From Bryoerythrophyllum caledonicum (lineage: Eukaryota > Streptophyta > Bryopsida > Pottiales > Pottiaceae), in assembly GCA_963971425.1 (NCBI GenBank), contig OZ020525.1:22016187-22080186 (forward strand): a DNA stretch of 64,000 bases, read 5' to 3'. Of the stretch, positions 1 through 64,000 are shown one piece after another. The position numbers and the translations under genes were made by a program. Each line of letters opens with the position of its first letter. Position 1 is the first letter of the stretch. The notes beneath the pieces are model-generated. The model ran no database searches. It saw only the letters and a program-made list of their open reading frames with translations, and was not told the DNA's origin.

Positions 1-441
1 ATGGTAATATAGTCCAGCTGATCTTGTCTATATTCCAGCTGTTTGAGCGCTGTTTCTTGTGAATCGAAACCGTTGAAGTTGTAGAGAATTTCTTGCTGAT
101 TCCATCGCAATGAAGATCGTGGCGATCGGAGAAGTTTTGAGAAAATGGCACCGTTGAGATAAAGAGAGATTGGTTTTAGGGTTTGGGCTGGAATGTCCGT
201 TATGTTTACAGACTTGAGTGTGTAATGTATACAGTTGTGGTTATATTGTGGTAGGCTATGGAGTTTTGACTCCTAAAAATGACGGAGACATAGTTGCACA
301 TTGATGATACTATTTCAGTGTCCTGGACTTCTCAATCTAGTCATTGGTTTTGAAATGGTGCTTTGATTGAAAGTCAAGTGTTAAAATATTTGGCTTTCCT
401 GCAAACTTTCTTTGAGTTTGTTGAGGTGTTGTTGTTCTCAG
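1..441. other. No gene recognised; upstream of first visible CHID1 exon
   Basis: No exon with convincing splice signals or a recognisable protein was found. The CHID1-like gene starts mid-protein at 442, so this stretch is probably intron or 5' flank of that gene. Its signal-peptide exon is either unrecognised here or lies upstream of the window. Confidence 0.4.
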
Positions 442-2648
442 GAGCATGGGCGGCCGTGGAGAGACTCCGGGCATCGGCATTTTTTGAACTCGGTGCTCGT
501 TTATGTAACTCCATGGTAAGCTCTGTTTTTAAAGAAAATGCCGGGTTTCTTAGGGTTTAATCAGTTGCTCCTCCAGTGATGTGTCATGTTTGATGCTGAG
601 TGTGTTGCTGTGAGTGGGGACAGGAATTCTTTAGGGTACGACATGGCCAAGAAGTTCCGGGCGAAGTTCACGCATGTTTCTCCTGTTTGGTACCAACTGA
701 GAAGGTTAGCTCTCTGCTGCCATTCGAAATAGAATATGCTGGTGGAGGTTTTGTTTTCAAATTTGGTGATCACTTGGTGCGATGCAGAAGCAAAGATGGA
801 CTGGAGTTGCTCGGCAAGCACGATGTGGATAGGCAATGGATTGCGGATGTTCGTCAAAATGGCAGCCCCATGGTAAAGTCCACAGTTGAGTTCGTGTCTT
901 AAGCTGGCATTTGATGAATTTTGTCGGCAGTAGTGAAGTTAATTGTGAAGCCATTCTAAGTTTCAATAAGATACCCCTCTTTTCATTTCGTTTACTTCTC
1001 TTTCCTCTCTAAATAGCTAGATGGAGAAAAGCTTGGTGGTCTTTCAATGAGAATTCTTTGAACTAAGTATGGAAGAGCTTGGTGCTCTCTGAATTCAAGT
1101 CAAAACATTCTTCGCCGTGAAGAAAAGGGTTTGCTTAAATATTAGCCGCTTTTTTCTATCCCCTTTGAGCTGATTTGAGAACTATTCAGAGGTGATTTTA
1201 ATTCATTACAACCAACTCCTGAGGTTTCCATAGTGTTCAATGAACCGAACTTGCATTGGATTTACGATAAAAGGCCCCCTTCAGTGTTAAATTTATGAGC
1301 AGATTATACCTCGCGTGGTGCTGGAAGGCTGGCCTCTAGACATGTTGGGGAATCCAGCGGAGCAAAAGCAGGCCATTCAATTCATTGTAAACGAGTGCAA
1401 GTACGTCACAGCTCCATATATTCCTCTTTGAGAATGTGGGCTTCCTGTGCAGTTGCTAGAGCTCTTAATGTGTGTGTTTTCACTCGTTCCAGCATTTTGT
1501 TTGGAAGGCTCTTTTGATACCAGTAATCACTTGGTTGCAGAGACATGGAGTACGATGGAATTGTGCTGGAAGCTTGGACAGCGTGGGCAGCCTTCAGCAT
1601 CCTTGAGAAACCGCATTTGCGTCAGAAGGTATGTAGATAAACCAAATATTCTGCTTTTTTCAGTCATGCATGTATATTTAATCACCATCCTACATCTTCC
1701 TAATGGCTGTTGAAATTTCTTCACTGCATTCTGAGAATCTTGCTTTTGAATCGTTGCAGGCTCTGGAGTTTGTGCACGCTCTGGGCACGACATTGCATTC
1801 CATGGAGGCATCCAAAGCAGGAAGTAAGAAGCGGAGCATGCAACTGCATTTGGTCATACCGCCACCAACGGACAACAAAAGAGATCCACGGTCTTTTACT
1901 CGTGCCGACATGACGGTGCTGGGGGACGCGATTGATGGCCTCTCCGTCATGACGTACGACTTCTCAGCACCCAATCGTCCAGGTCCAAATGCTCCCTCTC
2001 CTTGGATTCTGAGCACCTTGGAAAACCTTCGAGCAACCCTGGAGGATAACGATGCAGCTCCGGAGGTTTTGTTGGGACTGAACTTTTATGGCAACGACTT
2101 CACTCTTCCTCAAGGTATACATCTGCACCATGTCGTTTTTGCACAAATCAGTGGCTCCCACTTCTCACTACTGACAATGTTTGAAGTAGGAAAACATAAT
2201 TTAAGAATGAGCATTGTCTACCTTAAGCTTAAGCCGGAACTAGTGGTGATAACCACCATGAGTAGTAGTGGCCAATTCTACCTAATTTATTTTTATTTGT
2301 AGCATGTTGTAAGATGACGACTGTCAAGTGGCGTCTATCTAAATGTGTGTTTAATGTGCAATGGATCTTAGCTTAGGCATATGCTTGTTTTGTTTGTGAA
2401 CAGGTGGGGGTCCTATCGTCGGTCATCAGTACATTGATTTGCTTGACAAACACAAGCCTAGCATCACTTGGGATGAAGAGTCTGAGGAGCACTACTTTCT
2501 GTACGATGGCGGAGACGCAAAGCACGTGGTTTTTTTCCCCACGTTGGCTTCCATCTCGGCCAGGATCAACACATCCGACAATGTGGGCTCAGGACTTTCC
2601 ATTTGGGAAATAGGTCAGGGGTTGGAGTACTTTTTTGACCTACTCTGA
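442..2648 (+). CDS. CHID1: CHID1-like GH18-fold protein, 5' partial, seven exons visible
   Basis: Exons read from splice borders: 442-515, 624-704, 788-872, 1303-1400, 1541-1628, 1760-2114 and 2404-2648, ending in TGA. All junction phases agree and give 341 residues. The protein follows the chitinase-domain-containing protein 1 family: YVTPWNS then GYDMAKKF, FTHVSPVWY, PRVVLEGW, YDGIVLEAW, MTYDFSAP and a C-terminal block with WDEESEEHYF. CHID1 proteins have a GH18 TIM barrel, bind sugars and usually enter the secretory or lysosomal route. Here the GH18 active-site strand is reduced to D-G-I-V-L-E, so chitinase activity is doubtful. Family members are near 390 residues, so about 50 N-terminal residues with the signal peptide are missing. 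The identification is firm; the exact 5' limit is not. Confidence 0.88.
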
Positions 2649-3614
2649 GCTTGAGGTGGGTTCCACGTTTTTCCATTCCAGTACCTTTTTACTTTTGGGA
2701 TAAATCTCTATATACAGGGCTCAAGCAGTGTTGGAATGGTATTATTGCTGTTTACATATAGACTAGAGGTTCTTCTTGTGTACCGAACTAGAACCTTAGT
2801 TACATATTGCTGTACATTTCTGAACGTGCATGCACCTGGAAGTATGCTATCTGTTTTGAAATGCAGTGATCTGCTGTACAAGCAATACTAATAAGCTGTG
2901 CTCGTTTGGCATTATGTTCTCAAAAAAGCGTGTGAACAGATCGTATGAACGATGTGATGCAGAGTGATGATGTTGTGTGATGAACATTTTTGCATTCTAC
3001 GTGCAACATCGAAGTCTGTCATGCGATTAATGTCGCAAATGTCGAGTCAAGTGCAACGAAGACCACCAGAACTAGTGACGAAGGAATAGAGTTCATTACA
3101 AATATTTAACTGACGAATGATATACTGATATTGTTGGGCATGCTTAGAACCCAAAGCGAGAAAAGTGTCTACCCACGCTTTGAGCATTTCTACACGAATA
3201 ACTTGTAGTATGCAAATTCAATTTCGTATCATATATGGTGTATGGCAAATGCAAGAGAAGTAGGTGAAATTTTCGTGCCCACCACAAGCTCAACGACTTC
3301 ATATTTTGCAGTCTCTCAAGAAAGATGTAGCTGCTTCGTTTTGACTTCACCGAGCGAGAGAGAGGGAGGAGAATGCACATAAAAACATCGATCTCATCTG
3401 GGACATGCTGCAATGCTTTTAATATCACATTCTTTTACTTTACAACTGAACAGTGAAACGGTGAAACGCTACTCCGTCCACTGTGCACCACTTCCGTTCC
3501 GCAACTCATGATCCATGTACAAAACTACATCTCTGAATGCAAAGTCGCCGCAGCTCATTCCACAAGGAACTCACGAAAGAGGTGGAATTGCGTGCAAAAA
3601 TGATGGGAGTGGCA
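2649..3614. other. Intergenic region between convergent genes
   Basis: This lies between the convergent 3' ends of the CHID1-like and PTAC5-like genes. It holds their 3' UTRs and nothing else I can recognise. Confidence 0.5.
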
Positions 3615-4889
3615 TCAAACCTGCGGAGCAGCGCCTTCGCCCAAGCAAACATCGCAGGGAACGGCGCCGGAGCCGTCGCAGTAGGGGCATTTGGCACCCT
3701 CCTCCATCCAGTCCAGGAACTGGTCCTCCACATTCAAGTCTCCCGTGCCTTCACATTCCGTGCACATCATGGCGCCCTCTCCTTTGCACGAGAAGCACTT
3801 CTCCGTCGCCACCACCGCCTTCTGCGCATTCGACGTTGACGATGGCGAGGGCGTCCCGTGTGACTTGGATGATGGCTTTCCCAGTCTGCCGGAATCCTCC
3901 CACCGATTCTCGCCGAGCAAGAACACCCTGCGATTCGGCGCAATGTTGCGAACTTCCGAGCTCTCCACCTCCCTCTTGTCTTCCGCGAACGTCTTCTTCC
4001 TCCCGACGTCGCTTCCCGTGGATGATGGTGCTGATGGCGCGCTCCATGGATCCGACTGGTCGCGTCCGTTACTTGCGCCATTTTGACGCGGTTTGCTCTT
4101 CCCGAACAACGTGGCCAACAGATCCGAAGACGCAATTCCGTCCTCTCGCACACCGATTGACGCCTGCCAGGATTTCACGGCCGTTTCCGTGCCGCTCGAG
4201 AACATGGAGTACTCTATCTCCTCCTCCCCGGAGTAAAACCCTAGCGCCTCCAACGCTTCCTGCAACAGCTTCACCTCGTCCCCTTCCGCGCCTTGGCGCA
4301 GCTCCCGGAACGACACCGCAACGGCCTCGGCGGGCGAATCCGTCATCAAATCGATGGAGAATTCCGACATCGAGGGAATAGAAGGCGGGGGCGACGACAA
4401 GCTGGCTGCAGACGTACCGAACGAGAGGCCACTCGGGCGATCCGAGAGCGACGCAAACTCTTTCTCTTCGACGAATTCAATATTAGGTCGCGGCTCCTCC
4501 ACCGGCAACGCCTGCACCAGCTGCTTCAAGCGAGCCACAACCGATGGCAGCGCCCGCCGCTCCTGCACCTGCTCGCGCAGCTGCTCCACTTCGCGCTTCA
4601 GAAGCGCAAGCTCGTCCGCCATGAGCCGCCGCTCCACATCCCAGCGCGCCTCCTCCCGCACCCACCGCTCCTCCTCGCGCACCCACCGCCGCTCCTCCCG
4701 CAGCCATCGCTCCTCCTCGCCTCCTAAGCTCGCGGAGACGCGGCAGGGAGCCACGCGCGAGCGCAAGCATGGAGGCCGCGCGAACAGCGCCGGCGACGAG
4801 AAATGCAACACCACAGCGGAGTGCGGAAGTCGAGACCAGCCACGAAACGACGACGATGGCAGCTGCAGCGCCGCCTGCGCCTCCATCAC
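3615..4889 (-). CDS. PTAC5: PTAC5-like plastid nucleoid protein (peptidoglycan-binding fold plus DnaJ-type zinc finger)
   Basis: Intronless 424-aa frame. Residues 1-55 are rich in Ser, Ala and Arg and poor in acids, like a chloroplast transit peptide. Residues 56-115 form a charged coiled coil with repeated RW-REE units. Residues 195-263 match a peptidoglycan-binding-like domain (RELRQGAEGDEVKLLQEAL, then GFYSG, then a terminal G-V-R-E-D-G-I). Residues about 365-419 carry four CxxCxGxG motifs (CFSCKGEG, CTECEGTG, CPYCDGSG, CDVCLGEG), the DnaJ cysteine-rich zinc-binding pattern. That domain order matches plastid transcriptionally active chromosome protein 5, which works with the plastid-encoded RNA polymerase. 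Two ATGs are adjacent (4889 and 4886); the upstream one is taken. It is convergent with the CHID1-like gene. Confidence 0.88.
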   Translation of the reverse strand: MMEAQAALQLPSSSFRGWSRLPHSAVVLHFSSPALFARPPCLRSRVAPCRVSASLGGEEERWLREERRWVREEERWVREEARWDVERRLMADELALLKREVEQLREQVQERRALPSVVARLKQLVQALPVEEPRPNIEFVEEKEFASLSDRPSGLSFGTSAASLSSPPPSIPSMSEFSIDLMTDSPAEAVAVSFRELRQGAEGDEVKLLQEALEALGFYSGEEEIEYSMFSSGTETAVKSWQASIGVREDGIASSDLLATLFGKSKPRQNGASNGRDQSDPWSAPSAPSSTGSDVGRKKTFAEDKREVESSEVRNIAPNRRVFLLGENRWEDSGRLGKPSSKSHGTPSPSSTSNAQKAVVATEKCFSCKGEGAMMCTECEGTGDLNVEDQFLDWMEEGAKCPYCDGSGAVPCDVCLGEGAAPQV

Positions 4890-6014
4890 GCGAGTGGCGC
4901 CTTATCCGCCCCCAAATCCTCCGCCCAACCCCTGGCTCTTGCGGTATACAATCCGCAAGCACACAGCGACTGTGCCACTTCCTCGCTCACTTCCGTTTGT
5001 CTTTGCCTCCCTCTCGAATTTCCTCCGCTGCGTCGTCGCCGCCGCGAGCTCCGTCGTCGTCCTCTTGGAGCTCTTTCGGTCACATTACTTTCGTAACTTG
5101 CAATTGTTGGGGAGCAAGCTAGAAAAAGGGAGAGTTCCATCATAATTCATAAATTGTGGGTTTTCTCAAGTCACATTTTCTTCTACTCAACTTTAGCTAC
5201 TATTGATCTACGATAGCAATAGAATCGTGCTCTGAATTTTGCACCGCTCAATGTTTTGGATGCAAATGGACGGTAGTCAAGTGAAAGTGAAAGCTCATGT
5301 ATTTTTGGAAAAAATTGAATGTAATTGAGGGTCTGAATTTGATATATGGAGTGTTGGTATAATATAGTCTTTTCCTTGTATTTGGTGAAATATTTGGTTG
5401 ATAGGCTCGACGTTTATCTTTTTATCAAAGCTCAAGAGCATATTCTAATTTGCAAGTGTTTTTTTTGTAGCTCTAGTATCCATGCCAAAAAAATTGCACA
5501 TGAAATTATTGGGAAAAATCATTAATAGTTAAAATTTATGACATGTAAATAACTTTTGTATATACTTAAGTAAATATTTTGATTAGGTCCCAACCTATGT
5601 TGGCTTTCTTATCCAACCTCCTTTAAGTATATAAAAATAATTAAATGGTAGAATTCCTTGCACTTTCCACTGTAGGAGAATTCGAGGGTATCTATACAAC
5701 AAGGTCTTAAGATCCCAAGCATAGTTGGGTAGACTATGGTAGTAGCCACTAGCCGGCATTAAGACATAAACCTTGGTTACTCTTGTGAAATGCCAAGATT
5801 GAAGCCATCGAGTCAAGCCACCAATGGCTACATGGCATGTTGAACATCATATACTTCCTTGTATACCAAATTTTAATGTTAAAAGAAAGGTAAAGTATAT
5901 TCAAAAAAATTATTCAACATGCAATAATTCAAAGATTGCCAACACATATGTAAGTTTTTTACAATTTGAATTTGTTTTTGAATGAGAATCTAAATAATTA
6001 AATGCAGGTTAATA
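4890..6014. other. PTAC5 upstream region and AT-rich intergenic DNA
   Basis: The first 250 bp are GC-rich and probably hold the PTAC5 5' UTR and promoter. The remainder is AT-rich with no supported gene. Confidence 0.45.
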
Positions 6015-7115
6015 CACTCATTCCTCCCATAAGTTATAGCCAAATCTAGCGCCGGTGGATGGAGGAGGTAAGAACCAAGTAGAGATTAAAGTTAGCTGAG
6101 ATTTTAGTGGAGGTTTGGTAAGTTCCGCCAGTTTTCATCTCCGACCACCAACAGTATTCGGCAAAGGAATCGGACAAAGGCGGGACTAAGGGCAACGAGG
6201 ATTGAGGGCGGCATTGAGGGCAACAGGGAGAATTCACTCCAAAGACTGCTAAGCGATTTAACTTTATTTGAGGCAGTGTGTGAATTTAGCTGATGTAGCT
6301 ATTGAGCACCCTGCCGAAGAGAGCACCTTGCCAGAGAGAGACTTTTGAGCACCTTGTGTCACTTCAGCTGATGCAAAACATCATCTAGGCGGATGGTGGA
6401 TTTTACTTTCGTATGGTTGCTTGTCTACACTAAGGTTGTGCAGTTATTGAGACATGTTTCATGTCCTCCAAAGCTTTCACCAAAAACTTTTATTGCTCTG
6501 TCTCACAAATGAAATGAAGAATTGCTCTATTTGGATGTTGGTCAAGTTTGCTTCTGTTTGAGGTTTGTTACATAAGAACAATTTGTTACTTGTCATTGAT
6601 TGGGGTATCTACACTGCTTGCAAATGTTTTGCCCAATTTAGATTGCTTAGCGGACTGCTCAATATAGAGGTCAAAATTTGTTAGCTCAAAGCTAATGGAA
6701 GCAAATGGGATATATGGAAGATAATGGGATATAGGGAAGGTAGTTACATCACAGTCTGGCTTTCCACAACCCACAAACCCACAAACGCACAAACCCACAA
6801 ACCCTAGTCAGACCGACCAAAACAAGTAGAAGTTGTGTCCATCACATTTCTGGTGGTGAGCATTGATACAACAAAGGCAACCAACGGCCAATACACATCG
6901 GAGGAAACAATCACAAGAAGAGAAAGACGACAAGTTCAGAGGTTGCAGACACGTTCAGTGAAGAGGTTGCACACATTTTTAGTCAAACCATATAACTTAG
7001 TGGAGGGTATAACTTAATAGAGGTTTTTACACCAATAGTGGCTATAAGTTAGTTGAGGTTATAAGTTAGCGGAATTATAACTCATGAGAGGTATAACTTA
7101 AGGGAGAAATGATTG
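6015..7115. mobile_element. TA-flanked non-autonomous element (Tc1/mariner-like MITE)
   Basis: The left end CACTCATTCCTCCCATAAGT and the reverse complement of the right end, CAATCATTTCTCCCTTAAGT, form an imperfect terminal inverted repeat that continues as TATAgCC/TATACC. Each end abuts a TA (6013-6014 and 7116-7117), the target duplication expected of Tc1/mariner elements. The 1.1 kb interior has no recognisable transposase. Related sequence with TAAGTTAT and AGTTAGCGG recurs at about 8186-8310, so this family has several copies nearby. Confidence 0.6.
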
Positions 7116-7444
7116 TACCACATCTTGCAGAGGGAAAAACGAGAAGTAAAAAACAATAAGATTTCTAGTTTTTGTTACCCTTCCCAAGAATGTGTGAAAA
7201 TGTTTGACTTGGATTTAAATGGTTATGCATACTAAAGAGAATATTTCTTAAATTTAAATCCTGAAGAAAATAATTTCCTTTATATGTATGAAAAATCTAA
7301 ATTCTACTAGAAACTTGTAGCAAATTTTTTGGAAGTGCCCAAAATCAAGCATATTGCACCTAGAATAGCATAACATTATTCTAAAGGTTCAACAGGAAAA
7401 AGAAATATATTCCCATGAAACTACTACACTCATCTTTCATATAA

Positions 7445-8185
7445 GGGGTTGTTTACACCTGAAGGTTTGGATTGGAGCCCATAGACACAAGTGGTACCCC
7501 GCTTGAAGGATGAAACCATTGTAAGCGGGGTACCTTCCACCAAACAAGGGAGTTCTAAGTGGGTTGTGGCCCAAAAATTAGGTGTAAATCCAAATAGAAG
7601 GGTTGTGGCCCATTGTGTACTTGGGCTGAATTTTTAAGTAGTTATATGAAAATGGGCTCTTCTGAGAACTACCCCATAGTGAAAGAATTTGTATTATTTA
7701 AATTACAAAAACATAAATGTAACTTCAGCAGTAAATTTCAGTAGTAAATTTCAACAGTAAATTTCAGCTATAAATTGCAGCTGGAAATTTCTGTAGTAAA
7801 TGTTAACAATAAATTTCAGCAGTAAATGCCGGCGGTAAATGTTAACTTCAGCAGTAAATTTCAGCAATGAATGTCAACAGGAAATGTCAGTACTAAAATA
7901 TTATAAACGATTGGCTGAAATTTGTTTTGAAAATACTCTCCCGGACTTCGGGAAATACAACCTCCTAGAGGTTGTTGGAAATAAGTCTCCTTAAGTTCCG
8001 TAAAACACTATTCAAATCTGCCATGTAGGATTCCAACTAGGTTTCTCATCCACGGAAAACACTTTGGGCCACAGCCCATATTTTGATTGATGTAAACCCA
8101 TTTCCGGGGTACCAATTCTTTACTCCAATCACAACTCGGGATTTCTTTGGGCTCCAGCCCAAACCATCTAGATGTAAACAGCCCC
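7445..8185. mobile_element. PIF/Harbinger-like MITE with TAA target duplication
   Basis: It starts GGGGTTGTTTACAC and ends with the complement, GGGGCTGTTTACAT when read inward. The inverted similarity continues through GGTTTGG, GGAGCCCA and GGTACCCCG over about 80 bp. TAA flanks both sides (7442-7444 and 8186-8188), the 3-bp target site of PIF/Harbinger elements. There is no coding capacity in its 741 bp. The insertion appears to split a member of the neighbouring TAAGTTAT repeat family. Confidence 0.7.
7722..7905. repeat. Minisatellite, about 12-bp unit, inside the Harbinger-like MITE
   Basis: About a dozen imperfect copies of a unit close to CAGTAAATTTCA, with variants such as CAGTAAATGTTA and CAATAAATTTCA. 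Confidence 0.6.
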
Positions 8186-8320
8186 TAAGTTATGGCTAGG
8201 TATGGCACCGGTGATAAAACATAGTAGGGAGTAAAACTTAAAAGGAGTTAAGACTTAGATTACACACCAACAAAGGTTATAAGTTAGCGGCAATTATAAC
8301 TTAGTCTAGGGACTACTCTA

Positions 8321-8428
8321 AAAATGGTGGTTAGTGTATCCACACTAATTGGTTTAAAAATGCTATAAGTTTTTACTCTTGATGAATATTTTTACCAAAT
8401 GCCCAATTCAACTATTTCTGGACTATGA
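8321..8428. repeat. Left inverted repeat of the giant element
   Basis: It shares TTAGTGTATCCACACTA, then TGCTATA, then GATGAATATTTTTACC, then AACTATTTCTGGACT with the reverse complement of 26013-26201. The right arm has about 53 extra bases between the last two blocks. A second ATTCTGGACT follows at about 8434. Confidence 0.7.
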
Positions 8429-8619
8429 GGTGAATTCTGGACTAAGGACTAAAAGAAAGATCCGGAGATGTGCCTCATAAATGAGAGTGAAGCGTAAAAG
8501 CCGAGGAGTTTCGAGTACTTTTCAAGCATTAAATGCATCACCAATGACACTTATGAAGGAAGAAATGGCTAGAGCGACCAAATTTGAATTTAGACAATAC
8601 GTGAGTCCGGAACATGCAG

Positions 8620-8805
8620 CCGGATATCTCCGGGTGAAAATCAAAGTGGAAACCAGAAGAAGAACCGAGTCCTGAAGACAGAAATTAATGGACATACTGT
8701 ACATCACAAATGTGTGGTTGAGAAACATGTGGTAGGAAAAAATGGGACAGAGATGCGGACAGAAATTACTCGCAATTGATAGAACATGCAACCGGATATC
8801 TCCGG
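8620..8805. repeat. Left-end palindrome variants CCGGATATCTCCGG (two copies)
   Basis: Copies at 8620-8633 and 8792-8805 each differ from CCGGAGATCTCCGG by the same G-to-T change at position 6. Both are followed by a TGAAAATC/TGAAATC context. A more decayed half-site, CCGGAGATGTGCC, lies at 8462. Confidence 0.75.
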
Positions 8806-8921
8806 ATGAAATCAGAGTAAGAGTCCAGTACTAAACTGTTTCATTATAAGAAAGTGTCATACAAAATATGAAGGGTAGCCGTTGATAAGAGGCGCGTGTA
8901 ATCTACGGAGAATCGAATCAA

Positions 8922-9374
8922 CTATTCTAATTTTAGTGCTTTACAGATGCCCTCTACCCGTCCTGTATGGTGTCTCCCATATGTTAGATAATGAACTATA
9001 GCCTTTCTAGGATTCTTGAATGGATCTAGATCTGCAACAACAACAGATTTAGGCCACAAATAATGCCTTGTTCTAGGATTAAATGAGGCCTTCTTAAAGA
9101 TGTGGAGAAACCTAACATAGCTGGGCCTTCGAGTCTGCTTGCTGGCATAGCAAAAAAGAATATCTGATAAGATGTCTGGGGGCAATAACACTTGGGCCGC
9201 CTCCATGAGCCTCTCTGGACGCATAGGAGACCAGATCCCGACATTGAAATACCGCAGTAGTATTCGAATAACATCTGCGGTGTCATCAAAGGAAGGCAGC
9301 TGCGCGGATCGGGACTTGGCCGAGTCAAGGACCTCGTCCGAGCAGAGAGGACCACGGAGAGATATGATTATGAC
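8922..9374 (-). CDS. Terminal coding exon of an unrecognised protein
   Basis: A good 3' splice site (TTTCGCAG at about 9375) opens a 150-codon phase-0 exon that ends in TAG at 8922. The product begins VIIISLRGPLCSDEV, has Leu- and Arg-rich stretches (VIRILLRYF, DILSDILFCYASK), and ends GICKALKLE. I recognise no domain. Its 5' exon was not resolved. It lies downstream of the FCP1-like stop codon on the same strand, so it may be a separate gene or an alternative 3' end of that transcript. One palindrome (9466) lies about 90 bp upstream in what is probably the intron. Confidence 0.45.
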   Translation of the reverse strand, partial: VIIISLRGPLCSDEVLDSAKSRSAQLPSFDDTADVIRILLRYFNVGIWSPMRPERLMEAAQVLLPPDILSDILFCYASKQTRRPSYVRFLHIFKKASFNPRTRHYLWPKSVVVADLDPFKNPRKAIVHYLTYGRHHTGRVEGICKALKLE

Positions 9375-9465
9375 CTGCGAAATAGATGGCACGACCATAG
9401 AATTAGAAATTGAACATTGAAAAGACGAGAAAATATGGTAGGAGGAACTGAAGTCACATCCTGGA

Positions 9466-9479
9466 CCGGAGATCTCCGG
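9466..9479. repeat. CCGGAGATCTCCGG, exact copy
   Basis: A single exact palindrome in probable intron sequence upstream of the 8922-9374 exon. Confidence 0.85.
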
Positions 9480-9726
9480 GTGCCCCTCCCAGACCAACGT
9501 TCTGCAGTGGAAATGGTCAGGAGAATACTCAATAGAGTTCATAGATATTAAGGGTGAAGTTTGGGGGCGAGACACCAACAATAACAAATAAAATGAAAGA
9601 CCTCAACAAATAACGTTTCTGACAAGGACATTTGTCTTCAAAATTGAAAGGTCAAAATCCGACAGACATTCATGACGAAAAATTTACAAAGCATAGAGTT
9701 AATACTATCCAGTATATTTCATTGTT

Positions 9727-10400
9727 CTAAGGCGCCGAAATTATGCCCATCACCACGGAGCGAGCCTGAGTGGAATTTTTGTCTACTGGATCACTGACAA
9801 ACTTCAATTGATTCCGTCTAACAAAGTCGGGAACATCCTCATTTGACGCTAGTAGTCCGGAGAGCCATGGGAGAAACATGGTGGTCAACCAGGCTTCACC
9901 CGTATTCCCAGTCCATGATGGCGGATGAACTGCGCTGAAGGGATCGTTAAGGATGTTCTTTAGTGGGGTATCGTCCACAAGCAAGACATCCTTAGGAGAT
10001 GTGGGCGACGCTTTGCTATTATAAACTGTCAGGTCCTTTAGGAAAATTGGCTTCTTTGGCTGAGATGGAAGCATATATGATGTTTTTGTGCAATCGGCAT
10101 GTGTCAGGATTTTGGCGCCTTCCGGAATGGTAGCACCTTTCTTGCGCAACTCCTTGATGATATCCACAATATTCTTTTCCAGTACACTGCTCCAGAATGA
10201 GACAGTAGCCTTCTCTCCCACGAAGTTCAGGATTTCAGTGGAACCCGGCCTTACTTTGATGTCTCTCGGTTGTCCCTGTTTAAATTCCCCCCTGTGCACA
10301 AGAACTCCATTTAAGTCAAACACGACATGATAAACCCGTTGTTGTGTTACCTGATCCTCGATTGGAGGCTCTCGGACAATCGTCGTAAACTTCTTCAGAC
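9727..10400 (-). CDS. FCP1/NIF-type HAD phosphatase domain protein, start unresolved
   Basis: A coding exon of about 224 residues ending in TAA. HAD motif I is VVFDLNGVLVHR, where the nucleophile Asp is kept but the second Asp of the usual DxDx(T/V) is Asn. Motif II is in TVSFWSS, the motif III lysine is in PIFLKDLTVY, and motif IV is VLLVDDTPLKN. These fit the FCP1/SCP/NLI-interacting-factor family of Ser/Thr phosphatases, whose members include RNA polymerase II CTD phosphatases. There is no ATG before the catalytic motif. A splice acceptor (GGGTTCAG) precedes 10400 and the exon needs one base from an upstream exon. That could be an unseen first exon or an alternative splice from the ParB-like gene just upstream. 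The DxN change leaves activity uncertain. Confidence 0.7.
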
Positions 10401-10561
10401 CTGAACCCAAAATACGAGTACGTCGGCTGAGATGAGGAACTTGTACAGCTTAGAGAAATTGCAAAGATACATATAAAAGTGTTCCGCACTCAGAACCCAG
10501 AAATGCTGGATGAAAGAATGAGCACTATATAGATGATGGCACGTAAGTATGAATGTCCATA

Positions 10562-13500
10562 TTAGGCACCTAGGACAGTAGGTGTAGTATCCCTAGAAGT
10601 CTGAGCTAAACCAGCCGCTTCAACAGTCTGTGCGAGGCTTCTGCCACCGACATCCTTCGACTGTGTTGATCCAGCCGACACCTGAATACCAGTAATGTAG
10701 TGGTAAGAACACGGTCTGCAGAGAGTGCACTGTCTTGAGAACAATCAAGAAGGTTTGATGGACAAGTAACTGTTCACCTTATCTTTCTGGGCCCTTGTCC
10801 GAACTGTAGGCGGAGGAGGAGGAACTTTCGGCACAGGATTCTTCGCGATTGCCTTCTTCTTCTCTTTCTGAGCCAGCTGCCCGTGGCTCCGTGGAGGGCT
10901 GCGCGGAGGGCTCATAACCTGTAATTCACGCAATGTTTGTTGCGCCGATGCCTCATCCATCGTGTGATCAGTGTCACGCAAAGTCAGGTCCTCGGCAGCC
11001 TTGGACACAACCTCCACTTCAGGACGCGTCGTGGAAGGGTTGTCCAGCGGGAGATCTCCGGGTGCTCTGTGGGTGTGGTCGAACTCCAGGCGATCGGACA
11101 TTGCCGTGTCATCGTCCAGATCTGGCGGAGGAGAACGTTGCCTATCGGAATGCGAACTGGTTTCCATTTGAGAGGGACGCCGTCTACCGTCCAGAGTAGA
11201 GTCGCTTGTTGAACTAGGCGAGGCACGCCTGACAGCAGGATGTGGTTCATCAACGTTTACCTGCAATGGGTCGATTGGGGTGCCTACACCGATGATCCGA
11301 GCGGCTGTAGCCAAGGAATCCAGTCTAAAATTGGGAACCGCTGATGAACTTGGTTCATTCCGCACATCAACATCAAGCATCGTGGCATCAGTCGTCTGCG
11401 TCACATTGACGAAGTCAGTGTGGAATACATTAAGACGCAATACGAAATAAAACGGTATCATACACCCGGAGATCTCCGGTTCAAAGTTGTCCGAGTCTAC
11501 CGGGGGAACTAAAAATAAACATGGCAATGATAAAGACGAGTCCAAAAGAATGGAGGGCATCCGAATGGAATAAACATCCGGAGATCTCCGGGTCGGGTAG
11601 TATCCGTAGGCGTTATACCTCGCCGGTGTAATTCATCCTCGACATAGCCCGTGTTTGAACACCAGCGCCTTGGGTCGACCCAATGATGTCAGTCTCCAGT
11701 AACTCCTCAGGATCGGCGTCGGTAACGTCAGCTAAGATATTCAAGTGGAATTTGAATATTTGTTCTGCGCAGGATTCGGCATTTACTTTGGCATCTTCGC
11801 TGTTCACAATCTCGAGGACCCGCGCGTCGTGAGTCTGCAAACCAAAAAAAAATTAGGACGGCGATATCCAATTCATATAACTGTATGCGGACCGGAAATC
11901 TTAGACATTGGATTGCTTGGGAAGGATGTCTTGCTTACCAAGCCGAGGTATGTAATATGTGGTCCTCCATGAACATTGACGACCACCATACCCTCTCTGA
12001 TGTATCCCGTGAACAGCGAATCCAGGACCGAGATCCTCAGCTGTGGGACACCGGTTTGCTTCCAGCGCTGGATGGTTTCTTTATGTTGAGCGGCTGAAAA
12101 GAAGGCCGGCATTCTTTCGGGGTGGCCTTTGAAGAGCCTCTTGAATGACTGAGCAGGCGTCTCGCTTGAATCGTATTCATACAGGAATACGCAGTATACT
12201 GTCTCCTCGACCCCAATTACTGGAATCGGAAATCCATCACCAGGGTGGGGGAAGTAGTAGACGACATGCGTTGCCCACAATTTTACCTTGCCTCTGGACT
12301 CTCTCTGCCGAAGACTGATGTACCTCTTTAATTCAACGAATCCTGCGACGTCAGTGATAAGAACCGACGGTGATCTGACCCTCGTCCGCCCGTCCTTCGT
12401 GTCCACTTCGAGATGGTCGAAAATGGTTCTGAAGTCAAACACATCTAGCACCTGTGCACGGCATATGTCGTCTTTAACGCTGTAAAGGAAAAAGAAGTAA
12501 AAGTGAGGGTCAGTGACGTTACGCCACTGCTGAATGTCCGGCATGATAAGTACTTCGGCGATCTCGCCCCCTCTGTCAGGCATAACCCTGCAGGTGTATT
12601 TGGAGTCGAACAGGGACGTATCATTCGTGGGTGTGGCCTCGGCAGCATCTTCAATGATGTGTTGACTCCAAATGGACACGAGGAAGTCTGGAGTGGGGTC
12701 GGTATCCTTGTTTATCGCCTTCAGTCGACCCTCAAGCCAAGCTTTACCCTTGGCAGAGTGATTAGCGGCGTCGACCCAGGACTCGAGCTGGACCCTTCCA
12801 ATATTCCTCTCTTCGGCAAATGCGTCCCATTGCTCCTTTGTGTATGGGACGAAGTCAGCAGACTTCGAGGGAAGGGGGTGCGACTTGTATTTAAGCATCA
12901 GTTCATTCTTCATTGCACGGACTCTCTTCTCTCTGTTCGCCGCGTTTTCGAGAGTCTCCGCCTGCCCTTTCATAGTACCTTCGTTTGCCGCTTTGGAGGA
13001 CTTCACACAGACCTTCTTCTCGAGCACTAAATCCGCGAGGTAGTCTAGGTCTTCAGCGCGCATTTTGTAAAGAGGCTTGAAGTCGTTCTGCACCAGAGGT
13101 TTCCGCTTCAGCTTAGCTGGGTCCCCCGTCTTCCCGTTGGAGTCTGGTAAGTCTCCAGCGACGAACAGCCTGTCGATTCGGATCCACTTCTTGACCACCG
13201 CATCATCCATCTCGAATAGAAGTGGGACCTTCGCGTCTTTGGGGTCTGTTTTACCGAGGTGTGTAAAAACCGTTGGCACCACTTGCCGTTGGAACGTCTG
13301 CAATGAATACAGTTACAGGGTGTAAGCAGCCGGAGATCTCCGGATGATTGGTTTGGTTGCTGTGAGGATAGAGCACAGCCACGGAATAAAAAATATTTTC
13401 AGGTTGAGAATGTATATTTACCGAGAATGCGTCAGATTGAGGACGACCATACAGTTGGGGGGCTGGTTTACCGAACTCAAACCACTTCACTCTGCACGTC

Positions 13501-15800
13501 TGCAACTGCTCAGTGAAACTCTGCTCCTTCCGCAAACCCGTCAGATCTTGGTTAAGAGCGCGCGAGAGCTGTAGCAGGGTCATGTCTTTGGGGTCCGGTT
13601 TTGTCCAAACCGGGATGATAGAGAAGTGGGAGATCTCTTCAAGCGTCCACGTTGCTGGCAATTCGTGTGACAGAACCTTGTGCGCCGCCACAGTATGCTG
13701 ACCTCCGATAATGTAAAAGTGTGTTGAGTCCCTCAGGCAGTCCTCCTTCGTCGGCTTGGTCGCGAAAAACTCTACCTTACTTCCTTCAGGTTTCTTCTTC
13801 AGTGGCAGGACTCGAATGTGAATCTCAGGTGCCGTGGCCTTCGAAGACGCGCGAACTGCGTTGATAATTCCTTCAAGCCGTTCTTTCTGGATGCCCCTGT
13901 ATACTAATCCTCCAGGGGGGGCCCGGTGCAGCTTATCGAAATGAATGAGCTTCACGACATCCTTCTTCGTGTCAGGGTCTTCTACTGTCAAAGGCTTATT
14001 ATTGTGTATGTAAACGTTTTTGAACGCGTCGTCGAGTACCTTGCCAATTGCTTCCACTTCAGTCCGCTTCATTTTTGTGAGGTCAACCTGTGTGAAGTTC
14101 AGGCACCTTTCAATCGCGAGGCCTGGCTCATCGGCCTTCGCTTTCTTCCCCTTCTCCGCCCGCGATGAAGATCCTGGGGTCGAAGTCTTCAAGGTGGTCT
14201 TGCGTTTTCTTGCCAAGGTCGATGCTGGTGTCAGAGACAGATTGGGAGTTGCGTCTGGAACGGGCATTCGGGACTTCTCTTGTGCTTCAGCCATCCACTT
14301 CCACTGCTCATTCACGTACTCCGGATACCACGTATCACCCGTTGGAGGGGCAAATAAAAAGTTCTCACTCTGGCAGGTCTCCACCATCTCATCCGAAATC
14401 TTAGATGATTCTAGGATCAAGCCGTATATATGTGGCTCGGTGGAGGAGTCCACGTTCTCCTGGACGATGACGAGACTGACCTCATCATCAAGACCCTGCA
14501 ACTCGAGAACCTGGAGACCAATGTCGGGGTGACCCCGTTTGCCAATCCGAAGCTGAGGGACGAATTCCCAGGCACCGTCATGGGTTTTAATGAGCTTGAT
14601 GCCCCACTGGGTTATGCTCTTTTGGCAATTGTATACGTAGCCGACATTGTGTATCCCTCTGTAGACAAACTCAGGGAGCCAATACTCTACAAATGCCCCA
14701 AGTTTACCGGGTCGACATTCAGTTGGAAGTGTGGTTGTCCACGAATCCCTGCAAGATGATTTTGAAAGAACAAGCAGGCAGTTTAGAATCGATGCAATTG
14801 TCTGGTCAATAACAAGAATCCGAAACAAAATCACCTGACAAGTTCCTAGATATTGAAACCATGAATCGTGCTTCCAAATCTGTATCACAGTGCCAGCAGG
14901 GGACAGTACCCGGAGATCTCCGGCTGATTTGGGGAAGTCGAGTGCATCCGACAAGGAACGAATCCTGGCTACTCTGACGGGTCTATGTCTGACCTGAACC
15001 GGAGATCTCCGGTTAATGACCCCTCAACGCGAATTTCCACTGTTTCGATACGTCCGGAGATCTCCGGATACTTTCGAGAATAACAAACGCCTGTATAGGG
15101 TTAACATATTCATCTGATTGCTACATCAACCGGAGATCTCCGGCTGATTACTGGAACTCCGTATTTTCAGCCGGAGATCTCCGGCAGAAGCACGTACGGC
15201 ACTTCGAAGCACTAATCGGATCATATCAGGACTCGAATATTTACATTCATTTACAGAGAGGTTTGACGTATAACTCTTGAAGTTTGACATACTTAAATAC
15301 CAAGTTACATAATTGAGAACATAAATATATGTATCAAATGAGCTCACACAATTCTGTTATAACTCGACCTTACACACTAGAAGAAGAATCCGCTAATGTT
15401 TCGATGGAACGCCAAATTTGACGACTCTACATGGATTAAACTATATACATTGAATCGAACCAGACTCGGCAGACTCAGTGAGGAACAGCACATTCAAACA
15501 TTCATGGAATTCCAAAATCATTCGCATATTCATGAATAGATATACAAATATGTTCACGGGACAACAAAAAACCAATCGACTATAGCCAAACAGACATCGG
15601 AATTCTAGTACGCATTTCTTGAGGTTTTTCAAAATCATTCAAGTGTTCGTCCACTCCGAAATAATAGAACTAATTCGGAACTCACTCAAAAAAAGGAACC
15701 CCACCTGGTCGCCCGGACTGAGCATAAACAGTTCAATTGTGTATACTTACCGGTTTCCATCCCACGCACTCTCATTCCACGTCCCTGCTGTAGTCGCCAT
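10562..15800 (-). CDS. ParB/sulfiredoxin-fold-like protein, 1229 aa, six exons, intact
   Basis: Exons on the - strand: 15800-15751, 14748-13422, 13297-11939, 11834-11619, 11395-10778 and 10681-10562. All borders are GT/AG, all phases agree, and the sum is 3690 nt. The start is an ATG at 15800 (MATTAGTWNESAWDG) followed by a consensus CG-GTAAGT donor. Residues about 197-222 form a basic, likely nuclear-localising stretch (RKRKTTLK, KGKKAKAD). Around residues 310-400 are IRVLPLKKK and FYIIGGQHTVAAHKVL, the latter resembling the GERRxRAA or DGQHR turn of ParB/Srx-fold proteins, then LSRALNQDLTG. The C-terminal 300 residues are acidic and Pro/Ser-rich with SPPRSPPRSHG. Intron 1 holds five exact palindromes, the intron after exon 2 one, and the intron after exon 4 two. 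Function is unproven; ParB likeness rests on motif resemblance only. Confidence 0.75.
11048..11061. repeat. CGGGAGATCTCCGG, one-mismatch palindrome in coding exon
   Basis: This lies inside exon 5 of the ParB-like gene, where it reads as part of APGDLPLDN. It is one of only two copies found in coding sequence. Confidence 0.7.
11466..11591. repeat. Pair of exact palindromes in an intron
   Basis: Exact copies at 11466-11479 and 11578-11591, both inside the intron 11618-11396 of the ParB-like gene. Confidence 0.85.
13330..13343. repeat. CCGGAGATCTCCGG, exact copy in an intron
   Basis: It lies inside the 124-bp intron 13421-13298 of the ParB-like gene and is followed by ATGATT. Confidence 0.85.
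14910..15184. repeat. Cluster of five exact palindromes in intron 1
   Basis: Copies at 14910-14923, 14999-15012, 15054-15067, 15130-15143 and 15171-15184 within 275 bp, all inside intron 1 of the ParB-like gene. Two are followed by CTGATT on the + strand. The last is preceded by TTCAG, hinting at the opposite orientation. Confidence 0.9.
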
Positions 15801-16740
15801 TTCGCAATCTCCTCCAGTAACTGCTCTGGATTAAAGCGTATACACAACTCTGCAGTACATAAGCATTCAACAACTCAGAACGACAAACTATACAATCTCT
15901 CAAATGCCCTAGAATGTATGGTCCAGTTTTGACATACAGGAATTCGGTGGAACAAATTTCAACACTGCATAAATTGCTCAATTCCGGCCCTTCGAAACTG
16001 AATGCACAGAAAACTAGAACCCTAAACCCTAAACCCTTCTATTTCGCTCGAACGATTATCAACATCAGTACTATTCGACTCTCTCGAACCCTAATGAAGC
16101 TTACCGAACCCTACACCTGCTCCACTGACGATTCTATGAAGTCCAGTGCAAATTCAACTGAAATTTCACTGAAAGCCATTTTTGAGACTTTACATACCTC
16201 TTCACTTGCCGAATCGGCGCACCCGTACGTCGTGGTCGTTCGTGTTGACGCCACCCTTAACCGCAATGTCGTTCACTCTTGGCTACTGAACCTAGGCGCT
16301 CTTCAAATTTCTTCCTAACGCATTCGCTCTCTTTCAATCCTACTCTCTGACCTTCATTCCATATCCAGTTAACAACCTCTCCACGGCACGCTCAATGTCC
16401 CTCACATAAATAAACACTCACCTCGCACACCAACGGCCTCTCACAGCGCATACAAAACTAACCTAATGCGTCGACGCCGACTCCGCAAACCAAGAAAGAA
16501 AACCCCTCCCGCCACTTCCGCTCACTACCTTCGACATTACGAAGACAAAAGCCAAAAAAATCAAGAAATGGTTCATTCTTGGAGTTCCCAAAACCCAAAG
16601 AGGACAAGCTGGACGGCTCAAGGGTGTGACGGCTCATGATGACAGTGGGTGAAGTTAAAAATCAGCTGAAATGACGTACATGTACAACGTGTCCATTTCA
16701 CAATCATGACATTGTCAATGTCGTGAGCATGCGTGAGAAG
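15801..16740 (-). promoter_or_regulatory. Probable promoter/5' region of the ParB-like gene with telo-box motifs
   Basis: This is the sequence upstream of the ATG at 15800. It contains AACCCTAAACCCTAAACCCT at about 16018-16037 and further CGAACCCTA copies at 16086-16114. AAACCCTA (telo-box) is a common element near plant transcription starts. No core promoter was fixed. Open frames here show no recognisable protein. Confidence 0.35.
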
Positions 16741-16849
16741 ACGTATTGATACCCGGTTTCATGGGTATTAGATATGACTATAATAGATACTCGGGTTCAC
16801 CGGGTATTAGAGTAATAATTATACTTGAATTTAAAACGACATTAGTGGA

Positions 16850-18530
16850 AAAGCTGAATCTCCCTTTCCGTTACTCTCCCTCCCTTCTTTCCCTCACTTG
16901 TTTTTCTTATTTTTGTTCTACTCTCCCCTCCTTCTCCATCTCCATCTCTTTTTTAATCTTGATTCTAATATTTTTTAGACTCCCCGTGATTTCAATAATT
17001 ACACATTCTTAAATTAACTTACTACTCTAAAAAAATCCCTTACTCTCCCCCTCTTACTCTTCCTCTCTCTTACTCTCCCTCCCCATATCTTTTTTACATT
17101 TGATTTTATTTTTAGATTCTCCTTATTACATATTCTAAAAATATAAACCACTCTAAAAGTAAATCCCTCAAGTCTCTCTCTCTCTTACTCTCCCTCCCTT
17201 ACTCTCCCTCCTACATGTTTATTTATTTATTTTAGTTTTACTCTCCCCTCCTTCTCAATCTCCATCCTTAGTTAATAATATTGAACTATTGTAATAGTAT
17301 TTTTTAACTATCCTATTCTTTCCCTCACTTATTTTTCTTATTTTTGTTTTACTCTCCCCTCCTTCTCCATCTCCATCTCTTTTTTAATCTTGATTCTAAT
17401 ATTTTTTAGACTCCTCGTGATTTCAATACTTACACATTCTATAATTAACTTACTACTCTAAAAGAATCCCTTACTCTCCCTATTTTACTCTTCCTCGCCC
17501 TTACTCTCCCTCCCCATCTCTTTTTTACATTTGATTTTCTTTTTAGATTCCCCTTATTACATATTCTAAAAATATACACTACTCTAAAAATAAATCCCTC
17601 AAGTCTCTCTCTCTCTTACTCTCCTTTATGTCCCTTCTTTACTCTCCCTCCTACTTGTTTTTTACTTATTTTAGTTTTACTCTTCCCTCCTTCTCCATCT
17701 CCAGCTCTATTTTACTTTTGAATTTTTAAATTTTTGGATTTCTCCTTATTTCAATAAATTCACATTCTAAAAATAATGAACTACTCTTTAAAACAATCCC
17801 GCACTCTTCCTCGCCTACTCTCCCTAGTATCCCTTACTTTCCCTATCCCTTACTCTCCCTCCCTTACTCTCCCTATCCCTCACTCTCCCTCTCCATCTCT
17901 TTTTTACATTTTATTTTATTTTTAGATTCCTCTTATTACATATTCTAAAAATGTAAACTACTCTAAAAGTAAATCCCTCAAGTCTCTCTCTCTCTTACTC
18001 TCCCTCCTACATGTTTATTTATTCATTTTAGTTTTACTCTCCCTTCCTTCTCAATCTCCATCCTTAGTTAATAATATTGAACTATTGTAATAGTATTTTT
18101 TAACTATCCTATTCTTTCCCTCACTTGTTTTTCTTATTTTTGTTTTACTCTCCCCTCTTTCTCCATCTCCATCTCTTTTTTAATCTTGATTCTAATATTT
18201 TTTAGACTCCTCGTGATTTCAATACTTACACATTCTATAATTAACTTACTACTCTAAAAGAATCCCTTACTCTCCCTATTTTACTCTTCCTCGCCCTTAC
18301 TCTCCCTCCCCATCTCTTTTTTACATTTGATTTTCTTTTTAGATTCCCCTTATTACATATTCTAAAAATATAAACTACTCTAAAAATAAATCCCTCAAGT
18401 CTCTCCCTCCCTCCCTAACTCTCCCTCATACTTGTTTATTTATTTATTTTAGTTTTACTCTCCCTATTTTATCTCAATCTCCATCCATAGTTAATAATAT
18501 TGAACTATTGTAATAGTATTTTTTTTTATA
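16850..18530. repeat. Pyrimidine-rich higher-order tandem array
   Basis: Long units built of TTACTCTCCCTCC and CCATCTCTTTTTTA blocks. The marker block TTTTTTAATCTTGATTCTAA recurs at about 16950, 17383 and 18176. A second marker, TTTTTTACATTTGATTTT or close variants, recurs at about 17090, 17522, 17910 and 18320. This gives units of roughly 390-430 bp and composite units near 790 bp. The + strand is almost wholly C/T in the CT tracts. There are no genes and no palindromes. Confidence 0.75.
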
Positions 18531-20314
18531 TCCCATTCTATTACATTATTCAAATTAATGCATAGGTTTCAAAGATATATTCATATTTTATGTAGATTGT
18601 TGTTACCTTTTTTCTTAAATACTTTGTGATATAAAAACTACATGAAAATGGTTGATTTAATGTGTTGCAAACCAAGAGCCAACTCCTAGTCATACTACTA
18701 AAATCATAATTTGCGCAGTAAACCACGGAGTGAACTATCACGTAGTCAACCATGCAGTGAACTACAAAAACGCTACAATCAACGGCGGTGTCAACAATAT
18801 AGTGAACCATTCCACCTTTTACTTTTTAATACTTTTTAATATTATAAATACATAAAAATGGTTGGGCTAATGCATTGCAAAGCAAGCGCCAACAGCTAGT
18901 CTACTCTAAAATTAAATCCATTACCCTCCTTCTAACTAAATTATAATGTATCAAATTAAATAGTTATTGTTCAATTCTCGCTAAATTTCCTTACACTCTA
19001 TAGTATCCAGGTTTTTTTTAAAAGTTATGGTTATGGATAAACTTAAGGTTATAGTTCATAGTTATAAAATATTTTTAATTTATACATTTATAGGTGATAT
19101 AAGCCCTCAACCTTCATGAACTCAGACCCCTCCACGGTGAACCGTGAACCCTGAATCCTTAACCCTAAACCCTAAAACCGTGAACTAGAAACCGTGAACC
19201 CTAAACCCTACACCGTGAAAACCATGAACCCTAAACCCTAAACCCTAAAACCCTGATGCACAATCCAGCCTGAACACGGAAGCTGTACCCGAATTCATAG
19301 GACCGGGTTGCTGTACTTCTAAAAGCATCTGCTCAGTTATTTGTGCACGTTTCTTCTCAAGCATCCATATAACTTCTGTCGAACTAGGCAATATTGGAGA
19401 TTATTCTAATTGGTAACGAACGCCGATGTTCTACTTGAGTCTTGTATTGCCTGATGAACAATACTAGTAGGCAGCTGAGGGCCGTCTCCTTTCCTTGGGT
19501 AGGGTATAATTTACTTAACAAAGGTGAGTACGAGAAGTCCTGTACGATTACATTTTACTGTGATTTAGTCTAAGACGTGATACGGCCCTAGTATATTCAA
19601 AGATACATCATGGGGCATACTTCATCATCCGTTTTCAAATTTGCAGCACTCTAGGAACTAGATGGTATCCTTACAATACGGTCATCCCATGAGTACGAGC
19701 CTTTCATTATCATGAGTGGAATGTGGCCTCGATCGTGGGCACGTCGAAGAATGCGCACAATCATGATGGTGTACAGCAGTTAGTTTGAAGGAGCATGCAT
19801 GCCCAAGATTCGTTTCAAATTTGAGCGCCTGAATTTTCCCTCCACGAGGTGATGGAAAGGTGGATAAGAGTATCCTTCAACTCAGCTCTCCTCCTTTTTT
19901 GCTCAGGATGTTTGAGATACTATGGGAGCTGAGCGAGTCAGTGACAGTGTTCGCTTGTGCGACATCGTGCTAGATAACTGTAGGGAAATGAATCGACATT
20001 ATTCCAGGAATGTTAAGTATGTTCCCTCGTATAATTCCGTATTCGCTGTCTGTCTGTAAGGATTGGTGATGTTTGTGTTGCATTCTGTCCTCTGAGTCGA
20101 TCGGGAGCTCTCGAGTAGAGATTTTAAACTAATTCGTCTCCGAAGATACAGTCATAGCCCTGAAGCAGTAAATATATTCGACTCGAGTATATAGATGACG
20201 TAATTTCTTGGCGTGTGAATCCGAACTGTTAACCGGGTTATGCAACTGTATCACACCGCCATACCCGCGAATATTCCGTACGGCTGTTGATTCGATCAAG
20301 GCCAAAAAACTGAA
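18531..20314. other. Non-coding centre of the giant element
   Basis: No supported gene. It is AT-rich up to about 19080, then a telomere-like patch, then unique-looking sequence that may hold the 5' exon and promoter of the right-arm transposase candidate. No good first exon could be fixed. Confidence 0.4.
19130..19260. repeat. Degenerate interstitial telomere-like repeats
   Basis: Repeated CCCTAAACCCTAAA units alternate with ACCGTGAACC segments over about 130 bp. CCCTAAA is the usual plant telomere unit, here degenerate and internal. Confidence 0.65.
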
Positions 20315-20525
20315 CCGGAGATCTCCGGCTGTTCATGCCGTGCTATTCTGGATTCTGCCAATCTCGCCCGGTAACCACGGAATCCCCCCTTTGATTCCAG
20401 TGGCTGTCAAAATCATCGAAAGCAGGATTCCCGGAGATCTCCGGCTACTTCTGTTTTGTTCTCTCTCAAAATCAAACAAGAAGTCGTCGTTGTCGATCAT
20501 TATCCACTCTGCCGGAGATCTCCGG
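20315..20525. repeat. Three exact palindromes upstream of the transposase candidate
   Basis: Copies at 20315-20328, 20431-20444 and 20512-20525, each followed by CT(G/A)T or CTAC. They lie 5' of a strong splice acceptor (ATTTCTCATTCAG at about 20594), so they may sit in a leader intron, as in the ParB-like gene. Confidence 0.88.
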
Positions 20526-20623
20526 CTATCCCTGACGAGGATATTGAGGTTGGTCATCCAAATCGACTCTACATACACACAATTTCTCATTCAGGACATC
20601 AGCCACCAACCGAGATTCCACCG

Positions 20624-23600
20624 ATGCAGCACGGGACTATGTCTGACTCAGATTGGTGGGAGAGTGACTCGGAAGACCTTGCCATGGTCGCAGCTCAGTG
20701 CTCCGATTCTGGACATGTGAATTTCACGGAAGAAGATGATCCATCCCAGGAGTCTACAGGAAGATCGGAGGTCCTGTGGTCAGGAATGTCCGTGAACCTT
20801 ATGAGGCCAGGTTCAGGCGAAATTGGAGAAGCGTCCATTGTTGAGGTTCACCCCATTGGTCAATGGCTTGGAATTGACATACCAGTCGGATCTAGTGAGT
20901 TCGTATTACTTAGACCAACGGCCATATGCCCCGCGGCGGAAGAATTACCACTCATTCCCTTGCAACGCGGATACGATTCATTTATTCACACACTCCGGCG
21001 GACCGTTTTATGGAGAAGGGCAGATGTCATGATTCCAACCGGAGATCTCCGGTCCGACGAGTCCCTATTCGTACCACGAGAGCGATGGGTTGGACTTGAA
21101 GTGCAGCGGTTGGACGGAGATGGGTTGGTGCTCTGCTCTGGGAGAATCATGGCCGCTTTCCCAGCAGACCATTTCCGAAGTGGATGTTTGGGAGAAGATA
21201 ATATTGGTGTAACTGTCCTTGATGTTTTTGTGGGAGACACGGAGAGAATTATGAGTCATGAGTCGTGGCCCATTCTTGAATGTTGTTTTCCTTCCGGTCG
21301 TTCATTGAAATGCACAATTGATCATTTCGCATCCCTGCCCTTACAACCAGATTCTGGCGCTCATTTGGGGGGTCGTGCGAAGGAGCCTTACCGCTTCATT
21401 TCCCGACAGCAAGACCTTAACAAGAAGGAATCCTTGTACACCAAGAAGACTACCGACGACGAAATTCGCAAAGTCAGCTCGGAAAGGTGCTGTCCCAAAC
21501 GATGCTGCCAGTATTTTCAACAATCCCAGACTCTTTCTGTTAGACAGAAATTCTATGACAAATCCTTTGAAGATAGAAAGGAGTATGCGATCTCGGTAGG
21601 TGGGCAGTTCCACTCCATTGATGGGGACCGGAAGAGAAAGTACGTCACGCTCTTGGGATCGGAGGTTTGCTCCGTTGCATCGTACACGATCCATGGAATT
21701 CGGAAGTCGACGTTTCACACGTACATCGCACATTTCAGTAGAGGAATCATTAATGCAACTCACGGTAACAAGGGCATCAAGCGCCCACGGCTTGCCACTA
21801 TACAGGCGATGGGCTCAATGACGTCGATTATTAATGACAACGCGGATCAAATGCCTCACCAAATGCGGAGTGTCGGGAATGGTCGGATTGATACTCTCAA
21901 GTATCTTCCTGCGGGAAACAACTGGAAGCAAATTCGAGCCAGCGTCAATGATGTACGTTATCAGTCCCCGCATATTGCAATGGATTTGTACTCTCCTTGC
22001 TCCGTCGACCGATGTCCAAGTATCTTAACCGGAGATCTCCGGCTGGGTCATCGTTGTTCTGCATTGACCTTCAATTGATTTACTCTGTACTTCGCACCGT
22101 CTGTTGGATTGTACTTCTAAATTTTTCCTCTCACTAGGTTAATTTTTCATTTTGCAGACAAACGACTCCTACGGTCTCCCTCCAGTAAGTCAGTCCACAG
22201 TTAATAGGGTAAGGAAGGAATTCTTCGGGAATGTTGCTATTAAGCCGTCTGGAAGCACCTTCGCAAAATGCAGTACTTGCGATGAGTTCAATCAGTTCTT
22301 ACTGACAACTCCTAAGGGTACGCCCGCATACGAGCTCTTCTATAGCAACAGGCAAGCTCATTTGAATCACCAACAATCATGCCGGAAGCTTTACGCGACA
22401 TGGAGGGAGGAGTCGAAGGCGAAGCCGCTGACCTTTCTCTGTGTCATTCACGACAAGATGGACACTGCGAAGACGGCCCTTCCACGCATGTGGAGGACTA
22501 CTAAGGCGACATCTGGTCTCGGACAGCTTCCCATGAATGTCACCGGAATGGTGGCTCACGGTCATGTCGACGGAGCGTATGCTCACTATGCTCCTGCTTT
22601 ATGGCCGGGAGATTCGAACGCCACCATATCCTCTCTAGCAAAACTTTTTAGGCGGCTTGAGGGAGCACCATTACATGAGACGCGCGCGCTCTTCGAGCAC
22701 CCTCCTCCAAACTCGATGTTCACGGCGCTCATGAGGGGAAAGAGCAGGTGTGTCGACGCTTTAGAGCCCGTGGAACCCAGTGCTTTTAAGGGACCGAAAC
22801 CGTTGCCACCGAAATTGTTTCTATAGCTCGACAACTCAGCGAAGGACAACAAGAACCAGTACTTGATGGCATTCTTATCACTGCTAACTGCTCGAGGTGT
22901 TTTCAAGGAGATACAGGTTGGCTTCTTGGTTGTCAGACATACGCATGAAGATATTGATGATTACTTTAGTCATCTATCGAAAGAACTGAAGAAAAGCAGT
23001 ACATATATTCTAGCGGATTTGATAAAGGCATTCATGAAGTCACAGAAACTAGCCTTCATGCCGGAAGTTATCCAAGAGGTGGCCGACTTTAAATCTTACG
23101 TCGATGGCTTTTTATGCAGTGGGGCGGCACGTCTGGTGGGACTTAGTGATATGCATCTTTTCAAGTTCTACGTTGACAATGATGGTGTTCCGGTCATGAA
23201 GTTCAAGAAGTCTGCCGTTGACGCAGAGTGGTTGCCGATGAACAGAGAGCCGATAAAACTCTGGAAGGTAGATGACAGCGGACGTCCCATGCTTCCAACA
23301 GGCTCTCCGAAGCCCGTCCCTTTCAAGCCCATATGGGGTAATGAGGAGCAGAACCCGGTCGGAAACCAAGATGTTGCCAGAGACAAGGCCAGAAAAGCGA
23401 CGGAGAACAAAAACTTCATTAAGACGGGGCTTCGGAAGTACGTGGACTACTGGGCGTCTGGAATGTCAAAGTACGCAGGTTACGCAGACTCCATCCGCCC
23501 ATACCTGCAGTACTGGAGGGACGTCATCGACGAGCTTGACAAGCCACTTCCACAGACGCCCTCCGAGCTCGAAGAGGGATTCTGGCCAGCCCATGATTGG

Positions 23601-24095
23601 AGAGGTCCTCATGAGGGAGGTGAAAATCCGCTAGGATCGCTTCCACAACCATTGGATGTCACCCCCGAAGATGAGGTTCTCGAGCCTTACTATGGACCCG
23701 CCAATGAAGCCCCAAAGTCCACATTTAATCCTTGGCGTGATATTCGTCTCGGGTCCTGGATTTTAGTTAGACCTAGTGATCCAGACATCTATCCTGTTTG
23801 GCAGGGTAGAGCAGTTTCGGACGTCGTCAGGGATGAGGGTAATGTCAACCATGGAAAATTCCTCGTTAAGTATTGGGAGCCTGATAACAAGCAGAAGAAT
23901 CTGAAGCGGAAGTACCAGGACTGTTGGGAAGCCACTTGGGTTCCAGACCAAAAGAAGCCTGTATGGTGTCATGTGAGTTCTGTTTTGTTTGCGACTTGGT
24001 CTAGCAAAGTTAACCAACTCACGAGATCCATTCCACGTAAAATGAAGGAAGCAGCGCTTGTGAACTTAGAGAAAGCGAATGCCGCTGACCCTTGA
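20624..24095 (+). CDS. RNase H-like transposase candidate (DUF7869-type), interrupted by one in-frame TAG
   Basis: Two exons: 20624-21952 and 22158-24095, phase 0, 1088 codons. Exon 1 has an acidic start, a CCPKRCCQ cysteine cluster and a region (KFYDKSFEDRKEY, EVCSVASYTIHGIRKSTF, THGNKG) that I associate with proteins carrying DUF7869. Exon 2 has a CSTCDEFN motif. It then has three acidic blocks spaced like a DDE/D catalytic core: CVIHDKMDTAKT (about 541-549), LDNSAKDNKN (667-676) and HTHEDIDDYFS (703-713). TAG at 22824-22826 precedes the second block, where Gln fits (KLFL-x-LDNS), consistent with CAG to TAG. The bases TTGTTTCTATAG also resemble a 3' splice site, so splicing there cannot be excluded. 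The start is chosen at the first in-frame ATG after a splice acceptor; an upstream exon may exist. The stop is TGA. Confidence 0.65.
21039..21052. repeat. CCGGAGATCTCCGG, exact copy inside coding sequence
   Basis: In frame in exon 1 of the transposase candidate, read as part of PTGDLRSD. It is the only exact copy in a coding exon. Confidence 0.85.
22029..22042. repeat. CCGGAGATCTCCGG, exact copy in an intron
   Basis: It lies inside the 205-bp intron 21953-22157 of the transposase candidate and is followed by CTGGG. Confidence 0.88.
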
Positions 24096-25061
24096 TCCGG
24101 TGATCAGTCCCAATACCTAGAATTCTGTTCTGTGAAATTCAGTTTCTGAAAAATCTCGTCGAGTCTCTTCGACCTCACGGAGGAGCACCGGAGATCTCCG
24201 GCTGTGAAGACTATTATTTTCTGGTCCAGAGTTCGACATCCCTCCAATCAGCTCTCGCCACTTTTCGTGAAGAGAATCGGATTTGCGCTCTTCCATTCAC
24301 TGTTACTAGGATACATTGAGTAGTGACACAATTATTATTGACTGGTCTTTTCCACCGGAATATTTTCAGACCCGCATATCTCATAGGACGCTTACCAGAG
24401 ATCTCCGGGTATGGAAGACAAATTTCGTGGTCAGACGAATGTTCATGTATTGCCTTGTTCAAGTGGGTGAGATCTAGCCGGAGATCTCCGGATACGAGAT
24501 TCACATCTACCATTCTTATCAATGGAGTCCACATTTCCCAATTTTGAGCTTCCCTAGGTGTTCTGAATATTATTGAATCATATCCGGAGATCTTCTGTGA
24601 CTACGATACTGCAATTTCTCTATCAATGGAACTTGTTTCAAAATGACAGAGACCTTTTTGGCATTCTCCTGGCTGGTTCCTTCTTTGATTTATGACATGC
24701 CACTGCTAATATGAAAGTGGGCGGTCAATTACACAGTTAATATCAGTCATCCGAGTTCTTTCATTTGATTGAACTGATGCTGATGGTTGGCGGCGGAGAT
24801 TGTACTTCTCACATCTCATTATCACAGGACGTTTCACGCGTGGCCTACCATGTTGTTCGTTCATGAATTTGGCATCTGCCATTAAGTCCATCAGTCTGGG
24901 TGTTATGGCGACTTAAATCAATGTACCTACGCTCGAGAAGTGTAGTTAGTGGGTTGGTGGGGAGGATTGTATAAGAGAGGGTTCAGGGATGCAGTAATCC
25001 ATATGTTTTGTCTTTCAACCATAAGTCTTGTTAGGCCATAGCCACAGTGGAGAGAGAGGAG
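24096..25061. other. Spacer between the two right-arm genes
   Basis: No supported gene. It holds the 3' flank of the transposase candidate, the palindrome group at 24188-24597 and the promoter of the small acidic-protein gene. Confidence 0.45.
24188..24597. repeat. Four palindromes of mixed quality 3' of the transposase candidate
   Basis: Exact copies at 24188-24201 and 24478-24491, a one-mismatch copy CCAGAGATCTCCGG at 24395-24408, and a decayed copy CCGGAGATCTTCTG at 24584-24597. Confidence 0.8.
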
Positions 25062-25499
25062 ATGGCTTTCGGAAGTAGAAAGAGGGAGAGGGATGTCTCT
25101 GATTCGGTAGATAGGAGAGTTTCACGAAGGATGGTGAGCGAGGCTCAGGGTTCGGAGAAGGGAAGACTGCTTTTCTTACAAGTCGAGTACAGAAGGGCGA
25201 TCTGTTCCGATCGGCGTGTTCTAGACGAATTGGAGGATGACGCTGAGAGCAAGTTTGTTCAAGAGGAGGACTACGGCATCGACTGTGATGCAGAGGACGA
25301 GAAGCACATCGACTCCGATGTGGAAGAGACCCTTGATAGAGCTGCTTCGGTTGAAGAAGAGGTGGAGGACGACCCCTGGTATGAAGACGAGGAGGAATCT
25401 TCTTCGGATGGTGGCTGCAGCCCATTTCAAACTGGGTGTGACACAGGGTCTAATGTCGATTCGGACATGTACGCACCGGCTCACTGGAAGGATCTTTAG
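25062..25499 (+). CDS. Small acidic protein of unknown function, 145 aa
   Basis: Single frame from ATG 25062 to TAG 25499, with no other ATG close upstream. The N-terminal 40 residues are basic (GSRKRERDVSD, RRVSRRM). Residues 60-130 are strongly acidic (DELEDDAESK, EDDPWYEDEEESSSDGG). I recognise no domain. It has the same orientation as the transposase candidate and is the last gene before the right inverted repeat. The basic head and acidic tail suggest a nuclear accessory protein, but that is inference. Confidence 0.55.
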   Translation: MAFGSRKRERDVSDSVDRRVSRRMVSEAQGSEKGRLLFLQVEYRRAICSDRRVLDELEDDAESKFVQEEDYGIDCDAEDEKHIDSDVEETLDRAASVEEEVEDDPWYEDEEESSSDGGCSPFQTGCDTGSNVDSDMYAPAHWKDL

Positions 25500-25685
25500 A
25501 GCTCTTCAGAGAGGTTGTGCAAGGATAGAATTTGTTGTTAGATCCACGAATTTTGCTCAGACCAGTCATTGCTTTTTCCTACATTTGGTCTTGTATCAAA
25601 CGCATTTGTAAAGAGACTTCATTCCAGAGTAGCATTGTCGTTTTTGAACAGCCGAGCAATTATATTTTTAGTACTTTTCTTTCGA

Positions 25686-25936
25686 CCGGATATCTCCGGA
25701 TGTCTGAACGGCATTCCTTGCATGTCAATGCTTCAAGCTCTGAAATGCACTGTACTCATCTTCTACACAATATTACCACAGAAATGTACAGTACACCATA
25801 TTACATGGTTGTTTTATAAATGTGTTAGCTTGAAAGTTGTTATCATTTTGTCGATCACGGCGAACGAAATTTCACGCTTGTTTTATCACTATATTCGATT
25901 AGTCATGTATCACTGAAACCATCCGGAGATATCCGG
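25686..25936. repeat. Right-end palindrome variants, mutually inverted
   Basis: 25686-25699 is CCGGATATCTCCGG, the same variant as the left end. 25923-25936 is CCGGAGATATCCGG, its exact reverse complement, so the outermost right site is the mirror image of the outermost left sites. Confidence 0.8.
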
Positions 25937-26012
25937 CTGAATGAATAAAATAAATTAACTGGGTATCCCTTTCATATTCTTTGGTGCGACTATTTTACGA
26001 GACTAAAATCCT

Positions 26013-26201
26013 TCTTCCTTATTTCTGGACTTTGCAAAGTCCAGAAATAGTTAAATACAGCATCCAACTATGTCTACAATGATCCGGCTCTTTCAATAGT
26101 ATGGATAATTGTGCTATTGGTAAAAATATTCATCAAAAGTAAAAAACTATAGCACATCCAAATCATATACAATAGTGTGGATACACTAAACATCACTTTC
26201 A
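26013..26201. repeat. Right inverted repeat of the giant element
   Basis: On the - strand it reads TTTAGTGTATCCACACTA, TGCTATAG, GATGAATATTTTTACC and finally AACTATTTCTGGACT, in the same order as the left end. Confidence 0.7.
26020..26049. repeat. Perfect 30-bp palindrome
   Basis: The arms TATTTCTGGACTTTG and CAAAGTCCAGAAATA are exact complements with no spacer. The left terminus has only a direct repeat of TTCTGGACT at the matching place. Confidence 0.85.
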
Positions 26202-26324
26202 ACGTATTATACTTTGACACATATTCATGAAAATTTTGAGAAATTGATGATCAAAACTAAGATCGTAGGAACCCACCTAATAGGGTAAATGTCCTCTGAG
26301 GAAGAAATGGTCCTTTCAAGTTAA

Positions 26325-27039
26325 CCCTTGAACGCCGGAGCAACCAAAAAGTGGCTACTTGGATGACATTTTGAGGATGATTATCATTGTAAATGGATGT
26401 TTTTCATCCAATTCTTTTTGTGGAGTTCATTGAATGTGTAAGTATTAGATGCTGATGAAACTTGCCTCATTGAGGTAATTGTGTTATATCTAAATAAGAA
26501 AAAGTTTGTGACATGGATCTCAATGTAGTGTATTTTAGAAACTATTTGCCGTACCTCCAAAATCTGAATTTGAGTCATTAAAATGATATTTTTTTATTTT
26601 GAGTCCACTATTGAAGTGAGGTATATGAAGTCTAGTTTCCATTCCAATTTGAAAATTTGAAAAATACTTAAAATTGGATAAGTTATTGCAATTCGAACTA
26701 TGGGTCTATAACCAATTTTCTAATTTTAGCTGAACACGAAAGTTTCATTTACACCACAAGTTTTGTCCCTACAATGCACACCTTTGGTGAAAATTTCAAA
26801 TTCGTTTAGCATATTTCAATTTGATATGAGGTTTCTTCACTTTTTCTTCAAAAAATCACAATAAATTCAAATTTTGCCAGAACAATTTGTGATTTCTGTG
26901 ACATGAACAAAACTTGTGATCTCATCTTTGAAAAATAAAATAAAAAAATTTCACTTATATTTGATGAAAAATCAGAGCACATAGCAGTAGAATGGAAATT
27001 GGGGTTGATTCCACGGTCACAGGCTCCGTCCTCTAAGGG
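26325..27039. mobile_element. piggyBac-like MITE flanked by TTAA
   Basis: TTAA at 26321-26324 and 27040-27043. The left end CCCTTGAACGCCGGAGCAAC and the right end read inward, CCCTTAGAGGACGGAGCCTG, share the CCCTT start and the CGGAGC block. TTAA duplication and a CCC start are piggyBac hallmarks. The 715-bp interior is AT-rich and non-coding. Confidence 0.65.
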
Positions 27040-27567
27040 TTAAGTGATATTTCATCAAAAATATTTCATCATAATGAAGCAGATTTTTAGTGAGTTTTAA
27101 GTTGACAACAAAATCAGTAGATTCAAGTTTAGAAGATCAAATATATGCTCTGGAGCTGATAGGGTATAGTTAGCAATGCAAATGTTGTAATACCTCAAGG
27201 AACAACACTCACTATTTACTGGACAAGGAGTGCATAGTTAAATGCATACTTACAATGTGAATCCTGGTGCTCCTGGCGAGCTCACTACGCCACTGATGCA
27301 CCACAAACTGATACTCAGATTCGTCCAACTAAATGCACAAATTACTTCTTAACGTTTGGAGTATTAAATATAAATGCATGGCAAATGTACAAAACCGACG
27401 AATCTATCTGGGTAACAAAGCAACATAACCTGGTCCTCTGCAACGTTCCTCCTCCGCACTGGTTTAGAAAGCTAAGTCCCCCTGTGCTGATAAGAACCAT
27501 ATGAAGGCTGGGCTCAGGCCATGGACGTGAATGAAAATACCAGAGGCAGCAACACTTGTTCTCCGTC
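27040..27567. other. 3' flank of the VPS26 gene
   Basis: Intergenic and 3' UTR sequence downstream of the VPS26 stop codon; nothing else recognised. Confidence 0.45.
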
Positions 27568-30281
27568 CTATTCTGCCCGATAGATAGTGATCTCCTGCTG
27601 TTTGAAATACCGCCGGTCTTCTTCATCGACCAAAACCAAATTGAGATAATACTTCACACTGAACTTGTTGTTGATATTTCTGTAGGTTGGGGTCAAATCG
27701 TAAGGACTCAAGAATAACCTGATTGGAATTGACTCCCCTGCACCACAATAACTGAAGTTAATCATTGCTCTGGTTTGGTGTTTCAAGATTATGAACCAAA
27801 ATCAGAAACCAGACGGAAGATTGAATAACAACACGGGTACAAGACAGTGAATTCAACTAGAATTTCCACAAATTATCTGAGGAATAACTGGAACTACGAA
27901 TATGCACTGCAAAAGCCCTGTGAACAATACTCACCTCGAACAGGAGCCCCATCCATGATTTCGTACTTTGCAAGTGTCTCGCTCTCATTGTAAGTGTTCG
28001 GACCTGATCCTGTGGACTCTCGTCTTCTGATTTCAAGCTCCATGTGCTTGATCTTGATTCGCACAAGCAGGAAATATATCTTGCCCACAATTACATCCTT
28101 CAGGTGGTATCTGTTGGATCGGAAAAACAAGATTAAGAAAATCTGTACAAAGAAGACGAGGCTAAACCTCTCAAATTCAAGGCAATGCTTTTCAGTTGTC
28201 ATAAGAAAATACCTTACCAGTACAGGATGTTCAAATCCGACTAGCACAAATAGTTTCATAATACAATTAGTCAATACAATGTAGAACAGAAACAATTTGA
28301 CAAGGAACTTACTTGCTCTTGCTGTACTCAAACTCAATATGCAAGCAGTCCTCAATTCCCACCTCCATCTGTCAGACACTGAGACACACTAAGACAGGGC
28401 ACTGAACCTTCTATATACTAGTACCACCAAGTTGGTCCGATAGTTTGTGCAATTCAAAACAGTGACCAGACAGGATACGAGCTTAGTAACCTAGAACCCC
28501 TCTAAAATGAGAGGCTTTAGAATATTAAAAAGAAAACTTACATGAATGACAACGTAGATCTGTTTTAGCTGCCTACGCAATAGTATCAGGTAAGATCGTG
28601 GTATGTAAAATTAGGTTATAGACGTTTGTCAAACGTTTAACTTCATTCTTACCTTGATGCTATTGTTGATCTCAGGGTGAGGTGAGTAGTTTCGCACCTG
28701 CACATTTCAAAACTGTAAGACCTAACGTACAGGATGAACTACTTTTCATAATAAACCATTGGGCCATGAACTTCTTATGTTACTTGAATGTGTAAAAACA
28801 GATTGATGAGACCATGGCATCAAGTATGACTTCATACGCAGTAAAACAGTGAGGTTGTTCAACAAGCCATCGATGTAGACTTCATCAAAATTAACGAAAA
28901 CTGCGCACGTGCATCAATGGTCTTTCCAAATAAAAAATTGCGGCATGCTTAGGGAACAGGGGGTTTAAAGGGTGTAGGTACGGTACCCAAAAATCCTTGT
29001 ACTCCACAATATTGGTTGCGTAACTCCTGCTGATGGTGACTTTCAGGATGTACCTATCAGAAGGATGGAAAAAATATTATCAACAGCAGATTCCATATCG
29101 AATATATAAAATCCAAGTTTAGGGTCCAGAACATAAAAATACAGCATCGGCCGTGCGGAAAACTGCTCAAATTGGACTACATCGTCAGTAGATAGATACA
29201 ATTTCATAAGGCTAAAAAAGAGAACCAGATTTACTTATCAAATCTAGTTTCTTACCTCAATCTCACATTAACACCGTTGTAAGACTCATACTGCATCTCA
29301 ACTGTGGAGAACTCGAAAGGATACGTCTTGCGCTCCAGAATTTCGCCCGGAACATCAAGCTCCCTCACTGCATTTAAAACTCACCTCAAAAGAAAGAACA
29401 TCGCAAGATCGTAGATAAACCAATCCTAAGAACAAAAACAAAAAAGCCAACGCATGTCCACTTACCCAGAGATGTGAAATCATAAAAGCTGCCCCTGTCA
29501 AAATATAACTCTGCAAAACATTAAAACCAAGACAACGCATTAGGCTTCCAGACCCTAAAATCTCTCAACGATGAATATCGGCTGAACTTAGACCACCGTG
29601 TCACATAGAAGGTACTGTTGGCTACACTAGTGCTCAGAACAGCTTAAAGCATCATTATAACAGAAATTAAATCAGGTTTAACCGCATGACTAAGATCTTG
29701 AGAAACCAGTGCCAAGAACATAAGCGATGACACTCGTACCAATTTGCCCTAGGAGCTCGATCTTCACTCCCGTATGCTCAACTTTCTTGCCAGGCACAGG
29801 GTCAATTCGCACCTGAAATTCCTCACGTGATATCAGAAAATCAGATAACCTCCCGAAGATGCTCAAACTAAAACCTCAGAATCGATCCATCAAAACCTCA
29901 GAATCGATCCATCAAAACCTCAGCATCGTCAAAAAAACCCCGCGTTTTGGCAAAAAGCTGCCGTTTCGACCACATCCCTCTCACCATCAAAACACAAAAA
30001 ACATCTCACCTCACCAACGACGCTCTCGTTCCCGAGAAACAGCGGAACCAACACTGTCTGACCATTCTCCTTCTTGACACTCGCCTGCTTCCGAGTCTCA
30101 GCATCGGCAAAATCAATCGAAATAGAGCACGGCGGCCCGAACGCGCCAATCAAATAATTCTGCACACACAGACGGCAACTCAAATGAGCTCTGACGCACC
30201 AAAACCCGGAGATCCGCAAAGGGAAAACCCTAGGGTTGAAATTCCGAAGGCGTCCAGGGCGATCGCGGGAGAGGTTACCAT
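27568..30281 (-). CDS. VPS26: VPS26 retromer subunit, ten coding exons, 298 aa
   Basis: Exons on the - strand: 30281-30279, 30159-30010, 29812-29740, 29510-29466, 29367-29256, 29053-28987, 28697-28653, 28368-28313, 28110-27935 and 27737-27568. All are GT/AG, phases agree, and 897 nt gives 298 residues plus TAG. The first coding exon is the ATG alone (ATG-GTAACC), joined to AATTATTTG to give MNYLIGAFGPPC. The protein matches the VPS26 arrestin-like fold throughout: [102 protein letters not shown] and YLNLVLVDEEDRRYFKQQEI. VPS26 forms the retromer core with VPS35 and VPS29 and recycles cargo such as vacuolar sorting receptors from endosomes. The C-terminus is slightly shorter than in Arabidopsis. 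Confidence 0.96.
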
Positions 30282-30810
30282 GATGTGATCGCGGGGGGGT
30301 CACCGGCGCGGTGAGGCAGCGAGCATAACGCCGCCGATCCGGGAGGCGCGCGAGAGAAGGGCGGCAGCAATGGCGATGGCGATGCAGGGGTTTGCAAAAT
30401 GGTGCGAGTGAGACTCTGACTCTGAGACTGAACGCGAGAGAGAGAGCGAGCGAGCAGTGGACTCAAGAGCCCAAGCTCCGTTTGCTGCATGCCCCGTCAG
30501 CTTTCTCATCCATCCCTCTGCATATATTCATCGTTCAACTTTCATCGTTCTTTCGTTCACGTTCATCGCTCAGATCTATGTTATAATTGTCGCCAACATT
30601 CGACAAAAAGTATTTTTAATAATAGCTTCCTAAATTCTTGAAATAAAATTACATTATTTTTAAAATCTTTTTTCTACACTCCATGAAAAAATGAATTTGG
30701 AGAATTATGTATATTTACAATTTTTCTGGAATTCTAATTTTAGACATATAATCGTTTTCGACCTTTGGGTACGGTATAACCTTTGCTTACTTATAACCTT
30801 TGTTGATGTG
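30282..30810. other. VPS26 promoter and 5' UTR, then AT-rich DNA
   Basis: GC-rich sequence up to about 30520 with a GAGAGAGAGCGAGCGAG tract (30428-30445) probably carries the VPS26 5' UTR and promoter. The rest is AT-rich and unassigned. Confidence 0.4.
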
Positions 30811-31629
30811 TGTGGAAGTATGAAACTCCCATTTGGTTGCCCCTACCAAAAAAATTAGTTAAATTGTGATTTTTAGTCTTAGATAACTAGAAGAGTAGTT
30901 AGTATTACGTAGAAGTAGGTTGTATAATAATTAGTGAAAGTCGGTGAATGCTTAATTAGTTAATAAGTGTTAAAGTGGTGATAAAGTTGGGCCTTAAAAC
31001 TACCAAAGTTGTGCCCAAAAAGACCTAGAAAGAATGCTCGAGAAGGATCTCCGGGACAAAAGTCCAAATCACCACTTAAGACTAAACTATCTAGTCAAAG
31101 TCTTCATCAACTAGACAGTATACTTAGTAGTGTTAGTAGTAGTTGTTTAGGTTTTGCGTTGTTGTTGTAAAAGTTTAAGTCCCTACTTGGGAAAATAGAC
31201 ACTTAATTTTATATGAGGAAAAAGATTTTAAAAAATAAAAATAAAGAAAAAGACAAATAAAAATAAAATAAAATAAAAATTCATACCCAGGTATCAACCC
31301 GAGTATGGCTCAACTCGGGTATCGACTCGGGTATGGGCTGGATACCTAAGGTACCCGGGTATTACCCGGACAACACCAACCCCCGAGTATAAGCACCAGC
31401 CCCCGGGTCTTAAGACCCAAGGATGGACCCACCCTCAACCCAAACCCTTGGCAGCCCTTCACCCCTCCAAAACTTCTCCTGACCTCCTTTCTTCCAACCT
31501 CACACTCTAATTTTCCTTCCCTCTCTAATCCTCCCCTCTAATTTTTTTTTCTCTCTCTTTTTCTCTCTCTTCGGAGTTGGGGATGTGAAGAACAAGGTTG
31601 TGAGCAACAAGGAGGTGAAGAAGAAGGTA

Positions 31630-33968
31630 CAGTCAGACCTTGATATGTGTTAGGGGTTGGGAGCATACTTTTAGTTAACACTTAGACACTAGTAATACAT
31701 ATCACTTATAGAGGGTGATGCCGATGATTTGTAACACTTATCAAAAATAACACTTAGAAGAATTAAAATGGTAAATACATAACATTTATAGAAAAAATGG
31801 ATGAAATTACAAAATATTGATTCGTTATTCATCTAAGTCCGTCGAAAGAATGAATCAATAGTACTTTGGCAAGTTTCTACTACACGCCAAGATTCTACTT
31901 CTTTTCTAGTGCTGCAATATTCCTAATAGATAACATGGTGTCATTAGGTCTTTGCTCCAAAAACTTCTTTAAAGTTTGAAGAGCACTACCTACATCTTTA
32001 AAGCCTACAACTTCTTCTACTATATTGTGAGGATTAGCTTCATCAGGATCACTATCTTCGTGTTCACTACCTCGTTGTTGAGATGGAAGCATTTCAATAA
32101 TTTCTTCATCAGTGGGTTGATAAGGGTTATTCAAATCAAACTCGAGCTCATAATTTAAATACTCTTGAACATTCATGTTAGGGGTCTCAGTCTCAGAGGA
32201 GATCAAACTTAGTTGTTCCAATACAGCAGCAACCTCCTCTACCTCTTTCCTTTGCTGCTCTTGAAGGACTTCATTTTCTACAAGAACTGAAAGAATTCCA
32301 GTGTGTCTCCAACACTTCTGAATTGTTGTTGGAGTCACTTTGTTACGCCAAGCCTTCTCAAGCATGGTCACAGCTTGGTACACATCAATTGCAAAACTCT
32401 TGCCAGTTGAAATACAATCTATTTGATGTTGAATTAATAACTTCATGTATTGAGCTTTGAATGATGCAATGATCCCTGCATCCATAGGCTGGAAACGACT
32501 AGTTGTATTTGGAGGCAAAAACTCTATTCGTGTCACCCTCAATCTTGAACCTATATTAGGCACTTGATGTCTAGAAAAATTATCAACCAACAAAAATACT
32601 TTCTCTTTCTGGGCACTTACCATCCTCCTCTCAAAATATAACATAAATTGTTCAAAAATTTGTGTTGTCATCCAATGCTTTTTTATCAACATGCCATTAT
32701 ACACCTAGATTTTTTGGGTTTAGAATGTGCCTACCTGTAAAGGCCAGAGGCTTCAAATATTGATTGATAACCAATGGAGGAAGAATGATGCTTCCATCAG
32801 CATTTGCAGTAAGCGTCACCGTGATGAGCTCCTTCTATTTTTTTTCTTTCCAGATAACATTTTTGTAGCTAATGTATGATTTGGTTCCAACTTGTAAAAA
32901 AAATCAGTTTCATCCATATTGAAAACATCACAACTCCTGTACTGAGATACAAGTGTTTTGATGTATTCTATTTTCTTTAAAACCTCTTCAGAAACGTCAG
33001 CTGATGTGTCTTCTCCATGACGGGTATAGCCCTTGATATTATATCTCTTCTTGAAATTTTGCACCTCTAGGAAGTAATGCGTAAAATCTCTTTGCAGCAG
33101 CCACCACAAGGTCATCAAATAAAACTACGTTATTTTTCTGCATTGTCTTAAACCAAGTAAAAGTGGCTTTTCCACTTCTGGGCATTGAGACTTTTGTAAG
33201 TGCTTGGAATCACCGAGGTGCCCAACGTCAAGTCCACTAAGGTGTTCTTTTTGCTTTACTATTCTTCCAATATTCATCTTAGACGCGTTTACTTGAAAGT
33301 GTGCATTCGCCCACGTAGTTAATGCTCTATTGGTAATCTTTCCACCACTAGCTACCACAGTCTCACAATACTAAATAATGTCTTGTTTTTTCTCTAACGT
33401 GAACTCATGACCCTTTGCCATTGCAATCTGTAGGAACTTTACTTTAACAATATATCTTCTATTGATGAATTTGCAATACAAATGAAAACTCTAACAACAT
33501 ATATTCTATGAATGAGTTCACAACACAAATAATAATTCTATAGCCTTCAGTCCCTTCATATAATCATGGCCGCCTTGCCTAGTTGCCTTTTATTTTTAAG
33601 TTGATAAACTTAAAAGCACACTTATCTTTTGTTTTATGAGTTTAAAAATATATGATCTATTAGTTTATGAACTTAAAAAATACATCTACCTATCAGTTTG
33701 TTTCTGAAATGGACATCTAGAGTCACTTTGCAACTAGAAACTATTACTTTACCTCAAAATTATCTCCCCCAAAGCGATGGCTCTTACAAAAAGCCTTTTA
33801 TTGGAAACTTATCTCTTACCGGGGTAAAATTAACAAAGTCGGGAGCGCAATATTGCGTAACACTTAACACATAACACTTACTAGTCTTAATTTTAAGGGA
33901 GCGGAAATCTCCATAACACATATAGAGTTTTAACACTTATCGAGGTAACACTTATCGAGGTCTGACTG
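31630..33968 (-). mobile_element. pogo/Tigger-type DNA transposon with TA duplication
   Basis: The ends CAGTCAGACCTTGATATGTG and, read inward from the right, CAGTCAGACCTCGATAAGTG form the terminal inverted repeat, each flanked by TA (31628-31629 and 33969-33970). It is 2339 bp long with a decayed pogo-like transposase on the - strand. Confidence 0.85.
31895..33421 (-). pseudogene. Decayed pogo/Tigger transposase
   Basis: It starts ATGGCAAAGG at 33421. The N-terminal helix-turn-helix region (FTLEKKQDII, then GGKITNRALTTWANAHF) is broken by TAG at 33373-33371 and later frameshifts. The DDE_1 catalytic core is readable in pieces: VFNMDETDFFYKLEPNHTLA (first Asp), VFLLVDNFSRHQ (second Asp) and LPPNTTSRFQPMDAGIIASF (third). 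The C-terminus ends IAALEKK at 31895. The copy cannot make a full protein as it stands. Confidence 0.85.
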
Positions 33969-34234
33969 TAGTAGAAGAAGAAGGTAATTTCAAGAAAAAG
34001 GAGGGTGTTGGAGGAGGCTTTTTGAGGAGATTTCAAGGGTGTTGGAGGAGGTTTTTCAAAGGTGTTGAAGGTGGTGAAGAAAGGGCGCGGACGCTAGGAT
34101 TTTGGAAGAGAGTTGGTGGCACCTAGGGTTTGAAGCGTCAAACCTAGGATTTGTGTGTGGTGGAGGAGGCTTTTTGACAAGGGTGGTGAAGATTCCTAGG
34201 CGTGGAGGTGGTGCAAGGAGGTTCAAGGCCGCGG

Positions 34235-37200
34235 TGTGGGAGTCTAAAACTCCCACTTGGTCGCCCCTACCAAAAAAATTAGTTAAAGTAGGGTTTTTAG
34301 TATTAGTTAATTAAAAAAATAGTTAATATTGTGTGAAATTAGATTAGATAGGCAATAGAGAAAATAGAGAAATGCTTAAGTAGTTAATTAGGTTTATAGT
34401 GGTGATAAAACCGGGTCTTAAAATCACTAATTTAAGTCCCGGGAAACAATATCAAAAGAGTCCCGGGAGAGATCCCGGGACGTAAGTCTAAAATCACCAT
34501 TTAAATCTAAATTAACTATTTAAGTTTAGGAGGTAGTTAGAAGTAGTTGAGTTCTTATAGATGCTAATTCTTGTTTGAATTAGTAGTAGTGGTAGAGAAA
34601 AGAAAAGAAAAGACAAAAAAGAAAAAGATAAAAGAAAAAGAAAAAGAAAAGAAAAAATTCCAATTTTTTTAATAAAAAAAATAAAAAAAAATAAAAAATA
34701 CATATCCAGGTATCAACCGGGGTATGAACTAGCCCGGGTACCAACCTGGGTATGGGCTGATACCCGGGTACCCGGGTATCTCCAGCCATCTTGCCCGACT
34801 CCCTCTCCCCGAAATTTTCTTCTTCTCTCTAGAAACTTTTCTTCCTTCCCTCGAGAACACTCACTATAAGAAACCCGTGATTTTTGTGACGTTAGCTGTG
34901 ATCTAGTGTGTTTTTCAAAACATGTTTTTGCGAATGGGCCGTGCCTTGGGCTTTCGGATTCTGGTGGATGTTGCACCAAACATGAAAAATTGGCGGAAAA
35001 ACGCAGAGATGTTAGCACAAACGTATTTGTTTTGCGGGACGTCCTAGTGAACATAGTCATGTTTTAGACAACGTCCTCAGAAAGGTGACAATGCCACGTC
35101 GGCAGGGGGGTTTCAGATTCACTGTGAGTAACTTCGAGATTGTTACTGCAACCTCCCGTAAAACACTGCCCAACGGTTAAAACACAATGGAGATGGGCTG
35201 ACCCCTACAAAAATAAAAACGTGGATGTCGTTACTGAGGTCACAAAAACGTGGATGTCCTAACTGATGTCACAAAAAACGTGTTTGAGCCACGTAGGCAA
35301 GGTAAAAATTGGATTTTTTAAAAAATGTTTGTGCCACATAGGCAAGGTTGAAATCAGCTACCACGTAGGCAAAGAGGATGTTGGAACAAACGTCTGGATG
35401 GACGTCTACTGTGACATTTTAATGTTTATGCTAACACGAGGCTAACACCATGACAAATCCAATAATCCCATATGGATTGTCACCACTTGTGCATCCCATC
35501 GTATATATATGTAAGGCCTTCTCTCATATCTCATCACACTTGAATCAAGAGTGATTCACTTTCATCCATCTATTTGGATGAATTTGAATTACCCTTGAAA
35601 CTTAAAGTGATACGGTACTTTTTGATGACATGGCGCTTCTTTTTGGTGACATGGCACTTGCTTTTGCTGACTTGGTGCTTGCTTTTGGTGACCTCCATCT
35701 CAACGAACGTCACAGAAAACGTCATAACGAACGTCACAGAAAACATACCGTGTTAGAAATGACGTCCCAATTTACACTGTCCATAATTAATTATTGCATT
35801 AAATTATGCTGATTGGACATGCCACGTCATATTTTAAAAAGTGACACGTCATATTTTAGAGGTGCCACGTCATAAAATGGCGGGTCCACGTATGCAAGCC
35901 TAGTCACAATCTAATGCCACGTCATGCGCCACATCATGGGCCACATTACCAAGGGCCCGGATGAAAAAGTTGGGGATGTGGCACTGCCCGTCCATGTGGC
36001 GATGACGTGGACGCGACGTGGCAGCCACATGGCAGATTTTTAACACCTTCAACCCCCAAGTTTTTGTGACGTTTTAAAAAACATGGGCCTGTTTTTTGAG
36101 ATTTTGGCATGTTTTTCGCATGTCAATTATAACGGATTTTTTTGGACGTCAACGTTGACGTGCCGGATGCTGCACAAAACGTAATTGCACGTTAGTTGCC
36201 CTGTCACAAAAAACACGGGTTTCTTATAGTGACTTCTCTCTCCCCCTCCTTCTCTGAAATCGTCCCCCCCCAAAATTTTCTCCTCTATCTCCCTCTCTAG
36301 TTCTCTCTCTCTCTCTCTCATAGGTTCTCCTTCTCTCCCTATTTAGTCTTTATTTGGAGTTGGGGTTCGAAGAAGTAGTTGAAGAAGTGCAAAAAAGGAG
36401 ATGCAACTAGGGTTTCAAGAAGAGGAGGTTTCAAGAGGAGATAGCACAAGAGGTTTGAAGAGAAGGTAGCGCGCGCTAGGATTTGCGGAAGTGGAGGAGA
36501 TTTGTGGCCGAAGCGAAAAGATAAAAGAGACAAAGGAAGGAGGTTGCGGGTGCAACAATAAAGGTGACTCTTGCCCATGTTGGATTTCTTTTGTTTGTGA
36601 GAATTTCTTGTTTGTGAGTCTTTTCCTCTCTTGTCTACCGGGGTGACTCCCCGGTAATATCTTCCTCGATCTAGAGAAAAAGTTCTCGGGGAACTTCATC
36701 TAGACCTTATTGTTTACATGTGTAGTTGTTGTCGATTGTCCTAGCCCTGTGGCAAGTTGTTATTTTAAATTGTCTCCCTCCTCCTATCATTTTAGGTTTT
36801 GCCGCCAATTTCTATCTTTTTCCCGGTCTTCCCGGTCAACCGGGAAAAACCTCTTTTTAAGTCCTTGTCTCCAAAGTCCTCTCCTCGTTATCATTATATG
36901 TGACCTTGTGTTATTAGTATGTTGCTAGATGTGTAAGACACCCATATCCACATACTCTAGCAAAGTGTTCCGAAGTTGTTTACCGGCTGATCGGTAGACT
37001 TGTGTTTCCGGGCCGGACCGGAGTTTGTGACAAGTTAATAGGGAGATTGGTGGAAGTACAGGTATTTTGAGGATTTTGACCACCCGGGACAACATGGCTC
37101 TCCGGTGAGTCGGGTGGATTCCCCATCCTCCAAGGACTGGGACTTGAAGGTCTATGAGAGAAAAAGAAGCCTCCCGGTAACTTCTACCGGGAAGGAACCG

Positions 37201-38936
37201 GTAGACCTCCATTCCTCAACCCCGGAGTCCTTGGTGGAGTCCTCTGTGGCTATACTAATCGAGCGTAAAGAGACTCCGCATGTATCTATAGATACACCCA
37301 ACCTTCCGGTGGATACCGCCACTCCACCGGTAGACCGCTCGGCGGATATTCCTAATCAACCGGTAGACCTCCCGGTTGAGACATCCGACCTCCCGGGGGA
37401 TTCTCGTGACCATGTTGGTACTTCCAGACGTGGTGACAATCTCTGTACGTCTCAACCGGAAGAGTCTTCCGGTTGGGTCTTTGTTATATGTTATGTGTTG
37501 ATTTACGTCACCGGTTGGTGAGATGTCATTTTAAATTGCTAGAATTATACATTAGGGTGAGAGTAGTAATGTCGATGGGGCCCCATTGCGCACCCGATCA
37601 CTACCACTTGAGTGGTTTCTCTGGCTACTTATTTTTGTTAGGAAAAGATTCACCGGTCCCGGGACCGCCGGACCGGGAGTCTTCCAATTTACCGATCTAC
37701 TAGTAATCCGCCGATGACTAAGCTACCTTTGATTTTAGGATCTAGATGCCGTTTTGTCTTTTAGTGGAGCTACTTTTGGAGGGTAGCTATTGACTTTAGT
37801 GCACCTCCTAGATGTCGTTTTGTCCTTTTGCGGTCTAGTTTTGGAGCGTAGCTATTGACTTTAGTGCACTCTTTAGATGCCATTTCCACCTTTTGGGGAT
37901 CTAGTTTTGGAGGGTAGCTAGTGGCCTTTGTGTACTTAAGGGCCTTGGGCTCTTGTGTTATGTACTCTTCTCTTTGTTGATCTCCTCGTGTCTTACCTTC
38001 TTTGCTTGTGTCTAGAGTCTTTGTTGAGCTTGTGTGAGTGGACCGGGAGAGAGTTGAGTCCTCCTAGTGTGTCTTTGCTAGGTGTGCAAGGTTGTGACTT
38101 GTTGTGTGTTAAGTGATTCAGTGTGAGTAGTGACATCCCGAGGGGTTAGAATATCCGGGTTAGATAGGTAGATTGAGGTCCGGGACTTGTGCTCTAGACT
38201 TTTCACCGGTGGGACCGGCAAGAGTTGCTTCACCGGATAGGATCAGGGAAGCCCACGGCTATTTATGATAGCCTCCCTTAAGTCGGAAGTGTTCGGATTA
38301 GTGGGGAGTAGGGGGTGACATCCCCCTTCTCTCGGTACACCGGGAGACATCCCAGCTAAGCCTGAGTCCGGAAAATACCGGGATTATTATCCTTGCAGTG
38401 GATGAGTTTCGATGATCCCCGTGAAAGATTGTTTTGCTCATATGATTTGCTTAGTACTAACTTGTTGTGAGTCTTGTATCTTCTTGCTTTGATTCATTGG
38501 GTGTGGTTGTAGTTGGAACCCGGGCTTGCGTGATCGGTTTACCGGGACAAGTTCCCGGTAGATTGAGAAGACTGGTGAACCGGCTCCGACCTTTATAACT
38601 CTTTCAAGGTGTAGGGTTAGATTGTGGATATTGTGGCCTCTGGACTGCGAGAACGGAGGGCAGTGATTTTCGGGGCACTGTAAAAACTTACCGGAAATCT
38701 ACTCTGACGCTTAACAGAGTTTAACTGAAACACATATAGTTACTTGTTACCGGTTACTAAGGTACCGGGGAAGCCATCCTCCGGGATGTGCCGAGGTATT
38801 ATGTGTGATTTGTTGTTAAGATTTAAAGAGTTTGATGCACGATAAAAATCCCTGGAAACGATCTGGTAAGGTGGGCTTGCTTAAGGTTGATTTCGGTTAA
38901 TTTTGAGAATAACGAACCACTGGACTACGACACGCG
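34235..38936 (+). repeat. Long repeat, copy 2, carrying a CACTA insertion
   Basis: It starts TGTGGGAGTCTAAAACTCCC immediately after copy 1 and, omitting the CACTA element, runs through the same blocks into a region rich in ACCGG and CCGGTAGA motifs, ending near CTACGACA. TG at the start and CA at the end would fit an LTR of about 3.3 kb, but neither a primer-binding site nor pol was found. An open frame at 37105-37521 looks like repeat sequence rather than a gene. Confidence 0.45.
34862..36231. mobile_element. Non-autonomous CACTA (En/Spm) element, TSD ACT
   Basis: The left end CACTATAAGAAACCCGTGAT and the right end read inward, CACTATAAGAAACCCGTGTT, form a CACTA terminal inverted repeat. 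ACT flanks both sides (34859-34861 and 36232-36234), the 3-bp duplication typical of the superfamily. Subterminal regions carry many ACGT-containing short motifs (ACGTCC, AACGTG, CACGTC). There is no transposase in 1370 bp. Confidence 0.88.
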
Positions 38937-40618
38937 GCGAGAAGATTAAAGAGACAAGATTGCGATTTCAAGGAGGTTGAGGGTGCAACAAGGAGGTAGC
39001 AAGAAGTTCTGGAAAAGGCACAATCCGAAGGAAGTCCATCATGGGCAACATGACTCCACCGATAACACGGACGCTTTCCAAGATTGACCCAAACAAGTGG
39101 GAGGGGATTGCAAAGGAGAATACTTTGAGGAAGGTGGTTGAGTTTTTAAACTCAATCTTCCGGTCAATCCTTCCATGGATCTATCGAGAGATAATTCCAC
39201 CCTTCCGGATATGCCTTCAAGTTGAGCCTTTGTTATATGTTATGTGTTATTGTTGATTTATTCTGTCGGTTGATGGGATGTTATTAAAGTTGCTAGATTT
39301 AAACTCTAGGGTGAGAGTAGTGATGTCGATGGGGTCCCATTGCGCACCCCCTCACTACCACTTGAATGATTTCTCCGGCTGCTTATTTTTTTTAGGAAAT
39401 TTTTTACTGGTCTCAGACCGGAAGTCTTCCAATTTACCGATCTACCAGTAATTCGCCAGTGACTAGGCTGGCCTTGATTTTAGCATCTAGATGCCATTTT
39501 GTCCTCTTGTGGATCTAGTTTTGGAGGGTAACTATTGATTTTTGTGCACTCTCTAGGAGCTAGTTGTCATTTCCACCTTTTAGATATCTAGTTTTGAAGG
39601 GTAGCTAATAGCCTTTGTATACTTAAGGAACGTTGGGCACTTGTGTCAAGTACTCTTCTCTTTGTTTCTTTGCATGTGTCTTCCCTTCATTGCTCATGTC
39701 TGGAGTCTTTTGTTGAGCTTGTGTGAGTAGAGGTGGAGAGGGTTGAGTCCTCATAGTGAGTCTTTGCTAGGATGTGCAAGGTTGTAGCTTGTTGTTTGTT
39801 ATGTGATTAAATGTGAATAGAGGCTTTCGGAGGGTGTAGGATATCCAAGTCAGATAGGTGGAGTAAGATCCGGGTTCTACTTCAAACCCTTGACCGCTGG
39901 GACTCAAAATAGTTGCTTATCGGATGGGATCCGGGAAACCCACGACTATTTATGATAGCCTCCCTTAAGTAGGAAGTGTTTGGATTGGTGGAGAGGAGAG
40001 GTAACATCCCCCCTCTTGGTACTCCACGAGAAATCCCGGCTAAGCCTGAGTCCACAGTATTTCGGGATTTATACCCTTACAATGGATGAGGTTCGACGAT
40101 CCCCGTGGAAGGTTGTCTTGCTTATGTGATTTGCTTAGCATTAGACTGTTGTGATTGTTGTATGTTCTTTGTTTGATTCATTAGGTGTGGTTGTAAATGG
40201 AACCCGATTTTGCGTCATCGGATTACCGAAACTAGATTCCGATAGATTGTAAAGACTGGTAAACTAGCTGCAACATTTTTAACTCTTTTAAGGTGTAGAG
40301 TTAAATCGTGGATATTGTGGCCTTTAGACAGCGAGAACGGAGGGCACTGACTTTCCAGGCGCTGTAAAAACTTACCGGAAAACTACTCTGACGCTCAACA
40401 GAGTTTAAACTAAACACTTGTGGATACTTGTTATCAATGACTAAGGTACCGAGGAAGCCATCCTCCGGGATGTGCTTTAAAGGTATTAAGTGTGAAGTGT
40501 TGTTAAGATTTAGAGAGTTTGACACATGATAAAAATCCCAGAAAACGATATGGTTAGGTAGGCTCGCTTAAGGTTAATTTTGATTAACTTTGAAGATTGC
40601 GAACCACTAGACTACGAC
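37488..40618 (+). repeat. Large direct repeat: 37488-38936 and 39232-40618
   Basis: Both units run in the same order through TTATATGTTATGTGTT, GGGTGAGAGTAGT-ATGTCGATGGGG, CCATTGCGCACCC, GTTGAGCTTGTGTGAGT, GGAAGCCATCCTCCGGGATG and a CTACGACA end. They are separated by about 300 bp that resembles 36470-36570, so this looks like a tandem partial duplication of copy 2. No gene is supported inside. Confidence 0.65.
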
Positions 40619-41499
40619 AATGTGTAACCTCTACTATAAGTTATAATTGCTTACATGTAAGCTTTACTAAGTTTTTACCACCCTCATCCAGAGCCTTGTA
40701 TTTAGTTTGTAACTTATTGAGGAATGAGTGTACTTGTACATTTGTTCATAGTCCAGTTCCTTCTTTCATACTCTTGTGCCTTTCTTAAACCTGAAAAGTT
40801 TGTTGGGAGCCATATATTCGGTCACATCTTTTATAATTAGAATACAAAAAATGTGTCAAATTTAGCAGATCTTCTATCTTCCGATTGAAGATTCCTCAAT
40901 TAACATCTTTCATTTGGAGGTCATTTTAATATTTGAACCTTATCATGTTCAAATACAACACCATACATGTAGAATACATTACCATTTTACAACTTCTCAA
41001 ACATGTAGTAGGAGCTACAATAATGATATATATTTGAAAATCTATGTGTTATTGGATCAAGCTCAACACATTGAATAGATACTTTTGTTACTATTGTATA
41101 CATCAATGTTTACACCTTATGTGTCAAATTCACAAATGACATCATGTTGCAATCCAAATGTGGTTGTTTAAACCTTTAAGGGTTAATCCTTTTGTTTACT
41201 TCTTCTTCCACCGGTTCTTGTATCTGACACATAACATCAATTAGGAGTTGTACCTAGGTCCAAAACCTAGTAGTGCGGAGTATATTAGAAAAGGGAGAAA
41301 AAAGACAAGGTTTTTACCAAATAAAGAAGTATTGCAAATATATAAAATTATCATTTCTTCATATTTTCAACTTTAGCTTATATTAGCCTACATTAGAAAT
41401 TGAATCAAAGGAACAACTAAATTATGCCTTTGATTTGCCACCATCGCAAAAGAGAAAGTTTATCTATCTAATGGAAGTTATGTTTTTTAAGGCTTGAAT
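40619..41499. other. AT-rich DNA without recognised features
   Basis: No supported gene or repeat, apart from a solitary AAGGGTTAA at about 41177 that resembles a piggyBac end without a partner. Confidence 0.4.
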
Positions 41500-41848
41500 T
41501 GTAGGGGTTCTGTAAGGGACATAGCTTCTAGAACATTCTAGATCCAAGTCCCTATAACAGTCTAGAAACAAGTTTCTAAAACCTTCTAGAACCATCTCCA
41601 GAACTTTCTAGAAGTACCTTCAGAACCTTCTAAAATCAAGTCTTTAGAAGCTACCTAATTCTAAGAATATATATAGGAGTGGAAGTTGACAAGTTCTTCA
41701 GTCTCGACAACGCACTTCTTGGAATTCTAGCTCACCTTTCTTGGTGTTGTTCGTATATTCATCTTCTTAATCCAAGTTCTTGTTAGTTCTTGTCTTGAAC
41801 TCTCTTCTAGCCTCAGATCAGTTGTTGGTTATTTTTCTATCCCTAACA
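41500..41848 (+). mobile_element. Candidate copia-type 5' LTR
   Basis: It starts TGTAGGGGTTCTG and ends ATCCCTAACA, giving TG...CA ends with short inverted similarity over 349 bp. About 25 bp downstream is TATCAGAGC (41874-41882), the core of the initiator-Met tRNA primer-binding site used by copia elements. A copia-type gag remnant follows in the same orientation at 43281. Confidence 0.5.
41526..41676 (+). promoter_or_regulatory. Heat-shock-element cluster and TATA box in the LTR
   Basis: TTCTAGAACATTC at 41526-41538 is a perfect three-unit nTTCnnGAAnnTTC element. GAACTTTCTAGAA at 41601-41613 is a second perfect three-unit array, with TTCTAGAA at 41584-41591 between them. TATATATA follows at 41668-41675. 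The order resembles a heat-responsive LTR promoter. Confidence 0.5.
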
Positions 41849-42609
41849 GTTTTTTGAGTGTGATTTAGCATCAATATCAGAGCTAGTCATGTCTTGATAG
41901 AGTGTGGATTACCCCTCTTCTTGAAGGTTTGCTAGTGTTTTAGAGGTTGTACATTATCCTTCTCTAAATTAATATATTTTCCATTACAATATTGGAATCT
42001 TATCATTCTTGAAGAGTGGATTACCCTCTTCTCAAAGGTTTTAAGGCATTTTAGATATTGCGGAATATCCTTCTATAAACCAATATTGCCTTTCTGTAGA
42101 ATCATTTTGTTTCTTCTCTTAGAGTGGTCACAGGTCAAGACTGTTGGAGTTTAGAGTTGCTCGTAGTTATTACAGTGGTGTAAATAGTTATGCATTGAAA
42201 TATATATAGAAGGGAAATAGAAGGGGAGAAAACGGAGATAGGTGAATTGACATGTGACATGGTCAAAGAAGTAGGACCAACCCATGTGTCGTGCATGGAA
42301 TAAACAAGGATACATGGGTGGTTGTGTGAAGTCTATGCGCCATGTGTCCCATGCATTAGTTGGCAAGGGGCATGTAGATGGATACATGATGTCAGACCGC
42401 CATGTGTCCAATGTGTTGGCAAAAGCTTGCCACTATGTTCTACTATAAGTAAAGGCCTTCAAAAGAAAGCAACATCTCACTCCAAGCATTGTTTATACTA
42501 CTTTGTGTGTTTCTTCGTTTGTGCAACTATCTCTCTACTTCTTTTAACTTCAATAAGTTATGGGCCCACTCATGTCAATTGCGAGTGTAGAATTTTGTTG
42601 CAATATTTG

Positions 42610-43270
42610 ATTGAAGGAGGTCTTAAGAGGTTTTGAGTGCTTAAGGAGCACGAGGACTGATTTTGAGCTTCAGAGGTGGATGGGGGCTTATCTGGAGCAT
42701 TAGAGGTGCACAAGGTCTCATTTGAAGCATTGGAAGTGCACATAGGCTCAATTGAAGCATTAGAAGCGATTTGAAAAGGTACAAGGAGTTGCAAAAGCGA
42801 CCATTGTGCACATTCAAGCTTTTGAACCTTGTAAGTGTTCATTCATAGTAGATGTGCTTGTTTGCTCTCTAAAGGTGCCGTTTTGAGTGATTGAAGTGTT
42901 TACTTGCACATTGGAGTCTACGTGAAGCTCATTGAAGTCATTGAAGTCCATATATCCGTGTATGAGCAAAAAAATGGTTGATTTGTTTGAGCGAGGTGCA
43001 AAGGTGTACATTTAAGTCTAAACGGACTTGATATGAGTGTTTGAGTTATATCTTTGCACATTTGAGCTTAGAAGTGACTCATTTGATTATACTTGCTTAT
43101 TAAAGCCTTGAAGAGGCTAATTTGAGCATGTAAGGTGCTTAGTTGTCCATTAGAGCCTTGAAAGGGGTTGATTTGAGTGTTTGAGGTGCATACATGCACT
43201 TTGGAGGCTAGTAGGGGCTCAATTGAGTGGTTGAGGTGCATTAGTGCACATTAGAAGCATATAGGGATGA
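42610..43270 (+). repeat. Imperfect tandem repeats upstream of gag
   Basis: Diverged units of about 40-50 bp built on GAGGTGCA-, CATTTGAG/AGCATTAGAG and GGGGCTCATTTGA motifs. They lie between the candidate copia LTR and its gag remnant. Confidence 0.5.
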
Positions 43271-43280
43271 TCTTGGCCAT

Positions 43281-43986
43281 TTGAATGTCAACATTGCCAC
43301 ATTTGACAATGAGAGTGCAAAGGCCATCGACAAGTTCAAGGGGGACAACTTCAACCTTTGGAAGTTCAAGATGGAGATGGTGTTGGAGTCTATAGACCTT
43401 TGGGACATGGTTGAGGAGACGGGGGAACCTCCATCACTTGACAATGATCCAAAGGTGATAAAGGACTACAATCGGCGTGAAGAAGGTCATGTTTGTCATT
43501 GGGCTCAATTTGGTGGACAACCAACTTGCCCACATCAAGAGTTGCAAAGGAGCGGTGAAAGCATGGAAGACTTTGTACAACATCCACAAAACCAAGAGTT
43601 TGTCTAACATCCTCTTCATTTGTTGCAAGTTCTTCACAATCACGATGCAAAAAGGTGATGACTTGTTAACCCACATCAACCAAGTGAAGGCACTTGTGGA
43701 TCAACTCACTTATTAGAAGGTCCCTGTGAGAGACGAGGATGCGGTGATGACGTTGCTCGTGAGCTTGCGGTCGTCATTTGAGAACTTCATCACCGCCTTG
43801 GAGACATTGCGTTTGAAAGACCTCACCATAGAGTTTGTGGTCGCACGGATGATGCACCAATTGTCCAAACGCAAGGAAAAAGAGGTGCATGTTAATGATG
43901 CCGCCTTGGTATCGAGGCAAAACAAGGGGGGCAACTCATCATCACGTGACGAGCCCAAGGTATGTAACAATTGTAGAAAACTGTGA
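43281..43986 (+). pseudogene. Ty1/copia gag remnant
   Basis: The first segment (43281 onward) contains FKGDNFNLWKFKMEMVLES and LWDMVEETGEPP, the usual start of a copia gag (UBN2 type). A frameshift near 43470 moves the match to another frame with KAWKTLYNIHKTKSLSNILF and HINQVKALVDQLTY. TAG at 43714-43716 then interrupts it before VPVRDEDAVMTLLVSLRSSFENF. The zinc knuckle starts (KVCNNCRKL) but stops at once. No protease, integrase or reverse transcriptase follows, so the element is truncated. Confidence 0.8.
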
Positions 43987-45087
43987 GCGCTAAAAAGCGC
44001 CACAATTTTAGTTAGTGGGAACCGGCCTTCTTAGTTGCAATTAGCAGATAGGTTAGTGGTTAGTAGGGCCACCTAGTGTTAAGTAGTGTTTGTTAATGAA
44101 CTGGACTCCACGTGATAATGAATTACCGCGGAGGGAAAATTAGACTTAGAAGTGCCTGAAGAGACCAATTCGATTAGTGGTTAGTTTACTTGAAGACAAA
44201 TTAGTGAATTAGAGCTTTAGTTTGTGGAAGAATTGTAGACACTTGTTTATAAGAAAAAAAAGAAAAAAAAAAGATGATAATATATATATATATATATGTA
44301 TAAAAAAGAGAAAGAGGAGGAAAATGGAGATGAAAAAAATGGTCAAAAGGCTCCATGGAAAGAATCCTTGTTATTCCTTAACATAGATTAGTTGATATTA
44401 CAATTATGGTAAGAGTAGCAATTGATTTAGTAGATTGTTTTGTTTCCAATGATTTAGAACTTGGATTAAGACTTATGAATAGTCAATCTTCAAGTAAAAA
44501 AGTGTTTTGAACACATAAGTGAAGTCAGTTTAATCAATCAGACCGGCAGCTCGGCGGAATTGGTTACTAATTGCTCTAAAGCAGTGGTGGAGAAGAAGAC
44601 TCAGTGCAGTCCCTTGCTCACGCACCTGCTCGCAATCGCAAACCCGGGTATTGGTGAGGAGTTTTTCTACGAGGTATGTGTATCTCCTAATTTTATGTCA
44701 ATGTCAATTCCTATAAATCTGTGGAGATTGTTGGCGACCAATTCATGCATCAATGATGGTGCCGGTGGATGCGATTTTGGAACATGTGTAAGGAAAGCAG
44801 AGTTGAGTACAACTTCCTGAAGGCTCCGTGCTCGGACACCAATCTTTGCCCTTGGCTTGACATGGCTTTATCCTAGGCAGGGGTATGTTTTCTAGACGAG
44901 TATTGCTATCAAACTTTAATCTTTGTGAACATAAATATATTTCTAACAACAGTTATATAATTTGCAACTAGAGGAAGAGGTGGAGAAGTTGTTTGCTAAA
45001 ATTGTGAAAAAGGACAACGTTGTCATCAAGACATAGGGCCTTTCAAATCCAATCCTTGACATTGGTTCATGAATTGAATCTCATTCT
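43987..45087. other. No supported gene
   Basis: AT-rich with a TA microsatellite at about 44280-44297. Short frames at 44560-44820 could be upstream exons of the methyltransferase-like gene, but nothing supports a model. Confidence 0.35.
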
Positions 45088-46790
45088 TTGACTTTCTTGA
45101 ATAGGGCGTTCAAGAATCACTTGGGGGTGAAGCCCGAGTACGTGAAGTCTAAAGAGTTCATGAAGCAACCCAAGATGTTGCAGACCTTGAAGAAGGTAGT
45201 TCTGAGGTGTTTTTTGAGGGAACTAGTTGACAATGGTGCGTTGCAGACACGGGAGTTGCCCATCCGGTTCAAGAAGTAGATTAATACTACTATCCACAAG
45301 GACTGCATCTTCACCGACTCGCAATTGTGGCGCTTTATTTGTTATCACCTAGCTCAATGCTCCTCGTACTTGGAGCTCCGTGACACTATTCCAACTCTGG
45401 AAAATGAGGTGGAGTACAAGGGGTCTTGCGATGCTTTGGCTTTGCGGTTTCAAACGAGCGTTGCAATCAGCTCTTCTATTCTAGTGATAGAGGAGCCCAA
45501 GCTTACTGAGAAGGCAAAGGCAAAGGCAGCGGAGCGCCCAATAAAGATTGCAGCCAAGGCGACAGAGTGGACGGCCGCACGATTGGAGAAAGAGACTGCA
45601 AAGAAAGAGCAAAAGGATACGATTCTTAGGAACAAGTAGCTCGTGGTGATGGTAGCAAAGGAAGGGCCCAAGAAGAAGCTTTTGGTGGTTGATCTGGGAG
45701 CATTTTTGTAGCTAGTGCCACCTGTGTTGACCACGTTTAGCGTTTCTCCATTAGCCAGAATTCGGCCTGGAGCTTACGTGGTGAAGCCTTTGCAGACGAT
45801 CTATTCTATTCCCGTGGTGGAGCATGTTAAGTCTAGCATCAACGTTGAGGTACTGTGCCACAACGCCCTCTCCATCTTTGCTGAGTTCGATAGTGTTGCA
45901 TCTTTGGAGGATGTTCCACCGGTTTGGAGGGACATGGCAGAGTGGTTGAAGGCCCATGGTGGATCAAGGACGCAATACTTGAACGAGGATCCATCCGAGG
46001 ACGGGTTAGCCGACTTGTTTGTATTTGACGTCCTGGAGGACTTGCCCGTCCTAAGTATCGAGGGTGGTATTATGGTCCCGTTGTGGAACATGCTTTCCAC
46101 AGTACCAACCACAAACGGCAAGCAAGAATCCCCTTGGATTCAGAAGTGCTTTGAGCTCGTGATGGAGTTCCTTTGCGATGGAGGGCAATCATTGGGTTTT
46201 TCCTAGATTCGAGGTTCATTTCTAATGAACTGGTTTTTTAGGCATCGTGGGCGGATTTCTAAGAGGAAGGAAAGTGGTTTGCCATCAATGGACTTCCCCT
46301 CTTCTCCGACGCATGCCCAGGCGGCACGCACAAGACCTTCATGGTCAAGTGCTTTGTGAGGAAGACCAATCTGCCATTTCCATTTGTCTTCAACGACATA
46401 ATGGAGCTTCTGGCAGACATTAGGATTGAGTTATTGACTGACGACCATTTCACCAACTTCATTACCCATGACTCACTCACGTCGAGGGCCTCCACGGGAA
46501 CACCATGGTGGGGTGCAAGAGAGAAGTCCCACAACCTCATGGAGGCTCTCATCGATCTTTGTATGAAGGAGGATGAGATTGTGATGGACCTCACGGCATC
46601 TACGGGTTGATATCTAACTTTCTCTAATTATTTTTCGTGGTTTCATAATTCTAACTGTAACCTCTACTGTTTTCTACATTTTTTCTAGGCGCATCCGTAA
46701 GGGCTTGCAAGGGCCTCAAGCGCCATATCCTTGCCTTGGAGGCGGACAAGGATATGGTTGACGAGGTGTTGTTACCTTTTTTCCCCTCAC
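45088..46790 (+). pseudogene. Decayed gene with beta-class N4/N6 amino-methyltransferase C-terminal motif
   Basis: From 45088 one frame stays open through three TAG codons (45277, 45637, 45709), giving a Lys/Ala/Glu-rich coiled region and then VVEHVKSSINVEVLCHNAL. After about 46200 the reading moves to a second frame, past a TAA at 46260, with GLPLFSDACPGGTHKTFMVK. The last part reads WWGAREKSHNLMEALIDLC, then EDEIVMDLTASTG, a spliced junction (46610 to about 46689, GT...AG), then ASVRACKGLKRHILALEADKDM. That order (EKP-like box, VLDPFAGSG-like motif I, acidic residue after the next strand) matches the C-terminal half of beta-class DNA amino-methyltransferases. Motif I is altered (DLTASTG). 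Function as a working enzyme is doubtful. Confidence 0.5.
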
Positions 46791-47869
46791 AGTGGAGGTA
46801 GAGTCCGCTAATGCAGAGCTTGTGGAGGAGCCTTCTCGCAAGCAGCCGTTGGAGAATGGCAATGATGAGCCTGAGATCAAGACACTGCCAAAGAGAACTT
46901 GAAAGTAAATTCTCTTCCTTTGATGTTGATTTTTATTTTTTGTATTCTACAAAGTCGCAGCTCTAATCATTATTGTTTGGTGACGGTTCTTGCCATCATT
47001 GATGGCTTCTCCATCAATAGCTCAAGTTGGAATGTTGGCTTGCTTGGCAAGCATGTTTGTCAGTCCGGAGCAGCCGCATGTTGTGCCTGAGTATGCAGAG
47101 GCTGTCGCTGTTGCACTCGCAGCGCAACCGTCACTTCCACGTTGTCCACCAACCATTAAACGAGACTTGGGAGCGGAGGTTTTTTTGACGTAGAGGCGGA
47201 GGAGGCTAATATTGATTCAGATGATAGTGGATTAGGTAGTAGTGAACCATTTATCCACAAGGTCAGCAACAATGAATTGTCTAGAGAGGAATGGCGATTC
47301 CTCCATTTTGTTTATTTGTATTGGTTATTTTCATGAGGATTTATATTTGTGGTTATCACAGTTGCAATTGCCTCACAACACTCCTTAATTTATCATTGAC
47401 AGATGGATTAAATTATTGATAATATCGTAATTCTTACGATAGGTATAGAATTACCGCATCATGAATATTGCAATAAGTTTATAAATATTTAAAATAATCA
47501 TCTCATTTCGACGGCCATAGACGCCACTTTTATATTTAAGAAATTATAATGCACGTCGAGGTCCACATTTTCTAGTCCTTCTATAAAAAAATTCTGAAAT
47601 TTGTAAAAGTACTTTGCCTCTAACTATGGCGACAAGCGTTCTTTTTCATTCCATAATGAAACCATGTAAAAAACTGTCATAAATTCATTGCTCACAACGC
47701 ACCGCTCACAAGATAGCACGCCTGATTACAGAGACGATGGCCTCAATAGATACCCATCTTCCTCCACCTCTAAATCATGGTCTAATTTTCCCTTGGGGCA
47801 ACCTCTAGCACTTTCTATGAAGATTGTTGTGCCTAAATGACCAACCCATAGATAATCGATTGGCCTTAA
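46791..47869. other. Flank of the methyltransferase-like remnant, then AT-rich DNA
   Basis: Short acidic open segments (46807-46905 and 47190-47270) may be C-terminal exons of the preceding remnant. The remainder up to the piggyBac is AT-rich and unassigned. Confidence 0.35.
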
Positions 47870-50800
47870 CCCTTAATCGTCACCGGTGACCAAACTTGTC
47901 ACTGAGGAAGGAAAAAACGGTTTTGGGGGGCGGAGCGGTCATCGGGTGCCAATGTCGGGGTTGTACACCCCTGGCATTTTCGGGAGAGGATTCCGATGCT
48001 GCATCCCGATTGCCTGCTCGTTCGATGTGCTGCCGGAGCGAGATTCTGGAGAGGGTGCCTGCGACCTTTTCTTCATTGCTTGAGTGCAGTCGCCTGCTGC
48101 GGAGAGGGTGAGACGGGCAAGGAGGGGCGGAAACCCTGGTACAAAATTTGAGAGGCGGGTTGTCCTATTTCGCAAAGGTGGGCTGGTTTTGAAGGCCGGT
48201 CAAGAGCGGGTTTGACTTGGCAATCGCGGGACAAAGGGCCTGGCAGTTGCCTTCACGGGGCTGTGAACAGCGGTGAGTGTCGTTGGGCGCTTTCTTCAAC
48301 GTTTTCTTCTTTTTTGGGTTGTCACTGCAGTTTGGCCATTGGTGAAGGATGGGTGTCGATAAACGCAGTAGCCGTTTGAAGATAGAGAGGGAGATTCGGA
48401 GGTGGTTGCAAGAGGATTTAGGGTGCTTTCAAGACATTGTTGCCAATGAACTGTGTTTGATGCTTGATGAGAGTCACCTTGCTTCGAAGCCAAGACCTAA
48501 GAGCGTTGTGTGGCCTTCTAATCCTCTTGGTAGGAACTAAAGATTTTTGTTCAGACATTTAGTAGCAAAGCAGTTAGGGTGGGTTGAGAGAAAACCATTT
48601 CCTAATTTGTTGAATACCTTGTTGAAAGAAGAGTGGTGGCCTGATACTGAAGAGAGCCAAGACCAGTCTAAATCTGTTGTAAGCAGCAGAGTCATGGAAG
48701 GTGCTCTTATAGTTCGTAAGAGGGAGTCCCTGCCATCGCGTCGAAGGCCGAATACCATCGTAACGGTGCGTACGGAAGTCAGCGGAGGGGGGGTTTCGAC
48801 CTGCCGGTGAGGATCCAGACCGTGGTGGAGGTCGGAGGACCCAGTCGCCGTTGAGTGAGGCAGCGGCTCACGGTGTGGGACGGCACTGTCGATGCGCCGC
48901 AAGCGCCCGAGGCGCCTGCAGGTGTCGCAGGTTTGTCGACTGGCAGAGTCGCGCCTGGCGCCAGGGGTGTTGTTGTGGGTCGGAGGCCCCCATCGCCGTC
49001 GATTGCTGCGGTTCACGGCGGGGGCGCGGTGACTGCGAGGGGTGCTGTCGGAGGGGTGTTGTCGCCGCCGGCTGCGAGGGGCGGTGGGGGAGGGCGACGC
49101 GGTCGAAGCAGGGCAACTGCGAGGTCGACTGCACACTCTCCAAGTAAGCGAAACTCAACTCAACCTCAATCTCTACACTCAAATCACTGTGAGAGTGGGG
49201 AGAGTTCTCATCATGTACATTTGCTTGATCAGGAGGACCTACAAGTGACGTCATGTGAATTGGATGAATTGTTGGATTTGGTGAACAGCCGTGTAGGGGG
49301 GGATTTAGATTCGCAAGGTTTGGTTGATTTCGAAAATGTGTTGAAGATGCGTAGTAGAAATGTCGATTGTGGTCTGATGGGCAATTGAATGTGCCATCTT
49401 CACAATATGATCTTGGATTTCGAGGAAAGACTGTGATTGTCCCTATAAATGAGATACTGTTGCTTGACATCGATCCCGACTCTCCATGTTCTAATTTGAT
49501 TGAATTTTGGGGTATTGTGGTGCATGATAGCTTTGATGTAGTGCATGGTATTCAAATGCTCACTATGAATTTTTATGGGCCTTGGGGGACTTTTGTGTTG
49601 CCAGAACCCGTGTGTGTAGTTGTTGAGGATGGTCAACCAAGTAGTGTGCCACTTGTTCAAATTTGGGGTGGTATTGTGCCCGATTCTTTGGATGATGAAG
49701 GAAGTGATAGCGGTGTTAGTACAAGCGATGATGAGTATTTCCCACATGATAGTGAAAGCGAAGATGAGACGGCGGAGAAGTCAAACTCTATGGTGTTGAC
49801 TCCCAATACTAAAAAGTGGTTGCTTAGCGGGGGTGAGATGCGCAATGAAATTGGGTTAGGCTCTGATGATTATGAAAAAATTTGTAATATGTCTGAGAAG
49901 GAGAGGTTTAGTGAGTCAATGTGGAACTCCACATTGACTCAATTGCCTAATGTGGAGTTCCTTGGTGAGCATGAGGGATTTAGCCATGCCACTTTGGGTT
50001 GCATTGAACCTCTACAGTTTTTCTCATTATTTTGGCCTCTTTCAATTTTGAGAAGGATTTGTAGGCAAACTAATTTGTATGCAACAAGTGTGGATGAGAA
50101 TGTAAGAAGCAAGGGTGGCAATCGGTGGACACCTTTGGTAGTGTCCGAATTACGAGCGTGGTTTGGAGTGCTCATGGTGATGGCGTTGAAGAAGGTACCA
50201 CAAACGCACTTACATTGGTCTAAAAACGATGAGGTATGGAGAACTCCCGCCATTGTGAAATGCATGAGTCGTACACGTTTCTAGTCTATTTTGCGATGTG
50301 TGCACTTGGTTGACAATGAAAGAATAGTGCAAGATAAATCAGACCTGGCGTATAGCAAAATTTCTAAGACACAATGGCTTGTAGATGACTTCAATGTTTT
50401 GTGCTCTCAAATGTGGGATGCCGAGAAAACTTGACTGTGGATGAAATGATGGTACCATATACGGGGAAGTATTTGCCTAAACAGCAATACATGAAGGCAA
50501 AGCCTACCCAATATGGTATCAAAATATGGTGTTTGGCAAATAGTGTATCAGAATATGTTCAACGCATGGAAGTGTATTGTGGTGCATCGACGTCGGAAGA
50601 TTATAACCATGCTACAGGGTTCAAAATAGTGAACCAATTGATGCGTGGCCATGAAGGTAAAGGTCACATCGTAACTTGTGATAATTTTTTTACTAGTCCT
50701 AATTTGTTTTGGTGTCTATTACAAAAAGGCATATATGCAACATGTACATGTAGATCTAACCGTATTGGTTGGCCTAACGCACTCACTATAAACTCACGAA

Positions 50801-52320
50801 CTGGGAGTAGGGGTCAATTGTGGTTTAGAATGCATGCTAGTGGTAGAATGGCAGCCATTTGTTGGTTTGATAATAAACCAATGACCTTATTGTCTACTGT
50901 ATTCTCTCCCTTCGATGCCAATGGCCAAGTCTATATTTCTAGATGGCATAATGGAGAGTTTGTTTCGGTGCCTTGTAGTCCCATACTGATCCACTATCAG
51001 GAAACAATGAGGGGAGTAGATGTCCAAGATCAACTACGAGGATACTATAGCGTGCAACGAAAAGACTACAAATGGTGGCACCGTATCCTATTTCATATTT
51101 TAGATACTTCTTCTGTGAATTCATACATCATTTACAAATCACATATGGCTCATTTTGGTAAGAAGTGTCTAAGCCATGTCAAGTTCAATTTGGTTGTTGC
51201 TAATGCGTTGATGGCAGGCTATTCACCACGTGAGCTCCCAAGGACCACGGTTGTTGATGCGGCGGTACCAAATCCCACCAAATTGCATTACACAGAGAAA
51301 TGGGTTGGAGATAAACGTAAGAGGCAAAAATGTGTAGTGTGTGACAAAAAAAGGCAATGGTATTGTCCAACATGCAACAAACCTATGTGTATGGGGGAGT
51401 GCTTCGTGGCTTATCATTCTAGGCGCCTTTGATGTTCATACTAGGTAATAGATATATTTTGGGAATTATTTTCACATTTTTTCCTTACTCATTTTTACTT
51501 AGCTACTTTATTATTTTATTTTAGCACTTGAATGTGCATTAATTTGATGTTTAGAATGGGGGGAGTAGGGGTCCAATGCCACAGATTGGGTGGCTCCTTA
51601 GGTTCAATTCTTGGGATTGGAGTTCTGGTGGGTTGCTTCTAAAATTTGTTGGGGTGTGTGAGCCCTGGACCACGACCTGGCTGCTAGGGTGTGTGCGCCC
51701 TCGCCTGGCTGCTGGGGTGAATGCGCCCTGGCCGTTGAGGCTGCGAGGGCCTGACACGGCCTGGCTTCGCCCGCCTGACCTGCCTGACAGGGCCTGGAAA
51801 GGCCGGGCCGGCCCTCCCGATCAGGCTGCCCAACCCCACGGCTGCCAACGTGGCCTGCTCGGCCTGAGCTTGCCCCACCGGCCTGGTCAGCAACTGCGAG
51901 GCTGGGCAGGGGGCCAGAAACCCTGCTTTCCCCCTTTGACCAGGCCATGACCTGGCCTTTCAAAGTTATTTTTTTATCAAAAAATAAAAATAAAAATAAA
52001 AATTGTTGTTTATTCTTACATCCTCTCCCTTGGATGCCAATTTCCACAAAATATGACCCAAGAGAAAAAAAACTAAAAATGCAAAATGGTAATTTTCACT
52101 CATGCCCGGCAACCACAACATTTTTTTCTCAACGGTGCCATTTTCCGAGATTTTACCCGTTGTGATTGATTTTTTTGCGTTGGAATCTTCACCAAGTTAC
52201 CTCGACATTCACCGTTTCCGATTTTCAAAATTGTTTTATCTTCAGTGCGAAATTATGGCCAGAAGACAATGAGGTTGCATTCCTCTCCTATTTGTGGAAA
52301 ACGAGGATGTCAATTAAGGG
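47870..52320 (+). mobile_element. piggyBac transposon, both ends present, TTAA duplication
   Basis: TTAA at 47866-47869 and 52321-52324. The left end CCCTTAATCGTCACCGG and the right end read inward, CCCTTAATTGACATCC, share CCCTTAAT. The 4451-bp interior encodes a piggyBac transposase that is now broken. The GC-rich stretch 51660-51950 near the 3' end differs in composition from the rest and may be a secondary insertion or a captured fragment. Confidence 0.88.
48349..51432 (+). pseudogene. piggyBac transposase, frameshifted and nonsense-interrupted
   Basis: An N-terminal segment opens at ATG 48349 and is broken by TAA (48538) and TGA (48808). An acidic region (about 49690-49780) precedes the DDE domain. 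TAG at 50282 falls in SRTRF-x-SILRCVHLVDN where piggyBac proteins read through, and a frameshift follows near 50420. From 50401 the core is long and clean: NLTVDEMMVPYTGKYLP (Asp 1), HIVTCDNFFTSPNLF (Asp 2), then GVDVQDQLRGYYSVQ (later Asp). The C-terminal cysteine-rich zinc domain CVVCDKKRQWYCPTCNKPMC ends the protein, stop TGA. These are the defining piggyBac features. The copy is not translatable as one protein. Confidence 0.9.
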
Positions 52321-52947
52321 TTAAAGGGTTAAGGATTAACAATGGCAACAAGTGGTGCAACACCCCCGTATTATTACACCCACATATTATTACACCCACA
52401 ATACCCATTCACACCCACCCAGTGTGACTGCAGGGTTGCAGGTCACCTACCCAAAGTTGTGAAGGCAAGAGCTGAGCACACTCAGTTTGACTCAATCCAA
52501 GCACAGCCATGAAAGGACGTCCTGCTCCAAGAACCAGGGCCTCTTTTGCCTGGAATTGGAACTTGCCCCTGAAATGTAGACGAGCGCGACATGAAACGCA
52601 CAACAGTGACGCCACAAATGTCACGCCAAAGGGCCAACTTTAGACTACTGCGAATGAAGGCGGATCAATAATCACGCGAGGGCCGGCCAGCAAAACATCG
52701 CAACAGCCCGATCAGCGACTTCACAGCCTGCACTTCTGAGACAAGACCACATTTGTCACGCACCTTGTGCTCCCCCTTTGTGTGGTACTACATTTCTGCC
52801 TCATCCCCGCCGCACGCCCAGCTCATGTGGTAAGCACACTCCCCGTCTCCAGCCTGGTGCATTTGGTAGGATGTCGCTTGTATCTGTGGGGTTCTGATGG
52901 CGTGGGTTCTGGTTTGCAGGTGAGGAGGTGGGGGTGGTGGAGAAGAA
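52321..52947. other. SIP1 upstream region
   Basis: It lies between the piggyBac right TTAA and the SIP1 ATG. The last 150 bp are probably 5' UTR. The element's insertion about 620 bp upstream could affect SIP1 expression. Confidence 0.4.
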
Positions 52948-53775
52948 ATGGGGTTGACGAGGAAGGCGGTGGCGGATGCGTCCATAACGTTTCTGTGGGT
53001 GTTCTGCATGGCGTCGCTGGGGCCGGTGTCGACGGAGTTGGCGCCGCGGGTGGGGCTGGACGGGCCGGGGAAGGGGAAGATGTACATCGTGTTCGCGCTG
53101 GTGTCGGTGCTCATCTTCTTCTTCTCGTTCCTAGGGCAGGCGCTGGGGGGCGCTAGCTGGAACCCGACGGCGCTCGTGGCGTTTGCGTACGCGGGGGTGA
53201 GCAAGGACGATGTGTTCTCGCTGGGCGTGCGGCTGCCGGCGCAGATGGCGGGCGCCGTGGGCGGCGCGCTGACGATCCTGGAGGTAATGCCCAAGCGGTA
53301 CAAGCACATGCTGGGCGGGCCCAAGCTCAAGGTGCCGCTGCAGACGGGCGTGGCCGCGGAGACCATCCTCACGTTCACTATCACGCTCATCGTCATGTGG
53401 GCGCTCCTGCGCGGTCCCGCCAACCGCTTCGCCAGGACGGGCATCATTATCGGGTCGACCCTCGCGCTCGTCGTCGCCGGCGGGGCGTACACGGGCCCGG
53501 CCATGAACCCCGCCAACGCGTTCGGGTGGGCTTTCGTGTCCAACCAGCACACGTCGTGGGAGCACTTCGCTGTCTACTGGGCCGGGCCCATGGTCGGCAC
53601 CATCTTCGCCGTGTGGGCGTTCAAGCTGCTCTTCGGCGGCCGCTCGGGTCCCAAACCCGCCAAGAAAAAGGCGTCCGCGAAGAAGCCGAAGAAGTCTGGC
53701 AGCGCAGCGGCCAAGAGCAAGAAAGTGGACCAGGACTCCTCAGACGATGCTTCGGGTAAAGTGAAGGCGTCTTAG
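52948..53775 (+). CDS. SIP1: SIP1-type small basic intrinsic protein (aquaporin)
   Basis: Intronless 275-aa frame. A MIP channel fold with six hydrophobic segments carries the two pore half-helices: loop B SWNPTAL (NPT at residues 72-74) and loop E AMNPANAFGW (NPA at 187-189). NPT in the first box marks the plant SIP1 subfamily, ER-membrane aquaporins with a very short cytosolic N-terminus, as here. Residues 240-275 form an extended Lys/Ser-rich tail (KKKASAKKPKKSG) longer than the few lysines typical of SIPs. The start is the first ATG of the frame. Coding GC is high compared with the flanks, like the poly(A) polymerase gene downstream. Confidence 0.95.
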   Translation: MGLTRKAVADASITFLWVFCMASLGPVSTELAPRVGLDGPGKGKMYIVFALVSVLIFFFSFLGQALGGASWNPTALVAFAYAGVSKDDVFSLGVRLPAQMAGAVGGALTILEVMPKRYKHMLGGPKLKVPLQTGVAAETILTFTITLIVMWALLRGPANRFARTGIIIGSTLALVVAGGAYTGPAMNPANAFGWAFVSNQHTSWEHFAVYWAGPMVGTIFAVWAFKLLFGGRSGPKPAKKKASAKKPKKSGSAAAKSKKVDQDSSDDASGKVKAS

Positions 53776-55189
53776 GCATTGTGCTTCTGCCTCGCATTGA
53801 TTTTGTAGCTCGTGCTTCTTTTGTACAGAAACTAATTGGACGCAGTTGGTCACAAATTCTTGCACCGTGGCGGTATTGGTGTACGCCACAGCTTCAATTT
53901 TTTGTGTACAGCATGATTGGATCACTTCAATATGACGGAATGTTCTATTTGCAATTCAACATCCATGTTACCACCAATACTATGGCTCCAATTCGGATGA
54001 GACAGGTCTTTCAGTTTACGCAACTCGAACTAAAAGGCAAAGTAGGGTACATTGCAAATAAATAACCAACAGTAAAGCAGGCTATAGAGAATTAGCTCCA
54101 GACCAGAAACAATAAACAGGCCAGAGACAATGATAAGCTCGGTACACAAGCTTCAATGTCGACATATTATACGACGATCAATTTGAATTTTCGTCGCCCA
54201 AACGATCAAACACATAACTAAGACCAAGATTACCTAAGCTGCGAATACCAACCTTCCCGTCAGAGTTTGGGACACACATTATCAACAATATACGGTCCAA
54301 AAAAGGTGGAATACTTGTGCGCCCAAGTGTCCAGCAAAGGAGACTAGGCAGATCGTCAACGCAGAAATTACGTCTCCTCAAAAGAAAGACGATATACTTG
54401 TCTCTTGAGCTTGGTTACCATAGTTGGTCTTGACTCTAGTACACAACCCGTCGCCACTGGAGTCGATAACACAAACGATAAAAGCACTACCGCAATCAAA
54501 AAGGGTAAACGTTCCAAACCTGAAACAATCAGTAATCCGATAAGAGTCCGTCAACAACTGCCACCAGAAACCAAAACAACACAATGCCAAAAGATCATTC
54601 ATAGTATTATCACAAATGCACATACATGGCAAACATCTTGATATATACGGTAGGCGACAGGTAGCTCCGCATATAGAACAACTATTCCAGAAAAAAATAA
54701 TCTATGTGGAAACCAAACCCCACAGAAAACTCATTGTAAAAACAAAACAAAAAGCAACAAAATGGAATACATAGAACACATTCCAAAGACACATACCAAC
54801 CATACCCAAAAGGAAAAACACATACTCTGCAACCAATAGTCCTGTGAATTACGGTAATTATTATTGCCATTTTCAGACACCCGCACGCCCAGCACATACA
54901 TTGCACCTACAATTTCGTCTGACTACCCAGACCAAAAGTAAAATTATCATACAAATCCTACACCTACCGTAGGACCACAAACACTACAAAAGACTCTACT
55001 TGCCTCCCACTCACTCTTTTCCAGGTTCTTTTCTTTTCTGTTTTGTTTTGTTTTGTTTTCATTGCAATTCGTATACTTTCATCCAGGTGCCGCACCTGCA
55101 CATCTCAGAGCGACTCGTTAATATCAACTTGGTCCCCTCGCTCCCCGCATTATGCACGTCAACCTCTCGAGAAACCTCTGTATCTCACA
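53776..55189. other. Intergenic DNA between SIP1 and poly(A) polymerase
   Basis: The SIP1 3' UTR is followed by AT-rich DNA. No gene is supported; a run of TTTTGTTTTGTTTTG is at about 55041-55058. Confidence 0.45.
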
Positions 55190-55510
55190 AATCTCGGCCT
55201 GCCCAGGTTTAACACCACCGGCCCTCCCTACGCTCGTTCTCCCAGGACATTGCGTGATATCGGGACCCAGACCCAACTAAGCGTCTCACAAATCTCTATC
55301 TCACAAATCCCGGCCTGCCCCGGTTTGACACCACCGGCCCTCCCTACGCTCGCTCTCCCAGGACATTGCGTGATATCGGGACCCAGACCCAACTAAGCGA
55401 CTCACAAATCTCTCTATCTCACAAATCCCGGCCTGCCCCGGTTTGACACCACCGGCCCTCCCTACGCTCGCTCTCCCAGGACATTGCGTGATATCGGGCC
55501 CCAGACCCAT
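55190..55510. repeat. Three tandem copies of a 116-118-bp unit
   Basis: The unit runs ATCTCACAAATC-CGGCCTGCCC, GGTTT-ACACCACCGGCCCTC, CTCCCAGGACATTGCGTGAT and ATCGGG-CCCAGACCCAACTAAGCG. The GCCC(C/A)GGTTT block recurs at 55201, 55317 and 55435. A partial inverted copy, GATATCACACAATGTCC, lies at about 55577. Confidence 0.85.
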
Positions 55511-55804
55511 GTAAGACGCTGACCAAAATCAGCCCACACCTGTTGCTTCCCGAGGGCTGCACACTGCTGGGCTCGGATATCACACAATGTCCCGCCAGAA
55601 CCTCCTCCTCGCCACTCCAAGCCGCTTCGCCTGCCCTCCCCGTTCCTCGACTCTCCCCTCCACCTACCGCAATGGGCTCTATTCACGCATTCACACCCCT
55701 GCTCTCCTCTTCTCCGACACATCCGCCAACCCTAGGGCGTGGGAATCTCGGGCCCGACAGCCTCTCCAAATTGCATCCACAATTCCTCCCCGCTCCGCCC
55801 TCTG

Positions 55805-57610
55805 TCAGCTCTCCGACCTCAGCTCCACCCTGACCCGCTTCAACAACACCGGCCCCGCTCCCAACAGCAACCCGTCCGCGGACCTCTTCACGCCGGTCCC
55901 GTTCGTGCTATCCGCCTGCAGCGACAGCTCCGCCTCCTCGCTGTCCCGGTCCTCCACCGACACCTTCACCTCGCTAGGGGGCGTCCCAGGAGCCGCCGCT
56001 GCACCCCGTGAGCTTGGCTCCGGCGATTCCATGTTCACGGGCCCCGCCCCACCGCTACCACCTGCGTTCTCCACCACACCTCCCACCGCCCCCGCCCCCG
56101 ACCCTCCCCGCCCTGCTACCCGCGGCGCCCGCACTGGCCGCACCCCGTTCGGAAACACATATGCCGGGATCTGCTTAGGACGCACGTGTGACACGTGAAT
56201 CTTCATGCTCTGCTTCCACATCAGGTACTGCATCACCGAGTGCTTGAACTCCGCGATCGTGTGGCACATGTCAAACGGCGCCGAGGGCGTCTGCGTCCCC
56301 TGCTTCCGCTGCAAAGCCACGAAGAACGAGCACACCTGCACCTTCTTGCTCGCGTCGTGGAACCCGCTCGGGTGTGGGTGGCACTGCAGCATCCCGAACG
56401 TGTCCTTCTCCACCTTCAGGATCAGCTGCCGCAGCCTAGACTCCACCCATCCCTTCCACACGCGCATCTCCTCCCCGTCCCCTGCCGTGATGTCAATCTG
56501 CAGGTAGTTCTTGTAGCTCTCGAAGAACGGGAACGCCTCGAACAGACGCACCCAATCCGGGCTACGCGCGTCCAGCGAGTCGCAAACACTGTCCCCACGA
56601 CGGAACTCCTCCGTCATCACGCGCAGCGTGCTGCTCGACACGTTGAAGCTCGAGTTCTGGCAAGGGTATGTAGGGGTGATGATCGGCATCAGGTGGGACC
56701 GGTCGCGCGGGTTCTTACGCGGATCCCACACAGGCAGACCCAGTGGGCCCTCCTCGATCGCACAGAGCATCACGGGGTTAGGCCACCGCCACTGCTTGTA
56801 CACCCGGAAGAACCTCGACAACAGCACGCTCGGCACAGCATTAGGGTACAATTGGCAAATGCGAGCCACAAGCAAAGCCCAGTTAACACCTCCCAGAAAC
56901 CCGATCACATTGGAATACACCCCTCGCCTCTTGGCCCACAGCTTCACATACCTCAGAGTAGTCCGGAAGTGCTCCATGTTCGGCACCAGCCGCAGAATGC
57001 GATCCGTCACGCGGCAGCCATTCAGGCTCCGCACGCTCTGCTCGTCCACATTCTGCAGGATGCTGTCCTGCAAGATGTCCAGCTCCTCCGGGATCACCCA
57101 CACCGGCAGCCGGGCGTACAGCAGGTCGATCGGGATCCCCTGGAACTCAAAGCTCATCACCGGCACGTGCGCGTCCGGCACCGTGTGCAGATCCGTCACG
57201 CCCTCCGTGGCCGACAGAAGCTCGTGCAGCTCCACGAAGAAGTCCTCCTCGCGCGTCACGTAGCACGGCCCCACGCACAGCGTGTCGATGTCCGCGCCCG
57301 GCCCGTGCACGCCCAAACGGTACGACCCGAACGTGAAGATCTTGCACCGCGCCTCACGCACGTACTCCTCGTTCAGGCCCTTCTTCCGGCTCACCAACTT
57401 CGCCCACACGTTCACCAGCTCGTCCAGACGCCCCAGCACCTCCTCCCGACGCACCTCCTCCTCACGGCTGCCCTGCGGCCCCAGCCCGCGCACGCACTCC
57501 TCCAGCTGCCGCGTCGACGCCCAGTCCGCGTCGCTCGGGCCCGCCGTCGAGATCGGCTCCGTCACGCCCATGAACCGCTGCAGCGCCTGCACCCCGCCCG
57601 ACGCCTCCAT
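55805..57610 (-). CDS. PAPS: Nuclear canonical poly(A) polymerase, intronless, 601 aa
   Basis: A single frame from ATG 57610 to TGA. The polymerase-beta-type nucleotidyltransferase domain includes FTFGSYRLGVHGPGADIDTL, with catalytic Asp107 and Asp109 and the third Asp162 in GIPIDLLYARL. The central domain follows (SLNGCRVTDRIL, FRTTLRYVKLWAKRRGVYSN, GFLGGVNWALLVARICQLYP) and the RNA-binding domain (MPIITPTYPCQNSSFNVS through VRPKQIPAYVFPNG). The enzyme adds poly(A) tails to pre-mRNA in the nucleus. The C-terminal about 100 residues are Gly/Ser/Pro-rich with a basic VLLKRVRVEL end, shorter than in long plant isoforms (about 700-750 aa). Plant PAPS genes usually have many introns; this one has none, which suggests a retrocopy or lineage-specific intron loss. 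All catalytic residues are present. Confidence 0.94.
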   Translation of the reverse strand: MEASGGVQALQRFMGVTEPISTAGPSDADWASTRQLEECVRGLGPQGSREEEVRREEVLGRLDELVNVWAKLVSRKKGLNEEYVREARCKIFTFGSYRLGVHGPGADIDTLCVGPCYVTREEDFFVELHELLSATEGVTDLHTVPDAHVPVMSFEFQGIPIDLLYARLPVWVIPEELDILQDSILQNVDEQSVRSLNGCRVTDRILRLVPNMEHFRTTLRYVKLWAKRRGVYSNVIGFLGGVNWALLVARICQLYPNAVPSVLLSRFFRVYKQWRWPNPVMLCAIEEGPLGLPVWDPRKNPRDRSHLMPIITPTYPCQNSSFNVSSSTLRVMTEEFRRGDSVCDSLDARSPDWVRLFEAFPFFESYKNYLQIDITAGDGEEMRVWKGWVESRLRQLILKVEKDTFGMLQCHPHPSGFHDASKKVQVCSFFVALQRKQGTQTPSAPFDMCHTIAEFKHSVMQYLMWKQSMKIHVSHVRPKQIPAYVFPNGVRPVRAPRVAGRGGSGAGAVGGVVENAGGSGGAGPVNMESPEPSSRGAAAAPGTPPSEVKVSVEDRDSEEAELSLQADSTNGTGVKRSADGLLLGAGPVLLKRVRVELRSES

Positions 57611-59668
57611 CGCGCCCGACCCGCAAACCCTACCCCGGCTCCCAGAAAACCTCGCGATGCACGAAACCCTAATACGACCGCGTCCCCCTACCTATCCCGC
57701 GGGGCGTCGTCGTCGTCGTCGTCCCGGCCCGGCTGGTGGCGACGGCGGTGTCGGTGCATGTGGTCCGACTGCTGCCCGGCGAGCGTGACGACGCCGGGCT
57801 GCGACGGAGAGAGGCGAAACGGGGACGGACGAGAAGAGCGCGAGCGAAGAAGGGACGCTGTCTACACTAAGTTACTACGCGAGGGAAAGAGCTGAGACGA
57901 AGAGCACGGTCGAGACGCCTTGTGAGAGAGAGCGAGAGAGAGAGAGAGAGAGAGAGAACGGGGATCACTTACGAGGCAACTTCGGTTCTTCGACCTTGTT
58001 TGACATTCTCAGGAGTCCGCAATGCTGTTGGTTGCGGTGCTTTCACGTTTCCGGAATCTGATTTCTTTTCACACCTATTTTGTTCTTTGACAATGAGTTT
58101 ATTTGGTGGATAAAGTAGATCTTTAGCAGTCTTCGTGTAGAGTTTACATATTGTTTATGTAGTCTTTTACACTTTTACTTTAATACTTTTAGTTTGGTAC
58201 TTTTACTTTATACTTTTATTTGAGTACTTTTACTTTTTTTACTTTTACTTCACTATTGTACATTATATATAGAGAATTTTACTCTTCCATACTTGATAAG
58301 GATTCTAGTAGACCTCTGTTGTTTCCTGTGGGACTACGTAGCAACTCTCTTTCTTTCCCTAATCAAATCTCACCCTACCTTTTTCATTTCTTTCCTCTTC
58401 AAGGATTTTCACAAAAACCTCGCTTGTATGTTATGTAGAAAGAGCTTGAGAAAGCCCCCCATTCATTGAGCCCAAGAATGCTCGCATATCTGTAGAACAG
58501 AAGAGAAGACCATGAATCTAAACATGAGCAAGGCAAAGAGATTAGAAAGTCCAAATGCTAGCAAACTGAAACCATCAGTTCATGGAGCTTCACTGGTTTT
58601 TTACTCTAATCATTTATTATAAACTAGTAGACCCCCCATTGTCCCAAATGGAACACCGTTCTCCTTACTGGAAACGCCACCGAGTATCTCTCAGTTAAGT
58701 CCACGTCCGATATTTGCCACCTGTCATCATCAGGCTTTGCCATTGTTATCTTATATTATAGTATATTATATATATTATATATAAGAGACTAGTGGATCAT
58801 CTTGTTGTCAATAGGGGCAATCCCCAATTATTTAATCATATGATGGTTATTTTACTTTATATAATGTATGTAGAAAGAAGTGTAGAGGTGTGGTTATAGA
58901 CAACTTTTTGTGTGTTAGGGTGTTTTGAGGTGAAGTTAGGCCTAGTTAAGGCCGGATTGTACACTTTTAGAGTGAAGTAAACCATTAAGTGAAACCCCAA
59001 TGTGTTTGAGTAAGATCCGCCTTTAAAAGTGAGGTCTTAGTTGTTTTTGTGTGTTTTGGGGGTTGTTTTGCTTGTGGGTAGTGTAGATCGGGGGCAAATT
59101 CCTCTAGATCCGGTCTAATTCTACACGATCTACAAAATCCTAACCCTTTTTGTTTATATTTAGGGTTTTTAGGATTAATGATGGTGTACATAGAGTTGTA
59201 AACACCAAATATTCACTTAGAACCACCGGATTTTGTTGAGAGAATCATAAACAACACATAAAGAAACTCTAACAAGGTCTAGGCCCGGGTCCAAATCCGG
59301 TTCTTTAAGTAAACAGGAGTTATGGACTTCTTAAAACTCCAATTCCGAACTTAATTAATTACTAAATGAAAGAAAGAATATAATAAAAATTCTTCCTTTA
59401 ACAAGTCCTCCACTTGGCTTCATCGAGGTTGTCGAAATCAAACATGTGACTTCACTTGGCAAGGCTTTGTCCATTTTTTATTTTGGTTACTAGTGGAACC
59501 CATCTCCTCCAAACACAAAGTTGGTTTGTGTTACTTGTCCCCACTTCCTCGTGCCCGTCCTTGATCCCTTTCCCTCAACCCCCGTCCCGCCGTAATCCCG
59601 AGGCCGTCCCCATCCCCGTGCCCATCCTTGTTTCCGTCCCCTCATCCCGTCCCCCGTTTCCATCCCCT
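57611..59668. other. Poly(A) polymerase upstream region and AT-rich DNA
   Basis: GC-rich 5' UTR and promoter to about 57960, then AT-rich DNA with a TTTTACTTT-rich tract (58170-58255) and a TATATTATA-rich patch near 58755-58785. No further gene is supported. Confidence 0.45.
57923..57958. repeat. GA microsatellite upstream of poly(A) polymerase
   Basis: A run of (GA)n with one C interruption. GAGA tracts are common in plant 5' UTRs and promoters. Confidence 0.8.
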
Positions 59669-60403
59669 CACTATGAGAAAACTGCGTTTTTTGTGTCGTC
59701 AAGGCTGCAACGTGTTGTGTTTTCTAAAACATTGGGCATTTAACAGACAACGGCCGCAAACCTCAAATTTAGTCTGATGTTGCATGAAACGTGTTCATGT
59801 CAAAGGCGGAACACGCAAATGTCACTGTGGACAAACACGTCTGGGAGGACGTCCAAAAACCCGTGGTCACGTTCGAGTGCAACGTCATGGAAAACGCAAG
59901 AGGTCCACTTTAGCCACTGCGTTCCTTTTTGTTGGGAGATGACTGCAAATTGGTGCCCGGAAGAAAAAAATTGAGAAAATTGGTAGATCCTTTACATACT
60001 AGATAGGCAAGACTTGTTTGTATGGAAACATTGGCTTTGCTAACATGAAATAAATTATTTAATGGACTTAGAGAAATACATGAAACTAATTGAAATTTCT
60101 TAATGGCTCAATTTAAATGCACATGTTATAAATGTTTTGTATAGACAATGTTTTTAAGCCAATTAATTATGGAATTATTTTCTTGCCAAATTTAATTAGA
60201 TCACCCAACATGCACATGTTGATATAGCAGCCCCATTAATTCATTCTCTACATTTTTTTAGTAGAAAATGTTTAAGTGTTTATAAAAGAATTGGGAAATC
60301 AAGGGAGGAGGAGGGAGGAGGTATGAGTGGTCTTGGAGTGTTCCAAACTCATAAGAGTGATAAACAAAAATTGGAAATGGACAAACTAGTGTACGGTTGT
60401 TCT

Positions 60404-60750
60404 AAATATTGCAAGAGCAATTGAAAAAATTGGCAAAGGTGAAAGTGGTCTTCAGGTTTAGGAAACTAAAAAGAGTGATTAAAAGCCAAAGGGGTAAGGT
60501 TTAGGGTCCTTGGGTTGTTTTAAAAATTTGATGAAAAATGTGAATGACAGCATATTGCCTTAAAAAAATGAGCGGAATCATTGAGTTGGTTATGGGCTTC
60601 TCTAAAAATTGCAAGAGCAATTAGAAGAAAAGGGAAAGGTGAAAGTGGTCTTCACGTTTAGAAAATTTGGAAACAATTGTTAAGAAAAATGGGTCAAATT
60701 TAGAGTTCTTGGGTTGTTTTAAAAATTTGATGAAAAATGTGAATGATAGT
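60404..60750. repeat. Tandem repeats of about 197 bp inside the CACTA element
   Basis: Two clear copies start AAAAATTGCAAGAGCAATT (about 60415 and 60612) and share GGTGAAAGTGGTCTTCA and TTGATGAAAAATGTGAATGA. More diverged copies extend to about 61270. Confidence 0.65.
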
Positions 60751-61568
60751 AGGATCGATGAATTGGTCTTGGGCTTCTTTGAAAATCGCATGAAGTGGTC
60801 TTTGATTTAGGGAAAACTCATGAAAACATTGAATATAAACATAAGAACCGGTTGACTTGGTCTGGAAGTGTTTCAAACATCTCAAGATTTATTTTTTTTG
60901 TTTTGTAGGAATGCATCTTGGGTGTCTTTAAAATATAAATCCATTGAAGAAATAATTGGAAAATTATATTAAAGTTCTTTTCATGTGTTTGGAGACTTGG
61001 AAGATTATGAAAAATGAAAATGCATGAGTGGTCTTGGGTTATTAAAGAAATTGCAAGAGTGACTAGAAAAAAATTGGTAATTATTAAACCGTGGTCTTTC
61101 ATATAGTTGGAATTGAAAATAGTGAATAGAAAAAATGGAAAATGGGTGAAGTGCTCTTGAAGGGTTTCAAATATTTGAATATTGAAAACAACAAATAAAA
61201 TAAATAGAAAATGGTTGAATTGCTCATGGATATAGTCATAAGTTTCAATATTGAATAAAAAAAAAGAAAAATGTCTTAGTGCTCATTGGGTGTTTTCAAA
61301 CTGAAAATATTGCATAAGAAATTGCAATAAACATTGTGGGAAACATGGGGTGTTTTTAAAGCTGATGAATAGAGCTGTGTATATTCTTCAATTGTAGATT
61401 GGATAAATGGGAAACAAATTTGATGAGCGACCAGGGATGCAACGGCTTGAAGAGAATAGATAACCACACATGTTGAAATGTTGGCTTCTCTATATTGCAA
61501 AATACACAATAATCATTAATATTCAAATCATTCCCTTATAACTTAAAGTTTGTCAACTACAACTGCCG

Positions 61569-63244
61569 TTACAGTTGCCATCTATTAAGACTAGACATCA
61601 CTAAAGACGCCACCAAATATGTGTAAGAAAATGTCAATGCAAACGTGTAGGGAATGTCTAGAGTGGCGTTGCCCATGACATTGGTGTCGACATTCATGAC
61701 TACGTCATCCTCAGGGAATTGTGGTGAAGGATTGCCATGCACATTCCTGTTATGCTGCTTCTGCTCGTTGCCGCTGGTGGGATGTATATACCACCATCTG
61801 CTATTGCCTTCTCTCACTAGGTCTGAAACCAACATTTTTGGTTGCAAACCAGCAAAGTCCTCATCATTTCCCACATCAGTCACATAAGAGATGGATTGGT
61901 TGATTTGAAGTTTGCCACGTCTTCCCCTCACATCCGTGCGGCATACAATCTTCCACCCATGTTGGTGTTGGTCATCTGAAAAGAATACTTGTTGACAATG
62001 CAATGGAAACGCAAAGTACTCATCATGAATCCTACCATCGATGCAATTAAAGTTTGCCATTGCAAACCTATATTTATCTTTCTACACATATGGAAAATGA
62101 GTATTCTGGTTTGCTCAAACCCAATCGCAAACAAGAATGGTGGTGTAATGATTTTGGTAGTCAAGCTCAAGAATCTTTTCAATGTACTCTATATAGTCAA
62201 TCGTTCTCTCTATGGGTCGGTTGTCTTAAAGTCCCCATCGAAGTTTCCGAGTGAATGAGGCAACCGCATGGGAATCATGTATGACGATGCCTCTTTCTGC
62301 ACTCCAGAGACAAAAATGCATGCCAAAGGCACGCATTTGACGATGTGATACAACATACCGCTTTGGAGGTTGCCCATATTATATGATATCCTCATGTACA
62401 TGTTCACTTGCGCCCCAAAGAGCACTTACACGGGCACTCACCTACGATGGAAAAGGAGGCAAGACCAAAAGGTGAACATAATATTAGATGGCCGTTGTTG
62501 GATGTCGACGGTGAAATTGTCTTCGGTATAATTTCCTCTTTTCCCACCTTTGTCCTCTCGCTCTGGCATATTTCCTACACAATATTTTCAACAAAGTGTT
62601 ATACTAAAAGAGTGATAGCTGACATGCAAGCCCATCGTCATTTGGAGCGAAGATTATGTCTTCTATGACATGCACTATAACAATGTGACGTCATGGCCAA
62701 TGCCGAGAGTGACATATAGACAAATGCATTTGTTGGACATCTGTAAACAGACATGTCACAACAATTATGTCATTGAGCAGCCCAAGTTTCACACTACGTT
62801 GACCAAAAATTATGACAAAATAAATTTTAGAGAGCAGCAGGCACTACATATTCCATCATCAAGAATAGAAAACAGCTTAGAGTTTGGCACTCACTCACGC
62901 CATTCTTCTAAGCACATTGCATTCCCTGGTACAAAGGCATGTGCGTAGTTTCTAAACTCATCTGGCATCTTCTACTTCCGTTGCGAGTTTGAACAAAGAG
63001 TCTCATCAGCCATTGTAGGTTCCTCTTTCGGACCTCAAATGCCATGTAGTGTTCCTCTGTACTAACACATGTACTCCGTACAGAATCCAAGGATATCATC
63101 TATTTGATACCCTTCGACCATGCTACCTTCTGGATGTGATAATGTTCTGACATAATCCTTAAGTGTTTTCATGTATCGCTCTTTCGGATACATCTGTCGA
63201 TAGTGCACTAGACTGCATCTGAACAATTGCTCCACCAAATGCAT
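61569..63244 (-). pseudogene. CACTA (TNP2-type) transposase C-terminal remnant
   Basis: At 63244-63062 the frame MHLVEQLFRCSLVHYRQMYP then ERYMKTLKDYVRTLSHPEGS and FCTEYM matches the DUF4218 region of plant CACTA transposases. At about 62060-61569 FPLHCQQVFFSDDQHQHGWK matches the DUF4216 region (the QVFYvpD...WhVV block). Between them the frame is broken several times. The order DUF4218 then DUF4216 on the - strand is the normal one. The catalytic N-terminal part should lie beyond 63244 and was not resolved. Confidence 0.8.
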
Positions 63245-64000
63245 GGCAGATTACAAATTGTATCGATAATGCTTATTCCAAATTACACATTCACAATTCT
63301 TCTAACACAACTTTAGTAATAAACTTTCTCTTAAACACAATTCAACACAAGAAAACATCAAAAGAAAATGAAACAAAGAGGTAGCACCAAGCTTACCTAG
63401 GCTTACAACTATCACAGTTTTGGCTCTGATTTCATAATCCTCAACTACTTTATACCTTTACCTTGAGATACCAACAATTTTCTTCCTTCGGCTAACCGCC
63501 AATAATTATTTAACCTATTTCCAAATCTAAACTTCACTAATTGACTGACTAACTACTAATTGATGGATCAATTACTAGACTTTAACTACAATTAAGAAGT
63601 AATCTACCGCAAAATTCATGTCACTCTTCTACACGCATCATGTCATCATCGTCAAGCACCCACACCTCCTTTGTACAAAGTCTCTGGAATATTCTACTCA
63701 TTTTGATGATAGCTAAGCGGACATATTTGTCCAAAAGGTACCATCGGGAGGATCTGTAAAACATGTGGCACCAAGAACCAAACATTTACTAACAAAATTT
63801 GTGTAGAGAGGGAAGGCCTCATGCATGAACATGGAGACCATAGAAGGCTAATCTAGACCGCAATGATAGGCATCTGCAAAAACATATGCATAACACAAAC
63901 ATCTCCTACTGCGTAAACATCAACATTAGAGATAACGTCTGGCGCAACCCGTGTCTCTTGAGATATTGAAAGGACATTGATTCTCTCTCTTCCTACGTGT

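What the first reader, a model, noticed from the sequence alone, without database searches (positions are those of the whole stretch)
8321..26201. A ~17.9 kb candidate giant DNA transposon of an apparently undescribed type
Inverted repeats at the two ends share four ordered blocks (TTAGTGTATCCACACTA, TGCTATA, GATGAATATTTTTACC, AACTATTTCTGGACT). Everything between them carries a private 14-bp palindrome family, a large RNase H-like transposase candidate and at least three accessory genes arranged divergently. Seen directly: the repeats, palindromes and open frames. Inference: that they form one mobile unit.
Basis: partly seen in the sequence, partly recalled or inferred. Interest (0 to 1): 0.9.

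Follow-up and report, generated by a model that had tools for sequence, protein, structure and literature searches.

The report
Giant plant transposon with ParB-like protein
A 17.7-kilobase cut-and-paste transposon, present in many near-identical copies in one plant genome, carries a bacterial-type ParB-like protein and its own private set of DNA palindromes, which together look like a self-marking system; the outer repeats first thought to be its ends belong to a small older transposon it landed in.

Summary
The transposon is real but its ends were misread. The element is 8399-26063 (17,665 bp), not 8321-26201. The three outer blocks are two halves of a ~220-bp MITE into which it jumped; MITE copies elsewhere show the empty site. 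Exact 4-bp target duplications flank 21 of 22 other copies tested, plus the window (CCAA). The 40 best-scoring copies of the inner left end (window included; 299 candidates) are 98-100% identical. The plus strand encodes a DUF7869 transposase with an RNase H-like model and conserved D-D-D positions. The minus strand carries a large multi-exon gene whose model contains a ParB/sulfiredoxin-type domain, and a NIF-phosphatase-like gene. The palindrome is private and position-coded: 16 perfect inner copies, 4 subterminal copies of one variant, none outside in the window; genome-wide 2718 and 663, against controls of 3 and 0. Closest known: the 21.5-kb Sola1-1 of Ectocarpus (opposite-strand ParB-like/methyltransferase protein). 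Verdict: new variant of a known kind, probably Sola1-like. Binding of the palindromes by the ParB-like protein is inferred, not shown.

The parts
8399..26063 (.). Complete giant transposon, 17,665 bp
   Evidence: Boundaries from 22 other copies and from pairwise homology limits
8399..8427 (+). Left terminal inverted repeat (starts ATGC)
   Evidence: (I7)
26035..26063 (-). Right terminal inverted repeat (ends GCAT); overlaps a 28-bp palindrome at 26021-26048
   Evidence: (I7)
8395..8398 (.). Left copy of 4-bp target-site duplication CCAA
26064..26067 (.). Right copy of 4-bp target-site duplication CCAA
8316..8398 (+). Left part of the interrupted ~220-bp MITE (flanked by TA at 8314-8315)
26064..26204 (+). 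Right part of the interrupted MITE (flanked by TA at 26205-26206)
20624..21952 (+). Transposase exon 1 (gene model; start codon assumed)
   Evidence: dN/dS 0.21-0.31 against copies B and D
21953..22157 (+). Transposase intron (GT-AG, phase 0, predicted by eye), holds a palindrome at 22029
22158..24095 (+). Transposase exon 2: DUF7869 / RNase H-like catalytic domain and a C-terminal small barrel. In-frame TAG at 22824-22826 in this copy
   Evidence: Pfam; homologues; structure; dN/dS 0.14-0.16 (B, D)
13422..14748 (-). ParB-like gene, exon holding the ParB/Srx-type domain (model residues 251-393, about 13569-13997). Start of gene not fixed
11939..13297 (-). ParB-like gene, next exon (by eye resembles a degenerate DNA methyltransferase; not supported by any profile)
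   Evidence: dN/dS 0.15-0.24 (B, D)
11619..11834 (-). ParB-like gene, further exon
   Evidence: dN/dS 0.46-0.53 (B, D)
10745..11395 (-). ParB-like gene, last exon, low-complexity C-terminus
   Evidence: dN/dS 0.38-0.52 (B, D)
9727..10449 (-). NLI-interacting-factor-like (FCP1/SCP-type) phosphatase-like ORF; motif reads DLNGV
   Evidence: PF03031 E 7.8e-13; motif in W, A, B, D
8922..9404 (-). Small ORF of unknown family
   Evidence: dN/dS 0.22-0.40 (B, D)
25062..25499 (+). Small acidic ORF of unknown family
   Evidence: dN/dS 0.31-0.39 (B, D); one frameshift in B
8620..8805 (+). Left subterminal palindromes, variant CCGGATATCTCCGG, at 8620 and 8792
25686..25936 (.). Right subterminal palindromes, variant CCGGATATCTCCGG, at 25686 (+) and 25923 (-)
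14910..15184 (.). Five perfect palindromes CCGGAGATCTCCGG upstream of the ParB-like gene model (14910, 14999, 15054, 15130, 15171)
20315..20525 (.). Three perfect palindromes upstream of the transposase gene (20315, 20431, 20512)
11466..13343 (.). Perfect palindromes inside predicted ParB-gene introns (11466, 11578, 13330)
21039..22042 (.). Perfect palindromes in the transposase gene: 21039 (exon 1) and 22029 (intron)
24188..24491 (.). Perfect palindromes downstream of the transposase gene (24188, 24478)
9466..9479 (.). Perfect palindrome between the small ORF and the phosphatase-like ORF

Best explanation
This is a recently active, 17.7-kb cut-and-paste DNA transposon, most likely of the Sola1 kind. 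SHOWN: defined ends (ATGC...GCAT, about 29-bp terminal inverted repeats), 4-bp target duplications, many near-identical copies, insertion into a pre-existing MITE, and signs of purifying selection on its two large genes. INFERRED: the DUF7869 protein cuts at the ends and inserts with a 4-bp stagger, using an RNase H-like D-D-D site. INFERRED: the large opposite-strand protein, part of which models as a ParB/sulfiredoxin fold, is loaded on the private palindromes in the element's promoters and introns, much as bacterial ParB loads at parS, and coats or marks the element so that its genes stay expressed (an anti-silencing role comparable to VANC of Arabidopsis VANDAL elements). INFERRED: the four subterminal variant sites serve a separate task at the ends (transposase assembly or marking of the ends). 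The phosphatase-like gene looks like an acquired passenger or regulator.
Confidence: 0.6

Rival explanations
1. The palindromes are binding sites of the transposase (or a transposase partner), as with subterminal repeats of other plant transposons; the ParB-like protein does something else.
For: Two variant sites lie within 500 bp of each tip in the window, and sites of that variant are found there in 29 left and 20 right ends; the right end also has a 28-bp palindrome.
Against: Most palindromes (16 of 20) are internal, many in promoter regions and introns, where a transposase would risk assembling on the wrong sites (inference); the end sites are a distinct variant.
Confidence: 0.25
2. The ParB-like protein is a DNA-modifying enzyme (ParB plus methyltransferase, as proposed for Ectocarpus Sola1-1) and the inner palindromes, which contain GATC and two CCGG, are its substrates; the subterminal variant, which lacks GATC, escapes.
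For: Published precedent (PMC12477816); GATC present in the perfect form and absent from the variant (seen directly); by eye the exon 11939-13297 has methyltransferase-like spacing.
Against: No methyltransferase profile matches that exon in Pfam, PHROGs or NCBIfam; the DPPY-type motif (recalled) is not present by eye.
Confidence: 0.15
3. The palindromes are sites of a host factor (repressor, chromatin mark or replication) and are conserved for that reason.
For: No binding protein has been shown.
Against: The 50 listed places (of 2718) all fall in four element clusters, and none lies in the flanks held for 29 left and 20 right ends.
Confidence: 0.1
4. One reading: all four blocks 8321-8428 and their mates are one long terminal repeat of the giant element.
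For: Collinear inverted blocks.
Against: The giant copies A and B and 20 others have different DNA right outside ATGC...GCAT; the outer blocks make ~220-bp MITEs elsewhere and those span the junction.
Confidence: 0.01

Closest known systems
Sola1-1_Ec32, 21.5-kb giant Sola1 transposon of Ectocarpus (PMC12477816; passages and part 1 of section 5 seen)
   Same: Giant size, transposase on one strand, and on the other strand a large protein (1104 residues there, at least 1184 here) with a ParB-like domain; 4-bp TSD is given for Sola in PMC10741241 (passage seen)
   Different: That protein has a DNA methyltransferase domain, which no profile finds here; 'palindrom' has 0 hits in the main text (supplements not seen); brown alga, not a plant; here there is also a phosphatase-like gene. 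No sequence comparison was possible.
Sola1 elements of the moss Physcomitrella (named in PMC9033089 table and PMC10741241 text, passages seen)
   Same: 4-bp TSD; P. patens encodes a DUF7869 protein 47% identical to this transposase (P0003)
   Different: Most Sola elements are given as 2-9 kb, some over 15 kb; whether P0003 belongs to the named Sola1 family was not tested
VANDAL/VANC anti-silencing system of Arabidopsis (PMC5735166, passages seen)
   Same: Element-encoded protein recognises a short motif enriched in its own element, mainly in non-coding regions, including introns and upstream DNA
   Different: Non-palindromic nine-base motif arrayed in tandem repeats; no relation of the proteins was tested; here function is inferred only
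Bacterial ParB-parS
   Same: ParB/Srx fold by model comparison and a dispersed palindrome
   Different: No parS-like binding shown; the motif reads GGQHT, not the recalled bacterial GERR; a DNA-binding helix-turn-helix was not tested

Membership tests
Sola (Sola1) DNA transposons | 4-bp target-site duplication | tested here: met
   21 of 22 other copies exact, plus window
Sola (Sola1) DNA transposons | Terminal inverted repeats | tested here: met
   29 bp, 83% (I7)
Sola (Sola1) DNA transposons | DDD-type RNase H transposase | tested here: inconclusive
   Conserved D115/D118, D241, D281 and RNase H-like model with middling Z; catalytic role not shown
Sola (Sola1) DNA transposons | Transposase sequence similarity to named Sola1 proteins | not testable with these tools
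   No Sola reference sequences or profile held; Pfam calls it DUF7869
CMC/Chapaev and other 4-bp-TSD groups (TSD lengths recalled) | Transposase similarity | not testable with these tools
   No reference profile beyond Pfam
KDZ giant transposons | KDZ transposase domain | tested here: inconclusive
   Pfam scan of the three transposase ORF pieces listed DUF7869 (two pieces, one of them below the curated cut-off) and one sub-threshold unrelated hit; absence of a hit is weak evidence
ParB/sulfiredoxin superfamily | ParB N-terminal (ParB/Srx) fold | tested here: met
ParB/sulfiredoxin superfamily | Curated sequence profile match | tested here: inconclusive
   Pfam and NCBIfam: none for the window exon; one relative matches a ParB-like PHROG at E 0.04
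ParB/sulfiredoxin superfamily | CTP binding and specific palindrome (parS) binding | not tested
   needs bench work
N6-adenine/N4-cytosine DNA methyltransferase | Profile match of exon 11939-13297 | tested here: inconclusive
   0 families in Pfam at E<=1 (ORF 11873-13312), PHROGs and NCBIfam at E<=10
NIF/FCP1-type phosphatase | Pfam gathering score | tested here: met
   48.9 bits vs 21.8
NIF/FCP1-type phosphatase | DxDx(T/V) catalytic motif (recalled) | tested here: not met
   DLNGV in window, A, B and D: phosphatase-like, perhaps inactive
Stowaway-like (Tc1/mariner) MITE (name recalled), for the outer repeats | Short, TA-flanked, inverted repeats, many copies | tested here: met
   ~220 bp; TA at both ends in 4 of 5 MITEs read by eye and in the window; 50 matches from 40 scored of 2154 first-look candidates

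The most novel reading that the evidence does not exclude
A plant transposon carries its own parS-like division of labour: a ParB-fold clamp protein loaded on about 16 private inner palindromes in its promoters and introns to keep 17.7 kb of foreign DNA expressed, while a near-palindromic variant of the same site, kept only within 500 bp of each tip, marks the ends for the transposase. It would be a eukaryotic mobile element using a bacterial-type spreading clamp as an anti-silencing device, with a two-letter address code.
Probability: 0.3. Interest if true: 0.85.

Novelty: new variant of a known kind. Interest (0 to 1): 0.62.

Why it matters
ParB-like proteins inside eukaryotic transposons have been noted (PMC12477816), where self-binding is proposed; a target site was not named in the text seen. 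Here a candidate target is visible: a private, conserved, position-coded palindrome. That makes the proposed self-recognition of giant transposons directly testable by simple DNA-binding and methylation assays, in a family with copies 98-100% identical over the stretch tested, so mobile now or recently. It also gives a family of DUF7869 transposons with exact ends and target duplications, which ties a 'domain of unknown function' to transposition.

Tried and rejected
Rejected: outer blocks as ends of the giant element. Rejected: a chance pairing of two separate MITEs, because each side holds only one arm and the joined flanks restore one contiguous MITE. Uninformative: sequence search of solved structures with the phosphatase-like ORF (none), the ParB-like family (one match at E 0.41, a histone) and the transposase family (none); plain Foldseek (nothing at E<=0.001); viral contigs with the last 422 residues of the transposase (none); phage and plasmid tblastn with exon 11939-13297 (4 phage records at E 5-9, no plasmid). 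No Sola structure is known to me, so could not show one; families missing from that list are not excluded. A homologue search with the joined ParB-like protein gave none; the exon alone gave 7. Not answered: attempts to search the own genome with the transposase protein, the exon 11939-13297 protein and PF01555. The methyltransferase resemblance is by eye only.

Rows left out: copy D was left out of the TSD count because its left tip is missing; partial copy C because its left tip was not found. Of the 30 left-end loci, one is the window (L023), one is copy A (L030), 20 were paired with right ends, and 8 (L045-L052) have none. L037 was skipped for lack of an exact tip string; that call counts only exact matches of either form, and its 29 left ends include the window and copy A. 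dN/dS values come from three related copies and a simple counting method. One search scored only the 40 best of 299 candidates, so its 98-100% is a property of the best copies; B and D are older.

Palindrome conservation was first counted on sites chosen in the window (A 19, B 18, D 15 of 20), which is biased; one search repeats it with sites chosen in a third copy. Literature: 'DUF7869' 0 papers, the palindrome string 0 papers; ParB plus transposon terms (8 papers listed) gave only PMC12477816 as relevant by title and listing; ParB/Sola/moss/palindrome terms matched 137 papers, of which 10 were listed. The founding Sola paper, the catalytic-domain survey and the red-alga paper are not held.
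Full report
WHAT WAS CHECKED. The window is part of a 437-Mb assembly (contig C14).

THE ENDS. Copies with the same palindrome spacing were found through and fetched. Homology to the window began at 8399 in copy A and 8396 in B (8472 in D, whose left tip is missing) and ended at 26063-26071 in four copies. In A and B the next bases outside differ, and a 4-bp direct repeat flanks ATGC...GCAT. Twenty more copies, with right ends, were then tested: in all, 21 of 22 copies (A and B included) have an exact 4-bp target duplication, with varied sequences (TTAG, GTAT, GCCA, ATAT, TAAC and others); the remaining one differs at its left tip. The window's is CCAA. The element is therefore 8399-26063, 17,665 bp, with terminal repeats of about 29 bp.

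THE OUTER BLOCKS. The sequence 8312-8398 has many relatives: 50 matches from 40 scored of 2154 first-look candidates. Several pair with an inverted mate about 135 bp away. Five such MITEs were read; the joined window flanks with one CCAA removed align across the junction to all five, best 222 bp at 87.8%. TA dinucleotides flank four of the five by eye, and the window pair. The giant element thus sits inside a TA-flanked MITE, and the MITE family supplies the empty site.

COPIES AND AGE. The 40 copies scored for 8430-9200, the window among them and the best of 299 candidates, are 98-100% identical. Copy A is about 98% identical over the element, B about 93%, D 86-93%. The perfect palindrome occurs 2718 times in the genome against 3 for the reversed control, the variant 663 times (364 + 299) against 0. 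Divided by 16 and 4 sites per element, both give about 170 element equivalents, an estimate of roughly 3 Mb.

PALINDROMES. Twenty exact copies lie in the window, all inside the element. Sixteen are perfect; the four nearest the ends are one variant. In 29 left and 20 right ends, counting exact matches only, 53 of 53 and 34 of 34 sites within 500 bp of the tip are the variant, 26 of 26 and 10 of 10 inner sites are perfect, and none lies outside. Flanks extend the symmetry: T at the second position (32 of 40) and G at the third (24 of 40) on both sides, so the full site is about CANCCGGAGATCTCCGGNTG. Nineteen of 20 lie outside the modelled coding exons: five upstream of the ParB-like gene model, three upstream of the transposase, four in predicted introns. 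Sites chosen in copy D are identical between window and B at 13 of 15 against 0.41 expected; chosen in B, window against D 13 of 19 against 0.28; three further such tests and two CpG-matched ones agree. They are conserved beyond their surroundings, though not perfectly.

HOW IT PROBABLY WORKS. Transposition with a 4-bp staggered insertion is strongly supported; that the DUF7869 protein does it is very likely but inferred. The tie between the ParB-like protein and the palindromes is inference: the fold is one that in bacteria loads on dispersed palindromes (recalled); the palindromes are private, conserved and placed in likely regulatory DNA; VANC proteins of Arabidopsis show that plant transposons can use such a scheme to resist silencing (PMC5735166, passages).

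WHAT IS KNOWN. The Ectocarpus paper (PMC12477816; [quoted passage not shown] Sola elements encode a DDD transposase, make 4-bp duplications, sometimes exceed 15 kb and occur in Physcomitrella (PMC10741241, PMC9033089; passages). Our element fits, but no Sola sequence could be compared, so membership is probable, not proven. New here, as far as the searches show: the palindrome family with its position code, the land-plant host of such a ParB-bearing element, the phosphatase-like gene and the exact ends.

Noticed in passing
49367-51432 (+): Split piggyBac-like transposase (PF13843) outside the element
   Followed up: no
31895-32704 (-): DDE_1 (pogo/Tc1-type) transposase fragment
   Followed up: no
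8314-8398 and 26064-26206: Abundant TA-flanked ~220-bp MITE family with ~85-bp imperfect inverted repeats, its two arms diverged from each other
   Followed up: partly
16757-18524 and 19138-19256: Inside the element, between the divergent genes: ~430-bp tandem repeats rich in CTCTCCC and a degenerate AAACCCT telomere-like array; the repeat region is shared with copies A, B and D with rearrangements
   Followed up: partly
26021-26048: 28-bp perfect palindrome at the right end of the element (hairpin potential), not mirrored at the left end
   Followed up: no
3615-4889 (-): Plant-like gene combining peptidoglycan-binding-like and DnaJ/BSD2-type zinc-finger domains
   Followed up: no
55176-55509: 116-bp tandem repeat, 2.9 copies, just downstream of the poly(A) polymerase gene
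   Followed up: no
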